A stretch of DNA of 64,000 bases, from positions 124,001-188,000 of the forward strand of contig JANVFP010000028.1 of the NCBI GenBank assembly GCA_027919835.1, in the 5' to 3' direction. Both the position numbers and the translations under genes were made by a program. The stretch comes from Lentinula raphanica. Its lineage: Eukaryota > Basidiomycota > Agaricomycetes > Agaricales > Omphalotaceae. Positions within the stretch are counted from its first letter, which is position 1. The number at the start of each line of letters is the position of its first letter. Below, in pieces: positions 1 through 64,000 of this stretch. Under the pieces are notes generated by a model. That model was not told the origin of the DNA and ran no database searches. It saw only the letters and a list, made by a program, of their open reading frames with translations.

Positions 1-40
1 TTGAACGTGAACGTGAATGTGTTTGAACAACTGCTTCGAG

Positions 41-330
41 AGGTATGTTGGGCTCAGCCGAACTACGACTCGGACTCAGCTCCTCATCTTCTTTACAGGC
101 TCAAGAACGACCAAGAGAATGCTTTTCGAGCTCCCAAAGCAACGAGTGGAGGTATTTGAACTTTGTACGTGAACTTCAACGAATATCGAGCCCGGAAACG
201 ACAGGAATACTTGAGGAGTGTATCAGTGGAGCGCGGAAGCATGGAGAGCTAATGCGTTCTCAGAAAGGATCACTTGAAGAGCGTATCAGTAGAACGCGAG
301 AAAGTATGTTTGTCGTCGACCAAGTCTTGT
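41..330 (+). pseudogene. Decayed coding fragment with one intron; paralogue of 15,700-15,960
   Basis: A 56-nt intron-like stretch (GT at 43-44, AG at 97-98) precedes a short coding-like segment rich in Arg, Glu and Gln. The same arrangement recurs at 15,729-15,784, again with a 56-nt intron, followed by clearly similar sequence (the GCTCAAGAACG start and a later GAG-GAGTGTATCAGT-like block). In both places the reading frame breaks within about 100 codons, so neither copy looks functional. I do not recognise the parent family. The shared intron shows the duplication was at DNA level, not through a spliced RNA. Confidence 0.4.
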
Positions 331-3090
331 TGAAGACTTAAGCTCATTGCTCTATCTCCAATAGCCTTCTTGTCGACGTTGTCTGGTGGGCTAGAACTTG
401 AACTTTTGAGGCTCCGGTGATTCGCGGTGAGTGAGGATATCCGCGATGTTGATAGATCGAAGTTTACTCACTGTCAATTCCTATAGGTATCATTCAATCT
501 TATATTGAGGACTTGAACTCCTACAAAGACAAAAACCTCGGCCCCCATATAGCGTCGATTCAACGCAAATTCGCAAGATGTGCCGTTACGTTTGTAAGGC
601 AGGAGCGGCAGCACAAGGAACACGTAGTGGGTTCTGGGCCAAGTCGATTGAAGTCGAAGAGGCGAACAACTCATCACAGATATCGACCATGCCCTTCTCT
701 CGTTCCATCACCTCGCTCCGCCCCTTTTCCCGTGTTCTACTTCTTCCAAGCCCAAACTCCCTTCTCAGCTCAGAAGCGAGCCTACACCGGAATCGTATGC
801 CTCCCCCACCTCCACCTCTTCCGTTCTCACCCAAGACCAAGACAGCGATCTTTTCGACGAAGATCCGTGACAAAACACTGCTCTACATCTTCATCGTAGC
901 AGGTTATCATCGATCGACAAGGAAAGGGCCCGTCTAGTCGAGTTCTTGGTTGACGGAAGATTACCTCTCTCCTGCGCCAAAATCTTTCTTGGAATCTGCC
1001 TAATCTTCGTCTGGCGTCTCTTCGCCAAACCCCTCTTAGGACTCGTCCTTCTGATTCGGAGCAGGTGCTCGTCAGCCAGAGTCAGATTAGGCGTGAGGTG
1101 GCTGAGGATGCTGAATCGGAGGTCTTACTTGCTTACGACGGAGTATCGGGGGTCTGTGCCGATGGGGTTGGTGGGGAGTGGTGGAGGTGGTGATGAAGAG
1201 GAGTACGACTTCGGGAGACGAATGCGTCCCATCCCGTCTGTGATTGACTTACTGTCGACGTTGAAGCTCGGGGTGGAAGTTGAAGGTGGGATCGGGAGTG
1301 GGTTTGCAAGGGATTAACTTGGGCATGGACTCGGAAATGGGAAAGGACGGGAGATGAAAAGTCGTACCGGTACAGGGAGTACAGGAAACGGAAGCTCGAA
1401 ACTCACGAATGAAGTGGGCGTCGTCGTCGACCACGATGAGAGCGTCCAATGATGGGCACGAAGAAAACGACGAAGAAAAGGTGGGAAGCGGCGGAGGAAG
1501 GAGGAAACATAATGCTGATAGTGAGTTCTCTTGTTTCTTCCCCCCCCCTCCAAAGTTTGTCTTTGTTTGTAACAAGCTATTTGTCAAGTTCTGTCGTAGC
1601 CTGACCACGATAGCAGGATAGTGCAGGATATAGCCCGGATAGATATACCAGGATATACCCCCCTGTTCAAACCTTCGTGGTCAGAAAGACACTTCAAATT
1701 GTTCCCTCATTGTTCGGCCGGAGAGAAGGTGTACGATTCGGATTTCGTCGTCCGATTTAGTACAGAAACTTTCAACTTGCGATTTGCGATTTTGCCAAAG
1801 GCGAAATGGTCATGTTAATTATTTCTCTCATTTATGCAAACCTCATTGGACAGTTCGTGTCTCGAATCCTCTACTACTCAATCACGACTGAACGGCAGTT
1901 TACGAGTCTCCTTTCTCAACGGAACGTCAAGCAGACATAAGCTGGGGAACATTCTAGCAATTGCCTCCGACTGGAGTTTGGTAAGCTGGGCGCGCGATTG
2001 CTTTGCGAAAAATCGGCCACAAATACCCTCAAAATTCGATTGGCTGCTGACAGTTTTTTTCGACACTTGTTCATTGATAGGATTCATCTCAGTCCGACGC
2101 AGGAACACGAACGACTCACGAGGAAGATTAGGGAAGGTTCAGGAAGAATAAAGAAGATTAGGGAAGGGAACGGAAGAGTAAGGAAAAAGGCTGGAAACGA
2201 CCGCGCTGATTGGAGCTGATACTGGGCTGATTCCTTGGCAATCGATTGGAGCTGATAGAAATCGAACAGATTGCCACAAAGCCATGAAGAAGTAGGAAGA
2301 GGTCTGAAGAAGATCCTCGTTCGCGAATCGGTGGAGTTCTTGTGAAAAGCCTCAACGTCAACCTTGAATTTGCGTATAGCGGCGAAGAAAGTGAGCATTC
2401 TAAAATCTTAACCTTGTAATAATTAAGTTTTTCCAGAAACTGATGACTATCCGTAAGGATGACTGCATGGTGTTCAAGGGTGCTCACTGCGCAGAACGAT
2501 CTTTTGTAGGCTTCTATGGGACCATGGCTCTTTTCGCATTTCACAGCACTTCATGGTCCAGGTTATACGGTGTTAGTACGAGTCACGACCACTTCTCAGT
2601 TAGAAGTTATTTGTGATCAGTACGGATACAAGGGAGTGCAGTCTGCCCTAGTCTGCCATCTGGGTTTGTATTAAGCGACAAGAATCTCAGAACGGTGACA
2701 GAACCCTCTCAGTTTTCTCTGACACGAGCTGACAGCCACAAGAAACTTCGTGAAGAACAAGAACAAGGAAGACGAAGAACCTTGAAGAACTCGTCAGAAA
2801 TATCGTCATCGTATGCTCAAACACCCTACTCTGTCAGTAGGAGCTCCAATTTTGAACCTGTACGCATGGGTTCCTCATCCTCTCCATTCACCGCTTATTT
2901 TTTTGACAGAAATATGACGACGCATCTTTTCGGTGCGCTCTGATTGAAGGTATGTCGCTCGGGTGCTGGAGGTTCTGAACATCGAAGTCAAGCACGGACG
3001 ACGTGGTCTAAGGTCTGCAAGATTTGTCGGGGTTCACCCTGGTTCACCCCACGCTGCGTACCACAGAGAGGGCCTGAAAAAAAAAACAGG
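331..3090. other. No supported gene
   Basis: Several open frames of 60-130 codons exist on both strands, but none shows a recognisable motif, consistent introns or a conserved copy elsewhere in the window. Purine-rich direct repeats (AGGAAGATTAGGGAAGG-like) lie at about 2,120-2,190. I see nothing else to annotate. Confidence 0.5.
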
Positions 3091-3098
3091 TATAAAAG
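3091..3098 (+). promoter_or_regulatory. TATA box of hydrophobin gene 1
   Basis: TATAAAAG lies about 100 bp upstream of the hydrophobin ATG at 3,192. The spacing fits a TATA element plus a short 5' leader. The second hydrophobin gene has the same arrangement. Confidence 0.65.
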
Positions 3099-3191
3099 CT
3101 TACGCAAATATCTTGCCAATTTTCCCCCCAACTCGAACTTCGTCCACTCGTCCGTTCAAGTTACTTTCTCCATATCCAGAAATCCCCAACC

Positions 3192-3641
3192 ATGCAGTCC
3201 AAACTCGCGTTTGTCTCCCTCGCTTTTGCCGCTGCTCTCGTGGCCGCTAATCCTACTCCTCGCGGCGAAGGCTCTGAACCCGCGAGCAGCTGCTCGACTG
3301 GCCCTGTTCAGTGCTGCCAGTCTATCGTGCCTGCCTCTGACAGCACCGCTGCTGGGATCCTCGGCAGTCTCGGTATCGTTCTCGGAGACTTGGTCGATGT
3401 CGGCCTTGGCTGCACGTCGCTCCTCACTGGAACTTGGTGAGTTGTTGACTTTCAGACTTTTTGTATGTTGCGTGGGTTGGGGCTCTAACTGACGACGTCC
3501 GAAGCTCTGGCCAAGCCGCTTGCTGCGAAGATAACAGCCATGGTAAGCAAAATTCGTCTTTTTCATTCGCATCTCTACTGATCCTGACAACTTTTTCCCG
3601 TAGGTGATCTCATCTCCATCAGCTGTGTCTCTATCCTTTGA
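3192..3641 (+). CDS. Class I hydrophobin, gene 1 of a tandem pair
   Basis: Small secreted amphipathic protein that self-assembles at air-water or wall surfaces of hyphae and fruiting bodies. Exons are 3192-3436, 3505-3542 and 3604-3641 (321 nt, 106 residues). The ATG after the TATA box opens a signal peptide (MQSKLAFVSLAFAAALVAA) followed by a short Pro/Thr/Ser-rich stretch. The mature part has the full eight-cysteine hydrophobin pattern C-CC-C-C-CC-C: CSTGPVQCC, GLGC, a cysteine whose codon spans intron 1 (TG|C), ACC, and ISC near the C-terminus. Reading straight through intron 1 would end the protein before the last four cysteines, which supports the splice. Intron positions and phases match gene 2 exactly, so the two are a local duplication. 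Confidence 0.93.
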
Positions 3642-4992
3642 AGCCTTCGGGCGACTGTGGACTCTGGAGGACATAACTCAAACTCGTCCTACGACTTTCC
3701 AAGTATACAACCCGACCGCCGCTGGCTCTCGTTGTCTCACTACGATGGATTCTCGGAGTGTTGAGGGAATACTGCTTGGATTGGTGAAGGTAACGGTAGG
3801 GTGGGTTTGGGTTATGTCTGAATAAGAAAGTGTATGTAGAAAAACGTTTTTTGAAGTTTGTACCATCTATTCGCAAATCAGAAACATAGATTGTGAAATC
3901 TGAAGTGCATCGTCCGCGCCTTTCTTTCTGATGTTACTGGCGCCAAAATTCGAGAGGTACCAAATCTTTGAGCACTCATCAGACTTCAAACTTGAGGCGA
4001 CCACTGGCATTTGCCAGCCTAAGTAAACTTTGTATCAATCTGCGCATCAGTAAATTCGTCAATGAACGTCGAAAATTCGTGAATCACCAACATAGACTGA
4101 ATTACAATGAGACTCTTTCAACCTGAATTATCCTGTGATGGGGGAAACTTACCCTCAGGCTCGAGAAATTCTTGTACGAGTCGTATATCACATGTATCAT
4201 ACAATGGAGTGTCGTACGAAATCAAAACGATTGCAAGTAGATGCATCGGCTGAGTTTACTGACACTCTGCTGAGGAGCATTCAAGTTGCGGATGGCGAAG
4301 TAAATTAACGAAAATAATTAGTCAATTAGTACCAGCAATAAGCCCTTAAGGCTTTATACGAAGCCATTCAGCAGAATCAGCAGGTACTGAGTCGAAATTC
4401 CCGATGATAGCTCTTCTTGAAGTATCACATTCAAATTCATAGTAATAACTACGCGTCCGTTGAAAATTTGAACAACCGTGTTTAGACATACACCATGAGC
4501 CATGTTCATGGCGCCGTGCTAGTTGTAAGCTGTTGAACCAACCCCTCGGTGTTGAATTCTATACAGCATCCATGTCCCAGTTCACCTACAACTTGCGATC
4601 GATGACAAGCGCGAAAGAAGGCCAAAGCAAAACAGCGTGGAGACTCTTGATTGACTGTTCTCGTGCATACGAGCCAACTGAGGTTGGTAGCTCTCCGTAG
4701 CCTATACGCGCCTATCAGTTGTATGTTTGTTTCCTTTTGAGAGCATATTTCGTGTCGTCAAATCATTCCGTAAAGAAATGTGGCTTTCTACCCTGTCCTG
4801 TCAGTTGTACGGTATCAGCTGGTATCAGTGATTATTTTACGCATGCGAAGAAGGCTCCGTTGCACGGCGACATAGAAAAGCATAGAAAGGATATGAATTC
4901 TTTGACATCGGATGGACAGACATTCCATAGTACAGACAGCCTGCTTGGCAATCAGAAGAAAGACTTGAATCAGCCATTGGACAAAGAAAACG
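3642..4992. other. Intergenic region between the hydrophobin genes
   Basis: About 1.35 kb without a supported gene. It must hold the 3' end of hydrophobin 1 and the promoter of hydrophobin 2. A 92-codon open frame at 4,719-4,997 has no hydrophobin-like cysteines and overlaps the TATA box, so I treat it as chance. Confidence 0.6.
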
Positions 4993-5000
4993 TATAAAAA
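4993..5000 (+). promoter_or_regulatory. TATA box of hydrophobin gene 2
   Basis: TATAAAAA about 110 bp upstream of the ATG at 5,106, mirroring the arrangement of gene 1. Confidence 0.65.
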
Positions 5001-5105
5001 CTAGAAGAACTCCCCATGTTATCCCTCACTCAATCAAACAACTACCACTCATTGTTCAAGCAGCTTTTCCACCTTTCATCCAGTTTCCATACTCTCCTAG
5101 TCATC

Positions 5106-5575
5106 ATGCAGTTCAAACTTGCCTTTGTCTCCGCCGTTCTCGCCACCCTTGCGGTCGCCACGCCCACGCCCGAAACTCGGGGTGAGCCAGCGAGTAGCTG
5201 TTCCACTGGGGACCTCCAATGCTGTAACAGCGTCCAGCCGGCTACCAGCACTGCTGCGTCCTCCCTGCTTGCGCTCCTTGGCATCGTCCTCCAGGACGTG
5301 AACGTTGCCGTTGGCATTACATGTTCCCCGATCTCTGTCATCGGTGTTCTGAATGGCAACAGCTGGTAAGACACCGCACACCTCATCTCCTTACGGTTGC
5401 TAAATTGACAATGTTGGATAGTAATGCTCAGGCCGTCTGCTGCACTAATAACAACTACGGTACGTGATAGTTCACCACGATACACAGATTAGTGTTCAAC
5501 CCTTGAAATGATGCTGATTTGCACTTATCTATAGGTGGACTCGTCTCCCTTGGTTGCGTTCCCGTGCAACTCTAA
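5106..5575 (+). CDS. Class I hydrophobin, gene 2 of a tandem pair
   Basis: Exons 5106-5365, 5422-5459 and 5535-5575 (339 nt, 112 residues). The start chosen is the ATG that opens a signal peptide ([18 protein letters not shown]); an in-frame ATG at 5,016 lies downstream of the TATA box in the leader and would put 30 polar residues before the signal. Eight cysteines follow the class I pattern: [12 protein letters not shown], a cysteine rebuilt across intron 1 (TG|T), VCC, GC. Intron 1 is 56 nt and intron 2 is 75 nt, and both sit at the same codon positions and phases as in gene 1. The hydrophobic segment between C3 and C4 is longer in aliphatic residues than in gene 1, so the two proteins probably differ in assembly properties (inference). 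Confidence 0.93.
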
Positions 5576-6660
5576 GGAAATAGCAGTGGATGGTGTGCTA
5601 GCGGCCAGAACTCATACATGCACCTAATAGACTCTGATGTTGGATGTTGTCAAAGAAGACAGAAGAGTAAAAAAGAAAGGCCAGCGTACACATACCTCTG
5701 ATAATGACCTGAAGTGCAGTTGAGGAATTTTTTTAAATTCGGGGATTGTAACACTCTCTGTTGATTGTAGTGACGTTTTTGAACAAGAAATATATGTCTC
5801 TTGTTCGCTTTCAGTTTGCATAGCACTATTCGGAGAGCTTTGCATAGATGAAATCTCAAAAAGGACAGACAGATAATCCTGTGCTCGAAACCTCTTCGTA
5901 TAAGGGAGTCAAGTTCGTCAGAGTTCATCCAAGTTCTTCCGAGGAACGTGCTTGAGCTCAGAGTGAAAGTGCAGAAGACATCGGTACGCACCTCGAGCTC
6001 AACAATCGACTGAAGGTCAAATCTGACAAAGTTTGGACATTTGTAGTGACAATCACTGGGAAAGTCAAAGAATCAAAGGACGAGACGAGCGCTTAGATGA
6101 ATTCCAAGGGTTTCAATTGTACACGTGACTCCAAAAATGCTTCGAACTCAACTTTCATGACACTGCCAACAGTTTCAACAAAGACGATTCTTTGAACAAC
6201 AAGATGGCTAACCAGGCTAACAATCTACATCAATGCTAGTGCCACTACCAAAATCCTTACTTCGCTAATGCTCAAGCGCCCGGCCTTAGAGTTGAAAGTC
6301 TAAATGTTGATTGATAGCATTTGCCTGAAACTGAAAGACTCGTTCCGCATATATTGTCACTCTTTGTCACTTCACTGCAATTTCAGGAGTGGGATCCTCA
6401 GTAGGTGCCCAGTCAGATGCTGAGTGACATTGAGTGAACATGTTGACGAGTTTGACCAGGGATGTGTCATGCGCACATTTGCCAGCACAGGTTTGTTCGT
6501 GATGTTCTCCAAATGTTTCATGATTGATGCTTGGTAATGCCCACAGACACAAATAATGCAAGCAAAAGTTTTTCCAAGTCCCACCTTTTTTCACTCATCA
6601 CTCATTGCTGTCTTTCTAGCTTCTTACCTGCTGGTCAAACATCATCTCTTGCACAGTTGA
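5576..6660. other. No supported gene
   Basis: Contains the 3' flank of hydrophobin 2. No open frame above 115 codons and no recognisable motif. Confidence 0.5.
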
Positions 6661-6669
6661 ATCTCAACT

Positions 6670-7800
6670 ATGTTCATATCTATGGCACTACCTATGACTA
6701 TCTGCTCCTACGTACTCATCCATCTCTTTGCCCTTGGCTGTGTTACCAGTTCCCTCTCCACTCCCTTGGCACCTAATACCCCACTTGAAGCCAGCTCTAG
6801 TGATGTTTTTCAGCCTGAAGACAGCGTACAGGATCTTCAAGTCCTATCAGGCTATCCACTCTTGCAAAGAGAAAGCAATTAAACTGAAAGGACCCAAACA
6901 AAACATAGGACTACTCCGGTGCTCAGTGCTGCTAAGGAAGATGATGAGTATGACTTTGTATGTGTTTCATTGAAGGTTTTAAGTGATACAAACTGCAACT
7001 AATGGATGGATGATGAGTAGGAACTTGAGGAGTGGATAATTGGTCCTTTTTCTGTAGAATACATGTCCAAAGATGAGAAATGGCTCGCAGGTTAGTGTGA
7101 GTTTCTGATTCCCCAATTCAAATCATATCATGCTCAGCCTCTCTGGAAACTCTCTTTTTGATAGATCACGGCCCTATTGATGGATATGTCGGTCAAAAGC
7201 TCAACAGCGAGAAAGATATCAAATTCAAAGGCAAAAACAATGTCAGCGTGTACCAATTCACTGGCAAAAAGTCAAAAGAGAATTGTGACACATCTCTGCA
7301 GACTACACAGATGAGCTAGTGATCAAGGTACTGAATGAGTACGAGACCACATTTAACAGATTGGTTTACAGTGAGGTTGCGTCACTCCACAAAGTTGGAT
7401 TATATCATGGTCTTGGATCAGTCAATGGTCATCTTGTGATTGTGATAGACAAGGTCAAAGGGAAATCACTAATGTTGACTGAGGAATGGATGACTGCTTT
7501 GGATTCAAGATGGCTAGAGATGGTGGAGGACATTGGTGGAGCTGTCAGGGAATTGATTATACATCTGGCAATGATAGAGGGCATTTTTTTAACCAGTATG
7601 TATGATTCATTGACTACATGATGATGAAAAATCTCATTATTTGATTGATGTTGTTTTCTCTTGCCCCCTAGTGATGTACATGAAGGATGAAGGAAACATC
7701 TACGTTGTCTTTAACAATGACAGAACTTTGAAGAGAGTCAGACTCATTAATTTTGGGCCACTACTAGGTATCATTGTTATCAAGCCAGGTATGTCAAAGG
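6670..7800 (+). pseudogene. Decayed protein-kinase-like gene with secretion-signal-like start
   Basis: An exon at 6,670 begins with a hydrophobic leader (MFISMALPMTICSYVLIHLF) like a signal peptide. Further exon-like blocks follow at about 7,019-7,090 and 7,166-7,300, then a block starting with the ATP-lysine-like LVIKVL (about 7,314), EVASLHKVGLYHG and HLVIVIDKVKG (hinge-like), and after an intron the catalytic-loop region GNIYVVFNNDRTLKRVRLI, ending in NFG. Two lesions are visible. At about 7,300-7,312 the frame shifts between VYQFTGKKSKE and the LVIKVL block. At 7,671-7,697 a 7-bp duplication (TGAAGGA) appears to break a DVHEGN catalytic loop, and the surviving frame reads KDEGN. Most likely a recent pseudogene of the kinase-like families expanded in agarics; family assignment is by motif only. 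Confidence 0.5.
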
Positions 7801-10800
7801 AAGTAATGGTATGTTGTTTGATTCCTCTGCTCTTCTCTCTTGTGCAATGTATATGAGCAACCCTCAGACGCTGCTCCACCTCCGCCTCCCCTGAGTCTCC
7901 TTCAGAGTTAAGAGTGCTGACTGACAACTTCATTCCTATATAGGAAGAGTATTTGATCAAGATGATGAGTCCCCCAAAATTTGAACCAAAAACAAAAAAG
8001 AAACAAAAACTGAAGAAACAAAAACCTTGGTTCAAGAAGGTGAAGGCTTGATGAGAGAAAGGTGTTGTGTGTGTGGTGTGCATGAGTACGGGTGTTTGAG
8101 AGGAGAGCAAGATGGTAAAGTTGAGATGATTGGTTCAATGGTAACCCAAGGCAATAGACGGATTGGAGGAAAGAAGATCTTACTGATTTGTGCATCATAT
8201 ATTCTTCTTCGTTCCAAAGTGGTACTTTTCCCTCTGACAATGAGTCACTTGATATTGTGCACAGGCTATGGTGAGTCCTGAGATCCATGGGTCCAGGGTG
8301 GGTAGTTTGAGGAGGGTTTGGTTCTGCATGGATGTTCCAGGGGCATATAGCACTCTTTGTTACTGGTTCGTGACCTGATGGCCTATATAGATCATAAGCA
8401 CAGAAGTTTTTCCCAAGAGGAGGGTACCTTGATGGAAGTCTGGTACTTACCAGTCACCAGTGCATAGGGTACCTATTTACTTATTTGACAGGTCTACAGG
8501 CATCCTCTCTCATAGTACTTCATGGGGGCCTACCTCTTTTGCTCAAATAAAAAATTGTCAGAGTCTTTGCCAGTGGTTGACAGGTTTACATTTATTTTCC
8601 CCTCTTGATGTTCAGCCCATGAACAGCTTTTCTTTGTTTCCAAATTCAGAATACCCTTCTGCCTTCTTGAAACCAACATAAATCCAATTTTTCATTTGAG
8701 TAATAAATCTAATAACAAGAATAACCAGGATACTTATATTCAGGATATATAGAACCATTGCCACAGACTATGCAATCAAAACTCATCCCGCTTCTTGCAC
8801 ACCATGCCTCATGGCACACAATCACAGCATGCAGCAAACATGCAGTATCAAGCAGTGTGCATTAAAAATCTAGTATAGTGTGATTCTTGGTGTATGGCAT
8901 ATTGCATGAGTTCTAACATACATGTTATTACATCATCAGCGGCGCCTTTTATAAATCAAGAAGAATTAAACCCATGGCTATCCGGATCTGATTTCTCATT
9001 ATTGTTCTATCTTCCTCATTGTTCTATCTCTCTCATTGTTCCTCCCCCATTGTTCCTACCCCATTGTTCCTAGCCTATAACTCGACTGAGAGTCAGTCAA
9101 TGGTATTAACCTCAGGCAAGACTCAAAGTAACCTGGATATTCACAGGTGGTATGTTTGTTCTCAATGGCATATACGGTAAGTTTGGAAAGAAGTTGGAGG
9201 ATGGAAGGTCTCAAGGAGGGAGAGAAGGAGAGAGTATGCAGTGTGTTGAGTTGAAGGAGAAGAACAATCATCAAGAGTACCACAGAGGGAAGAGCAGGTC
9301 TGTACCATGGATGATGAACGATGTATGGGGTAGGCAGAGGTATTGGCAATGTTGCCATATGGCCCACTGTATCCTGTATCCCACTTGCTAGGCACTACAC
9401 ACAAATACTCACCCACTCTTATTTACTATGGTGCAAGACTGAAGTGGAAGGAAATAGAAAGAAGAGGATGGAAGCAACTCTCAGAGTCACTTTAATGCTG
9501 CACTCAATGTTCAACATTGACTCTAATCATGGTGACACATTTAGGTTTGCAGATAAGTATCAGTGGTGGGATTCAAGGGAATTACAAATACAGGTGAGAG
9601 AGCTTCTAGTTGTCTTTAGCATCTCTGTCATTTACTCAACACAGGGACATTGCCCTCTTTGCCTGGCATAGGAGGGGAGATGTAGCAAAAATTTGGACAC
9701 AGGGTGTTAGTTAAGAGGGGGAGAGCGGAGAGGAGAGGATAATTAGATGGGGATGAGTATTAATGCAGGTTGCAGGTAAAATGGGGACAGGGATGGATTT
9801 TCATTGGAGTTGTTGGAGAAGGAAGAAGAGGAAACACCATATGCCTACACCTGCTTCACTTCACTCTGACAACACCTTGGAAGATCCTCATCATTGTCAT
9901 TCACTCAGCATTTGGAATATTGAATACCTAGTATGTTTAACTCTTACATTTGGCATCATCAAACAGCAGCTGTTTTTGAGTCAATCACAACTTGGAATTA
10001 AGGCTTCAAGTGAACATGAAAGCATGAAAGAATAGTGATGGTATAAAATGCTACGAAGATATCCTTTCGATATTGAGATGGAAGAAAAATTTAATGAGGG
10101 AAAAAGGGAGGAAAGTATGTATGTAACTGATGAGATACTGTCCAGTCCTACACTTTGATTGGATACTAGTCATTAGAAAGCACAAATGAACCCTACATTC
10201 CAGACCAGGTGTCTAGAATCTGTTGACTTGTGGATCATGAACAATATACAAAGTTCCAAACAATGAAGTTTTCAGTGACCAAGAACAAAGGTCGAAAAGG
10301 AAGAGCATGCATACACTGAGAAATTGTTTGCAACTAATGAGGATGAATCAGTTGAAACCAAATGATAGCAGACCACAAAGGAAGAGACAATGAGGATCTC
10401 TGAGATCAAAGTGGGCAAATCCAGTAGAATACATATTCAGCTACTGTCTTCGAGCCTCAGATGGATAAGGCATGTTATGCACATGGTGTTGATGTCTCCT
10501 AAGAGCATATGTCGAGTGATATACATTTACACATTCTCCTATCTCACAGCAGAACGTAGTTCGCTCGCTGCAGTGTTGGGTGAAGAAATGCACTGTAATG
10601 ATACAAAGTGAACATCACCAATGAACCCCTGATCAAATTGGAACAGCCTGGATGCTTACAGTCTCGGTATTGCCTTGAGCTAAAACTTGCTGCTCTACGG
10701 TGGCATCTGCTATAACAGCAATAATATGGGTGTGTCTCTGTGACTGGGATGAGGGTGCCAGAAGTCGGAATGAGGGGACAGAGGAACAAATCAACGTTGA

Positions 10801-11603
10801 GCCCTTGAGCCTGCAGCCAGGAAGCCCAATGCCAGTATTCATAATGTGCTTCCTCCCCATTGAATTTGTTCACCAATGCATACCAACTTTTGAACGGAAG
10901 GATTTGCATTGAACAATCATAGGATGCACTGAATGGGGATTTTTGAGATTCGGTTGGGTTTTCGCAAAAAATACAGCTAGCACAACTTACTTCCAATACA
11001 GTATGCGACTTTGATAGATGATATACATGTTGATTATTTGAGGTGGACTAGTAAATGGATGAAATGAGAATAGAGAGTAAGTAGACTTCATCATACCTAA
11101 AACACTTTCCCATTGGGGACCAGTGGGTTTTGTGGAGTAGCATTGGACTGGGGCTTGTCATTTCAATACGATGACTTGTAAGTGATGAAGGTCCAAGGAA
11201 CTAGAAAGATAGAGGACTCACAATCGGTGGGAGAACATATAGGTTTGGAAAATGAATTGTCACCAAAAACAGCAAAGATGTTCATGTTCAACCTCATCCA
11301 CCCTTGTTGTTCGAGAGTATGGATCGGATGGATTTGGATAGCTGGGCAGTGGGGAGCCTCGCCCGTGGATTGACATTCTCAACAGCATCACTCACTCCTG
11401 AGATTTTTTTTGCATGTCATTCATCTGCACTACCCCTCATACAAGCAAAAATGTGAGTCCAAGTCAATCATGGCAAGAGTGATTGAAGTAGAGATGTGTA
11501 GGAGCATCGTCAAAGTAAATTGAGTCCATTCAATGAGAGTTTTAGGGATTCGATAAAGCCGTGAAGGCATATAGAATCAGATTCAATCCAAATTGGGTAA
11601 CTT
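7801..11603. other. Possible 3' end of the kinase relic, then no supported gene
   Basis: From 7,945 to 8,050 a short Lys-rich frame could be the last exon of the kinase-like relic. Beyond it, to 11.6 kb, I find only short open frames without motifs, AT-rich stretches and scattered short repeats. Confidence 0.4.
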
Positions 11604-11713
11604 GGGTTCGTTCACTGAACGATTGTGTGGTTCTGCTTTTGCCTAATTGGGTCAACAATCGTTCGGCGAACGAACCCGACTCATTGTGGACCCAATGCAG
11701 CAAGAGCAGAATC
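11604..11713. repeat. Two interleaved inverted repeats
   Basis: Segment A (from 11,604, GGGTTCGTTCACTGAACGAT) is complementary to A' (11,654-11,677). Segment B (from 11,629, GGTTCTGCTTTTGCC) is complementary to B' (to 11,713). The order A-B-A'-B' means the two stems cannot nest. It may be a small non-autonomous element or rearranged palindrome; no target duplication was found. Confidence 0.5.
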
Positions 11714-11929
11714 AGACAGATAGAAAATGATCATATCTGCATGTAGAGCTTGTAATGCACTTCACACCACTCATTCCTTCACCACTTCCCATAGACTAGT
11801 GTGACACATGGATCGTTCGAAGGGGTCTTTCGTCCTTTCACTTCCAAGGAAGTTCCGAGTCCCATTCGTTGATATCCACGCCGCCCCACACAAAGAGACA
11901 CGTATAGCTTTTTTTTAGTCTTCGCATCT

Positions 11930-13240
11930 TCGCATCTTCGCATCTTCTCATTAACATTCTCAAAACTCCATCCTCTCTCCACCCCCCACTTCCTCCAAAA
12001 GTGACGGCAATTCTCTCACTCGCATTCATTTCGAGCTTTCCCGGGTCTTGCCACCTGGTGCTCCTAGTAGTCCTTCTCATTCATCTCCGTACGTTCTCTT
12101 CTGTTAAGCATTCTCCTCATTCTTGCCCTTGCACTTACCCTTGTCATGCTCCTCCTCCTCCTCATCGTTATCGTTGTCCTCAACCTCCTCCTCGTCCTCG
12201 CCCATCTCAACTTCCATCCATTGTGTCATCATCATTCACTTCCTATTTCACGTACTCTTGCTCTTCCTCTCATCATCATCGCTCGACAAGAATTTTGTGT
12301 GGTCCGAGATATTGAGGCGACCGAGGCTGAGGTACTTGGCTTTTTCTTGGTCTCTGTTCGAACCCCACCCTTCGTCTTCGTCTCCCTTGATTCTTCTCTT
12401 CTCCTTGCTGTTCATCGACATCCTTATCTCTGGGTTCATTCACTAAACAATTACACGGAGACTTATGTTGGCTTATGCACAATTAAGCAAGGGCAAATTG
12501 GGGGGACCTACCGATCCTCCGTCTCCAGCATCAATATCTTCCTCTATTCCCGACAGACGGCGGTCTCAACCTTGATCTCGATCTCAACGAGAGCGCGTAG
12601 GGAATATTCGCGGTGTTCGGGCTCGTAGCAGCATGGGGATGAGGAGGAGGGTGTATGACGAGTACCTCCCTATAGATGGGTAGGACTATGTGCTGTATCG
12701 CTAAGCCCGGGTGATCCGCTCGTTGGTGTCATCGGGGGATGACTGCCATTATTCGCATTGTTGGCGTTGGACGAATCCGGTAAGGCTCGTACCGCATGCG
12801 AGTTGAACTGGGTTGGGCTCGAGGGTAGAGGGGGGATTGGGTTAGGGGTTATGAATTTGAGAATGTGTTTGCGTTTGGGGTTGAGATGGGGATTGGGATG
12901 GGGACGGGGATTGAGAATCAGTTGAAGGTCTGACAGTCACAATCCCCACATCGAAGGTGTCATGCGTTCAACGGACGGAGTCGTTCGTCGTTCGTCGTCC
13001 CTGTTTACCTGTCCCTGTTGTTGTCTGCTTCAATGTCCCAGTCCCTGTGGCCGTCGTCGAAGCAGACGAGAGAGATGAAGCCGAAGAAGGAATAGATGCT
13101 GCAGCAGACGCCGACACTGTAGATGATACAGAAGACCCTGTAGGATCTGAAGACGCCGTGCTCCTCTCAGAGCAGCGTAGCTAGCTCTTGATCGAAATCA
13201 CTATTTCCTTCTCCAACTGGTAGATCACTGATGCAATGTC
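11930..13240 (-). pseudogene. Internally deleted copy of the bHLH gene (copy P1)
   Basis: The right part (about 12,545-13,240) matches exon 1 of the bHLH gene at about 22,900-23,510, sharing long blocks such as CGTGCTCCTCTCAGAGC and TAAGCCCGGG. The left part (about 11,930-12,310) matches the last exon at about 18,425-18,750, including the CTCCATCC-CTCTCCACCCCC end and CGAGATAT. The two parts lie in the same order and strand as in the intact gene, but everything between, including the bHLH domain, is missing, and all frames are broken. This is a deleted gene copy, not a spliced cDNA copy, because parts of one exon are truncated internally. Confidence 0.7.
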
Positions 13241-14099
13241 CACCCACAAGAGCTCGAGGTTGTGCGAATGGCGTTTCAATCGCACCGTAACACAATGCGG
13301 CAAAGGCACCCAGGTCCAAGTTGGGAGAGTAAATTTTTTGTCTGTGATGTCAAGCAAAAAAATGTACATGACTGGCAATTATTGATGGTACATCGCGCTG
13401 CAGAAAGTAATGAGAATGTCCAAAGATGGCTTGGAAGATGGAGACCACCGAATGCACCAACGACCAGATACAGATAATGCAGTCAGGTTGTTTGGGAACA
13501 GGTCCTGCACAGTAGCCAAGCCAGTGAGAGACCCAGGGGGGAAGAGGAGCAAGAGGACTCTGGCGAGGGGAGATGGAAGGCATATGTTCTCGGAGCAGAG
13601 AAAATGGCAGCGCTGGGCGCATAGCGTCGTGAGAGGTGGCTGGGGTTTGGGTTCTCTAGGTGGACAACCCATAACCAAGAGTGCGAGTGCTTTCTTGTCC
13701 ACTATCTTTTGCCTCGCCTCCATCCTGGTGGCAATGACATCTTCACATTCGACTCCAGGCAGCTGCGAAAGTCTATAATTTGTAGACATTTTTGGGGTGC
13801 ATCATGATTCAGATCATGATTTCGAGTGTGAGGCATTGACCGAAGACTTCAACAAGGAGCTCTGCGTGACGAAAGAAGACGCAAGGTATACTCCGTCGCA
13901 TGTCAGCTGCGTCTACGTATTCTCCGTCAAGAGGATACGAATCTTCTTCTTCTTCGCTCTCTGGCTCATTGTCAGAGACACTGAAGGAACAGTTGAGTGT
14001 AAACTTGACTCTGGAGAATGGGTGCTTACTCCGGCTTGCGTCTCTTCGAGCCCAGGGGACATCATACCCACCAAAACTCCCCAAAACTCCCTATCCCAC
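13241..14099. other. Sequence between the two bHLH pseudogene copies
   Basis: No supported gene. Open frames up to 141 codons occur on both strands without motifs. A small palindromic patch GATTCAGATCATGATTT lies at about 13,806. Confidence 0.4.
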
Positions 14100-14785
14100 C
14101 TATCCATACATACTAGGCGAAGACGAACTTCCGAGGTAGACAGAGACAGACGGCGATCTCGACCTCTGCCTCGATCGATGAGAGCACGTGGGGATGTTTC
14201 GCTGTGCTCGGGCTCGTTGTAGCATAGGGATGCGGATGAGGGGAGGATGTATGACGAGAGCTAACCCCATACATATGATTCACAACCGTGGCGAATGGTA
14301 CTGAGTCCGGGTGATTCGCTCGTTGGTCATCGAGGCCTTATTCGCATTGTTGGCGTTAGGCGAGTCCGGTAACGGCTCATACCGCATACTCGCGGGGAGC
14401 GTCGAGTTGGATTGTGTTGGGATCGAGGGTAAAGGGGGGAGACTGGGAGGAGTATGAGAATACGTTTGCGTTTGAGGTTGAAATGGGGATTGGGATTGAG
14501 TTGGGGACTGGGATGGAGAAATGCCTGGAAGTCTGACAGTCACAATTCCCATAATGAAGAAGTTATGCGTTCGATGCACGGAGTCGTTCGTCCCTCCTGT
14601 CCCTGGGGACCTGTCGTCGTCGAAGCAGAAGAAAGAGGCAAGATAGACGAATCCAAAGAAGGAGTAGATGCTGTAGAAGACGCTGACGCTGTAGAGCCTG
14701 TAGACCCTCAAGGACCTGTAGATACGGTGTCCCTCTCAAAGCTCACCAACGCAAGAGTCCTTCGGTCGCTTGGTCCTTGAGATTG
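14100..14785 (-). pseudogene. Truncated copy of the bHLH gene 5' region (copy P2)
   Basis: Matches exon 1 of the bHLH gene from about 22,870 to 23,480. The conceptual product keeps recognisable blocks: DSVHRTHNFF, LPPLPSIPTQSNSTLPAS and MRYEPLPDSPNANNAN, all present in the intact protein. Upstream and downstream parts of the gene are absent, and frameshifts separate the blocks. Its orientation is the same as the intact gene about 8 kb away. Confidence 0.75.
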
Positions 14786-17700
14786 ATCGCACGCACGAGC
14801 ATGAACACCATGGAGAAAGGAGAGCAGAGAAATGGAAGGGAAAGCGGTCTTGAGTGTAACGTCCAAAGTTTCAAGGACCGAAAGCCGAAGAAAACTGGAG
14901 GATTACGTAAAGTAATCCCTTTTACTCTTCAACGACTCTCTCTCACCTCTCTCTGAACGTATCCAACCTCCGTTCGAACCCAACAACGACCACGACCGTC
15001 AACTCTCATAGAGCTAAATTTTAACAATTCCTCATGTTCCGAGTCATCCTTGATCGCCCGACGCCCTCGTCGTTCAAGGGAATGAACTGGATGGGTCTGA
15101 ATGAATATACAACCGTATACATCAGCTATCATACGGAAATGGAACTCTCATAGAACAGGGATACGGAGAGATTGGTAGATCGAGCGAGTGTCATTTATGA
15201 AGTGATTCACAAAAGTCTGTCGATGATTGGACTCCAATACCTTTTGTATGAGGGGAGTTGGCTCGTCATGATTTCCGTATAGAATGAGTGCAACGACTTT
15301 CTTGCACATTATCATTCTACTAGGTTGACTCGGGAGACTACGAAAGCCTAGGAAAAGACCTTTACTTCAACTCCTTTCAACTCTCGATCCATCATCCAGC
15401 AAGAACAGCTTCAATAATCCTCATGCTGTTCATCCTCATTATCCCTCGTCATTCAAAAGAATGGTCTGAACCGTTTGGATGGTTGGGGAGTGTTTGCGAT
15501 TTCCGGATTTACAATAACAACAACGACAACGTTTCGAGCATACACCCTTCGCATTCACATGTGCTCCTGGCTAAAGCTGCCTCTTGATCGCAAAGACTTT
15601 TCTGTCGCAACACATTCAGAAACAGAATTAACAACCGCGCGCACCAGGCCTCGATCCAGTTATGTCTACTTGGATCTCGCGAAATCGTTGGTATGTAGTC
15701 CTGACCAGCTTCGTAGATCACCGATAAGGTATGTCGAGCCCAGTCGAACTACGACTCGGAGTCAAGTGCTCATTTTCTTCACAGGCTCAAGAACGGCAAG
15801 AGAACTACTTTCGAGCTCCCAAGCAACGACTCGAAGCCTTCCAATCTCTACGAATATCGAGGCCGGGAGCGAAAGGGAATCCTCGAAGAGCGTATCAGTA
15901 GAACGCGAGAGAAGTATGGAAGGCTGACGCATTTTCTGGAAGGAATGATTTGCAGTATGTCAACGGGGAGGTACGAACGAGAATAGCTTCTTCAGACAAC
16001 CTGCACCTCAAAGAAGGGTATACAGGCTTCTCAAGATCCCAAAATCTCTGCTCGCTCTTACTCCCTATACGAATGCGCTTCGGACGTAGATTCACGAAGA
16101 ATACAACGTTATCCATTTATTGGCTCAGCTATTATACAGAAATGGCTCTCAAGAATCGAATTCTTCAGCGTGCACTTGCAACCTCTCCGACAGGGTTTTT
16201 ACATTGCTTCCTCGAGTCGACAAGCTTTCACATCATCACGTTCACCTCGAAGAGCTAGTGCAGAACGTCCCTGGTGCGCGACATCTGTTCGAGTGTTGAA
16301 TGAAATGGGAGCTAGTTGACAAGGCATGCATCGATAATGGAGGAGGGATATGGAGAGCTAGACCAGCGAAGGCCCATCCATGATAAAAACACGGCTTGAG
16401 GAGTATGAATGTTTAAACTTAAGAATGAGTACAATGTATGTCGTCTTTTGGACATTTCGTGATCCCTTCTTCATGTAGATTCTCCTAGTTCACTTTTCCT
16501 CGCGACGCGCGTACTTCGGTCAAAATCTACTGGACTGTACGGAAACCGCCAGATTCGTCAGACTGTGATAGGCGTCGTCCCTCATCAAGCGCTCAGTTTC
16601 GCTACGCTTGGGATCATGTTTGCTGGATTCGAATGACACCTCGTTTGAACAACAGCAGAAGACATCATGGGAACTACTATCGGAATGTGTTCTCAAGAAA
16701 AGTTGCTCAAGGGTTACATCGCTCGAGACAGATGTGAGTGAACGGATTCGTAGTCGAAAAGGTTTGCTGAACTTGGCTTTAGTCGCTGGAGTTTGACCGC
16801 GTAAGAAGACTCTACGAAGATCACCTACATAGAGGTATGTTGAGTGCCCTTTGCCTATATATCTCTTCAGCGCCTCGTCATCGGAATGACCCTCAGTTTG
16901 ATCCTGCCAACTTCTCTGCATGGATCAAATATGCAAAAATCAAAACACAGTCGGAGGATTTCACCCATACCCGTGCAATAATCAAGCTTGAGGATTTCAG
17001 TCGCCGTTGTCTATTCCAGAGGTGCTCTGGAAGGCTTACATTGACTTTGAAACTGGAAACTCAGGACAGGCAGGGGAAACCGCTCGGTCGCTCTATTCTC
17101 AGTGGTCCCTTCAATCACTCGAAAGTCTGAAAGTCGTGATACTCTGTTCGAGGCAGAGTGAATTCCCTTCAAGGCCCTAAAATTCAAGGCCCTAAAGGTC
17201 AGTAAGTCAGTAAGAAAACCCTCGGCTGGTCTGTAGACCCTCGGCATCACCAATTTCTCTGATGATTAGTCAAATCAATTCCAGAGTGAACTTGTACCAG
17301 CTTGTACCACCACCGCCTGAGGTCGTGAAGTTTGATATGATTTAGCTCGAGCCTTGTACATGATGGGGTCCGACTGTCAGTCAAGACTCACATCATAGGG
17401 TAGATCGGGGGACGTCTATCATGATTCATAAGGTTACCAAGTATCATAGGACATCTATATACATGGGGTGTTAGTTTACTATCATGAGTACTAGCGTCGC
17501 TATCGTCGCTGAGCCACCTGAGCCACTGGCACCTGAGTCCGGTTAGTCAAAACTTCGAGGGACTTTGCAATTGTCAACATGACCTGAGTCTTATCAAGGT
17601 TCAACTCAACGTCAACTCTGAATTGAAGTTGAGTACTTGAGTATCTGATCATGAGTATTCTTGATCCAAAATTTCGAGCTTTTGCCTTGAGCGCGTTGTG

Positions 17701-18431
17701 TACATGTTACAACAGATAAATGAGGTAAAATCGGTGAAAGGTGAATGTGGACTAGTCATATAAAAAGACAGACAGACAGACGGATTGGGTTCAAAAAGAA
17801 AAAGAAAAAAGACTAGTAGGAACTAACGGAGATATACAATGGACCCCATGGTCACGAGAAACAAATTCGGAAACTTAGAAGGGTAAGCAGATGATCATAA
17901 AAGTACAGGTGACATTAATTTTGAAAGACTTGAAAAGACATAAACGGAGAGTGGGCAAGGTTGACTTTCCCCCCTCATTTGACCTTCCCCCGTTCCCCGA
18001 CTCGCGACTCCTAAGGAGGGCGACGTGATAGAAAACAAATGCGAACACAATGCCGCGATGAACGAGCGAATGAATCATGAAACTCAAGATATATCCGAAA
18101 CAAAACAATACAAGATAGGAAGAGGACGCATAGCAGATAAGAGAGGAAGTCAAACAAACGGAGACAATGGATGATAATCGACTCGGAGAGAGAGAGAGAA
18201 ATCATAGGAAGTTAGATCATGATGAAGATTGATGAGATTGATCAGGGACGAGGGAGGACAGAGAGACTATAATCAAGGAAGGCGGAAATGGATGAACAAA
18301 GGAAGGAAGAGAAGGAGATCAGAAGGTGGGGTGTTCGAGGGGCAATGTGCGTAACTTTTTCTTGGAGATGGTTGATTCGATCTTCCGTTTTGTTGCAGCG
18401 AGAACGACGAGGTCCGCCGCACTTTCCTCTC
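14786..18431. other. No supported gene; holds one diverged duplicate segment
   Basis: Includes the paralogue (15,690-15,960, 56-nt intron at 15,729-15,784) of the fragment at the left window edge, and a possible continuation to about 16,150 (a block like SYYTEMAL resembling one at about 15,120). A GACA microsatellite lies at 17,765-17,782. The remainder shows no motif. The last several hundred bases are the 3' flank of the bHLH gene. Confidence 0.4.
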
Positions 18432-21400
18432 TCAGAACTCCATCCGCTCTCCACCCCCACCTCCGACAGTGACAGCAATCCTCCCATTCGCATTTGCGTT
18501 TGCGTTTCCGGTTCTTCTCCCACTCCTAGTCCTCCCTATTCCTCGCAGCATCTTCTCCTTTAGTTCAGCGTCCTCGCCATCCTTGTCATCTTCTAAATCC
18601 TCGTTGTCATTTTCATCCCCGTCATTGTCGTCATCGTTGTCGTCATCGTCATCCATCTCGACCTCCATCCTAACCATCGTATCATCGTCGGTTCCTCCTT
18701 CGCGACCTCTTCTTCCTCTCATCGTCATCTTCGTGGACCGAGATATCGACTTGTGTTTATCGACCTTCGCACCCCGAGGCTGCTCTTCATCAACATCTTC
18801 CGGGTCTTCGGCTGACCCTTCTTCTTCTTCTTCTTGTTCCTCCTCATCATCTTCTGCTTCCTCATCTCGATAATCCTCATCCTTCTCATCATCCTCTTCT
18901 TCCCCCTCTCCCTCATCATCCATATCCATCTCCACATCATTATCAACATCCCCCATTCTCCTCGTCTTCCTAATCCCAACAGCAACCCTCTGCCTCTGCC
19001 TCCTCCTTCTCACCGCAACCGGACTCGTACTCCCCGCGTGAACGTACGCCTTGGGTTTGCCCAGACCCAGGACTTCGGCTTTGAGCCCGCTCCCGCTGCC
19101 TCCACCGCCGCCGCCGACGTCGGAGCCTCGCCGGGCACGACGGGGTCGACCGCGGGTGAGGGTCTGGGTCTGGGGTGGTGGAACGGAGGGGGGTTGGGGT
19201 GTAGAGCTGTCTTGAGCATTTGGAGACGTGGGCGATGTGAGTCGTTGTTGTTTTTGTTCGAGGGAGGTGTTACTAGTAGGAGGCGACGGAGCAGCAGCAG
19301 CCGAGACGCGGAACCTCGTGCTTCGTGTGGACTTGGTTGTAGTCGTGTTCGTCGTCGTCGTCGTCGTCGCCGTGGTCGCGGTCACAGATGAAGTAGACGA
19401 CGCCGAACTTGGGGAGGAAGCGATAGTCGTGGTCCCTGGCGAAGGAAGCGAGGTGGCGGTGAGCTTGTTGTTGTTGTGGTTCGTGTTCGTCGTGTCTTCT
19501 GGTGAGTCTTCAGATTCTTTAGAGGACAGAGAAGGTTTCTTGTTCTTGTTCTTATCATTGAGGTTTTCGCCATTCTTCTTCCTAGGCTTCTCCTTCTCCT
19601 TTTTACCCAGTTTCTCTCCTTTCTCCTCGACGCCGGAACCGCCGTCCCTGTGCTCATGCTCATCCTCGTCCTCATCCACGTCGCTCAACGGAGAGCCCAT
19701 GGAGAGTCCGATGGGACCTAACATACGCGTAATCACCGATTAGTCTCAGATTAAACAGAGGAAATAAGGAAGAACGAAGAGAGGTAGGAAGAACGAAGGA
19801 AGGAAAGACAACGAACGAACGAACGAACGAAGTCTCGAAAGAAGCAATGAAGGAGCCAGTAACGAAGGAACGAAGAATGAAGAAACAAACGAACGAACGA
19901 ATGGAGAAAACGAACGAAGAAAAAGGAATCAGGAGAGGAACGAAAAGAGAGATTTCGTGAACGAAGGAACGAACGGCGAAGAAAGAAGAAGAAACGAATG
20001 AAGCAATATATTGCATCAAAGACACTAGACGTAGACCGAATGCTCAAAGGAAAAGAAGGTCCGCTCACCCATTGAATTCATCGTACTCCCTCCTACACCC
20101 ATCCCCATATTCACGTTACCAATCCCCATATTGCCCATGTTCATCCCCATCCCCATACCTCCCATACCCGTAGGCATGTTCACGTTCATATTGATACCAT
20201 TCATCCCCATCCCCATCCCGCCCATGTTCATACCCATACCCATATTCTCCATATTACTCATACTGTCCATATTCATCATATTCATCGCATTCATGTCCAT
20301 GTTCATACTCATCCCCATCCCACCCATCTCACTCAACCCATTCTCATTCTCGATCCCCTGCTGTTGCATAAACCCCTGGCCTTGATCAATCAACAGACAA
20401 CACAAAAAGACGACGTAAGTTACAGAAAAAGAAAAGAGAAGAAGGGGGAAAGAAGGGAAAAGAGTAACTCACCACTGCCGAACCCTCCTCCGAAATCAGC
20501 CTGACCCTGTCCGAACGATGGATTCTGATGATGGTTCATACCATCGTGTTCGTGTTCGACCATCATATGCGTATCTCCTCCCTCTTTTTCATCACTCATC
20601 CCACTACTACTCCCCTGAGTTCTCTCCCTCTCCCGATATCCCCTCAGCTCCCTCTCCAACTCCCTGTTTCTCGCACCCTGCGCGGTCACCAACTGCTGCA
20701 GGTACCGGATGTACTCTACGCTTTTTCGAAGGATCATCCCCTTGTTCGCTTTGACGACGGAAGACGAGTCGTCGTTCGCTCCTCCTGAACCTGCTGCTCC
20801 GGTGGCGCTGGTGGTAGAAGGATCGGGTTTCTTGTCGTCTCCAACACCGACATTATCAGGGTCCATAGGCTCCGTTTTGAGCCTCAGCCCCCCGCCTGCT
20901 GTTCCTCCTCCGGCAGCGGAAGGGTTGTGGAGGAGATACTCGTCAGGGACAGGGAGACCCATGATGTCGAGGTTGAAACCGTACGAAGAACCTCCTGTGG
21001 CGGTGGCAGCGTTGGATGATGAGGCTGAGGCAGGGAGGAGAAGAGAGGGAGATGTTGGGGATATCGGTGAGATTGGCGAAAGGGGGTTGGCGTTGGGAGC
21101 GTTGGAGTTGACGGTGTTTGGGTTCTGATTGGGGTTATCGCCTGGAGGTGGAGAGTTCCCAGAAGTACCTAGAAGGAGCAAACGAAAGAATAAACGATAT
21201 GCATCGGAATCAGAGATAGAGATAGAGAATAAGCATGAAGATAAGGTTACGAATTGATATAGGATAGAATAAAACCAAGAACGAGACAAACGAAGACTCT
21301 TACCTCCCTCGGTACCAAACATCACATCCGGAATCAATGTCGCCAGTTCCCCAATCTTCTCATTGATATTATCCCTCCTTCGTCTCTCGACAGCATTATG

Positions 21401-23671
21401 CGATTCCCTTCGTCTTCTCCTCTTTTCGTTCGCTAGCATCACTTGTTTCTCAGCTGCGGAGAGATGCTTCGTGTCGGCTCCGAGGGATCCTGACGAGGAG
21501 GATGTTTTATCGGGTTTATCGAGCTTGTCGAGTTTGGCGGTGCTTCCTCGTCTGGTAGAGGTGGTGGAAGAAGCGTTGGTGGTGGAGGACGAACGCGTGC
21601 CTCGACCAGATCCGGGTCCTCCTGCACCAGAGGGTGGAGGATGCTGCGATAAGACGGTGTTGGTCGTGGTAGGCAACGAAGACGACAAGGGTGTCATCCC
21701 TCCTCCGCCTTGAGACGAATGCGAGGAACGAGAGAGGGAGAGGGATAAGGACTGGGAATGCGAGTGCGAATGAGAGTGCGATGGGTGATGTTGCTGGCTA
21801 TGTTGGCTATGTTGTTGAGATTGATGATGCTGAGGATGCTGAGGATGTTGACCCGAATCCGCGAATGCTCCCCAACCATCCAGACCCATCCTATCCATTC
21901 TCTCAAACGACGAGGGGGAATGAGGATGTTGATTGTTGTTGGAGTTGAACGAGGCAGGTGTGGGCGTATGTGTCCCTGCTCCGCCTATAAAATCCATACC
22001 CATACCCATACCACTCATACTCATCCCCATCCCGCCTAGATTACCCATACCTCCCATACCTCCCATACCCCCTATCCCCATCCCCATCGGATCGTCCTCT
22101 CCTCCCTCACCCCTCTCAAGACCGAATTGCTGTGTATCCCCGCCTGCGCCGGGCGAAGAAGGCCAGTGTCCGTTCTGTGTAAACGACGACGAAGCATTCG
22201 AAGCGTTCGTAGTGTTGTTGGGATTGTTGTTGTTCGTGTTCGTGTTGATATTCCCGATCCCGCCAGTGATGCTCATCCCTAGACCCGGGTACCCACCCAC
22301 GTTCACCGTGTTCAGAGGGGAGTTCAATGAGCCCATGTGCGTGTGGGAGTGAGGGTTGTGTGCGTTTGGATGGTTAGGGTGGGAATGGAGATTGGATACG
22401 TTCAGAGAGAGATTAGCGAATCCGTGGAAGGAAAGCGGGGAATGCGTGCTTGGCTGTCGGTTCTGGGAATGGGGATGGTCGTGCAGAGATTCGGGCGTAG
22501 GTAGTGTGTATTCTCTACAACGCAAAACACGAAACATTTCCGTAAGTCGTTGTCGACGTTAACACTAAGAAAAAAAAGAAACTTACCCAGTCGTACCCTG
22601 ACTCCCCGCCGAGCCAAACCACCCATCCGCAACACCCTGTTGCTGTTGTTCATGCCTCGGAATCACAATCGCCGAAGACGTCCCTCCAGATCCATGTCCA
22701 TGCGGAGGCGGACTCACACTCACACTCGTCACACTAGTCATACTCGAAACGCTATTCCCTCTCCTTTCTCTTCTTGTTCTTTGGGGTCCTACTGATCCAC
22801 CCGCACCGATACCTCCTCCTCCACTAACACCGCCAATGCCATTTCCGCCTCCGGGAGACATCATGAAACCGCCCATACTAGGGGAAGAGCTTCCGGGATA
22901 GACAGAGACAGACGGCGGCCTCGACCTCGATCGTGATCTCGAGGAAAGCGCGTATGGATGACTCGCTGTGCTCGGGCTTGTAGCAGCGTGCGGGTGAGGA
23001 GAAGGTGTATGACGAGTCACACCTCCCCATACGGGGGTATGATTGTGAGCCGTATGGCTAAGCCCGGGCGATTCGCCTGTTGGTGTCATCGAGGAATTAC
23101 CTCCATTACTCCCGTTGTTGGCGTTATTGGCGTTGGGCGAATCAGGCAACGGCTCGTACCGCATGCTCGAGTTGAGCGCTGGGAGCGTCGAGTTGAAGTG
23201 GGTTGGGATTGAGGGTAGAGGAGGAGATTGGGAGAGGTTATGTGTTTGAGAGTGGGGTAAGGAAGGAGATTGACATTGGGTTTGAGAACTACTTGGAGGT
23301 CTGACTGTGATCCCCATATCGAAGATGTTATGCGTTCGATGGACGTAGTCGTTAGTCGTCCCTGTCGTCGTCGTAGCAGACGAAGCCGAAGAAGAAATAG
23401 ACGACGAAGCTGTAGGACCTGTAGACGCCGTAGAAGACGCCGTGCTCCTCTCAGAGCTCATCAACGAAGCTAGTTCTTGATCAAAACCACCGTTGCCTTC
23501 ACCGACTAGTAGATCATCGTCGTTGCCTATCATCCCGTTCATCCCTGATGTCGGTCTCCATCCTACGTTGTTGTTACTGGTGTTGCTACCGTTGTTATTG
23601 GCGCTGTTATTGCTGTTACTGTTATCAGGATGAAAGCCTTCCTGTCGAACGAGCCCTTTCGTCGATGCCAT
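18432..23671 (-). CDS. bHLH-leucine-zipper transcriptional regulator, 1,529 residues
   Basis: Exons run 23671-22587, 22514-21304, 21168-20473, 20380-20069 and 19717-18432 (4,590 nt). The start is the ATG giving MASTKGLVRQEGF. A basic region plus helix 1 (ESHNAVERRRRDNINEKI, about 732-749) has the His-Glu-Arg spacing of E-box (CACGTG-class) binders such as USF and Rtg3 types. Helix 2 (about residue 909 on, ILRKSVEYIRYLQQL) runs into a heptad zipper ending near 945. The loop between helices is about 145 residues, rich in Ser, Pro and Asn. Other parts: Asn/Ser-rich N-terminus, His/Ser/Gln runs, a Met-Gly-Asn repeat tract filling exon 4, an AT-hook-like GRPRRARRG, and a very acidic C-terminal third. 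Intron 2 (21303-21169, 135 nt) is in frame and stop-free, so its retention would lengthen the loop by 45 residues. Nuclear location is inferred. Confidence 0.88.
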
Positions 23672-25912
23672 CTTTCGAAGAGTCCTGTTCGTTCGTTCGT
23701 TCGGTAATCGTCGGGACAAGCCGCAGTCCACTAAACCCCCAAAAAGTCGCTCGTTACTGAACGTTGCAACGTTCGAGCTGTGTCCACCTAGAGATATAAC
23801 GAACCGGACGAGATGAAGAGAGCAAAAAGTGAGCAAAAGATTATTGATATGATATGACAACAACAAAAAAAACTGGGGTAAAACTTTCCCCTCTCTCTCA
23901 CCTCGCTGTACAGAGTTCAATGTAGTGTGTGGGGAAAAAATGCGGGGGCCAGAGAAGGTGATCTAACCAATCATATCTCGTGGGAAATCAGTTTGGTATT
24001 ACTCGGCGTACCCGGCCGACAATATAAACCACGCTTTGTCAGTGGTCATCAAATCGTGGGATGATCATCATCCCGTCTTCTCCGTACTTCTCTTCCTTCT
24101 TCGCTCTTCTTATTGGTCGATCAAGAGAGTTGAAGTAAGAAAAGAGTAAAATGTATTTACGTAATAAGGGTCCTCTCTGTTCTTCTCTGTTCTTCCTTGC
24201 GGTTTTTTTCGGTTTTCGGTCCGTTGGGACTCTCGCGATGACGCCTTCACAAGAGTTCACAAGAGAACGAAGAATCAGAGGAATCAAGAGGAATCAAGGA
24301 CTTCAGACGTTCGAACATTGCAACGTTGGCGATTCTTGGGGCTCAGTGGGTTCCTGGGCTCGTTCTCTTTTCTTGTCTCCGCATAATCTATCTTCCATCT
24401 TCATCCTCAGTGGCGTCTCTGCCCCATGCGCACTTCAACCTTGCCTTTTCCACCCCAAGCCAAAGGTTCCCGCAGCAACAACGTTCTTTCAACATTCAAC
24501 TTGCGTCGAGTCATCGCAGTCGACGTGCTAACAAGTCAGAGGCTTTCAATATCATACGTCGTTTGTTCTACCAATCCCGTCGACGACTATCGTTCACTTA
24601 AACCCGTGTAGCGGATACGATTCTCGAACATGCGTTACGGGTTATGGCAGCGGTCAGCGGCTTTTTCTTCGTTGGTTCGAGATCATTGTGATATGTACTC
24701 TCTGTTTGTCTAGCGCTCATTACTTTCGACTACACGTTATATCAACCCAAGTCCAAAGCCAACAAGACTCAAGTTATCTGATATCATACCAAGAACATTA
24801 CGCCTCTCGGAACCTTTCTCTACCCCGCATCGCACATATCAGCACATATTCCCCACATTCCCCACAACCCCGCATTCCCTGCGTTCCCGCTACATATCCC
24901 GCAATCCCGCTACATATCCCGCTGTCCCGTTGTCCCGCGTTTCCACATGGTTCTGTTCTGTCAGAATCTCGTTTGTTATAACACAGAACGTTCTTGTCGT
25001 ACATCATACATCATACAATAAAAAACCCCATCCTTCTCAAAAATCTTCTCCAATGAACTCCATCCTTCTCAATCTTCTCAAATCTCTCGAATCTCGTTCG
25101 TTCCTTAGCCCCAACTCATGTTATTATATCCTATTATATCATAACATATCGGACTGCTGATATGAGTTGTGATATATTGACCAAATATACCGAATATACA
25201 TTTTCTTTCTCGCGCTCGCGCTTCCGCATCCTCTTCTTTCTATTTCTTTCTATCTCTGCCCACTCATCGTCACTGTTTGTCACTCATCGCCACTCTTTCG
25301 TGTTCCGGTCGAATAGGGTTGCACCGTGGTAAGCTGTGGTAAGAGCGTGTGGGATACAGGATACGGATTGCGGGATACTACGGGATTCCTACTATGATAA
25401 CAGACTATAGTCGGACAAGACTAATACTAATTCACGTTGGTGCGTATCTTCTCTCATACTCTCATATCGCGTTCAAGGTGTTTATCGTATCTCCACGGTG
25501 TAGGCTACGGGCCCGCCTCTTCCTTGTCCTTTCATTCATGAGTCGCTCGTTCGCTCAGCGTTCGTTCGTCCAGGCCATTGACTCGTTTTTGTTCGTTCCC
25601 TCGGACCCGCTTCCCCTTCCTTCGCATACTATTATACCATCGTACATTTCTATCATGACTGATTTCTTAACAGCTCATAACCCACTCACACGGGTTTTAG
25701 AAAAAATTCCAACGAGCAGAATCACTTACCGATAGTAGATAATTCATGCGGCATTTCACTCATTTTGATAGTTTGAATGAAATGTGAAAATTCAAGACAA
25801 CCAAAAGTACAAATGAAACTAGGTGATTCAGTACAGGTATCGTATCAGATGAAATGTGTGTTGAAACGCTACAAATCTTGACTGAAGAGAATGACGCCGA
25901 AATCCCAACTTT
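23672..25912. other. Upstream region of the bHLH gene and intergenic DNA
   Basis: Pyrimidine-rich tracts and short repeats (CCCGCATTCCC-like at 24,870-24,950; CTTCTCAA-like at 25,035-25,090) but no supported gene. The bHLH promoter must lie in its left part. Confidence 0.5.
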
Positions 25913-26048
25913 TCATTCACCTTTCTGTACACCTGAATCAGCATCTTTCATGCGACTAGCAAGTCTATCCGAATCATCTCGAATCATGAGCATTGAAAAG
26001 TCGCTTGAAACCAGATATTTCTACCTTCTTTTCGTCAGAAATGAAACT

Positions 26049-26055
26049 CGGGCCA
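26049..26055. repeat. Target-site duplication CGGGCCA, left copy
   Basis: CGGGCCA is identical to 39,455-39,461 on the other side of the large transposon and directly abuts the inverted-repeat ends. Confidence 0.85.
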
Positions 26056-26360
26056 TATGACGTTCCTTTCGTACTATTATTATTTGCGCCTCATATACTA
26101 CTTAGCGCCTCATCCTTATCAAAATCAATGCCTTTTTGGCCAGAACTCTGACTTGAATTTTTTTTTTGCGCAGTCATGCATTGCTGCGCGTTGAGTATTC
26201 ACTAAGCGCACTCCACATCATACAACTAGCGCACTCCAAAGCAAGTTGCGCACTCCAGAACCAGTAGCGCATTCCAGAACAAGTAGCGCACTCCAGAACA
26301 AGTAGCGCACTCCAGAACAAGTAGCGCACTCCACAACAAGTAGCGCACTCCAGAACAAGT
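26056..26360 (+). repeat. Left terminal inverted repeat with 19-bp array
   Basis: The outer 150 bp match the right end in inverse orientation. The inner part (26,205-26,360) has about eight units of AGCGCACTCCAGAACAAGT with small changes. Such subterminal arrays are typical transposase binding sites; that role is inferred. Confidence 0.88.
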
Positions 26361-26744
26361 ACTTAGAGCAATCTATTGAAGATTATTTCAAAACTTAAAC
26401 CCTTAGGGCAGTGAGATCAGCATAGTAAACCAACGTTGTATAACATGTAGGGACTGTGTATATAATAGTAATGTGGGTAGTAAAGACGGTGAGGTAGAGA
26501 TCAATGTAGGTGGTAAAGACGGTGAGGTAGAGATGTGGGATGAAGGTATAGAATTAAGGGGTTGTGCTATTGATGCATTATTCCAAATTTAATAACTATT
26601 GAAGCTGGGTTGAGATAAAAGGAGCGTATCTATGAACATAATGGAGGCTAAACAGATAGATGAGTGGCGAGATGAGTGACAGGAATGCAGGATAAGTGAA
26701 GTAGCTGCAAGAGAGATATAGGGGAGAAATGAAGGGACAAGACA

Positions 26745-28374
26745 TCAAGGTATACCATCCCAGGGGTCAAGATTTTCCAACGATGGCTCTGGCCCTATGT
26801 AATAACGTAGAAAATCTGGTTTGGGAGGAGAAGGAGCTGGTTCCTCCAAAGCGGCAGGAGCTGGAGGCACTGCAGTAACTGGACGGATTGGACGAGGACG
26901 GAGACGAAGCCGGCTAGAACTGGGGCCTGCAGTAACGCTATTTGTATCTGAATCGTCTCCACTCAATACTACGATTGGGTTGCGGCAATTGCTGGTAGAT
27001 TTTCTAATTTTCTTGGGTGGTTCCTGGTCAGGTTCTTCCCGGACCAACAGTCGAACACGCTTTGCAGGCTTTGATGGACCAACCGAGTCTGTATAAGAAA
27101 GCTTCAGCTGATCAATTCTCCTTGTCAAAGGCTTTCGAGAGCTTACCGTCTGCATCTGAATCAACTTCAGTAGCCACACCATTGTCCTCATCGAGGCTGT
27201 TGACTTTGTCTTTGACGTTACCTTGACTGCGGTCATCATCCATATCATCGTCAGTCTCCTGACTGGCTCGGACTAAGTATTTCGCAGCAAGAAGCGACAC
27301 ATCGTGCTTCTTCGCCTCTTGTACCACTGCTCTAAAAAATCGAGAGTCTTCTTGGGCATTGGCTTTCGTCACTCGTGTAACTGAGGACCGAACTGTGTTA
27401 CTTTAACCTATGGATTGACGTATGATAACTTACCAAAAATAAGCTTTCGTCTTGACACCCCAGACTTTCCGTTGTCACCCGCAGTTTGCCAGAGCAATTC
27501 GCCATTCGGGAAGATAACGCTCGGTCCAGATAATGGCTTGATACTGCCCCGTACGCGTTCGCATAGATAGAGCTCGGGAAGAAATCGATTTTTGCCGTCG
27601 TATTTTGGATACCTTGGATTTTTCTCTGGTCGAAAAATTGACTCCTCGTTGAGATACGACATTGGCAGTGGAAGCCATTTCACCAGCTGGCGGTCCACTT
27701 CCTTTACGGTCCAAGTAGGATCTACATGTAAAGGAGAAGCTGGTGTCGACTCGATACAAAGTCCCATGTCACACAGATTGCGAATGGTGCCGATACTGGC
27801 CTCCAGCCGGGACAACGCCTTCACACCGTCATCATTGTCTGAATCCTATCAATGTACAACTCAGTATGATAGAAATATGCAGGTATATGTACTCACGGCA
27901 TCTTCAACGCCATATGGATAGATAGCGACACAGCTGATTTCATGACGCTCAGTGGGCTTATTCAGATGGTTAGAAGAAAAATCAACGTAGAATCAATATT
28001 GACTTTACCTCCGGTGCTTTTGCCTTCGCTTTGCCCTTCGTTCGAGTTTGAGTGACCGGGCGAAAGCCCTTGTTGGCCTCCTGGTGGGCCTGTTCCAGCT
28101 TTGACGAGGATGATTGTTTGACAGCCCTTGCAAGAGCAGAACCAGAGATTGTCGAGGTCCCAGCCTTTGCTGTCAACTCTCTGATCGCTGCTTTCACAGT
28201 ATCAGACATGTCAGAGTCATCTTCCACGTCAAGCTTATCCTCTACGACGGGCTCATCCTCTGAGGAAGAGGACTTGGGTTTTACCACCAATGGCTTTCGC
28301 CTAGAAATTTTGGACTTTTTTGACTTGAGTGGTAGGCTGGTTCGACGACGATTATTGCTTGCAGGTTGTAGCAT
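26745..28374 (-). CDS. Transposon-borne charged protein of unknown function, 471 residues
   Basis: Five exons: 28374-28009, 27956-27897, 27845-27434, 27380-27147 and 27088-26745 (1,416 nt). All junctions are GT-AG and phases agree. The N-terminus is basic with Lys/Arg/Ser tracts (SKKSKISRRKPL) and then acidic. A central more ordered block, about residues 142-280, contains LCDMGLCIESTPASPLHVDP, KWLPLPMSYL and NGELLWQTAGDNG. The C-terminus is again charged and Pro-rich, ending near PWDGIP. There is no recognised catalytic motif, signal peptide or membrane segment. The first gene inside the left end of the transposon, transcribed toward that end. The compositional layout suggests a nucleic-acid-associated protein (inference); real function unknown. 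Confidence 0.72.
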
Positions 28375-28546
28375 TCTAGGTATATAGTAGTTTAATGATA
28401 GTGAACGTGGTCGATGTTATGAAGGTGGCACGCTCAATTTCGAACCAGCTGCTTTTTGGCTTATGTGATATAGTCTTACATCAGATTTTGTGCAATACTG
28501 TATTATACGGCTTGGTAACGATATACTTCACCATACACCATGTACA

Positions 28547-31500
28547 CTATGCCTGTGCTAAAAGCTCATCCAGTGTGCAATACTTATTCAACACGTTTGT
28601 AATTTGCTGAATCTGCTCTCGTTCTGCATGTGCCAGTTGCTCTGGCGTCATTTTGGTTCGTGGCACCCTGTTAGGGTCGTGCCAGATAGGGTCGGAGGGG
28701 TCCGGAGATTCCGGAGTCGGACCTAGTAGGTCCTGGGATCGGACTTAGGAAGTACCGAGCAGGTAGGAAAGTGTACAAGACCCTACGGATGGTTGCGGGA
28801 CTTGGTGCTGTTATTGACCAACACCTTCTACTTGCTGCGTGTCCCTGAGGGTATGTGACGAACGTGAGGATCCAATAGGACCGTCGGACCGTGGGAAAGT
28901 CGGAATCGGACTAAACAAAGAGTCAAATGGACTAGACGTGAAGGCAGAGGTTGTACTAGAGAGGACTGAAACTAGTACCAGAGGTAACTAGGTCGTACCC
29001 AAGTCGATTTCGAGGTTAAGCCTACAGTACAAACTACTAAGGCTTATATACCAGTCTCGGAGTAATCAAGTTCCGAGGCTGTCAAGTAATTAACAATAAC
29101 TATTGTAAAGTCATAACAAAAGAATGAATGTACTTATTGTGAAATAAAAGACAATAAGAGTGATAGGCATAAAGACAATAAGGACTGTGGCTGTGCCTCC
29201 GAATCGGATCGGAGTTATACACTAATAAACAAGCTCCGGAGTCGGAGCCATCGGAGCCATCGGAGCTATAAAAGCCATCGGAGTAGAAATAACAAACATA
29301 AAATGAGTGTGAGGGGATTAGGGAGGGGTCTGGATCGGAATCGGATCGGAATCGGATCGGAGTCGGAGGTATGAATATAACAGTATCTCCTTGTTAGGCT
29401 TGAGCCCTCGAAAGCCTATAAGTGAGTCAGAGTGTATAAGGGCAAAACAAAACAAGTAGGACAGAAAAAACAAAGTTGGGTCCGGAGTATCAGAGGGATA
29501 GGATCCAAGAAGGTGCCGAAGGAAGGAGCAAACATAGAAATCCAAAATCTAAATACCACTGCAAAGGTTTTACTCGAAAATGAGTAACAAAAACTGTACA
29601 CTTCCGAAGAATGCACAAAAGGTGATGGAAGTCCATCCAAGAGGTTCCGAAAACTCCGAAATCGGAGCCGTTGGAGTAGCCAAGGCATAAGAAAAACAAA
29701 CAGAAGGGGCCGATCAGTATTTGTTCCAAGCTACCGAAGGTCAACGGACCAGAAGTGGGAGTTGAAACTATAATCAAGCCTATAATGTAAGAATTTCTAA
29801 CAGAGGGGCAGTGCATATGAAGAAGATGAAAACAAAGGGTGAGTGGCACAGAAAAATCTCGGAACCATCGGACATAAGTGACCCAAATCAACAGAATGAA
29901 CAAATATAACAAACAATGAGTGAACAGGGGGAAAATAACAGAAAAAGGTCGGACTTTAATGAACAAAAATATAAGAAATAAAGGACATAACAAACAGAGG
30001 TTGAACAAACAATAAAATTGGAGTAAAGTCGGACTAAAATCGGAGTCGGACCGGACTAGGACCGGAGCAACATCGGAAACAATGAAAACAAACTAGAACA
30101 CAAGCAGGAGACAAAAAGAAAACAAAAACTTAGCCTGAAAATGCCTCGGAGCAAGTCTAATACCAGTCCGAGTCATTTCCTACATCTCCATCGGAGCCCT
30201 CGTCATCTGATTGCTCGGAGCTCTCCTCATCCGCGGAGTCAGTGGTTTGACCCCGGAGCCTAGGACAATTGGCTCGGAAATGGTCTCCACCACAGTAGAA
30301 GCAAAGAGCCATTCTCCAGCGCCTTTCTCTCTCTTCTGGAAGTAACGTTCCATCGGATCCGAGTATAGGTCTGGAATCTGACTCAGAATCCTTGGAATCG
30401 GAGGAAACATCGGTCGGAGGACCGGAGTTATTGGAATTGGAGTAGTCTGAGGGTTGATTATTGGAATCGGAGTTGTAGGAGTTGTAATCGGAGGAACCGT
30501 CGGAAACGTCGGAGCCAGCATCGGAGGATGAGTCATTGACATCACCTTCGGAGCTGTCTGAGGAGGAATAGGTGTCCGGAAGGGAATGAGCATAGTCATA
30601 GAAAGTTTGAGCATCGGAGAGATCCATGACAGAAGTGAACAAGAACAGAATGTCCGAACAGCAAATAGAAAAGGATAACCTCGAAATACTGTTAGGGTCG
30701 TGCCAGATAGGGTCGGAGGGGTCCGGAGATTCCGGAGTCGGACCTAGTAGGTCCTGGGATCGGACTTAGGAAGTACCGAGCAGGTAGGAAAGTGTACAAG
30801 ATCCTACGGATGGTTGTGGGACTTGGTGCTGTTATTGACCAACACCTTCTACTTGCTGCGTGTCCCTGAGGGTATGTGACGAACGTGAGGATCCAATAGG
30901 ACCATCGGACCGTGGGAAAGTCGGAATCGGACTAAACAAAGAGTCAAACGGACTAGACGTGAAGGCAGAGGTTGTACTAGAGAGGACTGAAACTAGTACC
31001 AGAGGTAACTAGGTCGTACCCAAGTCGATTTCGAGGTTAAGCCTACAGTACAAACTACTAAGGCTTATATACCAGTCTCGGAGTAATCAAGTTCCGAGGC
31101 TGTCAAGTAATTAACAATAACTATTGTAAAGTCATAACAAAAGAATGAATGTACTTATTGTAAAATAAAAGACAATAAGAGTGATAGGCATAAAGACAAT
31201 AAGGACTGTGGCTGTGCCTCCGAATCGGATCGGAGTTATACACTAATAAACAAGCAAACATTAAGTACAAGCTCCGGAGTCGGAGCCATCGGAGCCATCG
31301 GAGCTATAAAAGCCATCGGAGTAGAAATAACAAACATAAAATGAGTGTGAGGGGATTAGGGAGGGGTCTGGATCGGAATCGGATCGGAATCGGATCGGAG
31401 TCGGAGGTATGAATATAACACACCCCTCCATCATCAAGGATTCTGAAGAGGCCTGCTGCAGTGTACTGTGTTAGAGAAAAACGAGTTTCACCAGGCTGTA

Positions 31501-33412
31501 GACTGGTATTGGAGTGCCGGAGGAAAGCAGATGGTATCATCATTGTCCAACCAGGAGGAACCTCCACAACCAGTTTGAGATCCCATAAAACCAGGTGGCC
31601 TCCCAGTCGAAAGTCAAAGTTGCCTAATGCCGTGATGGCACACCACCCATAGACGTAGTTCATATGATCAACGTGTTCGACGGTGGTAGTGGTGGGCCCA
31701 AGATTCAGGGTACAGCAGGCAAAGACACTGTTCCAGAAGTTGAACGATAGAGAGGGAATCATTTCCTGGAGCTTTTTCATGTAGGTTTGATAGAACGAAA
31801 AGAGGCGAGGAGCCCAAGTTAGAAAGGCAGAAGATGCATGGCCTGCCAAACGCTGGAAGCAAGCCATGTCCCGAATGCGATTCAAAAGCTCTTGATCCTT
31901 GCTCGACTGGTACAGCTCCTTGGCCTCCTGAAAATCAAAGGTCTTTAGAGTGTAGATTGAAGTAGGATTTCACACATACCTCTTGTCCTCCACCATAAGA
32001 TATCCCCATGGCCTTCACAGGAAAATCCCCTCGTCTATGCTGTGGAAGTGGCTTGTTCTCATTGAAAAAAAGAGGACGATATTCTTCCAAGATTTGTGCT
32101 GCCTCCTCTGCCGACCGATGATACGTTGGGTCCCCGGCCGGAGGTGGGATACGTGAAGCAAAAACCCGACCGTTGGTATCTGCAATAAGCGTGGGTCCAC
32201 TGGTCCTGTTCGTCAATATGTGGGCCCACTGTAGGTTGAGGCACTTACATATCCTCCAAGTTTGCCCGAAGAACTCGGAATTTCCAAAGTGAATCCTCTC
32301 CAACCAGCTCCTCCAGCTCATAGATCCGCCGCTCTGCTTTGACTTCCTTCTTGACCCGTTCACGGCCTAGATAGCCCGACGTGAACCTGAGGATATCGCC
32401 ACTGTCAAATTCAGCCTCCAGAACAGATGCTGACTTTGCCAAGCGGGCTCGATGATCTGACGACGTTGATCCATAAATGGCCCCCTTTCGAGCCCGCCTC
32501 TTGTTTGAACGCTGAACCTTACGGCGGTCACGATGGGGGCTCGGTGAACGTTGTGGAGTTGGAGGAGCCACCAGACGAGGACGTTTTTGAGGCCGCCCTT
32601 TGCCTTTGCCTTTGCCTTTGTGCTCGTTCTCGTAGTTTTCGTCGTCTTCGACTGTGCGTTTACGTTTCCGCGATACGCACTCAGGCTCCTCATCTTCTGA
32701 CTCTTCCTCATCTGAGTAGCCTTTGTCTTCATCCCCATCTAAATCCAACATACTGGGAAGGGTTGACGTGAAAGAATCGTGAGGGGTCGACGTCGAAGCG
32801 TGAGAGGCCGACGTCGAAGCGCGAGGGGTCAACGTCGAACCACGAGGGGTCGACGTCGAAGGGTGGGGGGCTAGCATGGAGGAGTGAGCGGTCATGGGTT
32901 GGGATGCATGGGTCTCTTGCAGCAGGACATTGACCTGGGAGGCATCTACATAATCCAGTGGAATTTGCTGATTTTCTTCTTGAGCTTGGATAATGCGGGA
33001 GTGTAAGGAAACACTGGCGTAGATAAAGCCAAAGACACGGCCAGAGCGAGTCTGACCCCAATGTTAGGCTGGTTTATCACTTGTTCTTGAAGGCACTTAC
33101 CGTCCGAGTGATGACCTGTACGTCGACCGCGGCAACAAAACCTAAATTTTTTTCAGCTGCTGTACATCAAGGGTTTGATAGCGCGCGCGGATGCCGGTAG
33201 GCGTGGGGTCAAACCGCGGTTCGAGGTGGGGTGTTTTGTTGGGGTTGACGTCCTGGCGAGAACGCTCCACGCCCCAACAAGACGGCCCCGAATCGACGGC
33301 TTTGCCACCCAATGCACCTCTGTAGCCCTAGGAGGTATGTGTAGCTGTAAAACTCACCTAATTCCAGCGCGAGGATGGCAAAGACGGCCCAGTACCAACG
33401 GTGTTTCCCCAT
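28547..33412 (-). CDS. TET/JBP-like 2-oxoglutarate/Fe(II) dioxygenase, 3' end split by an LTR element
   Basis: Likely oxidises methylated bases in DNA, as TET and JBP proteins do. Exons: 33412-33358 (tentative), 33141-33101, 33051-32249, 32205-31980, 31927 to the LTR element, then 28663-28547 beyond it. Without the insert the coding length is 1,749 nt (582 residues). Catalytic features: HVD (His460, Asp462) as the HxD iron pair, GWCAITALGNFD, GGHLVLWDLKL, LRHSN (His513) as the distal iron His, and GETRF (Arg524) for the 2-oxoglutarate carboxylate. The N-terminal half is Ser/Thr/Pro-rich, then acidic and Lys/Arg-rich (KGKGKGRPQKRPR). The LTR element enters after codon 544, so the present transcript would lose the last 38 residues and gain 39 from LTR sequence, leaving the catalytic core whole. 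The first exon and start are the weakest part of the model; the 43-nt intron at 32,248-32,206 is short. Confidence 0.8.
28664..28668. repeat. Target-site duplication CACCC, left copy
   Basis: CACCC precedes the left LTR and is repeated at 31,421-31,425 after the right LTR. Confidence 0.9.
28669..29382 (-). repeat. LTR, 714 bp (3' LTR by element orientation)
   Basis: Nearly identical to 30,690-31,420. It lacks a 17-bp segment present in the other LTR (a short duplication around ACAAG at about 31,254). Near its end it has runs of ATCGGATCGGA and GCCATCGGA. Confidence 0.92.
29383..30156. other. Non-coding interior of the LTR retrotransposon
   Basis: About 770 bp between the gag stop and the 3' LTR. 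Only hydrophobic, low-quality frames; no pol-like motif. A purine-rich AAGGAG patch next to the LTR (minus strand) may be a short polypurine tract. Confidence 0.6.
30157..30642 (-). CDS. Gag-derived protein with zinc knuckle, 161 residues
   Basis: Starts 47 bp inside the 5' LTR boundary. Most of the protein is Ser/Asp/Asn-rich repeat. Near the C-terminus is a CCHC zinc knuckle, CFYCGGDHFRANCP, with the spacing CX2CX3HX4C, one residue shorter than the usual CX2CX4HX4C. The tail is acidic and ends in DSDWY. Capsid-like folded sequence is missing, so this is only the nucleocapsid end of gag. It may help package the element's RNA in particles made by a relative (inference). Confidence 0.7.
   Translation of the reverse strand: MFTSVMDLSDAQTFYDYAHSLPDTYSSSDSSEGDVNDSSSDAGSDVSDGSSDYNSYNSDSNNQPSDYSNSNNSGPPTDVSSDSKDSESDSRPILGSDGTLLPEERERRWRMALCFYCGGDHFRANCPRLRGQTTDSADEESSEQSDDEGSDGDVGNDSDWY
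30690..31420 (-). repeat. LTR, 731 bp (5' LTR by element orientation)
   Basis: Begins TGTTAGGG and ends ATATAACA like its partner; differs by the 17-bp insertion and a few substitutions, which indicates a fairly recent insertion. Confidence 0.92.
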
Positions 33413-33414
33413 GG

Positions 33415-33655
33415 TGGTGGTGGTTGAGAAGGGTGGTGGTGGTGGTTGTTGAGAAAGGTGGTGGTGGTTGTTGACAGAGGTGGTGGTGGTTGTTGACAGA
33501 GGTGGTGGTGGTTGTTGACAGAGGTGGTGGTGGTGGTTGAGAAGGATGGTGGTGGTGGTGGTTGAGAAGGGTGGTGGTAGTTGTTAAGAAGGGTGGTGGT
33601 GGTTGAGAAGGGTGGTGGTGGTTGTTGAGAAAGGAGGCCGCGGGAGTTTATTGTT
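33415..33655 (-). repeat. CCACCACC-type minisatellite
   Basis: About ten imperfect units of GGTGGTGGTGGTTGTTGA with AGA/ACAGA variants. A minus-strand frame through it gives only Pro/Thr/Asn/His low complexity. It lies just upstream of the proposed dioxygenase start. Confidence 0.85.
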
Positions 33656-33814
33656 GCCATTCGGCGTTTTAAAATAATTCACATAGCGCTATTTCGGCGC
33701 CTAAACGGATCTCGTGACTCGTCACCTAATAGACTCCTATATCTCAACCTTCATCCTTATCCTCTCCATCTTTGTTTCCTTGTGCTCTGGAGAGCAAATT
33801 TATCCCTTCTTGGT

Positions 33815-34155
33815 CAACGTTCAACGTTCAACGCTCAACGCTCAACGTTCAACGTTGAGTCGTTTCAACACTCAACACTCAACATTGAACGTTGAGTCAA
33901 CACTCAACACTCAATCAATATTCAACGTTAACGTTGAGTAGACGAGGTCATGAGGACTGGCGGTAGTCAGAGAAAGTGACGACTCGTTGAGACTGTCGCA
34001 GTTCACTTCGGAAATAGGATTGCGTCAAACGCATGCACCAGCTAACGTTGAACTTGAACGTTAACGTGTTCAACGTTCAACGTTCAAGTTCAACGTTCAA
34101 GTTCAACGTTAACATTCAACGTTCAAGTTCAACGTTCAAGTTCAACGTTAACGGG
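33815..34155. repeat. TTCAACG heptamer satellite with palindromic AACGTT junctions
   Basis: Two clusters (33,815-33,930 and 34,040-34,155) of TTCAACG/CTCAACG units and inverse CGTTGAA units. Because both orientations alternate, the tract is full of AACGTT-centred palindromes. It lies in the spacer between the dioxygenase and BTB genes inside the transposon. Confidence 0.85.
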
Positions 34156-34838
34156 ATCTAGGGATGAGGTCAGAATCTAGGGAACACTTCAAAGGGATGA
34201 GGACCTAGAAAGAAAGGTATGCCATCCAAGATTTCCTCGTCACAATAGGAAATACCAGAGGGTATCACCATCGTCCAGTGATGCCTCGGTCCTTTTCCCC
34301 TCCATCCCTCATTGCTTGGCCCACCTATCCTCTTTCAAGAAACCTCGGTTCCGCTATACCCTGAACCTGACGACTAATAACAACTGGGGGGCTGCTAACG
34401 CGTAAACGCCATGACAGGAGACACTTCAGGCTCCTCCTTTCTTTTTTTCTAACTCCTATCACGCTAGTTCATCGCCGGAAAGTTCCTGGCAATGAATCCT
34501 TTTTGTTTCTGTCAATGAGTCTAACCCTCTCCAGTGAAACAGCGTCATCGCGGTTTTAACGCTTCCTTACATCAAAGACATGGCAGGCCCCGCTCCTCAA
34601 TACGAGTGTCATCCCCTTGAAGCTAGCCATATCCGGCGAGTCATCGCCTCCGCGAATGACTCGCCGCTACCTCAGCCTCAAATCCGGGTCTTAACCGGTT
34701 GTCCTCTCGTCGTTTACGCCGTGCCTACCTACGTCCTCATCCACACCGGAATCCCCAGCAATCCAGGACCGAGGATTCTCACTATTGCCTGTTGTATACA
34801 CTATCTGACGTCCCCTTCAGACCTCGATTCCATCGACT

Positions 34839-34891
34839 GGATACGCCTTACGTTGTGTAAGAGTCTCCCTCACACAACGTAAGGCGTATCC
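34839..34891. repeat. Perfect 20-bp-stem hairpin
   Basis: GGATACGCCTTACGTTGTGT at 34,839-34,858 is exactly complementary to 34,872-34,891, with a 13-nt loop. Confidence 0.9.
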
Positions 34892-35045
34892 CTCATTGCT
34901 GACCCTTCGATAGCTCCCATTTCACGGCTGGATTCTCAACCTGGTGTTCCTCTTTGGATCCTCTGCACGAAACGATGAATTCATGTGGTCATGTATACTT
35001 CTTTCGGCTTAATTACCTTCCTACCGGTCAACGCAGCGAATCGTC

Positions 35046-35155
35046 GTGGAATGTGTCGATTCGCGACGTGGAACGCGTCGATTCGCAACGTGGAATGTGT
35101 TGATTCGCGACGTGGAATGTGTTGATTCGCGACGTGGAATGCGTCGATTCGCGTC
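35046..35155 (+). repeat. 22-bp tandem repeat, about five units
   Basis: Units of GATTCGCGACGTGGAATGTG(TT) with A/G and C/T variation. Confidence 0.85.
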
Positions 35156-35996
35156 AATTTTACCTATTCAATCAGGACTTCGAGTTCCGGCACTCCCAAC
35201 CCTTACCTCTCTTACTGGAATGAAACAATCTTCAGCAATGCTACTGATTGGTATAATGTGGTATTCTGGATATCGCTCGTCGATTCAAACAAAGAGCCAA
35301 AGCCTTCAACTACTTTGCCCTGTCTTCCACTCCTCCTTACTGGAGCTCTACATCGATCCTTTAGACTTTCACCCTCACGCTGACCCCATCGCGTTCGACT
35401 TAGCGCAACAGCCATTCTGCCCATTCATTTCATATTGGATCTGCACAAAATATCCCAACGTTACCAGTAGTACATTGGAACAACACTCCGGACTCTGAAG
35501 ATTCATGGATACAGCTCGACAAGATCCCGACTGGTCAATAGGTACCATCGTTGGCATCCTCGTGCTCGCTGTTGACGCCAATGTTACGGTGCATTCTCTC
35601 AGGCCTCATTCACCAAGCCCGGCTCATCAAAACGTTCAAGTTCAATGCACACACCCCGTTCAAATGACCACTTGTTCGGGTCATATTTCTCGTCCGGTTG
35701 AACGCCTCAACCCTATCATCTAGCGCGATAGGTTCTCTAGAATGTTCTCAACTATCAGAGGATACGAGGAGATGCCAGTTCATAGATATTCAACGTTGTA
35801 ACTATTATTAAAACGACTCCTGATATACTAAGTAGTTCTATATACTGTGCTCAATAGTGTATGGAGGCTACGGATTTACTCCAGATATGAAAGGGCGGCG
35901 TAGTGAGCAGGTTGAGTAAGCGAGTGGGTCTATAGCGATAGTCAGATCCATTCACAGAGCTAGGTAGGCAGGAGGTTAAACGCACAGATAGTATTG

Positions 35997-37150
35997 TTAA
36001 GCATCTTCGATCTCTGTGTCCTCATTCAAGTCGGGAATTTCCTTGGGCTCTTCTCGTTGGATTTCGTAGACAGTGATAATGTCCTCCACCAGATGATTGA
36101 CGATTTGAGATACATGGGGGAAGTCATGGAACAGGCGCATCTGTTGGACTGTAGCTCTCTTGCAGCTGTCCCTGAGGAGGTTAAAATCTGTGCGTTCGAC
36201 AAGCTGGATAAGACCGTCCCATGTAAGTGGTGGTCTCTCTGGGTGAAGTATATTCGGTGTAATACGCTGATACCATCCAAAGTTCCACCCCTTCTGGCAT
36301 GTCTCCTCGTGGTTTGTCGAGCCAGTGCTGCTAACCAGGGTGTAGGGCCTCACTGCTAGATACCTCCGTCTGATGTCCAGTTCTTCGCGAGTACAAGCAA
36401 TCAGAGGGTACACTTTGCCTATTGTTTGTTCTTCCTCTTTCATGTAGTGAGACAGACGCTTAGGAAGAAGCCGTTCAATAGCGCCCTTGATCCAGTACTT
36501 CACGCCAGGGCGAACGTGGTACATTTGAGCCAGGCGTAGTACCTCGACTGGGTCGAGATTGAGCAAGGGGAGTTTGGGGATTGCAAAAGCTAGAACCGAC
36601 TCCATTTCAAACAGAGAACCCAACTCCAGCAGAGTCAGAATATTTGCGGGAGTAGCTCTGTATTCTGTCAAGGCCCTAAAATATGGTTCAGTAGCGTGCT
36701 ACGTGAAAGGTTATATATCAGAAAAATGCTACATACCGACCATGAAAGAACCTGAGACAGGTACGAAACACCTCAGCAGAGATAGTGTTAGGTAACACGA
36801 TAGGGTTGGCCTCTGTCCCCTCAGTAGAGTCGGGGCTCGTAGGTATATTCAATAAATCGTTCAGAACAGAGGAATAGCGTCCGAGAACATCAACATTTTC
36901 TCTGAAAAGATGGATTTGGGAAGGAATGTTGTTCTAATAAAGTAGTACTGTGGATTAACATGTACATGTCATTGGTTGTTATTTTGACTTACGCTGACTG
37001 CACTCAAGACAATGACTCTGCCAGAGTTCCAGTACTCAGACCTGACCGTCTGAGTAGCCATTGGTGGCTGATAAAATTTTTGAGACAGGCTGAAATAAGA
37101 AATCAGACGATACATACATTATTGTCTTGTGGTTGGTCGCCGTTGGCCAT
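35997..37150 (-). CDS. BTB/POZ-domain protein carried by the transposon, 327 residues
   Basis: Four exons: 37150-37118, 37067-36993, 36933-36737 and 36675-35997 (984 nt). The BTB-like part (about residues 18-130) shows the fungal pattern: SGRVIVLSAVS, IHLFRENVDVLGRYSSVLND (the helix where many BTB proteins read FRVHK..L), NPIVLPNTISAEVFRTCLRF and LTLLELGSLFEMESVLAFAI. The C-terminal half is a helical region found after BTB domains in many agaric proteins, ending in an acidic tail. BTB domains dimerise and recruit chromatin factors or ubiquitin ligases; which applies here is unknown. It is divergently arranged with the DDE gene, 78 bp away, so the two probably share a promoter. Confidence 0.8.
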
Positions 37151-37228
37151 GGTAGAAGAGAAAAAACAAACGATGGGGATTATGTACTCATTTCGCACTT
37201 AAAGCATTGGATTCTAGACGACACATGA
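37151..37228. promoter_or_regulatory. Shared 78-bp divergent promoter of the BTB and DDE genes
   Basis: Only 78 bp separate the two start codons, with no room for two independent fungal promoters. No TATA box is obvious. If the DDE protein starts at the second in-frame ATG (37,247), the gap is 96 bp. Confidence 0.6.
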
Positions 37229-39135
37229 TTGGCTGTGCAAGCTGCCATGCCTCTTCCACCACCACCTCCTGCTGATATTATCAGGTCGCCAAATGTTCTG
37301 GGCGCGTTCAACCTGTTGAACAATCGGTATGAGGCTGCTTGTCACCTTCTCAATAGTGGGAGCTACGAGCTACACCGTGTCAAATTTCACAAGCGAGTTG
37401 TTATGGACCAAGCAGTACACACAATTCCCGCACTGGAAGCTGCAATGTATGATGAGCATCTTCCAGCAGAGTGGATCCATACTATAAGTGATGCGTATGG
37501 CACCTTGATTGCTGAGCTGCTTCATGCAGAAAAAACCGTCAAGGGAAGGTCAGTCATTTCCTTATCAAACATACATCAAACACTACCATATATTATCCTG
37601 TAGTGAATCGATTGGGGTAGACTACCTACAACCTGTGTCTGTTATACGGACTGGCAGACCAGGTCGCCCTCGGAAGGTTATCAACCCAATTTTCTTGCAG
37701 CAGGCCATTGGAAAAGGACGACGTATTTCTATAACTCGTCTTGCAAAGCTGACTGGAGTACATCGACACACCATGCGCCGCTATCTGAAAAGGCATGGAG
37801 TCAATTACAAATTTTCAACACTCACCGATGAACAACTCGACACTATTACCCGGCTTTTCAAAGCATCCAAGGTCAATTCTGGTTTACGCTATCTTCGTGG
37901 GTTCTTGAACATGCACAGTGTTCGAGTGCAACGGAGAAGGGTCATAGAATCCTTACAACGCGTGGATCGCTTAGGACGAGTCATCCGTCATAGGCGCTTG
38001 ATCGAGCGACAGCCGTACAAGGTTTCTAGGCCGAACGCATTGTGGCATATTGATGGCCACCACAAGCTGATTTTCTGGGGAATAGTTATTCATGCCTGCG
38101 TAGATGGTGATTCGCGTACGGTAGGTGCTGAATCTCAGCTTCATCAGCCACCTGCTGATCATACATTGCTCAGGTAACCGGTATACGTGCTAGCTCCAAT
38201 AATCGGGCTTCAACAGTTCTTGACATTTTTCGAGGGGCTACCAACCAGTTTGGATGGCCTTCCAGAGTTCGCCTTGATCGTGGGGGAGAAAACATCTTGG
38301 TTGCTGTCGAAATGATCATGCGTCGGGGTCCGAATCGAGCAAGTGCCATGTGGGGCAACTCACACTTCAGTTCTCGTATTGAACGGACATGGCCCGAAGT
38401 AGGTTCCCAGTTTGCGCGAGGATGGCGGGCATTCTTCCTTCGTCTTGAGCGGCTTCATGGTCTCCAGCGAAACAATCCTCATCATCTATGGCTCCTCCAC
38501 CTTCTCTTTCTTCCGTCTATCAACGACGACTGTCAAGAGTTCATGGAAATGTGGAATTCCCATCCTATTTCAGGCAAAGGTCACGATAAAAGTCCAAACG
38601 TATGTATTTGTATTGGATAGTCCAGTCAATTGGCTGCAAAAAATACTAATCGAGCTTGGATTAGGATATGCGACTCATGGGACAACTACGGAATGGTCTG
38701 TACCGTGATGTCGATAACACGATTCATCCAGAAATTCTTCGATATTATGGTGCCGAAGGCGTTGAAGATACAGAAGAAGCACGAAAGCTTGTTACCGATT
38801 AGATTCGAAAGGAGCAGAGTACTAATTATTACCATGCACCTGTTTCAGTCCCAAAGCATTGGTCGCCATTTTTGGATCAATCGCGAGAAGCTGACTTATT
38901 CGGTAGAATTATGGAGGGATTGGAACGCAGCAACTGGATACCTGTAGACTATTTTCTGACTGAAGATGAATGGGGCGACGATGGCTATCCTTCTTTCGAA
39001 GTTATACCCTATGGTAAACGGGGTCATCGGGAGCTTCAGATTCCCCTTCCTCACCATATTTGGTTTCCTCGTGCATTACAGTGGGCACGGTCTTTACACA
39101 CTATGGATTATATTCTTGATAGTAGAGCCAATTAG
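37229..39135 (+). CDS. Integrase-like DDE core protein, candidate transposase; premature TAG
   Basis: Probable strand-transfer enzyme of the 13.4-kb element. Exons 37229-37548, 37604-38120, 38174-38599 and 38665-39135 (578 codons). Residues about 124-173 hold GRPGRPRK and a helix-turn-helix (ISITRLAKLTGVHRHTMRRY) for DNA binding. The core has WHIDGHHKLIFWGIVIHA (Asp257), RVRLDRGGEN (Asp314) and SRIERTW (Glu349), giving a D, D(34)E triad in the integrase/RNase H fold, followed by PHHLWLLHLLFLPSINDD and HPISGKGHDKSPN. This layout matches eukaryotic 'integrase core domain' proteins known from agarics and some animals rather than retroviral pol. An in-frame TAG at 38,800-38,802 (codon 467) cuts off the last 111 residues, although the frame continues open to 39,135. 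The start could also be 37,247. An intron skipping the stop would need a weak GTGCCG donor, so nonsense mutation is favoured. Confidence 0.82.
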
Positions 39136-39190
39136 ATAGAAAATGTACATAGCTACACATACATATATGGCAAGTGTGCCACCTTTACAT

Positions 39191-39454
39191 GGAGTGCGCT
39201 GCTTATAAGGACTGAAGTGCGCTACTTGTTCTGGAGTGCGCTATTTGCTCTGGAGTGCGCTACTTGCTCTGGAGTGCGCTAGTTGTATGATGTGGAGTGC
39301 GCTAGTAAAACCTCAGCGCGCAGCAATACATGAGTGCGCAAAATATATATATATAAGCCAGGAGTTCTGGCCAAAAAGGAGTTGATTTTGATAAGGATGA
39401 GGCGCAGAGGAGTATATAAGGCGCTAATAATAATAGTACAAAAGGAACGTCATA
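39191..39454 (-). repeat. Right terminal inverted repeat with 19-bp array
   Basis: The array at 39,191-39,303 holds about six units complementary to the left array. From there to 39,454 the sequence is the inverse of the left end, ending GGAACGTCATA. Confidence 0.88.
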
Positions 39455-39461
39455 CGGGCCA
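39455..39461. repeat. Target-site duplication CGGGCCA, right copy
   Basis: Perfect direct repeat of 26,049-26,055. Confidence 0.85.
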
Positions 39462-39578
39462 AAATCTTTGGTTTCAGATGCGTTGAAATAACGCTTCTGC
39501 GTTCGTATCCAGACGCAGGCGCGTCAGCAAGATCTACGGTACTGAGTATGATTACTTATGATATGAACAGGTACTCAC

Positions 39579-39920
39579 GTATATAAACAGACATGTCTCC
39601 TCAGTGTTGCCTCTCCTGGGTGGGATGTAGAAGGTGGAAACACCGTCTACGCGGTTGTGGACTCGCAGAAATGACGGGAAACATCTACCCCCTGAAAATG
39701 TCACTCTTGCTGACGACAAGTTCGAAGCAGAGGATTCATAAACACGCCAGGGTATCCGTAGAACACACCGACAACTGTGAGGCCTTTCCGGACCTCCCGA
39801 AGCATGATCTGATGTGAAAAAATGGTCGCTGACAGTCATAAGTATAGAGGACTTGATCCCACCTCAGAAATTCGCGTGCTAATGTCCACCCTGCTCTTGC
39901 CATTGTCATAAATGGTTACG
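39579..39920 (-). pseudogene. Relic of a borosin-type peptide backbone N-methyltransferase precursor
   Basis: Borosins are fungal ribosomal peptides in which a tetrapyrrole-methylase-fold domain methylates the backbone of its own C-terminal core peptide. Here, reading the minus strand, an exon end at 39,863 carries YDNGKSR; after a 54-nt intron (39,862-39,809) comes [20 protein letters not shown], the signature strand-loop of this methylase family. The frame stops at about 39,701. Some 60 bp further a different frame shows GVSTFYIPP, another family motif that should lie well over 100 residues later. So a large internal part is deleted and frames are broken. The core peptide was not found. The gene lies directly against the 13.4-kb transposon. 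Confidence 0.75.
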
Positions 39921-42900
39921 ATCGGGTACATGAAGGAGCAAAGACGATAGGGCAATGGTGGAAATACTGGCCGGGTAAGGTGAAGATACATCTTCTTGAA
40001 TAGCAGGCTCGCTGTGCAAAATAATTACGATGATGAGAATGCTGCAATGAGAGAATCTTTCAATATAACGAGAAGAGGGTGAAGCAAACAGAAGACTGAC
40101 CTTGAGATAATTCTTTTCGAAGATTTTCATAGTTTTAGGTCGTTGCGGACCAAGGAGCGGTCACTCACAGAAGGTTTGCAGCACTAGCAGCTTACTTCGA
40201 ATAACTGTGGACCATAGTATCATCGAGGCCGGAAGAAAGACCATAATTTCATTAGCTACGATGTGCAATACAAAAGCCCGCCTTGTACAAACACTCGAAG
40301 TTACATTCAAACTATATATCATCATCAAGCTCAGTGTCCGAGTTCGGCTGCCCCGCTAGAGCCCATTGCTCAAAACCAGTAATCTCCTTTGAGTCCATCG
40401 AGAGCTGTTCGGAAAGTGCAGGGGGTAATTGTTCAAGGTATCGTCGATGATAGACATCAGCAAAATTGCACAAATAAAATAATGGGAATATAACATGTAA
40501 CAGACCTTATAACTGGCTGTAACAATGTTCACACATATTATTGGTGTAATAATAAGAATATAATATGCTGAAATGTGTAACAATCAGCTGTAAGAATTGC
40601 AACTCATTATTGCAAGTAAGAGCATATTATTACAGTGGTATCACGAAATTATAACAAGTTTATATTGATTGCTTGTTTGCGAACTCTCTACCACAGAATC
40701 TACAATCAAACATTATGCAGGTGAGGAGGTTGGGATTGAAGGAAGACATCGAGATCAACAGACTTCGAAATTTTCATCATGGTGTCTGTGGTTTGGAGGT
40801 GAAAACCGCTATTGTTCTAGTTTACTGTACTTATATGAAAGACGTAGATCGCGAGGACGACAACAATGACAGTGTCGTTATTTACTTCAACAACCACAGG
40901 TTCTTGATGCGAAATCAGAAGCCGGACACGAACACAGAATGTTTAAGAAGGAAGGGGGTGATGGGGAACAAGCTTGCGTTGTGGTTAAATGTAGAGGTTG
41001 AGGTTGAAAGGGAAGTAGAAACCGGACCAGTTGTCTGCGAGGAAGCGAGATTGTTGTTGTCAGAACCTTTTCCAAGTTCTAGGTTGAATTTGTTTCTCTG
41101 TTGAGTTTGTCTGTATCAAAATTCATGGCAGAAGAAAACTAGCTTTGGAAGGAAGCGCGTCACCGCTCTGTGGATAGGGTGATCCCATTAGAAAAGTTCC
41201 CCACATTTAGGGCTAATGCGTCTGCCTTTTCCTGTCGGCAAGCAAACAAAAGAAGAAAACCTCTCACCTTCTCACCTTTCTTGATCCACAAGGACAACGG
41301 CAATAGGATCATCCCATTCAACGAGGATGGAGAACTCAGCAAATAACCATACCCATGGCCGCGAGTATGGATATACGACTACAACGGTCGATGGACATAC
41401 CGACGAGGAACCTTAGGAAGCCGTAGACACCAGCAGAGCCTTGCCTAGCTGAGGGGCTGGGCGTCTGCTGGGTTCTCACCGGTGACTGAGAAGAATGGCA
41501 ATAGAGAAGGATTTGGACAGAAGGCAAGAAGGTCGTAGGTTCGCGCCTGAGAGATTGAATTTGAAAGAAGGTCCAACGCTGTTGGTCATCGCTGTTGCTC
41601 GACGAAGAACAAGAAGTGGTCGACCGACTGTTGAACGTCGACTTGTGATTTTTGTTGTTGATTGTCACATGGGCCGTGACGCGGACACGATTTATAGAGC
41701 CTTCCGGTATGAATTCACGCGTGTCACATCTTGGCCTCGTACTCTCATCACAGCTCAACCACCAAAGCAAAAGCCTCGTCTCAAATATGCATCAACCATC
41801 TCCACCTACTACTTCTTAAATTTCTTCAAGGGCTCAGCGCTCCTGCCTCATCATCCCGTACTCAAATCTCAACCATTGTTAATAATTTAATCAAGCAAGC
41901 ACATATAAACCTTGTGGAGGAGGGTGGCCAAGATGAAGATGAGGACAAAGAGGAAAAGTCTCGGAGGAGCGAGCGAGCGTACGTGTCGCCTTATCTTTTC
42001 CTAACATTACCTAACATCAGGACAGTCCGATTGATGCAGTTACTTCGTAATCCGGATGCAGGTATATCCAACTGCATATATGCACAATTGCCTTTCTCAA
42101 CAGAGGATGATAAAGGATTAGGGTGTGTCGTTGGACGCAGTTGACAAGACAGATGTTGAGTTGTGTCCTCGAAGATGCTACAACGGTGGTTGATAATTTG
42201 TCTAACCCATTTTGACATTCAGGACTCTTCATCACAAACGCGTCGCACGTACGGGCTGTAGTAGCATACGAACAAGCAACGAGAGGCAAGATGTTCGCGT
42301 TACGATCCTTTCACTGATGACAGCTCCTGCTCAGGCTCCTATCTACCGAAACATGGAAGGTCCAGCACCTCAAGATCATCACCTGCGATGGCGGCTTCAT
42401 GTTTCGTTCGCTTGAAGTCCGGGGTTGGTGGGGTAGGATGAGTGCAGTGAAGGCATCTAGCCTCGTGGTTGTTTACCATTAGGCCAGTTCGCACTCTACT
42501 CCCTGCAGAAACTACATATCTTACCTAGAACACCAATGCCAGTCCTAAGTCACCGCGCCCCAATCTTTCCACCTTGGCTCAATCCGGATCTCACGATAGA
42601 CCATACCTCGAGAGTGCGCGCCTTTTCCTGATCTTCTCATCCTTGTACTTTTACTCACAACTCATAGTTCTTACAACCCACAACTGCTTGAAACGCTTTT
42701 GATGAGGACAAGGAGACAACTTGCCCTTCCGCAACTCTCAATCCAGACTCGGTCTATAAAAATAGCGACGATCGCAATGGTGGCGGCAAGTTTTTCTCTC
42801 ATCTCATGTGTATCGTCAATTCCATTCAGCCCATTGCTGACCTTCTTCTAGAAACTTCATTCGCCTTTGATGGGAAGATCAGCGTTCAGAGGAATCTCCT

Positions 42901-43390
42901 CTCCCCAGATGCGTGCTTGATGAGTACACTTCTGCTTCTCTCTGAATGCATACAATCCTCAAATCCCTCTGTTAGTCGGAATTGATGATGAAATTGATGA
43001 CATGTTCCTCATGCAGGGGAGGGTCTGGTGTAACTACATACCTACAAGTCGAAGGTGAGTAACTTGTTGGCGTCACTTCGAAATGCTCATTGACCATGCC
43101 TCTTCTAGGGTGGACTCATTTGCATGTCTTTCCAAGGCAATGACATCGTGTGCGCATTTGCGACGAATAAGGCCGTGAATGATTATTGAGAGTCGAAGAA
43201 AATGGGTTTGGAAGTGGGAAGGTGGTTGTATTTTTCTTTCTCTCTTCGTGCATCCTCCGATTCATATGCCGAGCAATGTCCATCTTGCATTTTTACCAAT
43301 CCTGTTTATACTGTTTATATGTACTAGACCTGCTCAATAAATGCATAATTTGTTGTTATGGATTCAAATGGATAAGTTTCCGCTACTGAT
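39921..43390. other. No supported gene
   Basis: Open frames of 100-145 codons at 40,673-41,104 and 41,495-42,144 (plus) and 41,336-41,770 (minus) lack motifs and have poor splice support. The first 250 bp may include further 5' remnants of the borosin gene. AT-rich tracts lie at 40,440-40,660. Confidence 0.4.
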
Positions 43391-43637
43391 ATTTGTTGAA
43401 AAGGGCTGTTATGTGTTATAATCTACCTGGAATCTGTTATAACTACCTGGAATCTGTAATAATGTCCTGTAAGTATGGCAGTGTGTTATAGCGGATTGCA
43501 AGTCTGCTATAGCGGATGACAGCTCTGCTATAGCAGATGACACATGTGTTATAACACTGTTATTACAGCGCTATAAAGGGAACCTCAGAGAAATAATGTC
43601 CTGCTACCGTGACAGGGATTATAACGAATAACAGGGA
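43391..43637. repeat. GTTATA-rich imperfect repeat tract
   Basis: Short imperfect repeats: CTACCTGGAATCTGTTATAA twice (43,422-43,460) and GCTATAGC(G/A)GATGACA three times (43,490-43,545), followed by CAGGGATTATAA twice (43,611-43,640). It lies at the 3' end of the next gene and may be its terminator region or the edge of an unrecognised repeat. Confidence 0.55.
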
Positions 43638-45174
43638 TTATAATGGGGTTATATTTTCTGTGCTATTTTGCTGATGGAGGGAGCGAGGTAGACCTTTCTT
43701 AACCGTCCGGATGCTTCTCTGTTCCGACCTCACACGGACATGTTTTGGCCGCGGCAATGCTTTCTTGCCCAAAAGACGTGATTGATTCTTCGACATCTCT
43801 TTGGCACGCTGGTCGAGGTCTACCATCATAGGTGTTTTGATCCACTGTCGATAATGTGGGACAGTGACCAGGAGAGCGTCCTCGGGCCCTGACTCCTCTG
43901 ATGACTGGCCTTCTGCACCAAGCACATGGAGTACCTCTTTGGTGCGCTGAAGGTTGCTCCGTTCGAGACCATTGAGAGTTGGGGCTGCCAGCAGCAAGTC
44001 TACATCCTTCTTGCGCCGTTCGAACTTCTGAAATTGATATCAGCTTCCACTGGAATTAGGAATTGATGGAAAACTTGCCTGATTCTTCCGGGTGTTCAAG
44101 CGAGTATCTATCGTACGACGTTCGTTATATTCTGTGGCGCGGGTACAGGCCTCCGCCGGTGTTTCTGCCTTGTTACCTATGAGGCGTGGATGGAAACGAG
44201 CCCACGAGACTTGGGCCTGTCCGATGTAGTCCCATAACATGGCGCATTGTACATCCACATCCAAGTCACAGATCTGATAGTGAAGCTCTGACCTCTCGAT
44301 AGGAACACGCTGTAGGATGTTGTCAATAACAGCTTTGTTCCATCTCGATCGCCTATAGTTCGTGCCGAAATGGAGAGTGTAAGCTGTATCGTCATTGGGA
44401 CCAGGACCAGTTCCATCTTCGAATGTGTCTGCAATGGCATCCTCGATGGGAGTATAATGTTGGTAAGTATTGATTATGTCTTGACCAGTAGCGGAATGAA
44501 AGCATCTTCGCATAAGTGCCTACAACGGGCTGAGAGATTTCTGTGCGGTGGGAGTATAGACAAGTACATGCCCTCCATGCTCGCTTGTCATCGTCACTTA
44601 TAGTGTCGAGTCCATTCCTCTTGAGATGCTTCCTGTGAGCGACACTTCCTAATTTGGGCATCTGATTCTTTCTCTTGCCACTACGAGGTGTCGTCGAGGA
44701 GGAATTCTGACTTGGAGTGGCTTGCGCTGCGAAGGCAGCAGCAACAGCCTCCCTTATAATGGCATGGATATCCACACCATAACCGTGAGGAGGTGAACCA
44801 GAAGAAGTAGGAGTAGAGCCGGAAGCAGAAGTCGAGCCGGAAGCAGAAGTCGAACTGGAGGCAGAAGTCGAGCTGGAGGCAGGAGTCGAGCTGGAAGCAG
44901 GAGTCGGACCGGAAGCAGGAGTCGGACCGGAAGCAGGAGTCGGACCAGGAGCAGGAGTCGGACCAGAAGCAGGAGTCGGACCAGAAGCAGGAGTCGGACC
45001 AGAAGCAGGAGTCGGACCAGGAGCAGGAGTAGGACCAGAAGCAGGAGTAGGACCTGAAGGGGAAGTAGAGCCAAATGAAGGCATGGAATCGGAGGAAGGC
45101 GCGTTGTTATTGGCAGGGTCCCAGTCCATGTCCTCACCTTCCGGAGTGTTCCCATTCGAAGAAGAGGAAGTCAT
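43638..45174 (-). CDS. Unrecognised protein with SGPTPA repeats, 477 residues, GC-AG introns
   Basis: Exons 45174-44572, 44519-44079 and 44027-43638 (1,434 nt). Residues about 37-110 are hexapeptide repeats of the SGPTPA type turning into SSTSA units. Next comes a basic patch (PRSGKRKNQMPK), then an apparently folded part with RRCFHSATGQDII, YTLHFGTNYRRSRWNKAVID and VSWARFHPRLIGNKAETPAE. The C-terminal exon is basic. Both introns seem to start with GC: GCAAGT at 44,078 (a good GC-AG donor) and GCATGT at 44,571 (weaker; the nearby GT gives the wrong phase). With these, all phases match. Function unknown. Head-to-tail with two other minus-strand unknown genes. Confidence 0.6.
44817..45065 (-). 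repeat. 18-bp coding minisatellite
   Basis: About 13 units of GGAGTCGGACCAGAAGCA with variants, encoding the SGPTPA/SSTSA repeat. Phase-preserving unit length (18 bp) fits a translated repeat. Confidence 0.85.
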
Positions 45175-45198
45175 CGCAGGTGGATTTCGAGGCCTCCT

Positions 45199-46666
45199 TC
45201 AATGGCCCTGAGCCTTGTTTCTGAGCTCGAGAATCTCACTTTTGTGTTCTGCCTGTATGAGGATGAATGCAATGAGCAAATCACTCAAGAGTAGATCATT
45301 GAAGTGTCATCACCTTTTCCTTCAATGCCTGGTCATGCTGGCGCATCTACAAGACCCATATTAGCATAATATGAACAAAATTCAGCATGCATCAGGAAAA
45401 ATATTTTCATCCCTAGAGTCCCCAGAGATACCCCCCAATTCCTAGGCTGCTCAGAGATTTTTGTGAACTTTGAAAGATCAAAAAACATCCTAGAGATCCT
45501 GAAAGATCCTGAAAGCATCTAAAAGCACCAGAAAGCACCAGAAAGCACCCAGAGAATTTTTAGAAGCCTCAAAGAACTCAGATGCTCTAGGCTCTCTGAG
45601 ACTACCTAGGAATTGGGGGGTATCTCTGGGGACTCTAGAGATGAAAATATTTTTCCTGATGTGAAATTGCCTACCGTTTCCTGGAGTTGCTGCTCGAACC
45701 AATTTTTGTCCCTCTGTGCTTGTGCGTGCTCTCGCAACTGGAAATATAAGCCGGTGAATCACCTGGTTTCAAGCTTTCAGGAATGTATGACATACCAGTT
45801 GTGCAATTTCATCAGCGGTCGGTCGTGGAGTCTGCTGCTGCTGAGTGGTTTGGTTCTCCTACAATTTCTTGTCATGCAATCGCATTACGTGGGTCAGAGA
45901 ACAACATACGAGGGCAGTGATCGTCGCATCATCATCATCATCATCAACATCATCATCAGGTTTGAGACTCCCTGCAGTCATATCAGGGCCGTTCAGCTGG
46001 CCCGGAGTTGAAGCCTACGAGAACATATCACTACAAACAAGCCTCGCCTCGAACGTACCACTTACCGAAAGATCAAGGTCCATCCCAGGAGCTGGAATTT
46101 GACTACGTAGTTCCGAGACTTCTTGTTCCTGTTATGAGAAGTTCAGCATAAGCACCTGAGAACTAATGATTTCTCACCTTTAGCCAGAATGATACCCTTG
46201 CTTCCTCAAGTAACGATTCTGATTGATTCTTTGCTTCTGTCAACAGCATGTTGGCTCTCTTCAGCTCTTTGAGTTGCCGCGCCAGCTGAAGATTTCTTGC
46301 ACGTTCCTACCAATCGTTAGCTTAGGTCAGAAGCAGGAAGGAAACTGAATTAATAGGTACTTTATCAAGGATCAACTGTCCAGGCCCTGCTACCGCTCTC
46401 CATTTTTCTTTTTTATCGTACGAAGTAGAGGTTGCATCCACGGTTGAAGCGTCGCTGCTGTCTTCGATGTCATTGTCGTTGTTTCGTTTTCGTGAGTATG
46501 TTTGATAGGTTCGAGGTGGCTGAGAACCTGAAGAAGAAAACCCAGCATCGTTGTTGTCCTCCGCATCAGTATCGTTGGTTTGTTTCCGAGAGTACGTCTT
46601 ATAGGTGCGAATCGGCTGAGGGCTTGAGGATAGGCTTTCGGTGTTGTGGGGTAAACCAAGAACCAT
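45199..46666 (-). CDS. Unrecognised coiled-coil-type protein, 271 residues, eight exons
   Basis: Exons 46666-46361, 46306-46178, 46128-46066, 46014-45910, 45858-45796, 45737-45675, 45346-45314 and 45252-45199 (816 nt). Every intron is GT-AG and phase 0. The N-terminus has two similar blocks (RTYKTYSRKQ and RTYQTYSRKR) separated by acidic sequence. Exon 2 is a strong heptad-like helix (NLQLARQLKELKRANMLLTE), exon 4 ends in an Asp run coded by a CAT/ATG triplet repeat, and exons 5-8 are Gln/Glu-rich helices. The sixth intron is 328 nt because a 272-bp MITE sits in it; without it the intron would be about 54 nt, like the others. Function unknown, possibly a structural or partner protein. Confidence 0.68.
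45390..45661 (+). mobile_element. 272-bp MITE, copy 1, inside an intron
   Basis: Terminal inverted repeats of about 55 bp begin CATCAGGAAAAATATT and end with the complement, CCTGATG. A 2-bp direct repeat TG flanks it (45,388-45,389 and 45,662-45,663). Identical in length to the copy at 49,678, in which the inside is inverted. Confidence 0.88.
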
Positions 46667-47094
46667 GATGGAAGGGTTAGAGAATGAATTAAGAAGATAT
46701 TGCTAAGGAGTGGAGGGAAGATGGGCACCAGGCCAGTAGAAAGCGATGAAAGTGCTGGAAGTCAGAAAATTTCGAGCAATTTATCTTAAGTTCGTTTCAA
46801 CTCCTTACTTGGATAGCGCTTCGCCAAGAACTAGACAGATAAGGAGAACAAAGGCAGCAGAAAATTGCTGCGTAGGCATCTTTATTCAATCACTTTGTGC
46901 GAGAGATCACAGGATACTCACTTATTGTCTATTCGGAGTTCTGACTTGCGGATCGATAGGGGAGGTTCCGGTGCCCTGCGTCAGTTATTGTCTTTTCAAT
47001 AGAGACACCTCTAATCATTCAATTGTTAGTGATAAACGCTAAGAGAAATCAAGACATACTCAATATCATTGACTCTGGCAATGCTACTTCTTCA

Positions 47095-47178
47095 ATTGTT
47101 TCTCTATCCCGATAATTTAGGGTTCGTATCTCATTCATTGTTTCTCTATCCTGATGATTTCGGGTTCGTATCTCATTC
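47095..47178 (-). repeat. 42-bp tandem duplication
   Basis: Two units of about 42 bp sharing TTGTTTCTCTATCC and GGGTTCGTATCTCATTCA. A minus frame reads NEIRTRNHQDRET twice, but I could not connect it to a gene. Confidence 0.8.
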
Positions 47179-47238
47179 AGATCATAATGAAGAAGTCTAC
47201 AGATTACTATCAAGGAACGCCAGCGATACATTCTAAAT

Positions 47239-47896
47239 TCACAGATTGATGATGGGCTTAATCCGTTGATGCGCCCCGGATTGGAATCTGGTGAGATGAG
47301 GTGCGAAACTGTGTAACATTTTCAGCAACAAATAATGGAAAGGAGCATTCTTGTTACCGTTTAGAAAGAGCGCGAATGTGTACGCTGTCACCGGCACGAG
47401 GGTTGACCACGTTATCAGTATTCATGGATCCGACACGCATTACTACGAGATCCCCTCTGATACGGAGAACTGGATTCCGGCGCAGAGATTTATGTCGCTG
47501 GAAGAATATCCTATACCAAGACCGACGATATATAACGTCGATATCATGTATATATGACTGGGGAACAGGCCAACCCTCGAAAACGCTCTCCACTAATGGA
47601 ACGCAAATTACGCCTTGACAGCGTGGGGGGCGAGTGGAAAGGGTGAAGATGTTAGCTGGAGTAGTGGTATTCAATGCCGAGATATGAAATCCTTTGACTT
47701 GGAATGCAGTGGATGCCTGCTCGACAACATGAGATAACGTCAATGGATACACATGAATACTTACATGAGGTAGCGACTTGCGAGTTCGTGGCATGATACA
47801 AGGAGTGTGGAAGCAGCCTGCTGCAGGTATGTAGATAGGGTTTCGTGAACACTGAAATGGGAATGAAATTGGCGAAAGTACGCGATTGCCTTGCAT
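47239..47896 (-). CDS. Unrecognised small protein, 186 residues, three exons
   Basis: Exons 47896-47765, 47716-47358 and 47308-47239 (561 nt), all GT-AG with consistent phases. The first exon is basic and Cys/Pro-containing; another in-frame Met (MPRTRKSLPH) could be the true start. The middle exon looks folded, with GFHISALNTTTPANIFTLST, PPRCQGVICVPLVESVFEGW and RGDLVVMRVGS. The last exon gives FAPHLTRFQSGAHQRIKPII before the stop. No signal peptide or membrane segment is evident. Function unknown. Together with the two genes to its left it forms a head-to-tail minus-strand trio. Confidence 0.55.
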
Positions 47897-49025
47897 TTAT
47901 CAGAATTTAGTCGTGAGGCGCCTGCAGTGATAAAAATGAGAACAATTAGAAAGTTTTCCTAGCCGCAATTGATCACGCGAGATAACGCACCTTGACGCCT
48001 GTTGACGCACTAAGCCCTACTGAGCCTCACTCACAGATGCATACTAATCGGCATCGGCGCAACACATCAGATATCGGAAATTTTTCGTTGGGAAAACAGG
48101 TTCGATTAAGCGGTATGTCTCATACTACTGTTAGGTGCTCGTTGCTCTAACCCTCGACGGCACCACAGACGAAGGCTACGAGCGATTCGTCCCAACGAAC
48201 GTCGTAGACAACTGCTAAGCAGGGATGTTCTACACCGAACGTCTGGACTGAGAAGAGTTGTTGATACTTGTAATTGTTACACTTGTTGATACACCAGTTT
48301 TAAAGAGAGGGAAAAGAGCCAATAACCATTGAGAAACCTATGAGAATAACCGATCTGGGGATTGGTTTACAAAATACATACTGCTTATATAGGTATTCTG
48401 TATATAAGGATATATAAGGTAATGTAATATAAAAGAATGTCGGCTTGAGGACGCATCACCACAATAGTAATTGTGATGACACGTCCCAGTGCTGGGACGT
48501 GCAAACGCGTCGTTAATGAATAACGACGACGCGTTATCAATGGTAATGACTCAAAACGACACGAATCGACGTGGGTACGCGTCGATCCGGCCGTTTACGA
48601 GTACCAGAAATGGAAGGTAAGAATAATAGGAAAAAGGTCATAAGGCACCAGACGAGGAGCCGTCATGACTCGGCTTGACTTGTCTGGGCCAGGTAATCGT
48701 GTACAAACCATGCAAAGGTCCGGCAAAACACATATGAGCTCCGAAAGATCTGTGGGAGGGTTAGACGAAACGTCAAGAGGCCGAACGACGTGTATGCGAG
48801 CCGGAGGTAGTAGGAGTTGGGTGTAGAAGTTCAACAGCAAAGGACAGGGTGCCGGCATGTATCGTCATCTAGGATGACCAGATGAGATAGATGCGAGCCG
48901 AGGATGACGAAGACGAGTCAAGGGAGTGCCGTTCGTGACGACACAATGCGTACACAAGCCGTGTATGACGAGAGTGGGGATTTGTGAAGGGTTAAGCGGC
49001 ACAAGGAAAGGGTGCCGGGACGTAT
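47897..49025. other. No supported gene; contains hairpins and repeat units
   Basis: Three consecutive hairpins at 48,454-48,535. From about 48,590 the sequence contains diverged tandem-like units (shared GATGCGAGCC and GGGTGCCGG words at 48,793, 48,847, 48,890 and 49,007) that continue beyond the palindromic element at 52,457. No gene seen. Confidence 0.5.
48454..48535. repeat. Three consecutive hairpins
   Basis: Hairpin 1, CATCACCACAAT with ATTGTGATG (48,454-48,478). Hairpin 2, a 10-bp perfect stem CACGTCCCAG/CTGGGACGTG (48,480-48,501). Hairpin 3, AACGCGTCGTTA with TAACGAC-GACGCGTT (about 48,504-48,535). They follow one another without gaps. Confidence 0.75.
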
Positions 49026-49032
49026 ATGGTAA
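49026..49032. repeat. Target-site duplication ATGGTAA, left copy
   Basis: Identical to 52,457-52,463 on the far side of palindromic element copy 1. Confidence 0.8.
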
Positions 49033-52000
49033 CAGCTGAAGCTGTAAAAACTCTGCGAAGTAGTCCGATAAGTTCCCACCACAGCTTCGCGAAGTAACAG
49101 GACTCGCTCTCGAAGCTCAACAAACCCTTCCGGGTAGGCCAGTAGGGCTCCGGGGGGTGCTCGGCTATTTAGTATATCTAATAATATTTAATAATTCTTT
49201 TATTATTTAATAGGTATATTATAATAAATCTACTTTGCGAAGCTGTACTGCACTTTGTGAAGTGACTACGTTTACGGCAATCATGAAATCAGGTAAATTA
49301 GGGTTAGATTATTACGTCATTGATTTCCTTTTTGGGTTATGATATTTTTGAATAGAAAAAAAGCATAGAATGATATTATTGATCTTGAGGTGCTAAAACA
49401 TGAAAGAGGAAACCAAAAATAGCTACAATGAGGTATTGGCTACCTCAGGCACATCAAAATTGCCTAAAAAGGAAATTGGTCCAAAAATAGAATTTGATCT
49501 CATCAGATAGCAAAAAATCTGAAAAAATCATAAAAAATACTCAAAAAAATTCAGGGTTGCCTCATTGGCCCTGAAAATGCAAAATAAAAAAAAATACGTG
49601 ACAAGTGTAAAAAATGTTATCACTCCAAATCATACTAAATATAGGTATATATAATGTACATGCTATTTTTAGCACACCATCAGGAAAAATATTCTCATCT
49701 CTAGAGTCCCCAGAGATACCCCCCAATTCCTAGGTAGTCTCAGAGAGCCTAGAGTATCTGAGTTCTTTGAGGCTTCTAAAAATTCTCTGGGTGCTTTCTG
49801 GTGCTTTCTGGTGCTTTCAGATGCTTTCAGGATCTTTCAGGATCTCTAGGATGTTTTTTGATCTTTCAAAGCTCATAATAATCTCTGAGCAGCCTAGGAA
49901 TTGGGGGGTATCTCTGGAGACTCTAGAGATGAGAATATTTTTCCTGATGACCCAGTACCCTCAGACACTTAGAATGGCTTATATCATTCAATTTATTAAA
50001 CTTAACACACTTGACAATGAAAAAACTCAGAACAGTAGTAATGTATATTATACTCAATACACTTAACACACTCAACAATGAAAAACCTCAAAACAGTGTT
50101 CATGTGTGTTATGCTTAAAACTCATAATACACTTAACAATGAAAAGTCTCAGAACAATACTAATGTATATCATACTCAACACACTTCACAATGAAAAAAC
50201 TCGGAACAGTGCTCATGTGTGTTATACTTAATACACTTCATCAATCAATATAACACACTTCACAATTAAAAACTTGGAGTAATGTAATCACTCATCATAC
50301 TTATCACACTGAACACACTTCATCAGTAAGTATAACACACCTATAATGGGACATTGTTATACTATAACACACATATAACAACGAGTTTTGGGAGCCTATG
50401 GGCGCTTATTTGGTGTTTTTGAGTCGAAAATCATTGATAACACACTCAATAATTTTTATGTGGGCTTTATATTGTGTCAGAATGTTGTTTATGTCATACC
50501 TTCCTAGATACAATTTGGAGAACCAAAAAATACAGCCTATAGAGCTGGATATATGATGATCTTTTATGATTTTACACTGTTTTGTGTAAATCACAGTGCA
50601 TACATCCATGTTATGAAGTCAAACTCCTTCTGGGCAATGAAAGGAGACATCCTACAACCTATTCTATGCTTACTCTGTGTCATAAAGCCAAGAGACTTAC
50701 AATGGGAGTCATTGAGTATGACATGTGTAGTTACATGCAAGTATATATATCACCAATGATATACATGAAATATGTAGATGTATATTACAGAGTCCAATGG
50801 TCATGGTGAGTATCTGAATCATGTTCATACACTGTTAGTAGACTATAGGAGTGCTCTCCTCATGAGACAGCTTTGGTATCTATGCAATACATGGACATAT
50901 GTATTGTCATTTACCTAAAACACTGTTAAATCATAAAAGATCATGATATAGCCATCCCTACAGGCTGTAATTTTGAGTTCTCCGAATTGTATCTAGACGA
51001 GTATGATGTATACAACATCCTGACACAACAGAAAGGCCTCACAAAAATAATTGAGTGAGGTATTAATGAATTTCGACTCCAAAACATCAAATAAGCGCCC
51101 ATAAGCGCTCAAAACTCGTTGTAATATATGTGTGTTATAGTATAACAATGTCCTATTAAAGGTATGTTATTCTTACTGATAAAGTGTGTTCAGTGTGATA
51201 TGTGTTATGAGTGATTACACTACTCTGATTTTTTATTGTTAAGTGTGTTATATTGATTGATGAAGTGTATCAAGTATAATACACATGAGCACTGTTCCGA
51301 CTTTTTTCATTGTAAAGTGTGTTGAGCATGATATACATTAGTATTGCTCTGAGACTTTTCATTGTTAAGTGTATTATGTGTTTTAAGTATAACACACATG
51401 AACACTTTTTTGAGGGTTTTCATTGTTGAGTGTGTTAAGTGTGTTGAGCATGATATACATTAGTATTGTTCCGAGACTTTTCATTGTTAAGTGTATGATG
51501 AGTTTTAAGTATAACACACATGAACACTGTTTCGAGGGTTTTCATTGTTGAGTGTGTTAAATATGTTGAGTATGATATACATTAGTATTGTTCCGAGACT
51601 TTTCATTGTTAAGTGTATTATGTGTTTTAAGTATAACACATATGAACACTGTTTTGAGGTTTTTCATTGTTAAGTGTGTTAAGTGTATTAAGTATAATAT
51701 ACATTACTACTGTTCTGAGTTTTTTCATTGACAAGTGTATTAAGTATAACAAGCATTGAGTGTGTTGAATATATTGAATGATATAAGCCATTCTAAGTGT
51801 CTGAGGGTACTAGGTGTGCTAAAAATAGCATGTACATCATATATACCTAGATTTAGTATGATTTGGAGTGATAACATTTTTGACACTTGTCGCATATTTT
51901 TTTTTATTTTGCATTTTCAGGGCCAATGAGGCAACCCTGAATTTTTTGAATATTTTTTATGATTTTTTCAGATTTTTTGCTATCTGATGAGATCAAGTTC

Positions 52001-52456
52001 TATTTTTGGACCAATTTCCTTTTTAGGCAACTTTGATGTGCCTGAGGTAGCCAATACCTCATTGTAGCTATTTTTAGTTTCCTCTGTCATGTTTTAGCAC
52101 CTCAAGATCAATAATATCATTCTGTACTTTTTTTCTATTCAAAAATATCATAACCCAAAAAGGAAATCAATGACGTAATGATCTAACCCTAATTTACCTG
52201 ATTTTATGATTGCCGTAAACGTAGTCACTTCGCGAAGTGTAGTACAGCTTCGCAAAGTAGATTTATTATAATATACCTATTAAATAATAAAAGAATTATT
52301 AAATATTATTAAATATACTAAATAGCCGAGCACCCCCCGGAGCCTACTGGCCTACCCGGAAGGGTTTTTTAAGCTTCGAGAGCGAGTCCTGTTACTTTGC
52401 AAAGCTGTGGTGGGAACTTATCGGATTACTTCGCGAAGTTTCTACAGCTACGGGTG
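49033..52456. mobile_element. Palindromic non-coding element, copy 1 (3.4 kb with nested MITE)
   Basis: The left arm (to about 50,620) is the inverse of the right arm (from about 50,905) along nearly its whole length, with a unique spacer of about 285 bp. Ends: CAGCTGAAGCTGTAAAAACT at the left and the inverse of CACCCGTAGCTGTAGAAACT at the right. ATGGTAA is duplicated outside. The outer 250 bp are rich in CTTCGCGAAG-type palindromes and differ from copies 2 and 3, whereas the inner parts are shared. Arms contain tandem units of 50-85 bp with TGTGTTA and GAAAA-CTC words. No convincing protein. Confidence 0.85.
49678..49949 (-). mobile_element. 272-bp MITE, copy 2, nested in palindromic copy 1
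   Basis: Starts CATCAGGAAAAATATTCTC and ends CCTGATG. Flanked by AC/AC. The matching place in the opposite arm (about 51,815) lacks the insert, giving the empty site. The interior is inverted relative to copy 1. Confidence 0.9.
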
Positions 52457-52463
52457 ATGGTAA
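52457..52463. repeat. Target-site duplication ATGGTAA, right copy
   Basis: See 49,026-49,032. Confidence 0.8.
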
Positions 52464-53200
52464 TCGGAACTGACCAAACGAAGTGGATGCGAGCCGAGGG
52501 TGACGATGTCGCGATGGGGAAGAGCAGAACGGAAAACCAGGGTGACGAGTATGACGTTGACACGTCGGAACCGGTATGAATACGAAAAAGCGGGGCCGAT
52601 GGGGTTGTCGAGAGTGTTGAGATCCGGAATGAACGCGATGGGAGTCAGGAATCGTCGACGCGAGTCGACGATTGCCCTAGCCTGTTGCCGAGGCTACGTT
52701 AGTGAGGGTAATCCGTTCGGATGAACGGATTACGCACGAATTATAGTTATAGTTGGCAGGCCGTGTCACCGCGGCCTCCAACCCTCTAGACCCTTTGCCT
52801 CGTCGTTCCTACCGTCCCTCCATCGTCCTATGTTGTCCTATTCGTGGTCCCGGGGTTCCTATGGCGTTGAGAGGAGGAGGTAGAGGTCGAAGGGAAGGGA
52901 GCGAGAAGAAGGAATAACCGTGAGAGAAAGTAAAAGGGCGCTTCTGCGTTTAGATGCCGAGACGCCGAATAAGCGCCAGCTCGGCGTAGGCTCGGCTAAT
53001 GATAATAGGGGTTTGTGAGGCTTGTTAAGGCCTAAGAAAATAAGGAAAAATACAGGAAAAATAGGAGAAAATACCAGGGATATTCAGGGAATATTTGGAA
53101 AATTTGTGGGGGCTAAGGAGAACATGTTATGCTTCATAACAACTACGGTACGTTCTACTGTTCCTGTTGTTTCCCGTTCACCTTCTTCCCCTTCCCACAG
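52464..53200. other. No supported gene; short perfect hairpin
   Basis: The first part continues the tandem-like units seen left of copy 1. GTAATCCGTTC and its exact complement form a hairpin at 52,708-52,733 with a 4-nt loop. No gene recognised. Confidence 0.5.
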
Positions 53201-54087
53201 GATACAGTAAAGCTTTTGTAAAAAAGACTGATAAGTTATCGGGTACCTATTGCAAATAGTTGTGATAACCCGGAGGGGGTCCCGGAAATGGCCCCGGGGG
53301 GTGGTCATGCCTGTCACCACCTGTCACATATGGCTTATATTTACTGTTTTGGGTAATTAATAATCATCCAGATATTAAATAAGCAGTACATTTTCAAAAA
53401 AACTCGAAAATTCATAAAAATTCATAAAAAACCTAAAATGGCCTGATTAGGTCAGATCAGGCTATGTAAGCAAATGACCTCATATGATAAAAAATGATGT
53501 AGGGCCAATGTAGGTACTAAAAATAGCCCAAAAAATCAATAAAAATGCAAAAATATTTAGGGATGGTATAGAGCCTATTGCAGGCCCAGGCACATCAAAA
53601 TTAACAAAAAAGGAAAAAATTGATCATGATCTCATCTTGTAGCAAAAAATCTGAAAAAAATCCTAAAAATAGTCAAAAAATTCAGGGGGCCTTGTTGGCC
53701 CTGAAAATGCAAAATAAAAAAAAATACGCGACAAGTGTAAAAATTTTCATCACTCCAAATCATCCCAAATCTACTATACAGTCAGTATATATGATGTATA
53801 TGCTATATTTAGCATCCTAGTACCTTTATTGGGCTAAAAATAGAACTTGATCTCATCTGATAGCAAAAAATCTGTAAAAATCATAAAAAATACTCAAAAA
53901 ATTCAGGGGTGCCTCATTGGCCCCAAAAATGCAAAATAAAAAAATTTACACGACACAATTGAAAAAACAATATCACTCCAAATCATACCAAATTCACTAC
54001 ACAGTCAGTATATGTCATGTATATGCCATTTATAGCACCCCTAGTACCCTCAATCACTTATATCACTCAAGAATCATACCAAACTGA
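53201..54087 (+). mobile_element. Solo arm fragment of a palindromic element
   Basis: Starts GATACAGTAAAGCTTTTGTA and follows the arm of copies 2 and 3 (for example the GGCCCCGGGGGGTGGTCATG region and two CAAAAAATCTG...GCAAAATAAAAAA blocks) for about 890 bp. It then breaks off at ACCAAACTGA. No opposite arm follows, so it is a fragment. Confidence 0.8.
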
Positions 54088-54860
54088 AACACTACGACGC
54101 AAACGACAAACAACAACGACGACCCATAACGATTATTGAGGCGTATATGAAAATGGATCCGGTAAGTCTCGAGTCCTTTCTGCATGCAAAAGGACCTGGG
54201 ACGAGAACGCAATGAGCATCGGGGAAGTGGTGATTGTTCGCAGGTTCGGGCAGTTGCTGAGTACAACGCTTTGGGAGCACTCCTAGGTATGTTTTCATAC
54301 GTTTCGACACTGGTCTCAATCTCACTCATACTTGTAGATTATAGGTCTGACGACGAAGAACTCGGATATCTACCTTCACATCCTTCTCCTCCTGCCATCG
54401 AGGGCAATCACAACGAAACCTCTTTCTTTATCCAGAACTCCCTCGCTCTCGGGTATCTCTCTACGCATAATTCTGCACCTCCTGCCGTTGAGGGTAACCA
54501 CATCGAGACTCCTTCCCTTCACAACTCCATAGGTATTGTGGACGAGCGGATTCGACCGACCGTCGATTGGGATGGATCAGCGTTGTCCAAGCGAGGAATG
54601 ACAGTCGATGAAAATCGTGGGACGACATACGACGGGTGATGAACCGAAGGAGTGGGAAAGGCTGGAAGGCTGAACATGGCAGAGTTGGGACTTTTCTTTT
54701 ATTTTTCTTTGTACTTACGGAACGAGTGTGAGGCGATGGTTACGAGTTCGGACCGCCACCAGAGCGACTCACCTTGAGCAAGTGGGAAAGAGGCTGGAGG
54801 GACTCTACCGCTCTGGGGGAATGCGTCAAGCGGTATCCCGACTACGAACCTGGTCCGAGC
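54088..54860 (+). other. Possible gene remnant with internal repeat; otherwise nothing
   Basis: An open frame ending at 54,639 holds two similar blocks, GYLPSHPSPPAIEGNH and GYLSTHNSAPPAVEGNH, after a possible intron (about 54,290-54,340). It could be a remnant of a gene or of a retroelement's first frame. No family recognised. Confidence 0.3.
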
Positions 54861-57800
54861 CAGCTGATACTGTAAAGCTTTTGTAAAAAGACCTGATGAG
54901 TTATCCAGGAGCTTTTAAAAATAGTTGTGACGACACAGAGGGGGCTCCGGAAATGGCTCCGGGGGGTGGCCATGCCTGTCACCACCTGTCACATCTAGCC
55001 TATATTTACTGTTTTGGGTAATTAATAATTACCCAGATATTAAATAAGCGGTATATTTGTAAAAAATCCTGATAAACTATAAAAATTCAAAAAAACCCAA
55101 AAAAACCTAATTAGGTCAAATTGGGGTATGTAAACAAAATAGCCTTATATGGTAAAAAATGCTGTAGGATCTATCTAGGTGCTAAAAATAGCCAAAAAAA
55201 TCACTAAAAATGCTAAAAATATGTAGGGATGGTATATAGCCTATTGCAGATCCAGGCATCCGAAAATTACCAAAAAAGGAAATTTTTGATGATGATGTCA
55301 TCTTGTAGCAAAAAATCTGAAAAAAATCCTAAAAATAGTCAAAAAATTCAGGGGTGCCTTGTTGGCCCTGAAAATGCAAAATAAAAAAAAATACGCGACA
55401 AGTGAAAATTTTTGTTACTCCAAATCATACCAAATCCCACTATATAGTCAGTATATATAATGTATATGCTATATTTAGCATCCTAGTACCCTCATTGGGC
55501 TAAAAATAGAACTTAATCTCATCTGGTAGCAAAAAATCTGAAAAAATCATAAAAAATACTCAAAAAATTTAGAGGTGCCTCATTGGCCCTGAAAATGCAA
55601 AATAAAAAATTTTACACGACACAATTGAAAAACAACATCATTCCAAATCTTATCAAATTTACTATATAGTTAGTATATATTATGTATATACTATTTATAG
55701 CATCCCTAGTCCCCTCAATCACTTATATCACTCAAGAATCCTACCAAACTGACAACATTGAGTAAATCTAATGTACATGGTATTTTTAGCACACCTAGTA
55801 CCCTTAAAAACTCAGAACAATTTATATCACTCAATATGTTCAGTATACTTAGTACTCATCACATTTAACACACTAAAACTCGGAACAGTACTTATATGTA
55901 TCATACTTAACACAGTTGGCAATGAAAATACTCAAAACAGTGTTATCAGTCACTATACTTAACACACTTAACAGTCAAAAAGTTGGAATAATGTTACTTG
56001 ATATACATAACACACTCATTGTTATACTACAACACACTTATAACAACGAGTTTTGGGCGCTTATGAGTGCTTATTTGGTATTGTTGAGTCGAAATTCTTT
56101 AATAGCACCCTCAATAATTTTTGTGTGGGATTTATACTGTGTAAGGATGTTGTTTATATCATACTACACTTGATACAATTTGGAGAACTCAATATTACAG
56201 CCTGTGGGGCTGGCTATATTGTGATCTTTTGTAATATAACAGTGTTTTATGTAAATGTCAATGAATATGTCCATGTAATGCAAGTATACTGATTGTGGTT
56301 CATGAAGGAATCACTCCTACAGTCTACTAGAAGTGTCTGGACATGGTTCAGATACTTACTATGACTATTGGACTCTGTGATATACATGTACACTATAGAT
56401 GTCTACATCTGCATGTAACAATAGATGTCCTATTCAATGACCCCCATTACAGATCTCTTGGCTGTATCACATAGAGTTAGCATAGAATAGGTTGTAGGAT
56501 GACTCTTTCCATGACCCAGTAGCAGTTTGACTTCATAACATGGGTGTATGCATTGACATTTACATAAAACACTGTTATATCACAAAAGATCACAATATAG
56601 CCAGCCCCACAGGCTGTAATCTTGAGTTCTCCAAATTGTATCAAGTGTAGTATGATATAAACAACATCCTTATACAGTATAAACCTCACACAAAAATTAT
56701 TGAGTGTGCTATCAATGAATTTCGAGTCAAAAATACCAAATAAGCGCCCATAAGCGCCCAAAACTCGTTGTTATAAGTGTGTTGTACTGTACCGTTTCGA
56801 CCACATGTTCAGTCACGGGTCACACAGGCCCAAAATGAACAGTTCACAAGGGGGTGTCACCAGTCACCTAGGTCTGTGAACACTGTGACAACCAAAATTA
56901 AACAAAATTTTCTCAGTTGGTTGAAGGGTGTCTGGAAGGCTATTTTTCTTTGCCAATGCAATAAAACAATGCAGATGATGTTATTTTTGCTAGAGGTACT
57001 GAATATGAGTTGTGTAACCCCCAGTGAACAACTGTTCTTGGGGTTGTCACAGGTCATACAAAACTATGAACACTCAAAATACTGAACAGGGGGTGTCACC
57101 TGTCACATGGTGTGAACAAATGGTCGAAACGGTACAGTAGTATAACAATGAGTGTGTTATGTATATCAAGTAACATTGTTCCGACTTTTTGACTGTTAAG
57201 TATGTTAAGTATAGTGACTGATAACACTGTTTTGAGTATTTTCATTGCCAACTGTGTTAAGTATGATACATATAAGTACTGTTCCGAGTTTTAGTGTGTT
57301 AAATGTGATGAGTACTAAGTATACTGAACATATTGAGTGATATAAATTGTTCTGAGTTTTTAAGGGTACTAGGTGTGCTAAAAATACCATGTACATTAGA
57401 TTTACTCAATGTTGTCAGTTTGGTAGGATTCTTGAGTGATATAAGTGATTGAGGGGACTAGGGATGCTATAAATAGTATATACATAATATATACTAACTA
57501 TATAGTAAATTTGATAAGATTTGGAATGATGTTGTTTTTCAATTGTGTCGTGTAAAATTTTTTATTTTGCATTTTCAGGGCCAATGAGGCACCCCTAAAT
57601 TTTTTGAGTATTTTTTATGATTTTTTCAGATTTTTTGCTACCAGATGAGATTAAGTTCTATTTTTAGCCCAATGAGGGTACTAGGATGCTAAATATAGCA
57701 TATACATTATATATACTGACTATATAGTGGGATTTGGTATGATTTGGAGTAACAAAAATTTTCACTTGTCGCGTATTTTTTTTATTTTGCATTTTCAGGG

Positions 57801-58332
57801 CCAACAAGGCACCCCTGAATTTTTTGACTATTTTTAGGATTTTTTTCAGATTTTTTGCTACAAGATGACATCATCATCAAAAATTTCCTTTTTTGGTAAT
57901 TTTCGGATGCCTGGATCTGCAATAGGCTATATACCATCCCTACATATTTTTAGCATTTTTAGTGATTTTTTTGGCTATTTTTAGCACCTAGATAGATCCT
58001 ACAGCATTTTTTACCATATAAGGCTATTTTGTTTACATACCCCGATTTGACCTAATTAGGTTTTTTTGGGTTTTTTTGAATTTTTATAGTTTATCAGGAT
58101 TTTTTACAAATATACCGCTTATTTAATATCTGGATAATTATTAATTACCCAAAACAGTAAATATAGGTCAGATGTGACAGGTGGTGACAGGCATGCCCAC
58201 CCCCCGGAGCCATTTCCGGAGCCCCCTCTATGTCGTCACAACTATTTTCAAAAGCTCCTGGATAACTCATCAGGTCTTTTTACAAAAGCTTCACAGTATC
58301 CTGTGTTCGCGAAGCTCCTACAGCTACGGGTG
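54861..58332. mobile_element. Palindromic non-coding element, copy 2 (3.5 kb with nested MITE)
   Basis: Left end CAGCTGATACTGTAAAGC; right end is the inverse of CACCCGTAGCTGTAGGAGC. Arms of about 1.4 kb are inverse copies, meeting at a spacer near 56,275-56,530 that is inverted relative to copies 1 and 3. No target duplication is seen: the left flank is unrelated to the right flank, which enters a gypsy reverse transcriptase. Each arm holds the same short frame (MGAYGRLFGIF-like) next to the spacer. Confidence 0.85.
56787..57137. mobile_element. 351-bp MITE with TA target duplication, nested in copy 2
   Basis: Ends are CTGTACCGTTTCGACCA and its exact complement, flanked by TA on both sides (56,785-56,786; 57,138-57,139). 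The opposite arm (about 56,020) preserves the uninterrupted sequence. TA duplication points to a Tc1/mariner-type relative. The interior has repeated GGGGGTGTCACC and GAACA words. Confidence 0.9.
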
Positions 58333-59947
58333 TATGGTGATGGGTTTCACTAACGCCATACAAGACTTCCAGAGGTGTACCAATCACTCGTTGGAACAGG
58401 TACGAGAGTTCGCTAGTGTCTTTATTGACGATTGTGGTCTTAAAGGTCCTACGACGCGATACGAGGAACGAATGATCTACCCGGGAATTCGGAAGTTCAT
58501 TTGGGAGTATGTGGAACGAATGGACCTGCTTTTTGGGACGCTCGAAGAAACGGGAATCACGGCCTCGGGATCAAAAGCCGTGTTAGCGGCTTTCAGACTC
58601 AAAATTGTCGGGACCGTGGTAGCGTTGGAAGGGTGGATTATGGAGCCGTCAATGGTGCGGAAGATACTCGACTGGCCCATTCCAGGAAGCACGACCGAAG
58701 TGAGAGGATTCCTAGGAGTGGCAGGTGTAGGGAGGAGATGGATAGAGAAGTTCTCCATTATTGCGAAACCGCTGACCGCGCTTTTAAGGGATCTGTCCGA
58801 ACGCGAATTCGAATTTACAGGAGACGCGACCGTGGCATTTGAAGAGCTGAAGCACTGAATCTCCAGAGCCCCAGTGCTCATTGCTATAGACTACGAACTC
58901 GCGAGACAAATGGGCCAAAAGCCACGGAAAACTGACGAAGGGCTAGTAGTAGTGGCCGTGGATGGTTGTTATACCGGAGCAGGGTGGAGTTTGTATCAGG
59001 TTTGAGAACGACTGAAGCAACCAGCAGGGTTTGGATCGTGTACGTTTAGCGACCGAGAGCAGAACTACGGGCAACCCAAGACCGAGCTCTACAGCGTATA
59101 CCGGGCGTTCAAAGAGCTTAGACACCGAATATGGGGTATTCTTTTTCGTCTGGACCACGACGCCATTTCATTAGCGCAGATGCTGAAGACTCCAGATGAT
59201 GTACCTAACGCGCCGGTTTTACGATGGGTTACGTGGTGTAAGTTGTTCACGTTCGAGACTAATCATGTTCCAGCGGCCCAGCACAAAGTGGAAGATGGGT
59301 TGTCGAGGAGACCCAGAGCAGAGGGAGAAATAGTAGAGACGGAGGAAGGACAGGAGAAATTCTTGGACGGATTCATAGATCAGGTAGGCTGGATACGAGA
59401 ATACGAAAGGATGGTAAAGACACCGAAGGTCAGTCCTGAGTACATATGGGACCTATTGACCATCAGGTTCTCTACCCGCTTCGACAAGTCGTCCAAGGGG
59501 ATTACGACCGCGAATCCGGTAAAGTTGTCGTCCACCTTGTGCTTGGAACAATACGGAGCAAAGCTAGAGGGGGTGAAGTGCATAAGTATCGAGGAAGAGA
59601 ACTCTTTCTTCGAAATTTCATCTCTGAAGGTAGTATCGCAGATCGGATTGCAGCCGTTCAAAGAATTCTATCCGAGAAAGGTAGCAAGGAAGGAAGAAGG
59701 TCAAGTAATGATTGGGGACGAGGAAGTAAGTATGGAGTTTAGTGTGTTTGACGTGGGTGGCATAGAGGACTACGCGAACGTGGGAAGGGCAGGTAAGGAT
59801 CAATTGAAGGAGGATGACGGAGAAGACTTCTGGAAGGAAATTCGAGAATATCTGGAAAACGGTAAGGTGCCCAAGAGAATTCGGGATGAAAAAGGGAGAG
59901 TAGCTTTTTTTAAGAGAGCGCGAAGGTTTTTTTCTGAGGGACGGTAA
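58333..59947 (+). pseudogene. Ty3/gypsy pol fragment: reverse transcriptase and RNase H, decayed
   Basis: Starts abruptly inside the reverse transcriptase at the edge of palindromic copy 2. The catalytic FIDD box (VFIDDCGLKGP) and the thumb/connection motifs (GFLGVAGVGRRWI, FSIIAKPLTALLRD) are present. RNase H follows (VVAVDGCYTGAGW, FSDREQNYGQPKTELYSV, HVPAAQHKVEDGLSRR). In-frame TGA codons occur at 58,856-58,858 and 59,003-59,005, and a run of seven T at 59,927-59,933 marks a frameshift before the integrase. Gag, protease and the first part of RT are absent. No LTRs were recognised. Confidence 0.85.
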
Positions 59948-59954
59948 GATATGG

Positions 59955-61109
59955 ATGCTTCCAAAGAAGGGGAACGGGGCACTACCCAGGTTGGTGATCG
60001 AAGGAATTGGGAAGAGAGGGGAAATTATGGCGGTAGCCCACAATGAGGTAGGGCACCGAGGAAGAGATGCTACTTATCGACATGTTGCAGAACGATTCTA
60101 TTGGCCGAACTTGTTCGAGTCAGTTTCTTATTTCGTGCGGTCCTGCATCGAATGCCAGAAGTTGGCTAGGAACGTACCGCTTGTTCCAATGAACATATCC
60201 TGGCAGACTTCGATACTCCGACATTTCAATCTAGACAGCATTCATATGCCAATCGGGGCAGGAGGATTCAAATACATCATCCACGCTATTGAGCCTAACA
60301 TATTATGGCCGGAAGCTAAAGCCTTAAAGGTGTTGACGGCGAGTACAGTTGCCCGTTTCATCTATGAGCATCTAATTTGCAGGTTTGGATGTATCCCTGT
60401 TATTACCATGGACGCCGGACCCAAATTCCAAAAAGAGGTGAAAGAATTGCTGACGACTCAATACAGGTGCAAGATAGTCGTGTCCACACCCTATCATCCT
60501 CAGGGTAACGGAGTCGTGGAACGGGCTCACGTACCTCTCGTGGAAGCTATTGTGAAAGTGGCCGGCGACGCGATAGGAACGTGGCCGAGCTTGATCAATC
60601 CCGGATTGTTGGCTCTTAGGATAACCGCTTCGAGAGCTACAGGTTTCTCACCATATTTTCTGTTGTACGGAACTCATCCTGTTTTGTCTTTCGATGTCCA
60701 GGAAGTAACTTGGCAGATGCTCGACTGGGACTTAGTGGAAAACACAGTGGAACTGTTGGCGATTCGAATTCAGCAATTACAACGAAGAGACGCGAGTCTT
60801 AGGCTATCGTACGCGAGGATTCGGGCGACAAGACAACGAGCTATCGACGACCAATTAAGAAGACACGGTGGTCGATATGACTTTCACGAATACGAGGAAG
60901 GAATGTACGTGTGGCTACGAGAATCGCAACTCGAAACGCAGAAAGGGAACAAGACCGATTGGACCTACTCGGGACCCTACATTATACACGAGAAGACAGA
61001 GAACGGTGCTTTTATATTGCGGGAATTAGACGGTACAGTGATGCGAGGACATGCTAACACACAAAGGCTGCGACTTTTCTTTTTCAGACCCGACAACCAG
61101 ACACTATGA
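59955..61109 (+). CDS. Ty3/gypsy integrase, open 384-codon frame of a decayed pol
   Basis: Inserts retroelement cDNA into chromosomes. The zinc-binding HHCC motif is intact (His29, His34, Cys64, Cys67). The catalytic triad Asp94 (NLDSIHMP), Asp153 (TMDAGPKF) and Glu189 (GVVERAH) has the exact D, D35E spacing. The C-terminus carries a GPY/F-like module (WTYSGPYIIHEKTENGAFIL). No chromodomain was seen. The true N-terminus lies in the preceding frame across the poly-T frameshift, so the ATG at 59,955 is only the first Met after the lesion. Not expected to be made from an intact element. Confidence 0.85.
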   Translation: MLPKKGNGALPRLVIEGIGKRGEIMAVAHNEVGHRGRDATYRHVAERFYWPNLFESVSYFVRSCIECQKLARNVPLVPMNISWQTSILRHFNLDSIHMPIGAGGFKYIIHAIEPNILWPEAKALKVLTASTVARFIYEHLICRFGCIPVITMDAGPKFQKEVKELLTTQYRCKIVVSTPYHPQGNGVVERAHVPLVEAIVKVAGDAIGTWPSLINPGLLALRITASRATGFSPYFLLYGTHPVLSFDVQEVTWQMLDWDLVENTVELLAIRIQQLQRRDASLRLSYARIRATRQRAIDDQLRRHGGRYDFHEYEEGMYVWLRESQLETQKGNKTDWTYSGPYIIHEKTENGAFILRELDGTVMRGHANTQRLRLFFFRPDNQTL

Positions 61110-61602
61110 TCGAGAATTCCGACGAAACCCAAGACCCGACAGCTAAACGTGGTTGCAGGATGGCTGGAAACTCCTTATATGATGAGTGCTGCAAGATCAT
61201 TATTCGCTTTGAATCTTTCGCGCGAAGGAAACGAAGATGCCGACCGAAAGGGAAGCAGAATCTATTCCTTAGCCTCCTTCGATCTTCTTGCCTAATGGGC
61301 AAGATCGAATTTTCTTGGACTTCGAAGAAACAAGGACTTCGCGAGTTTCACTTCATAACCTATATTAGAGCAGTTTAATTTTTTTGCATTTATATTTCTA
61401 CTTCTACGGACCTCTTTCTTTCTTCCTTGCAACTGCTACCATGCCAGTCTTTAACCCTCTAGGAGCATCTTTAGACCAGATTTTTGCGAGATTGATCGAG
61501 ATAATCCTCCGGCGGAGCCACTGTCAGCAAGGGATGGAGGTTCGACCGCTGACGCTCGAGGAAATGAAGGTTTTGGAATACTTGACTCATGTAGGCTGGA
61601 TC
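61110..61602. other. Downstream of the gypsy integrase; no supported gene
   Basis: Short frames only (for example 61,441-61,617, starting MPVFNPLGASLDQ). A perfect LTR or polypurine tract was not found. The segment ends at palindromic copy 3. Confidence 0.4.
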
Positions 61603-64000
61603 CAGCTGATACTGTAAAACTTTTGCAAAAAGTACCGATAAGTTATCGGGTACCTATTGCAAATAGTTGTGATAACCCGGAGGGGGTCCCGGAAATGGCT
61701 CCGGGGGGTGGTCATGCCAGTCACCACCTGTCACATATGGCTTATATTTACTGTTTTGGGTAATTAATAATCATCCAGATATTAAATAAGCAGTACATTT
61801 TCAAAAAAACCCGAAAATTCATAAAAATTCATAAAACACCTAAAATGGCCTGATTAGGTCAGATCAGGATATGTAAGCAAATGACCTCATATGATAAAAA
61901 TTGATGTAGGGTCAATCTAGGTACTAAAAATAGCCCAAAAAATCACTAAAAATGCAAAAAGTATTTAGGGATGGTATAGAGCCTATTGCAGGCCCAGGCA
62001 TATCAAAATTACCAAAAAAGGTAAAAATTGATCATGATCTTATCTTGTAGCAAAAAATCTGAAAAAAATCCTAAAAATAGTCAAAAAATTCAGGGGTGCC
62101 TTGTTGGCCCTGAAAATGCAAAATAAAAAAAAATACGCAACAAGTGTAAAAATTTTCATCACTCCAAATCATTCTAAATCCACTATACAGTCAGTATATA
62201 TGATGTATATGCTATATTTAGCATCCTAGTACCTTTATTGGGCTAAAAATAGAACTTGATCTCATTTGATAGCAAAAAATCATAAAAAAATCATAAAAAA
62301 TACTCAAAAAATTCAGGGGTGCCTTATTGGCCCTGAAAATGCAAAATAAAAAAATTTACACGACACAATTGAAAAACAATATCACTCCAAATCATACCAA
62401 ATCCACTACACAGTCAGTATATATCATGTATATACTATTTATAGCACCTCTAGTACCTTCAATCACTCAGTATAGCTTATATCACTCGAGAATCATATCA
62501 GACTGACAACATTCAGTAAATATAATGTACATGATATTTTTAGCACACCTAGTAGTACCCTTAATGACTCAGAACAATTTATATTACTCAATATGTTCAG
62601 TACACTTAACACTCATCAAACCTCACATATGAAAACTCATAACAGTACTTATATGTATTATACTTAACATAGTTGACAATGAAAATACTCAAAACAGTAT
62701 TATTAGTCACTATACTTAACACACTTAACAGTCAAAAAGTCGGAACAATGTTACTTTATATACATAACACACTCATTGTTATACTATAACACACTTATAA
62801 CAACGAGTTTTGGGCGCTTATGGGCGCTTATTTGGTGTTTTTGAGTCGAAATTCATTAATAGCACACTCAATAATTTTTGTGTGGGCTCTATATTGTGTA
62901 AGGATGTTGTTTATATCATATTACACTTGATACAATTCGGTGAACTCAAGATTACAGCTTTTGGGACTGGCTATATTGTGATCTTTTGTGATATTACAGT
63001 GTTTTATGTAAATGTCAATGCATACACCCATGTTATGAAGTCAAACTGCTACTGGGTCATGAGAAGAGTCATCCTACAACCTATTCTATGCGAACTTTAT
63101 GTGATACAGCAAAGAGATCTGTAATGGGGGTCATTGAATATGACATCTATTGTTACATGTAAGTGTAGACATCTATAGTGTACATGAAACATGTACATGT
63201 ATATCACAGAGTCCAATAGTCATAGTGAGTATCTGAACCATGTCCAGACACTTCTAGTAGACTGTAGGAGTGATTCCCTCATGAACCACCATCAGTATAC
63301 TTGCATTACATGGACATATGCATTGACATTTACATAAAACACTGTTATATTTCAAAAGATCACAATATAGCCAACCCCACAGGTTGAATTTTCGAGTTCT
63401 CTGAATTGTATCTAGAAGAATATGATATAGACAACATCCTGACACAGTATAGAGCCCAGACAAACATTATTGAGTGTGCTATAATGATTTTCGACTCAAA
63501 AACACCAAATAAGCGCCCATAAGCGCCCAAAACTCGTTGTTATAAGTGTGTTATAGTATAACAATGAGTGTGTTATGTATATAAAGTAACATTGTTCCGA
63601 CTTTTTGACTGTTAAGTGTGTTAAGTATAATGACTGACAACACTGTTTTCAGTATTTTCATTGTCTACTGTGTTAAGTATAATACATATAAGTACTGTTA
63701 TGAGTTTTAGTGTGTTAGGTGTGATAAGTGCTAAGTGTACTGAACATATTGAGTAATATAAATTGTTCTAAGTTATCAAGAGTACTAGGTGTGCTAAAAA
63801 TATCATGTACAATATATTTACTCCCCAAATCATTCAGTTTGGTATGATTCTTGAGTGATATAAGCGATTAAGGGTACTAGGGGTGCTATAAATAGTATAT
63901 ACATGATATATACTGACTGTGTAGTGGATTTGGTATGATTTGGAGTGATGTTGTTTTTCAATTGTGTCGTGTAAATTTTTTTATTTTGCATTTTCAGGGC
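61603..64000. mobile_element. Palindromic non-coding element, copy 3, cut by the window end
   Basis: Left end CAGCTGATACTGTAAAACTT. The left arm matches copy 2 and the solo arm; the spacer lies at about 63,020-63,300; the right arm has begun and runs past the window edge. The spacer has the same orientation as copy 1. A 104-codon frame (62,810-63,124) spans the arm and spacer edge. Confidence 0.85.

Follow-up and report, generated by a model that had tools for sequence, protein, structure and literature searches.

Results

The window, a 64,000-nucleotide stretch of Lentinula raphanica DNA, contains an element of 13,399 bp at positions 26056-39454, which correspond exactly to C28:150056-163454. 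Direct reading of both junctions gave CGGGCCA followed by TATGACGTTC on the left and GAACGTCATA followed by CGGGCCA on the right, with the copies of this 7-bp target-site duplication at 26049-26055 and 39455-39461. Read in this way, the limits given in the original prediction are exact, and the inverted ends, the duplication and the four genes that it described are all present. The left terminal inverted repeat (26056-26376, forward strand) starts with TATGACGTTCC and the right one (39190-39454, reverse strand) ends with CGTCATA; the terminal motif is TATGACG..CGTCATA. The inverted ends are long: the outer arms (26050-26148 with 39362-39460, 99 nt) are 90% complementary and the inner arms (26205-26296 with 39212-39303, 92 nt) 92%. 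Each end holds a 19-bp subterminal array, with 7.4 copies at 26222-26361 and 3.9 copies at 39212-39285. GCGC is present in most units of the left array.

The DDE transposase gene (37247-39135, forward strand; exons 37247-37548, 37604-38120, 38174-38599 and 38665-39135) matches PF24764 (rva_4), and a weak helix-turn-helix match lies upstream of this core. Its catalytic residues are D251, D308 and E343, at 38052, 38276 and 38381. The nearest families are IS3 and IS481, both below cut-off, and no HHCC family was among the Pfam matches of the protein. An in-frame TAG at 38800-38802 lies 3' of the catalytic core; we ruled out that it is intronic, since the frame of four other copies stays open here, with a sense codon in its place. 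Transposases of the KDZ, EnSpm and Plavaka kinds gave no Pfam match in the five proteins and ten open reading frames or pieces scanned, so that within these sequences nothing speaks for a KDZ or CACTA element. A sigma-70 promoter scan was discarded as meaningless for fungal DNA.

The TET/JBP-like dioxygenase gene (28547-33411, reverse strand; start codon not settled) is split in its 3' part by a nested LTR retroelement of 2.75 kb (28669-31420, reverse strand), beyond which a 3' piece remains at 28547-28668. The LTRs, from 28669 to about 29382 and at 30690-31420, differ by 5 substitutions in 710 aligned bases, and the target duplication CACCC stands at 28664-28668 and 31421-31425. The window copy is thus damaged, with a split dioxygenase gene and a transposase that carries a stop. 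The retroelement is absent from the C10 copy.

Candidate iron ligands, taken from the HxD..H pattern, are H at 31675-31673, D at 31669-31667 and H at 31516-31514. In a fold search with a model of a near-identical dioxygenase (P0121), the closest structures were CcTet, NgTET1 and TET2, and other 2OG enzymes scored clearly lower; CMD1 (13.3) was about level with AlkBH3 (13.1). Identity to CcTet of Coprinopsis cinerea was about 13% across the aligned fold, and a sequence search with the family profile, taken to E 1, picked up none of the CcTet chains. Among 54 aligned proteins, drawn from 120 listed of 283 found, the putative ligands and a downstream arginine were kept in 54 (H), 51 (D), 54 (H) and 52 (R). 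Glutamate was absent at the D position from these 54 proteins and from 30 loci of the L. raphanica genome, selected from 93 matches. The enzyme probably acts on methylated DNA.

The BTB-like gene (35997-37150, reverse strand) has four exons and is divergent from the transposase gene. Its match to PF00651 is weak (E 0.013, below cut-off), and a comparison with solved structures gave no match at E up to 10. It was matched at C28, C10, C7, C13 and C11, weakly at C41, and by eye only at C35. The pieces at C7, C11 and C35 had no BTB match in Pfam, and the C41 relative reached 21.8 bits for Skp1_POZ against a cut-off of 21.9. Upstream of 12 more distant transposases, no obvious BTB-like gene was seen by eye within 1.5 kb. 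The fourth gene (26745-28376, reverse strand) has at least four exons, and its exact model is uncertain. The N-terminus of its protein is basic and of low complexity, and the central region has no Pfam match (pLDDT of the predicted model, 35); in the genome the gene was matched only at the five loci of the window element's family. The proposal that one bounded element joins an integrase-like DDE enzyme, a TET/JBP-like dioxygenase and a BTB protein therefore stands for the first two, the dioxygenase by its fold match, and is weak for the third.

Searches with the DDE core and the ends showed that several copies share the gene set and the end motif. The four genes recur at C10 and C11 between ends similar to those of the window element. 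The set is also present at C7, for which the ends could not be placed, and C13 has it except for a recognizable dioxygenase. This recurrence of one gene set between corresponding ends at other genomic loci shows that the window element is a real mobile element. No ends were found for the C18/C1/C40 family in 951 bases read beside C18.

All 15 end-paired elements have TATGACG..CGTCATA termini, with a search pattern that itself required TAYG; two of the 15 (C15 and C71) are identical in sequence. For C1 we kept the pairing 191778-192782 and left out the alternative 191778-192638, which has no duplication; C8:502208 and C11:50372 are unpaired single end matches. Exact 6-bp duplications flank 11 of the 15, including the C10, C11 and C13 copies, and two have no exact duplication. 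An exact 7-bp duplication was found in the window copy and at C1:2104661-2105524, and these two would speak for a new superfamily whose target duplications measure 7 bp. That reading is largely refuted and we consider it very improbable, as the predominance of 6 bp makes the window copy an exception rather than the family norm, and the TA..TA ends and the likeness to IS3 and IS481 also speak against it. Together, the termini, the duplication length and the IS3/IS481-like DDE enzyme point to the known superfamily IS3EU/GingerRoot, and the idea of a new transposon type is not supported.

The dioxygenase has 93 matches in the genome, some of them pieces of the same locus; of 90 places compared (the matches minus second pieces), 77 lie more than 20 kb from any transposase place on the list. 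The best other copies, C14 and C21 (86-88% identity), have another gene as neighbour, and no DDE gene was matched within 20 kb of them. Within the element copies an intact dioxygenase is not obvious, because the gene is split in C28, the C11 copy has N for the D of HxD, and none was found in C13. These observations favour the view that the dioxygenase is passive cargo, a gene of a large family captured by an IS3EU transposon and without a role in transposition. Conversely, the frames are open and the iron-ligand pattern is kept in C10, C7, C14 and C21 (82-98% identity). Additionally, a dioxygenase match lies within 15 kb of 14 of 53 transposase places, against 2.8 expected under a uniform distribution that ignores the clustering of mobile elements, with C10 and C7 counted twice. 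The 53 places were hand-picked from 111 matches, excluding further exon matches of the same loci, and the 111 came from 92 scored of 147 candidates. On balance we regard passive cargo as a serious but unlikely alternative.

An excess of CpG transitions is a trace of cytosine methylation. Between full-length copies such transitions are enriched about 5-fold, the two main copy pairs having been recounted with overlapping loci counted once. This implies that the element has at some time carried methylated cytosines as a substrate. The bias was not significant in the ends alone (6/52 against 10/205, p 0.1) and was absent between the two arms of the window element (1/27 against 18/112). For transposase relatives that have no dioxygenase within 20 kb, three pairs gave odds ratios of 5.3, 2.8 and 1.4, and two pairs of short end-paired elements gave no bias (0.7 and 1.6). 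As one of the three pairs is similar and the short elements show none, the trace is neither special to the window element's family nor general.

Discussion

Our results fit a placement of the element in IS3EU/GingerRoot (PMC10045372), with which it shares TA..TA ends, usually 6-bp duplications, an IS3/IS481-related DDE core without a detected HHCC domain, and a first catalytic aspartate within 100-300 residues of the N-terminus. It differs in its three further genes and in the 7-bp duplications of two of 15 copies. TET+ IS3EU transposons are known from Pucciniales and Tuber indicum (Kojima 2025, PMC12730594), which also argues against a new type. According to the part of that paper available to us, these elements likewise unite an IS3EU transposase and a TET/JBP gene, and the Pucciniales families also have 6-bp duplications. 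The Pucciniales ends are TAYGG..CCRTA, whereas the L. raphanica ends begin TATGA, with A as fifth base. In the published elements the TET gene lies between the transposase and an alpha-kinase; in L. raphanica the fourth gene is on the far side, and no alpha-kinase was among the Pfam matches of the scanned proteins and open reading frames. The L. raphanica element also differs in its BTB-like partner and its agaric host. Its dioxygenase has HxD, unlike the HxE of PE-type TET, the type of the Tuber element, and is distinct from AG-type TET, a close sequence relative of CcTet.

Other fungal elements resemble it in part. Styx of Zymoseptoria is also derived from IS3EU and has four coding sequences, but the accessible portion of its description mentions no dioxygenase (PMC10853768). 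The Kyakuja, Zisupton, Plavaka, EnSpm and Helitron2 TET+ elements of Agaricomycotina, as covered in the same part of PMC12730594, carry TET/JBP genes on mushroom DNA transposons but use other transposases, none of which matched in the L. raphanica proteins and open reading frames scanned. The partly consulted literature that we found holds no report of a TET+ IS3EU element in Agaricomycetes. In this sense the element is a variant of a recently described kind, new for that class; TET+ IS3EU would extend to Agaricomycetes with a different set of partner genes.

We propose a model, which we believe to be likely, in which the element moves by cut and paste as an IS3EU/GingerRoot DNA transposon and its dioxygenase keeps the element's genes or ends accessible. 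The transposase would bind the terminal and the 19-bp subterminal repeats, and the stagger at insertion would be 6 bp or, in some cases, 7 bp. The host may methylate the CpG sites of the element. The dioxygenase would then oxidize 5-methylcytosine on the element, so that genes or ends stay accessible, and transposition may in this way be coupled to base oxidation. The BTB-like and fourth proteins are putative helpers. Such an anti-silencing role would agree with the view, not experimentally validated, that transposon-borne TET enzymes undo silencing (PMC12730594, in the part available).

It is also conceivable, if doubtful, that the enzyme makes another modification (6-methyladenine, thymine or hypermodified cytosine) or acts in trans on other loci. 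Its roughly 13% identity to CcTet leaves room for this, and CcTet acts on 6mA too, with further TET activities discussed as open in the available part of PMC12730594. The CpG transition bias, which implies a past cytosine-methylated substrate on the element, argues against it. A stronger form of our model is quite speculative. It holds that this agaric IS3EU lineage carries a further TET sequence type (HxD, neither near CcTet nor HxE) that would demethylate the element's own ends, with their GCGC-bearing 19-bp repeats, and so license binding by the transposase; the BTB-like and fourth proteins would make up the rest of a self-derepression module.

One genome holds copies with damaged and undamaged dioxygenases, relatives without a dioxygenase nearby and clear methylation scars, and thus offers a natural comparison. 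In the retroelement that splits the window dioxygenase, an open reading frame with a zinc-knuckle-like motif was seen by eye.

Structure of the element and its genes

The transposon in the window is real, well bounded and recurrent in the genome of Lentinula raphanica, an Omphalotaceae agaric (49.06 Mb in 75 contigs, referred to here as C1, C7 and so on; the window is C28:124001-188000). It occupies 26056-39454 (13,399 bp), exactly the coordinates of the original prediction. Its inverted arms pair over 99 nt with 90% complementarity and over 92 nt with 92%, and CGGGCCA flanks it on the left and right. Both ends carry 19-bp subterminal arrays. A shorter inverted repeat lies in mid-element (34839-34891; 23 nt, 96% complementary, 7-nt loop), and low-complexity arrays (22-bp TGGTGG, TCAACGT and 13-bp units) fill 33412-34152, between the dioxygenase and BTB-like genes.

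Four genes were recognized. Near the right end, on the + strand, is a four-exon DDE transposase gene (PF24764 rva_4, E 5.8e-58), whose product has a weak Pfam helix-turn-helix match upstream of rva_4 and the catalytic residues D251, D308 and E343, the second D and the E being spaced by 34 residues. A TAG at codon 461, beyond the core, is a sense codon in the copies on C10, C13, C11 and C7. The other three genes are on the - strand: a four-exon BTB-like gene divergent from the transposase (PF00651 at E 0.013, below the cut-off), the dioxygenase gene, for which a TET fold is predicted, and a fourth gene without any Pfam match, which adjoins the left end.

An LTR retroelement (28669-31420, duplication CACCC) breaks the dioxygenase gene in its 3' portion. 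Because the C10 copy aligns uninterrupted over this site, the retroelement inserted later than the element's own spread. It is small, its LTRs are near-identical (5 substitutions in 710 bases), and a zinc-knuckle-like motif was noted in it by eye.

Copies and target-site duplications

Scoring 92 of 147 candidates gave a list of 111 transposase matches, in which those of at least 79% identity lie on C28, C10, C7, C11 and C13. The fourth gene had six genome matches, only at these five loci, and six matches among public proteins, all from L. raphanica, in a search restricted to relatives sharing short words. The six matches of the BTB-like gene fell at the same loci and, at 28%, at C41. Starting from the transposase end, C28, C10, C7 and C11 have the transposase followed by the BTB-like gene, the dioxygenase and then the fourth gene. 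The order at C13 is identical but lacks the dioxygenase: there was no dioxygenase match between the C13 ends, where 263,501-272,299 and 274,801-279,329 were covered by search alone. About 5.7 kb splits the C10 transposase between window-equivalent positions 38059 and 38061, and the C7 transposase is in pieces, with ends that were not located.

The terminal pattern TAYGNCGTTNYNNNYGTAC matched the genome 32 times, compared with three matches for the reversed control. From these matches and the variant right end of C10 we assembled 15 elements with paired left and right ends, leaving out the partnerless matches C8:502208 and C11:50372 and one spare end at C1. An exact 6-bp duplication flanks 11 of the 15 (C15 and C71, identical over 1,001 bp, may be one element), an exact 7-bp duplication flanks two (the window element and C1:2104661), and two have no exact duplication (C10:943357 and C37). 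The long copies besides the window's are at C10 (944217-959715, CCAGAT), C11 (1141350-1156473, CACATC) and C13 (254354-279364, TCAACC). One element of 6.6 kb, at C46, is known from 81 left-end bases and its last 1.6 kb. The remaining ten (0.8-2.3 kb; on C1, C3, C5, C7, C10, C15, C37, C63 and C71) share the terminal motif and are likely to be non-autonomous relatives. A gap of 27 bp separates one of them, C10:943357-944189, from the complete copy on C10.

Probable assignment to IS3EU

The original prediction of a new transposon type was not borne out, as the ends, the duplications and the IS3/IS481-like DDE enzyme match the description of IS3EU. According to PMC10045372, IS3EU elements have TA..TA ends and usually 6-bp duplications, lack an HHCC domain and place the first catalytic D 100-300 residues from the N-terminus; compared by description, our family fits each of these features. 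The closest NCBIfam models to the transposase were IS3 (6.5e-10) and IS481 (9e-10), both far below cut-off. Among 120 listed of 349 proteins, its relatives are spread across Agaricomycetes and some animals.

The gene content has partial precedents. The accessible text of PMC12730594 describes TET-bearing IS3EU elements from Tuber indicum and from seven species of Pucciniales, the latter with 6-bp duplications and TAYGG..CCRTA ends; an alpha-kinase and a transposase lie on either side of the TET gene. Its list of TET-bearing elements in Agaricomycotina comprises Kyakuja, Zisupton, EnSpm, Plavaka and Helitron2, without IS3EU, and BTB is mentioned nowhere in that text. Our searches, outside which most subscription papers lie, found no other literature on IS3EU with a dioxygenase or on TET dioxygenases or hydroxymethylcytosine with transposons in Agaricomycetes, none on a BTB domain with TET and a transposase in basidiomycetes, and no published report of a TET-bearing IS3EU element in an agaricomycete. 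For IS3EU in basidiomycetes, the portions seen of PMC12411881 and PMC8955403 give repeat tallies only. Styx is an IS3EU-derived element with extra genes, according to PMC10853768.

Linkage of transposase and dioxygenase

In a FastTree phylogeny of the transposase core (modest support, 0.69-0.97 at deeper nodes), the window clade, including C35 and C41, stands apart from a second group bearing an HDGHH motif. Both groups include members with a dioxygenase gene in their vicinity; three examples from the second group were retrieved. Among 53 selected transposase matches, 14 (12 loci) lie no more than 15 kb from a dioxygenase match, where 2.8 are expected if dioxygenase genes are evenly spread. 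The two genes are divergent at nine of these loci, tandem at two and convergent at one.

The TET-like dioxygenase is greatly expanded, with 93 genome matches, some of them pieces of one locus; 77 of the 90 selected have no listed transposase match within 20 kb. Dioxygenase genes on C14 and C21 (L041 and L042), 86-88% identical to the window's, adjoin a different shared gene, two ORF pieces of which gave no Pfam match. These loci perhaps represent another element type.

CpG transitions and a possible mechanism

Deamination of 5-methylcytosine typically leaves an excess of CpG transitions, and the long copies carry this trace of methylation. Between C28 and C10 (287 differences in 8672 aligned), transitions affected 99/752 CpG positions and 104/3419 other C/G positions (OR 4.8, p 7e-25); C11 and C13 gave 33/465 and 26/2275 (OR 6.6, p 7e-12), and C28 and C7 gave 123/342 and 416/2117 (OR 2.3). 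The ends alone showed no significant bias (6/52 vs 10/205), the window's two arms showed none (1/27 vs 18/112), and that of the nested LTR pair was weak (3/73 vs 2/262, p 0.07). The trace is not peculiar to the window's family, judging from the other pairs compared: ORs were 5.3, 2.8 and 1.4 for transposase relatives (three pairs) that lack a dioxygenase within 20 kb, 0.7 and 1.6 for two pairs of short end-paired elements, and 1.4 (C14 vs C21) and 2.7 (C11 vs C45) for dioxygenase loci. The bias tends to be lower in more diverged pairs. CpG observed/expected values (0.99 and 0.92 for the two ends, 0.86 for the whole element, 0.86 and 0.81 for the flanks) indicate no overall CpG depletion.

We propose that the DDE enzyme would move the element by cut-and-paste, acting at the repeats, and that the dioxygenase may oxidize or remove 5-methylcytosine, so that the element could remain expressed or its ends bindable. 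A strict need for the dioxygenase is argued against by the split gene in the window, an N for D substitution in C11 and the failure to find the gene in C13.

Outside the element, a - strand ORF to its left (20420-22558) contains a bHLH-like stretch by eye and is perhaps a host regulator gene. To its right, ORFs at 58178-61109 resemble, by eye only, a Ty3-type retrotransposon polyprotein.
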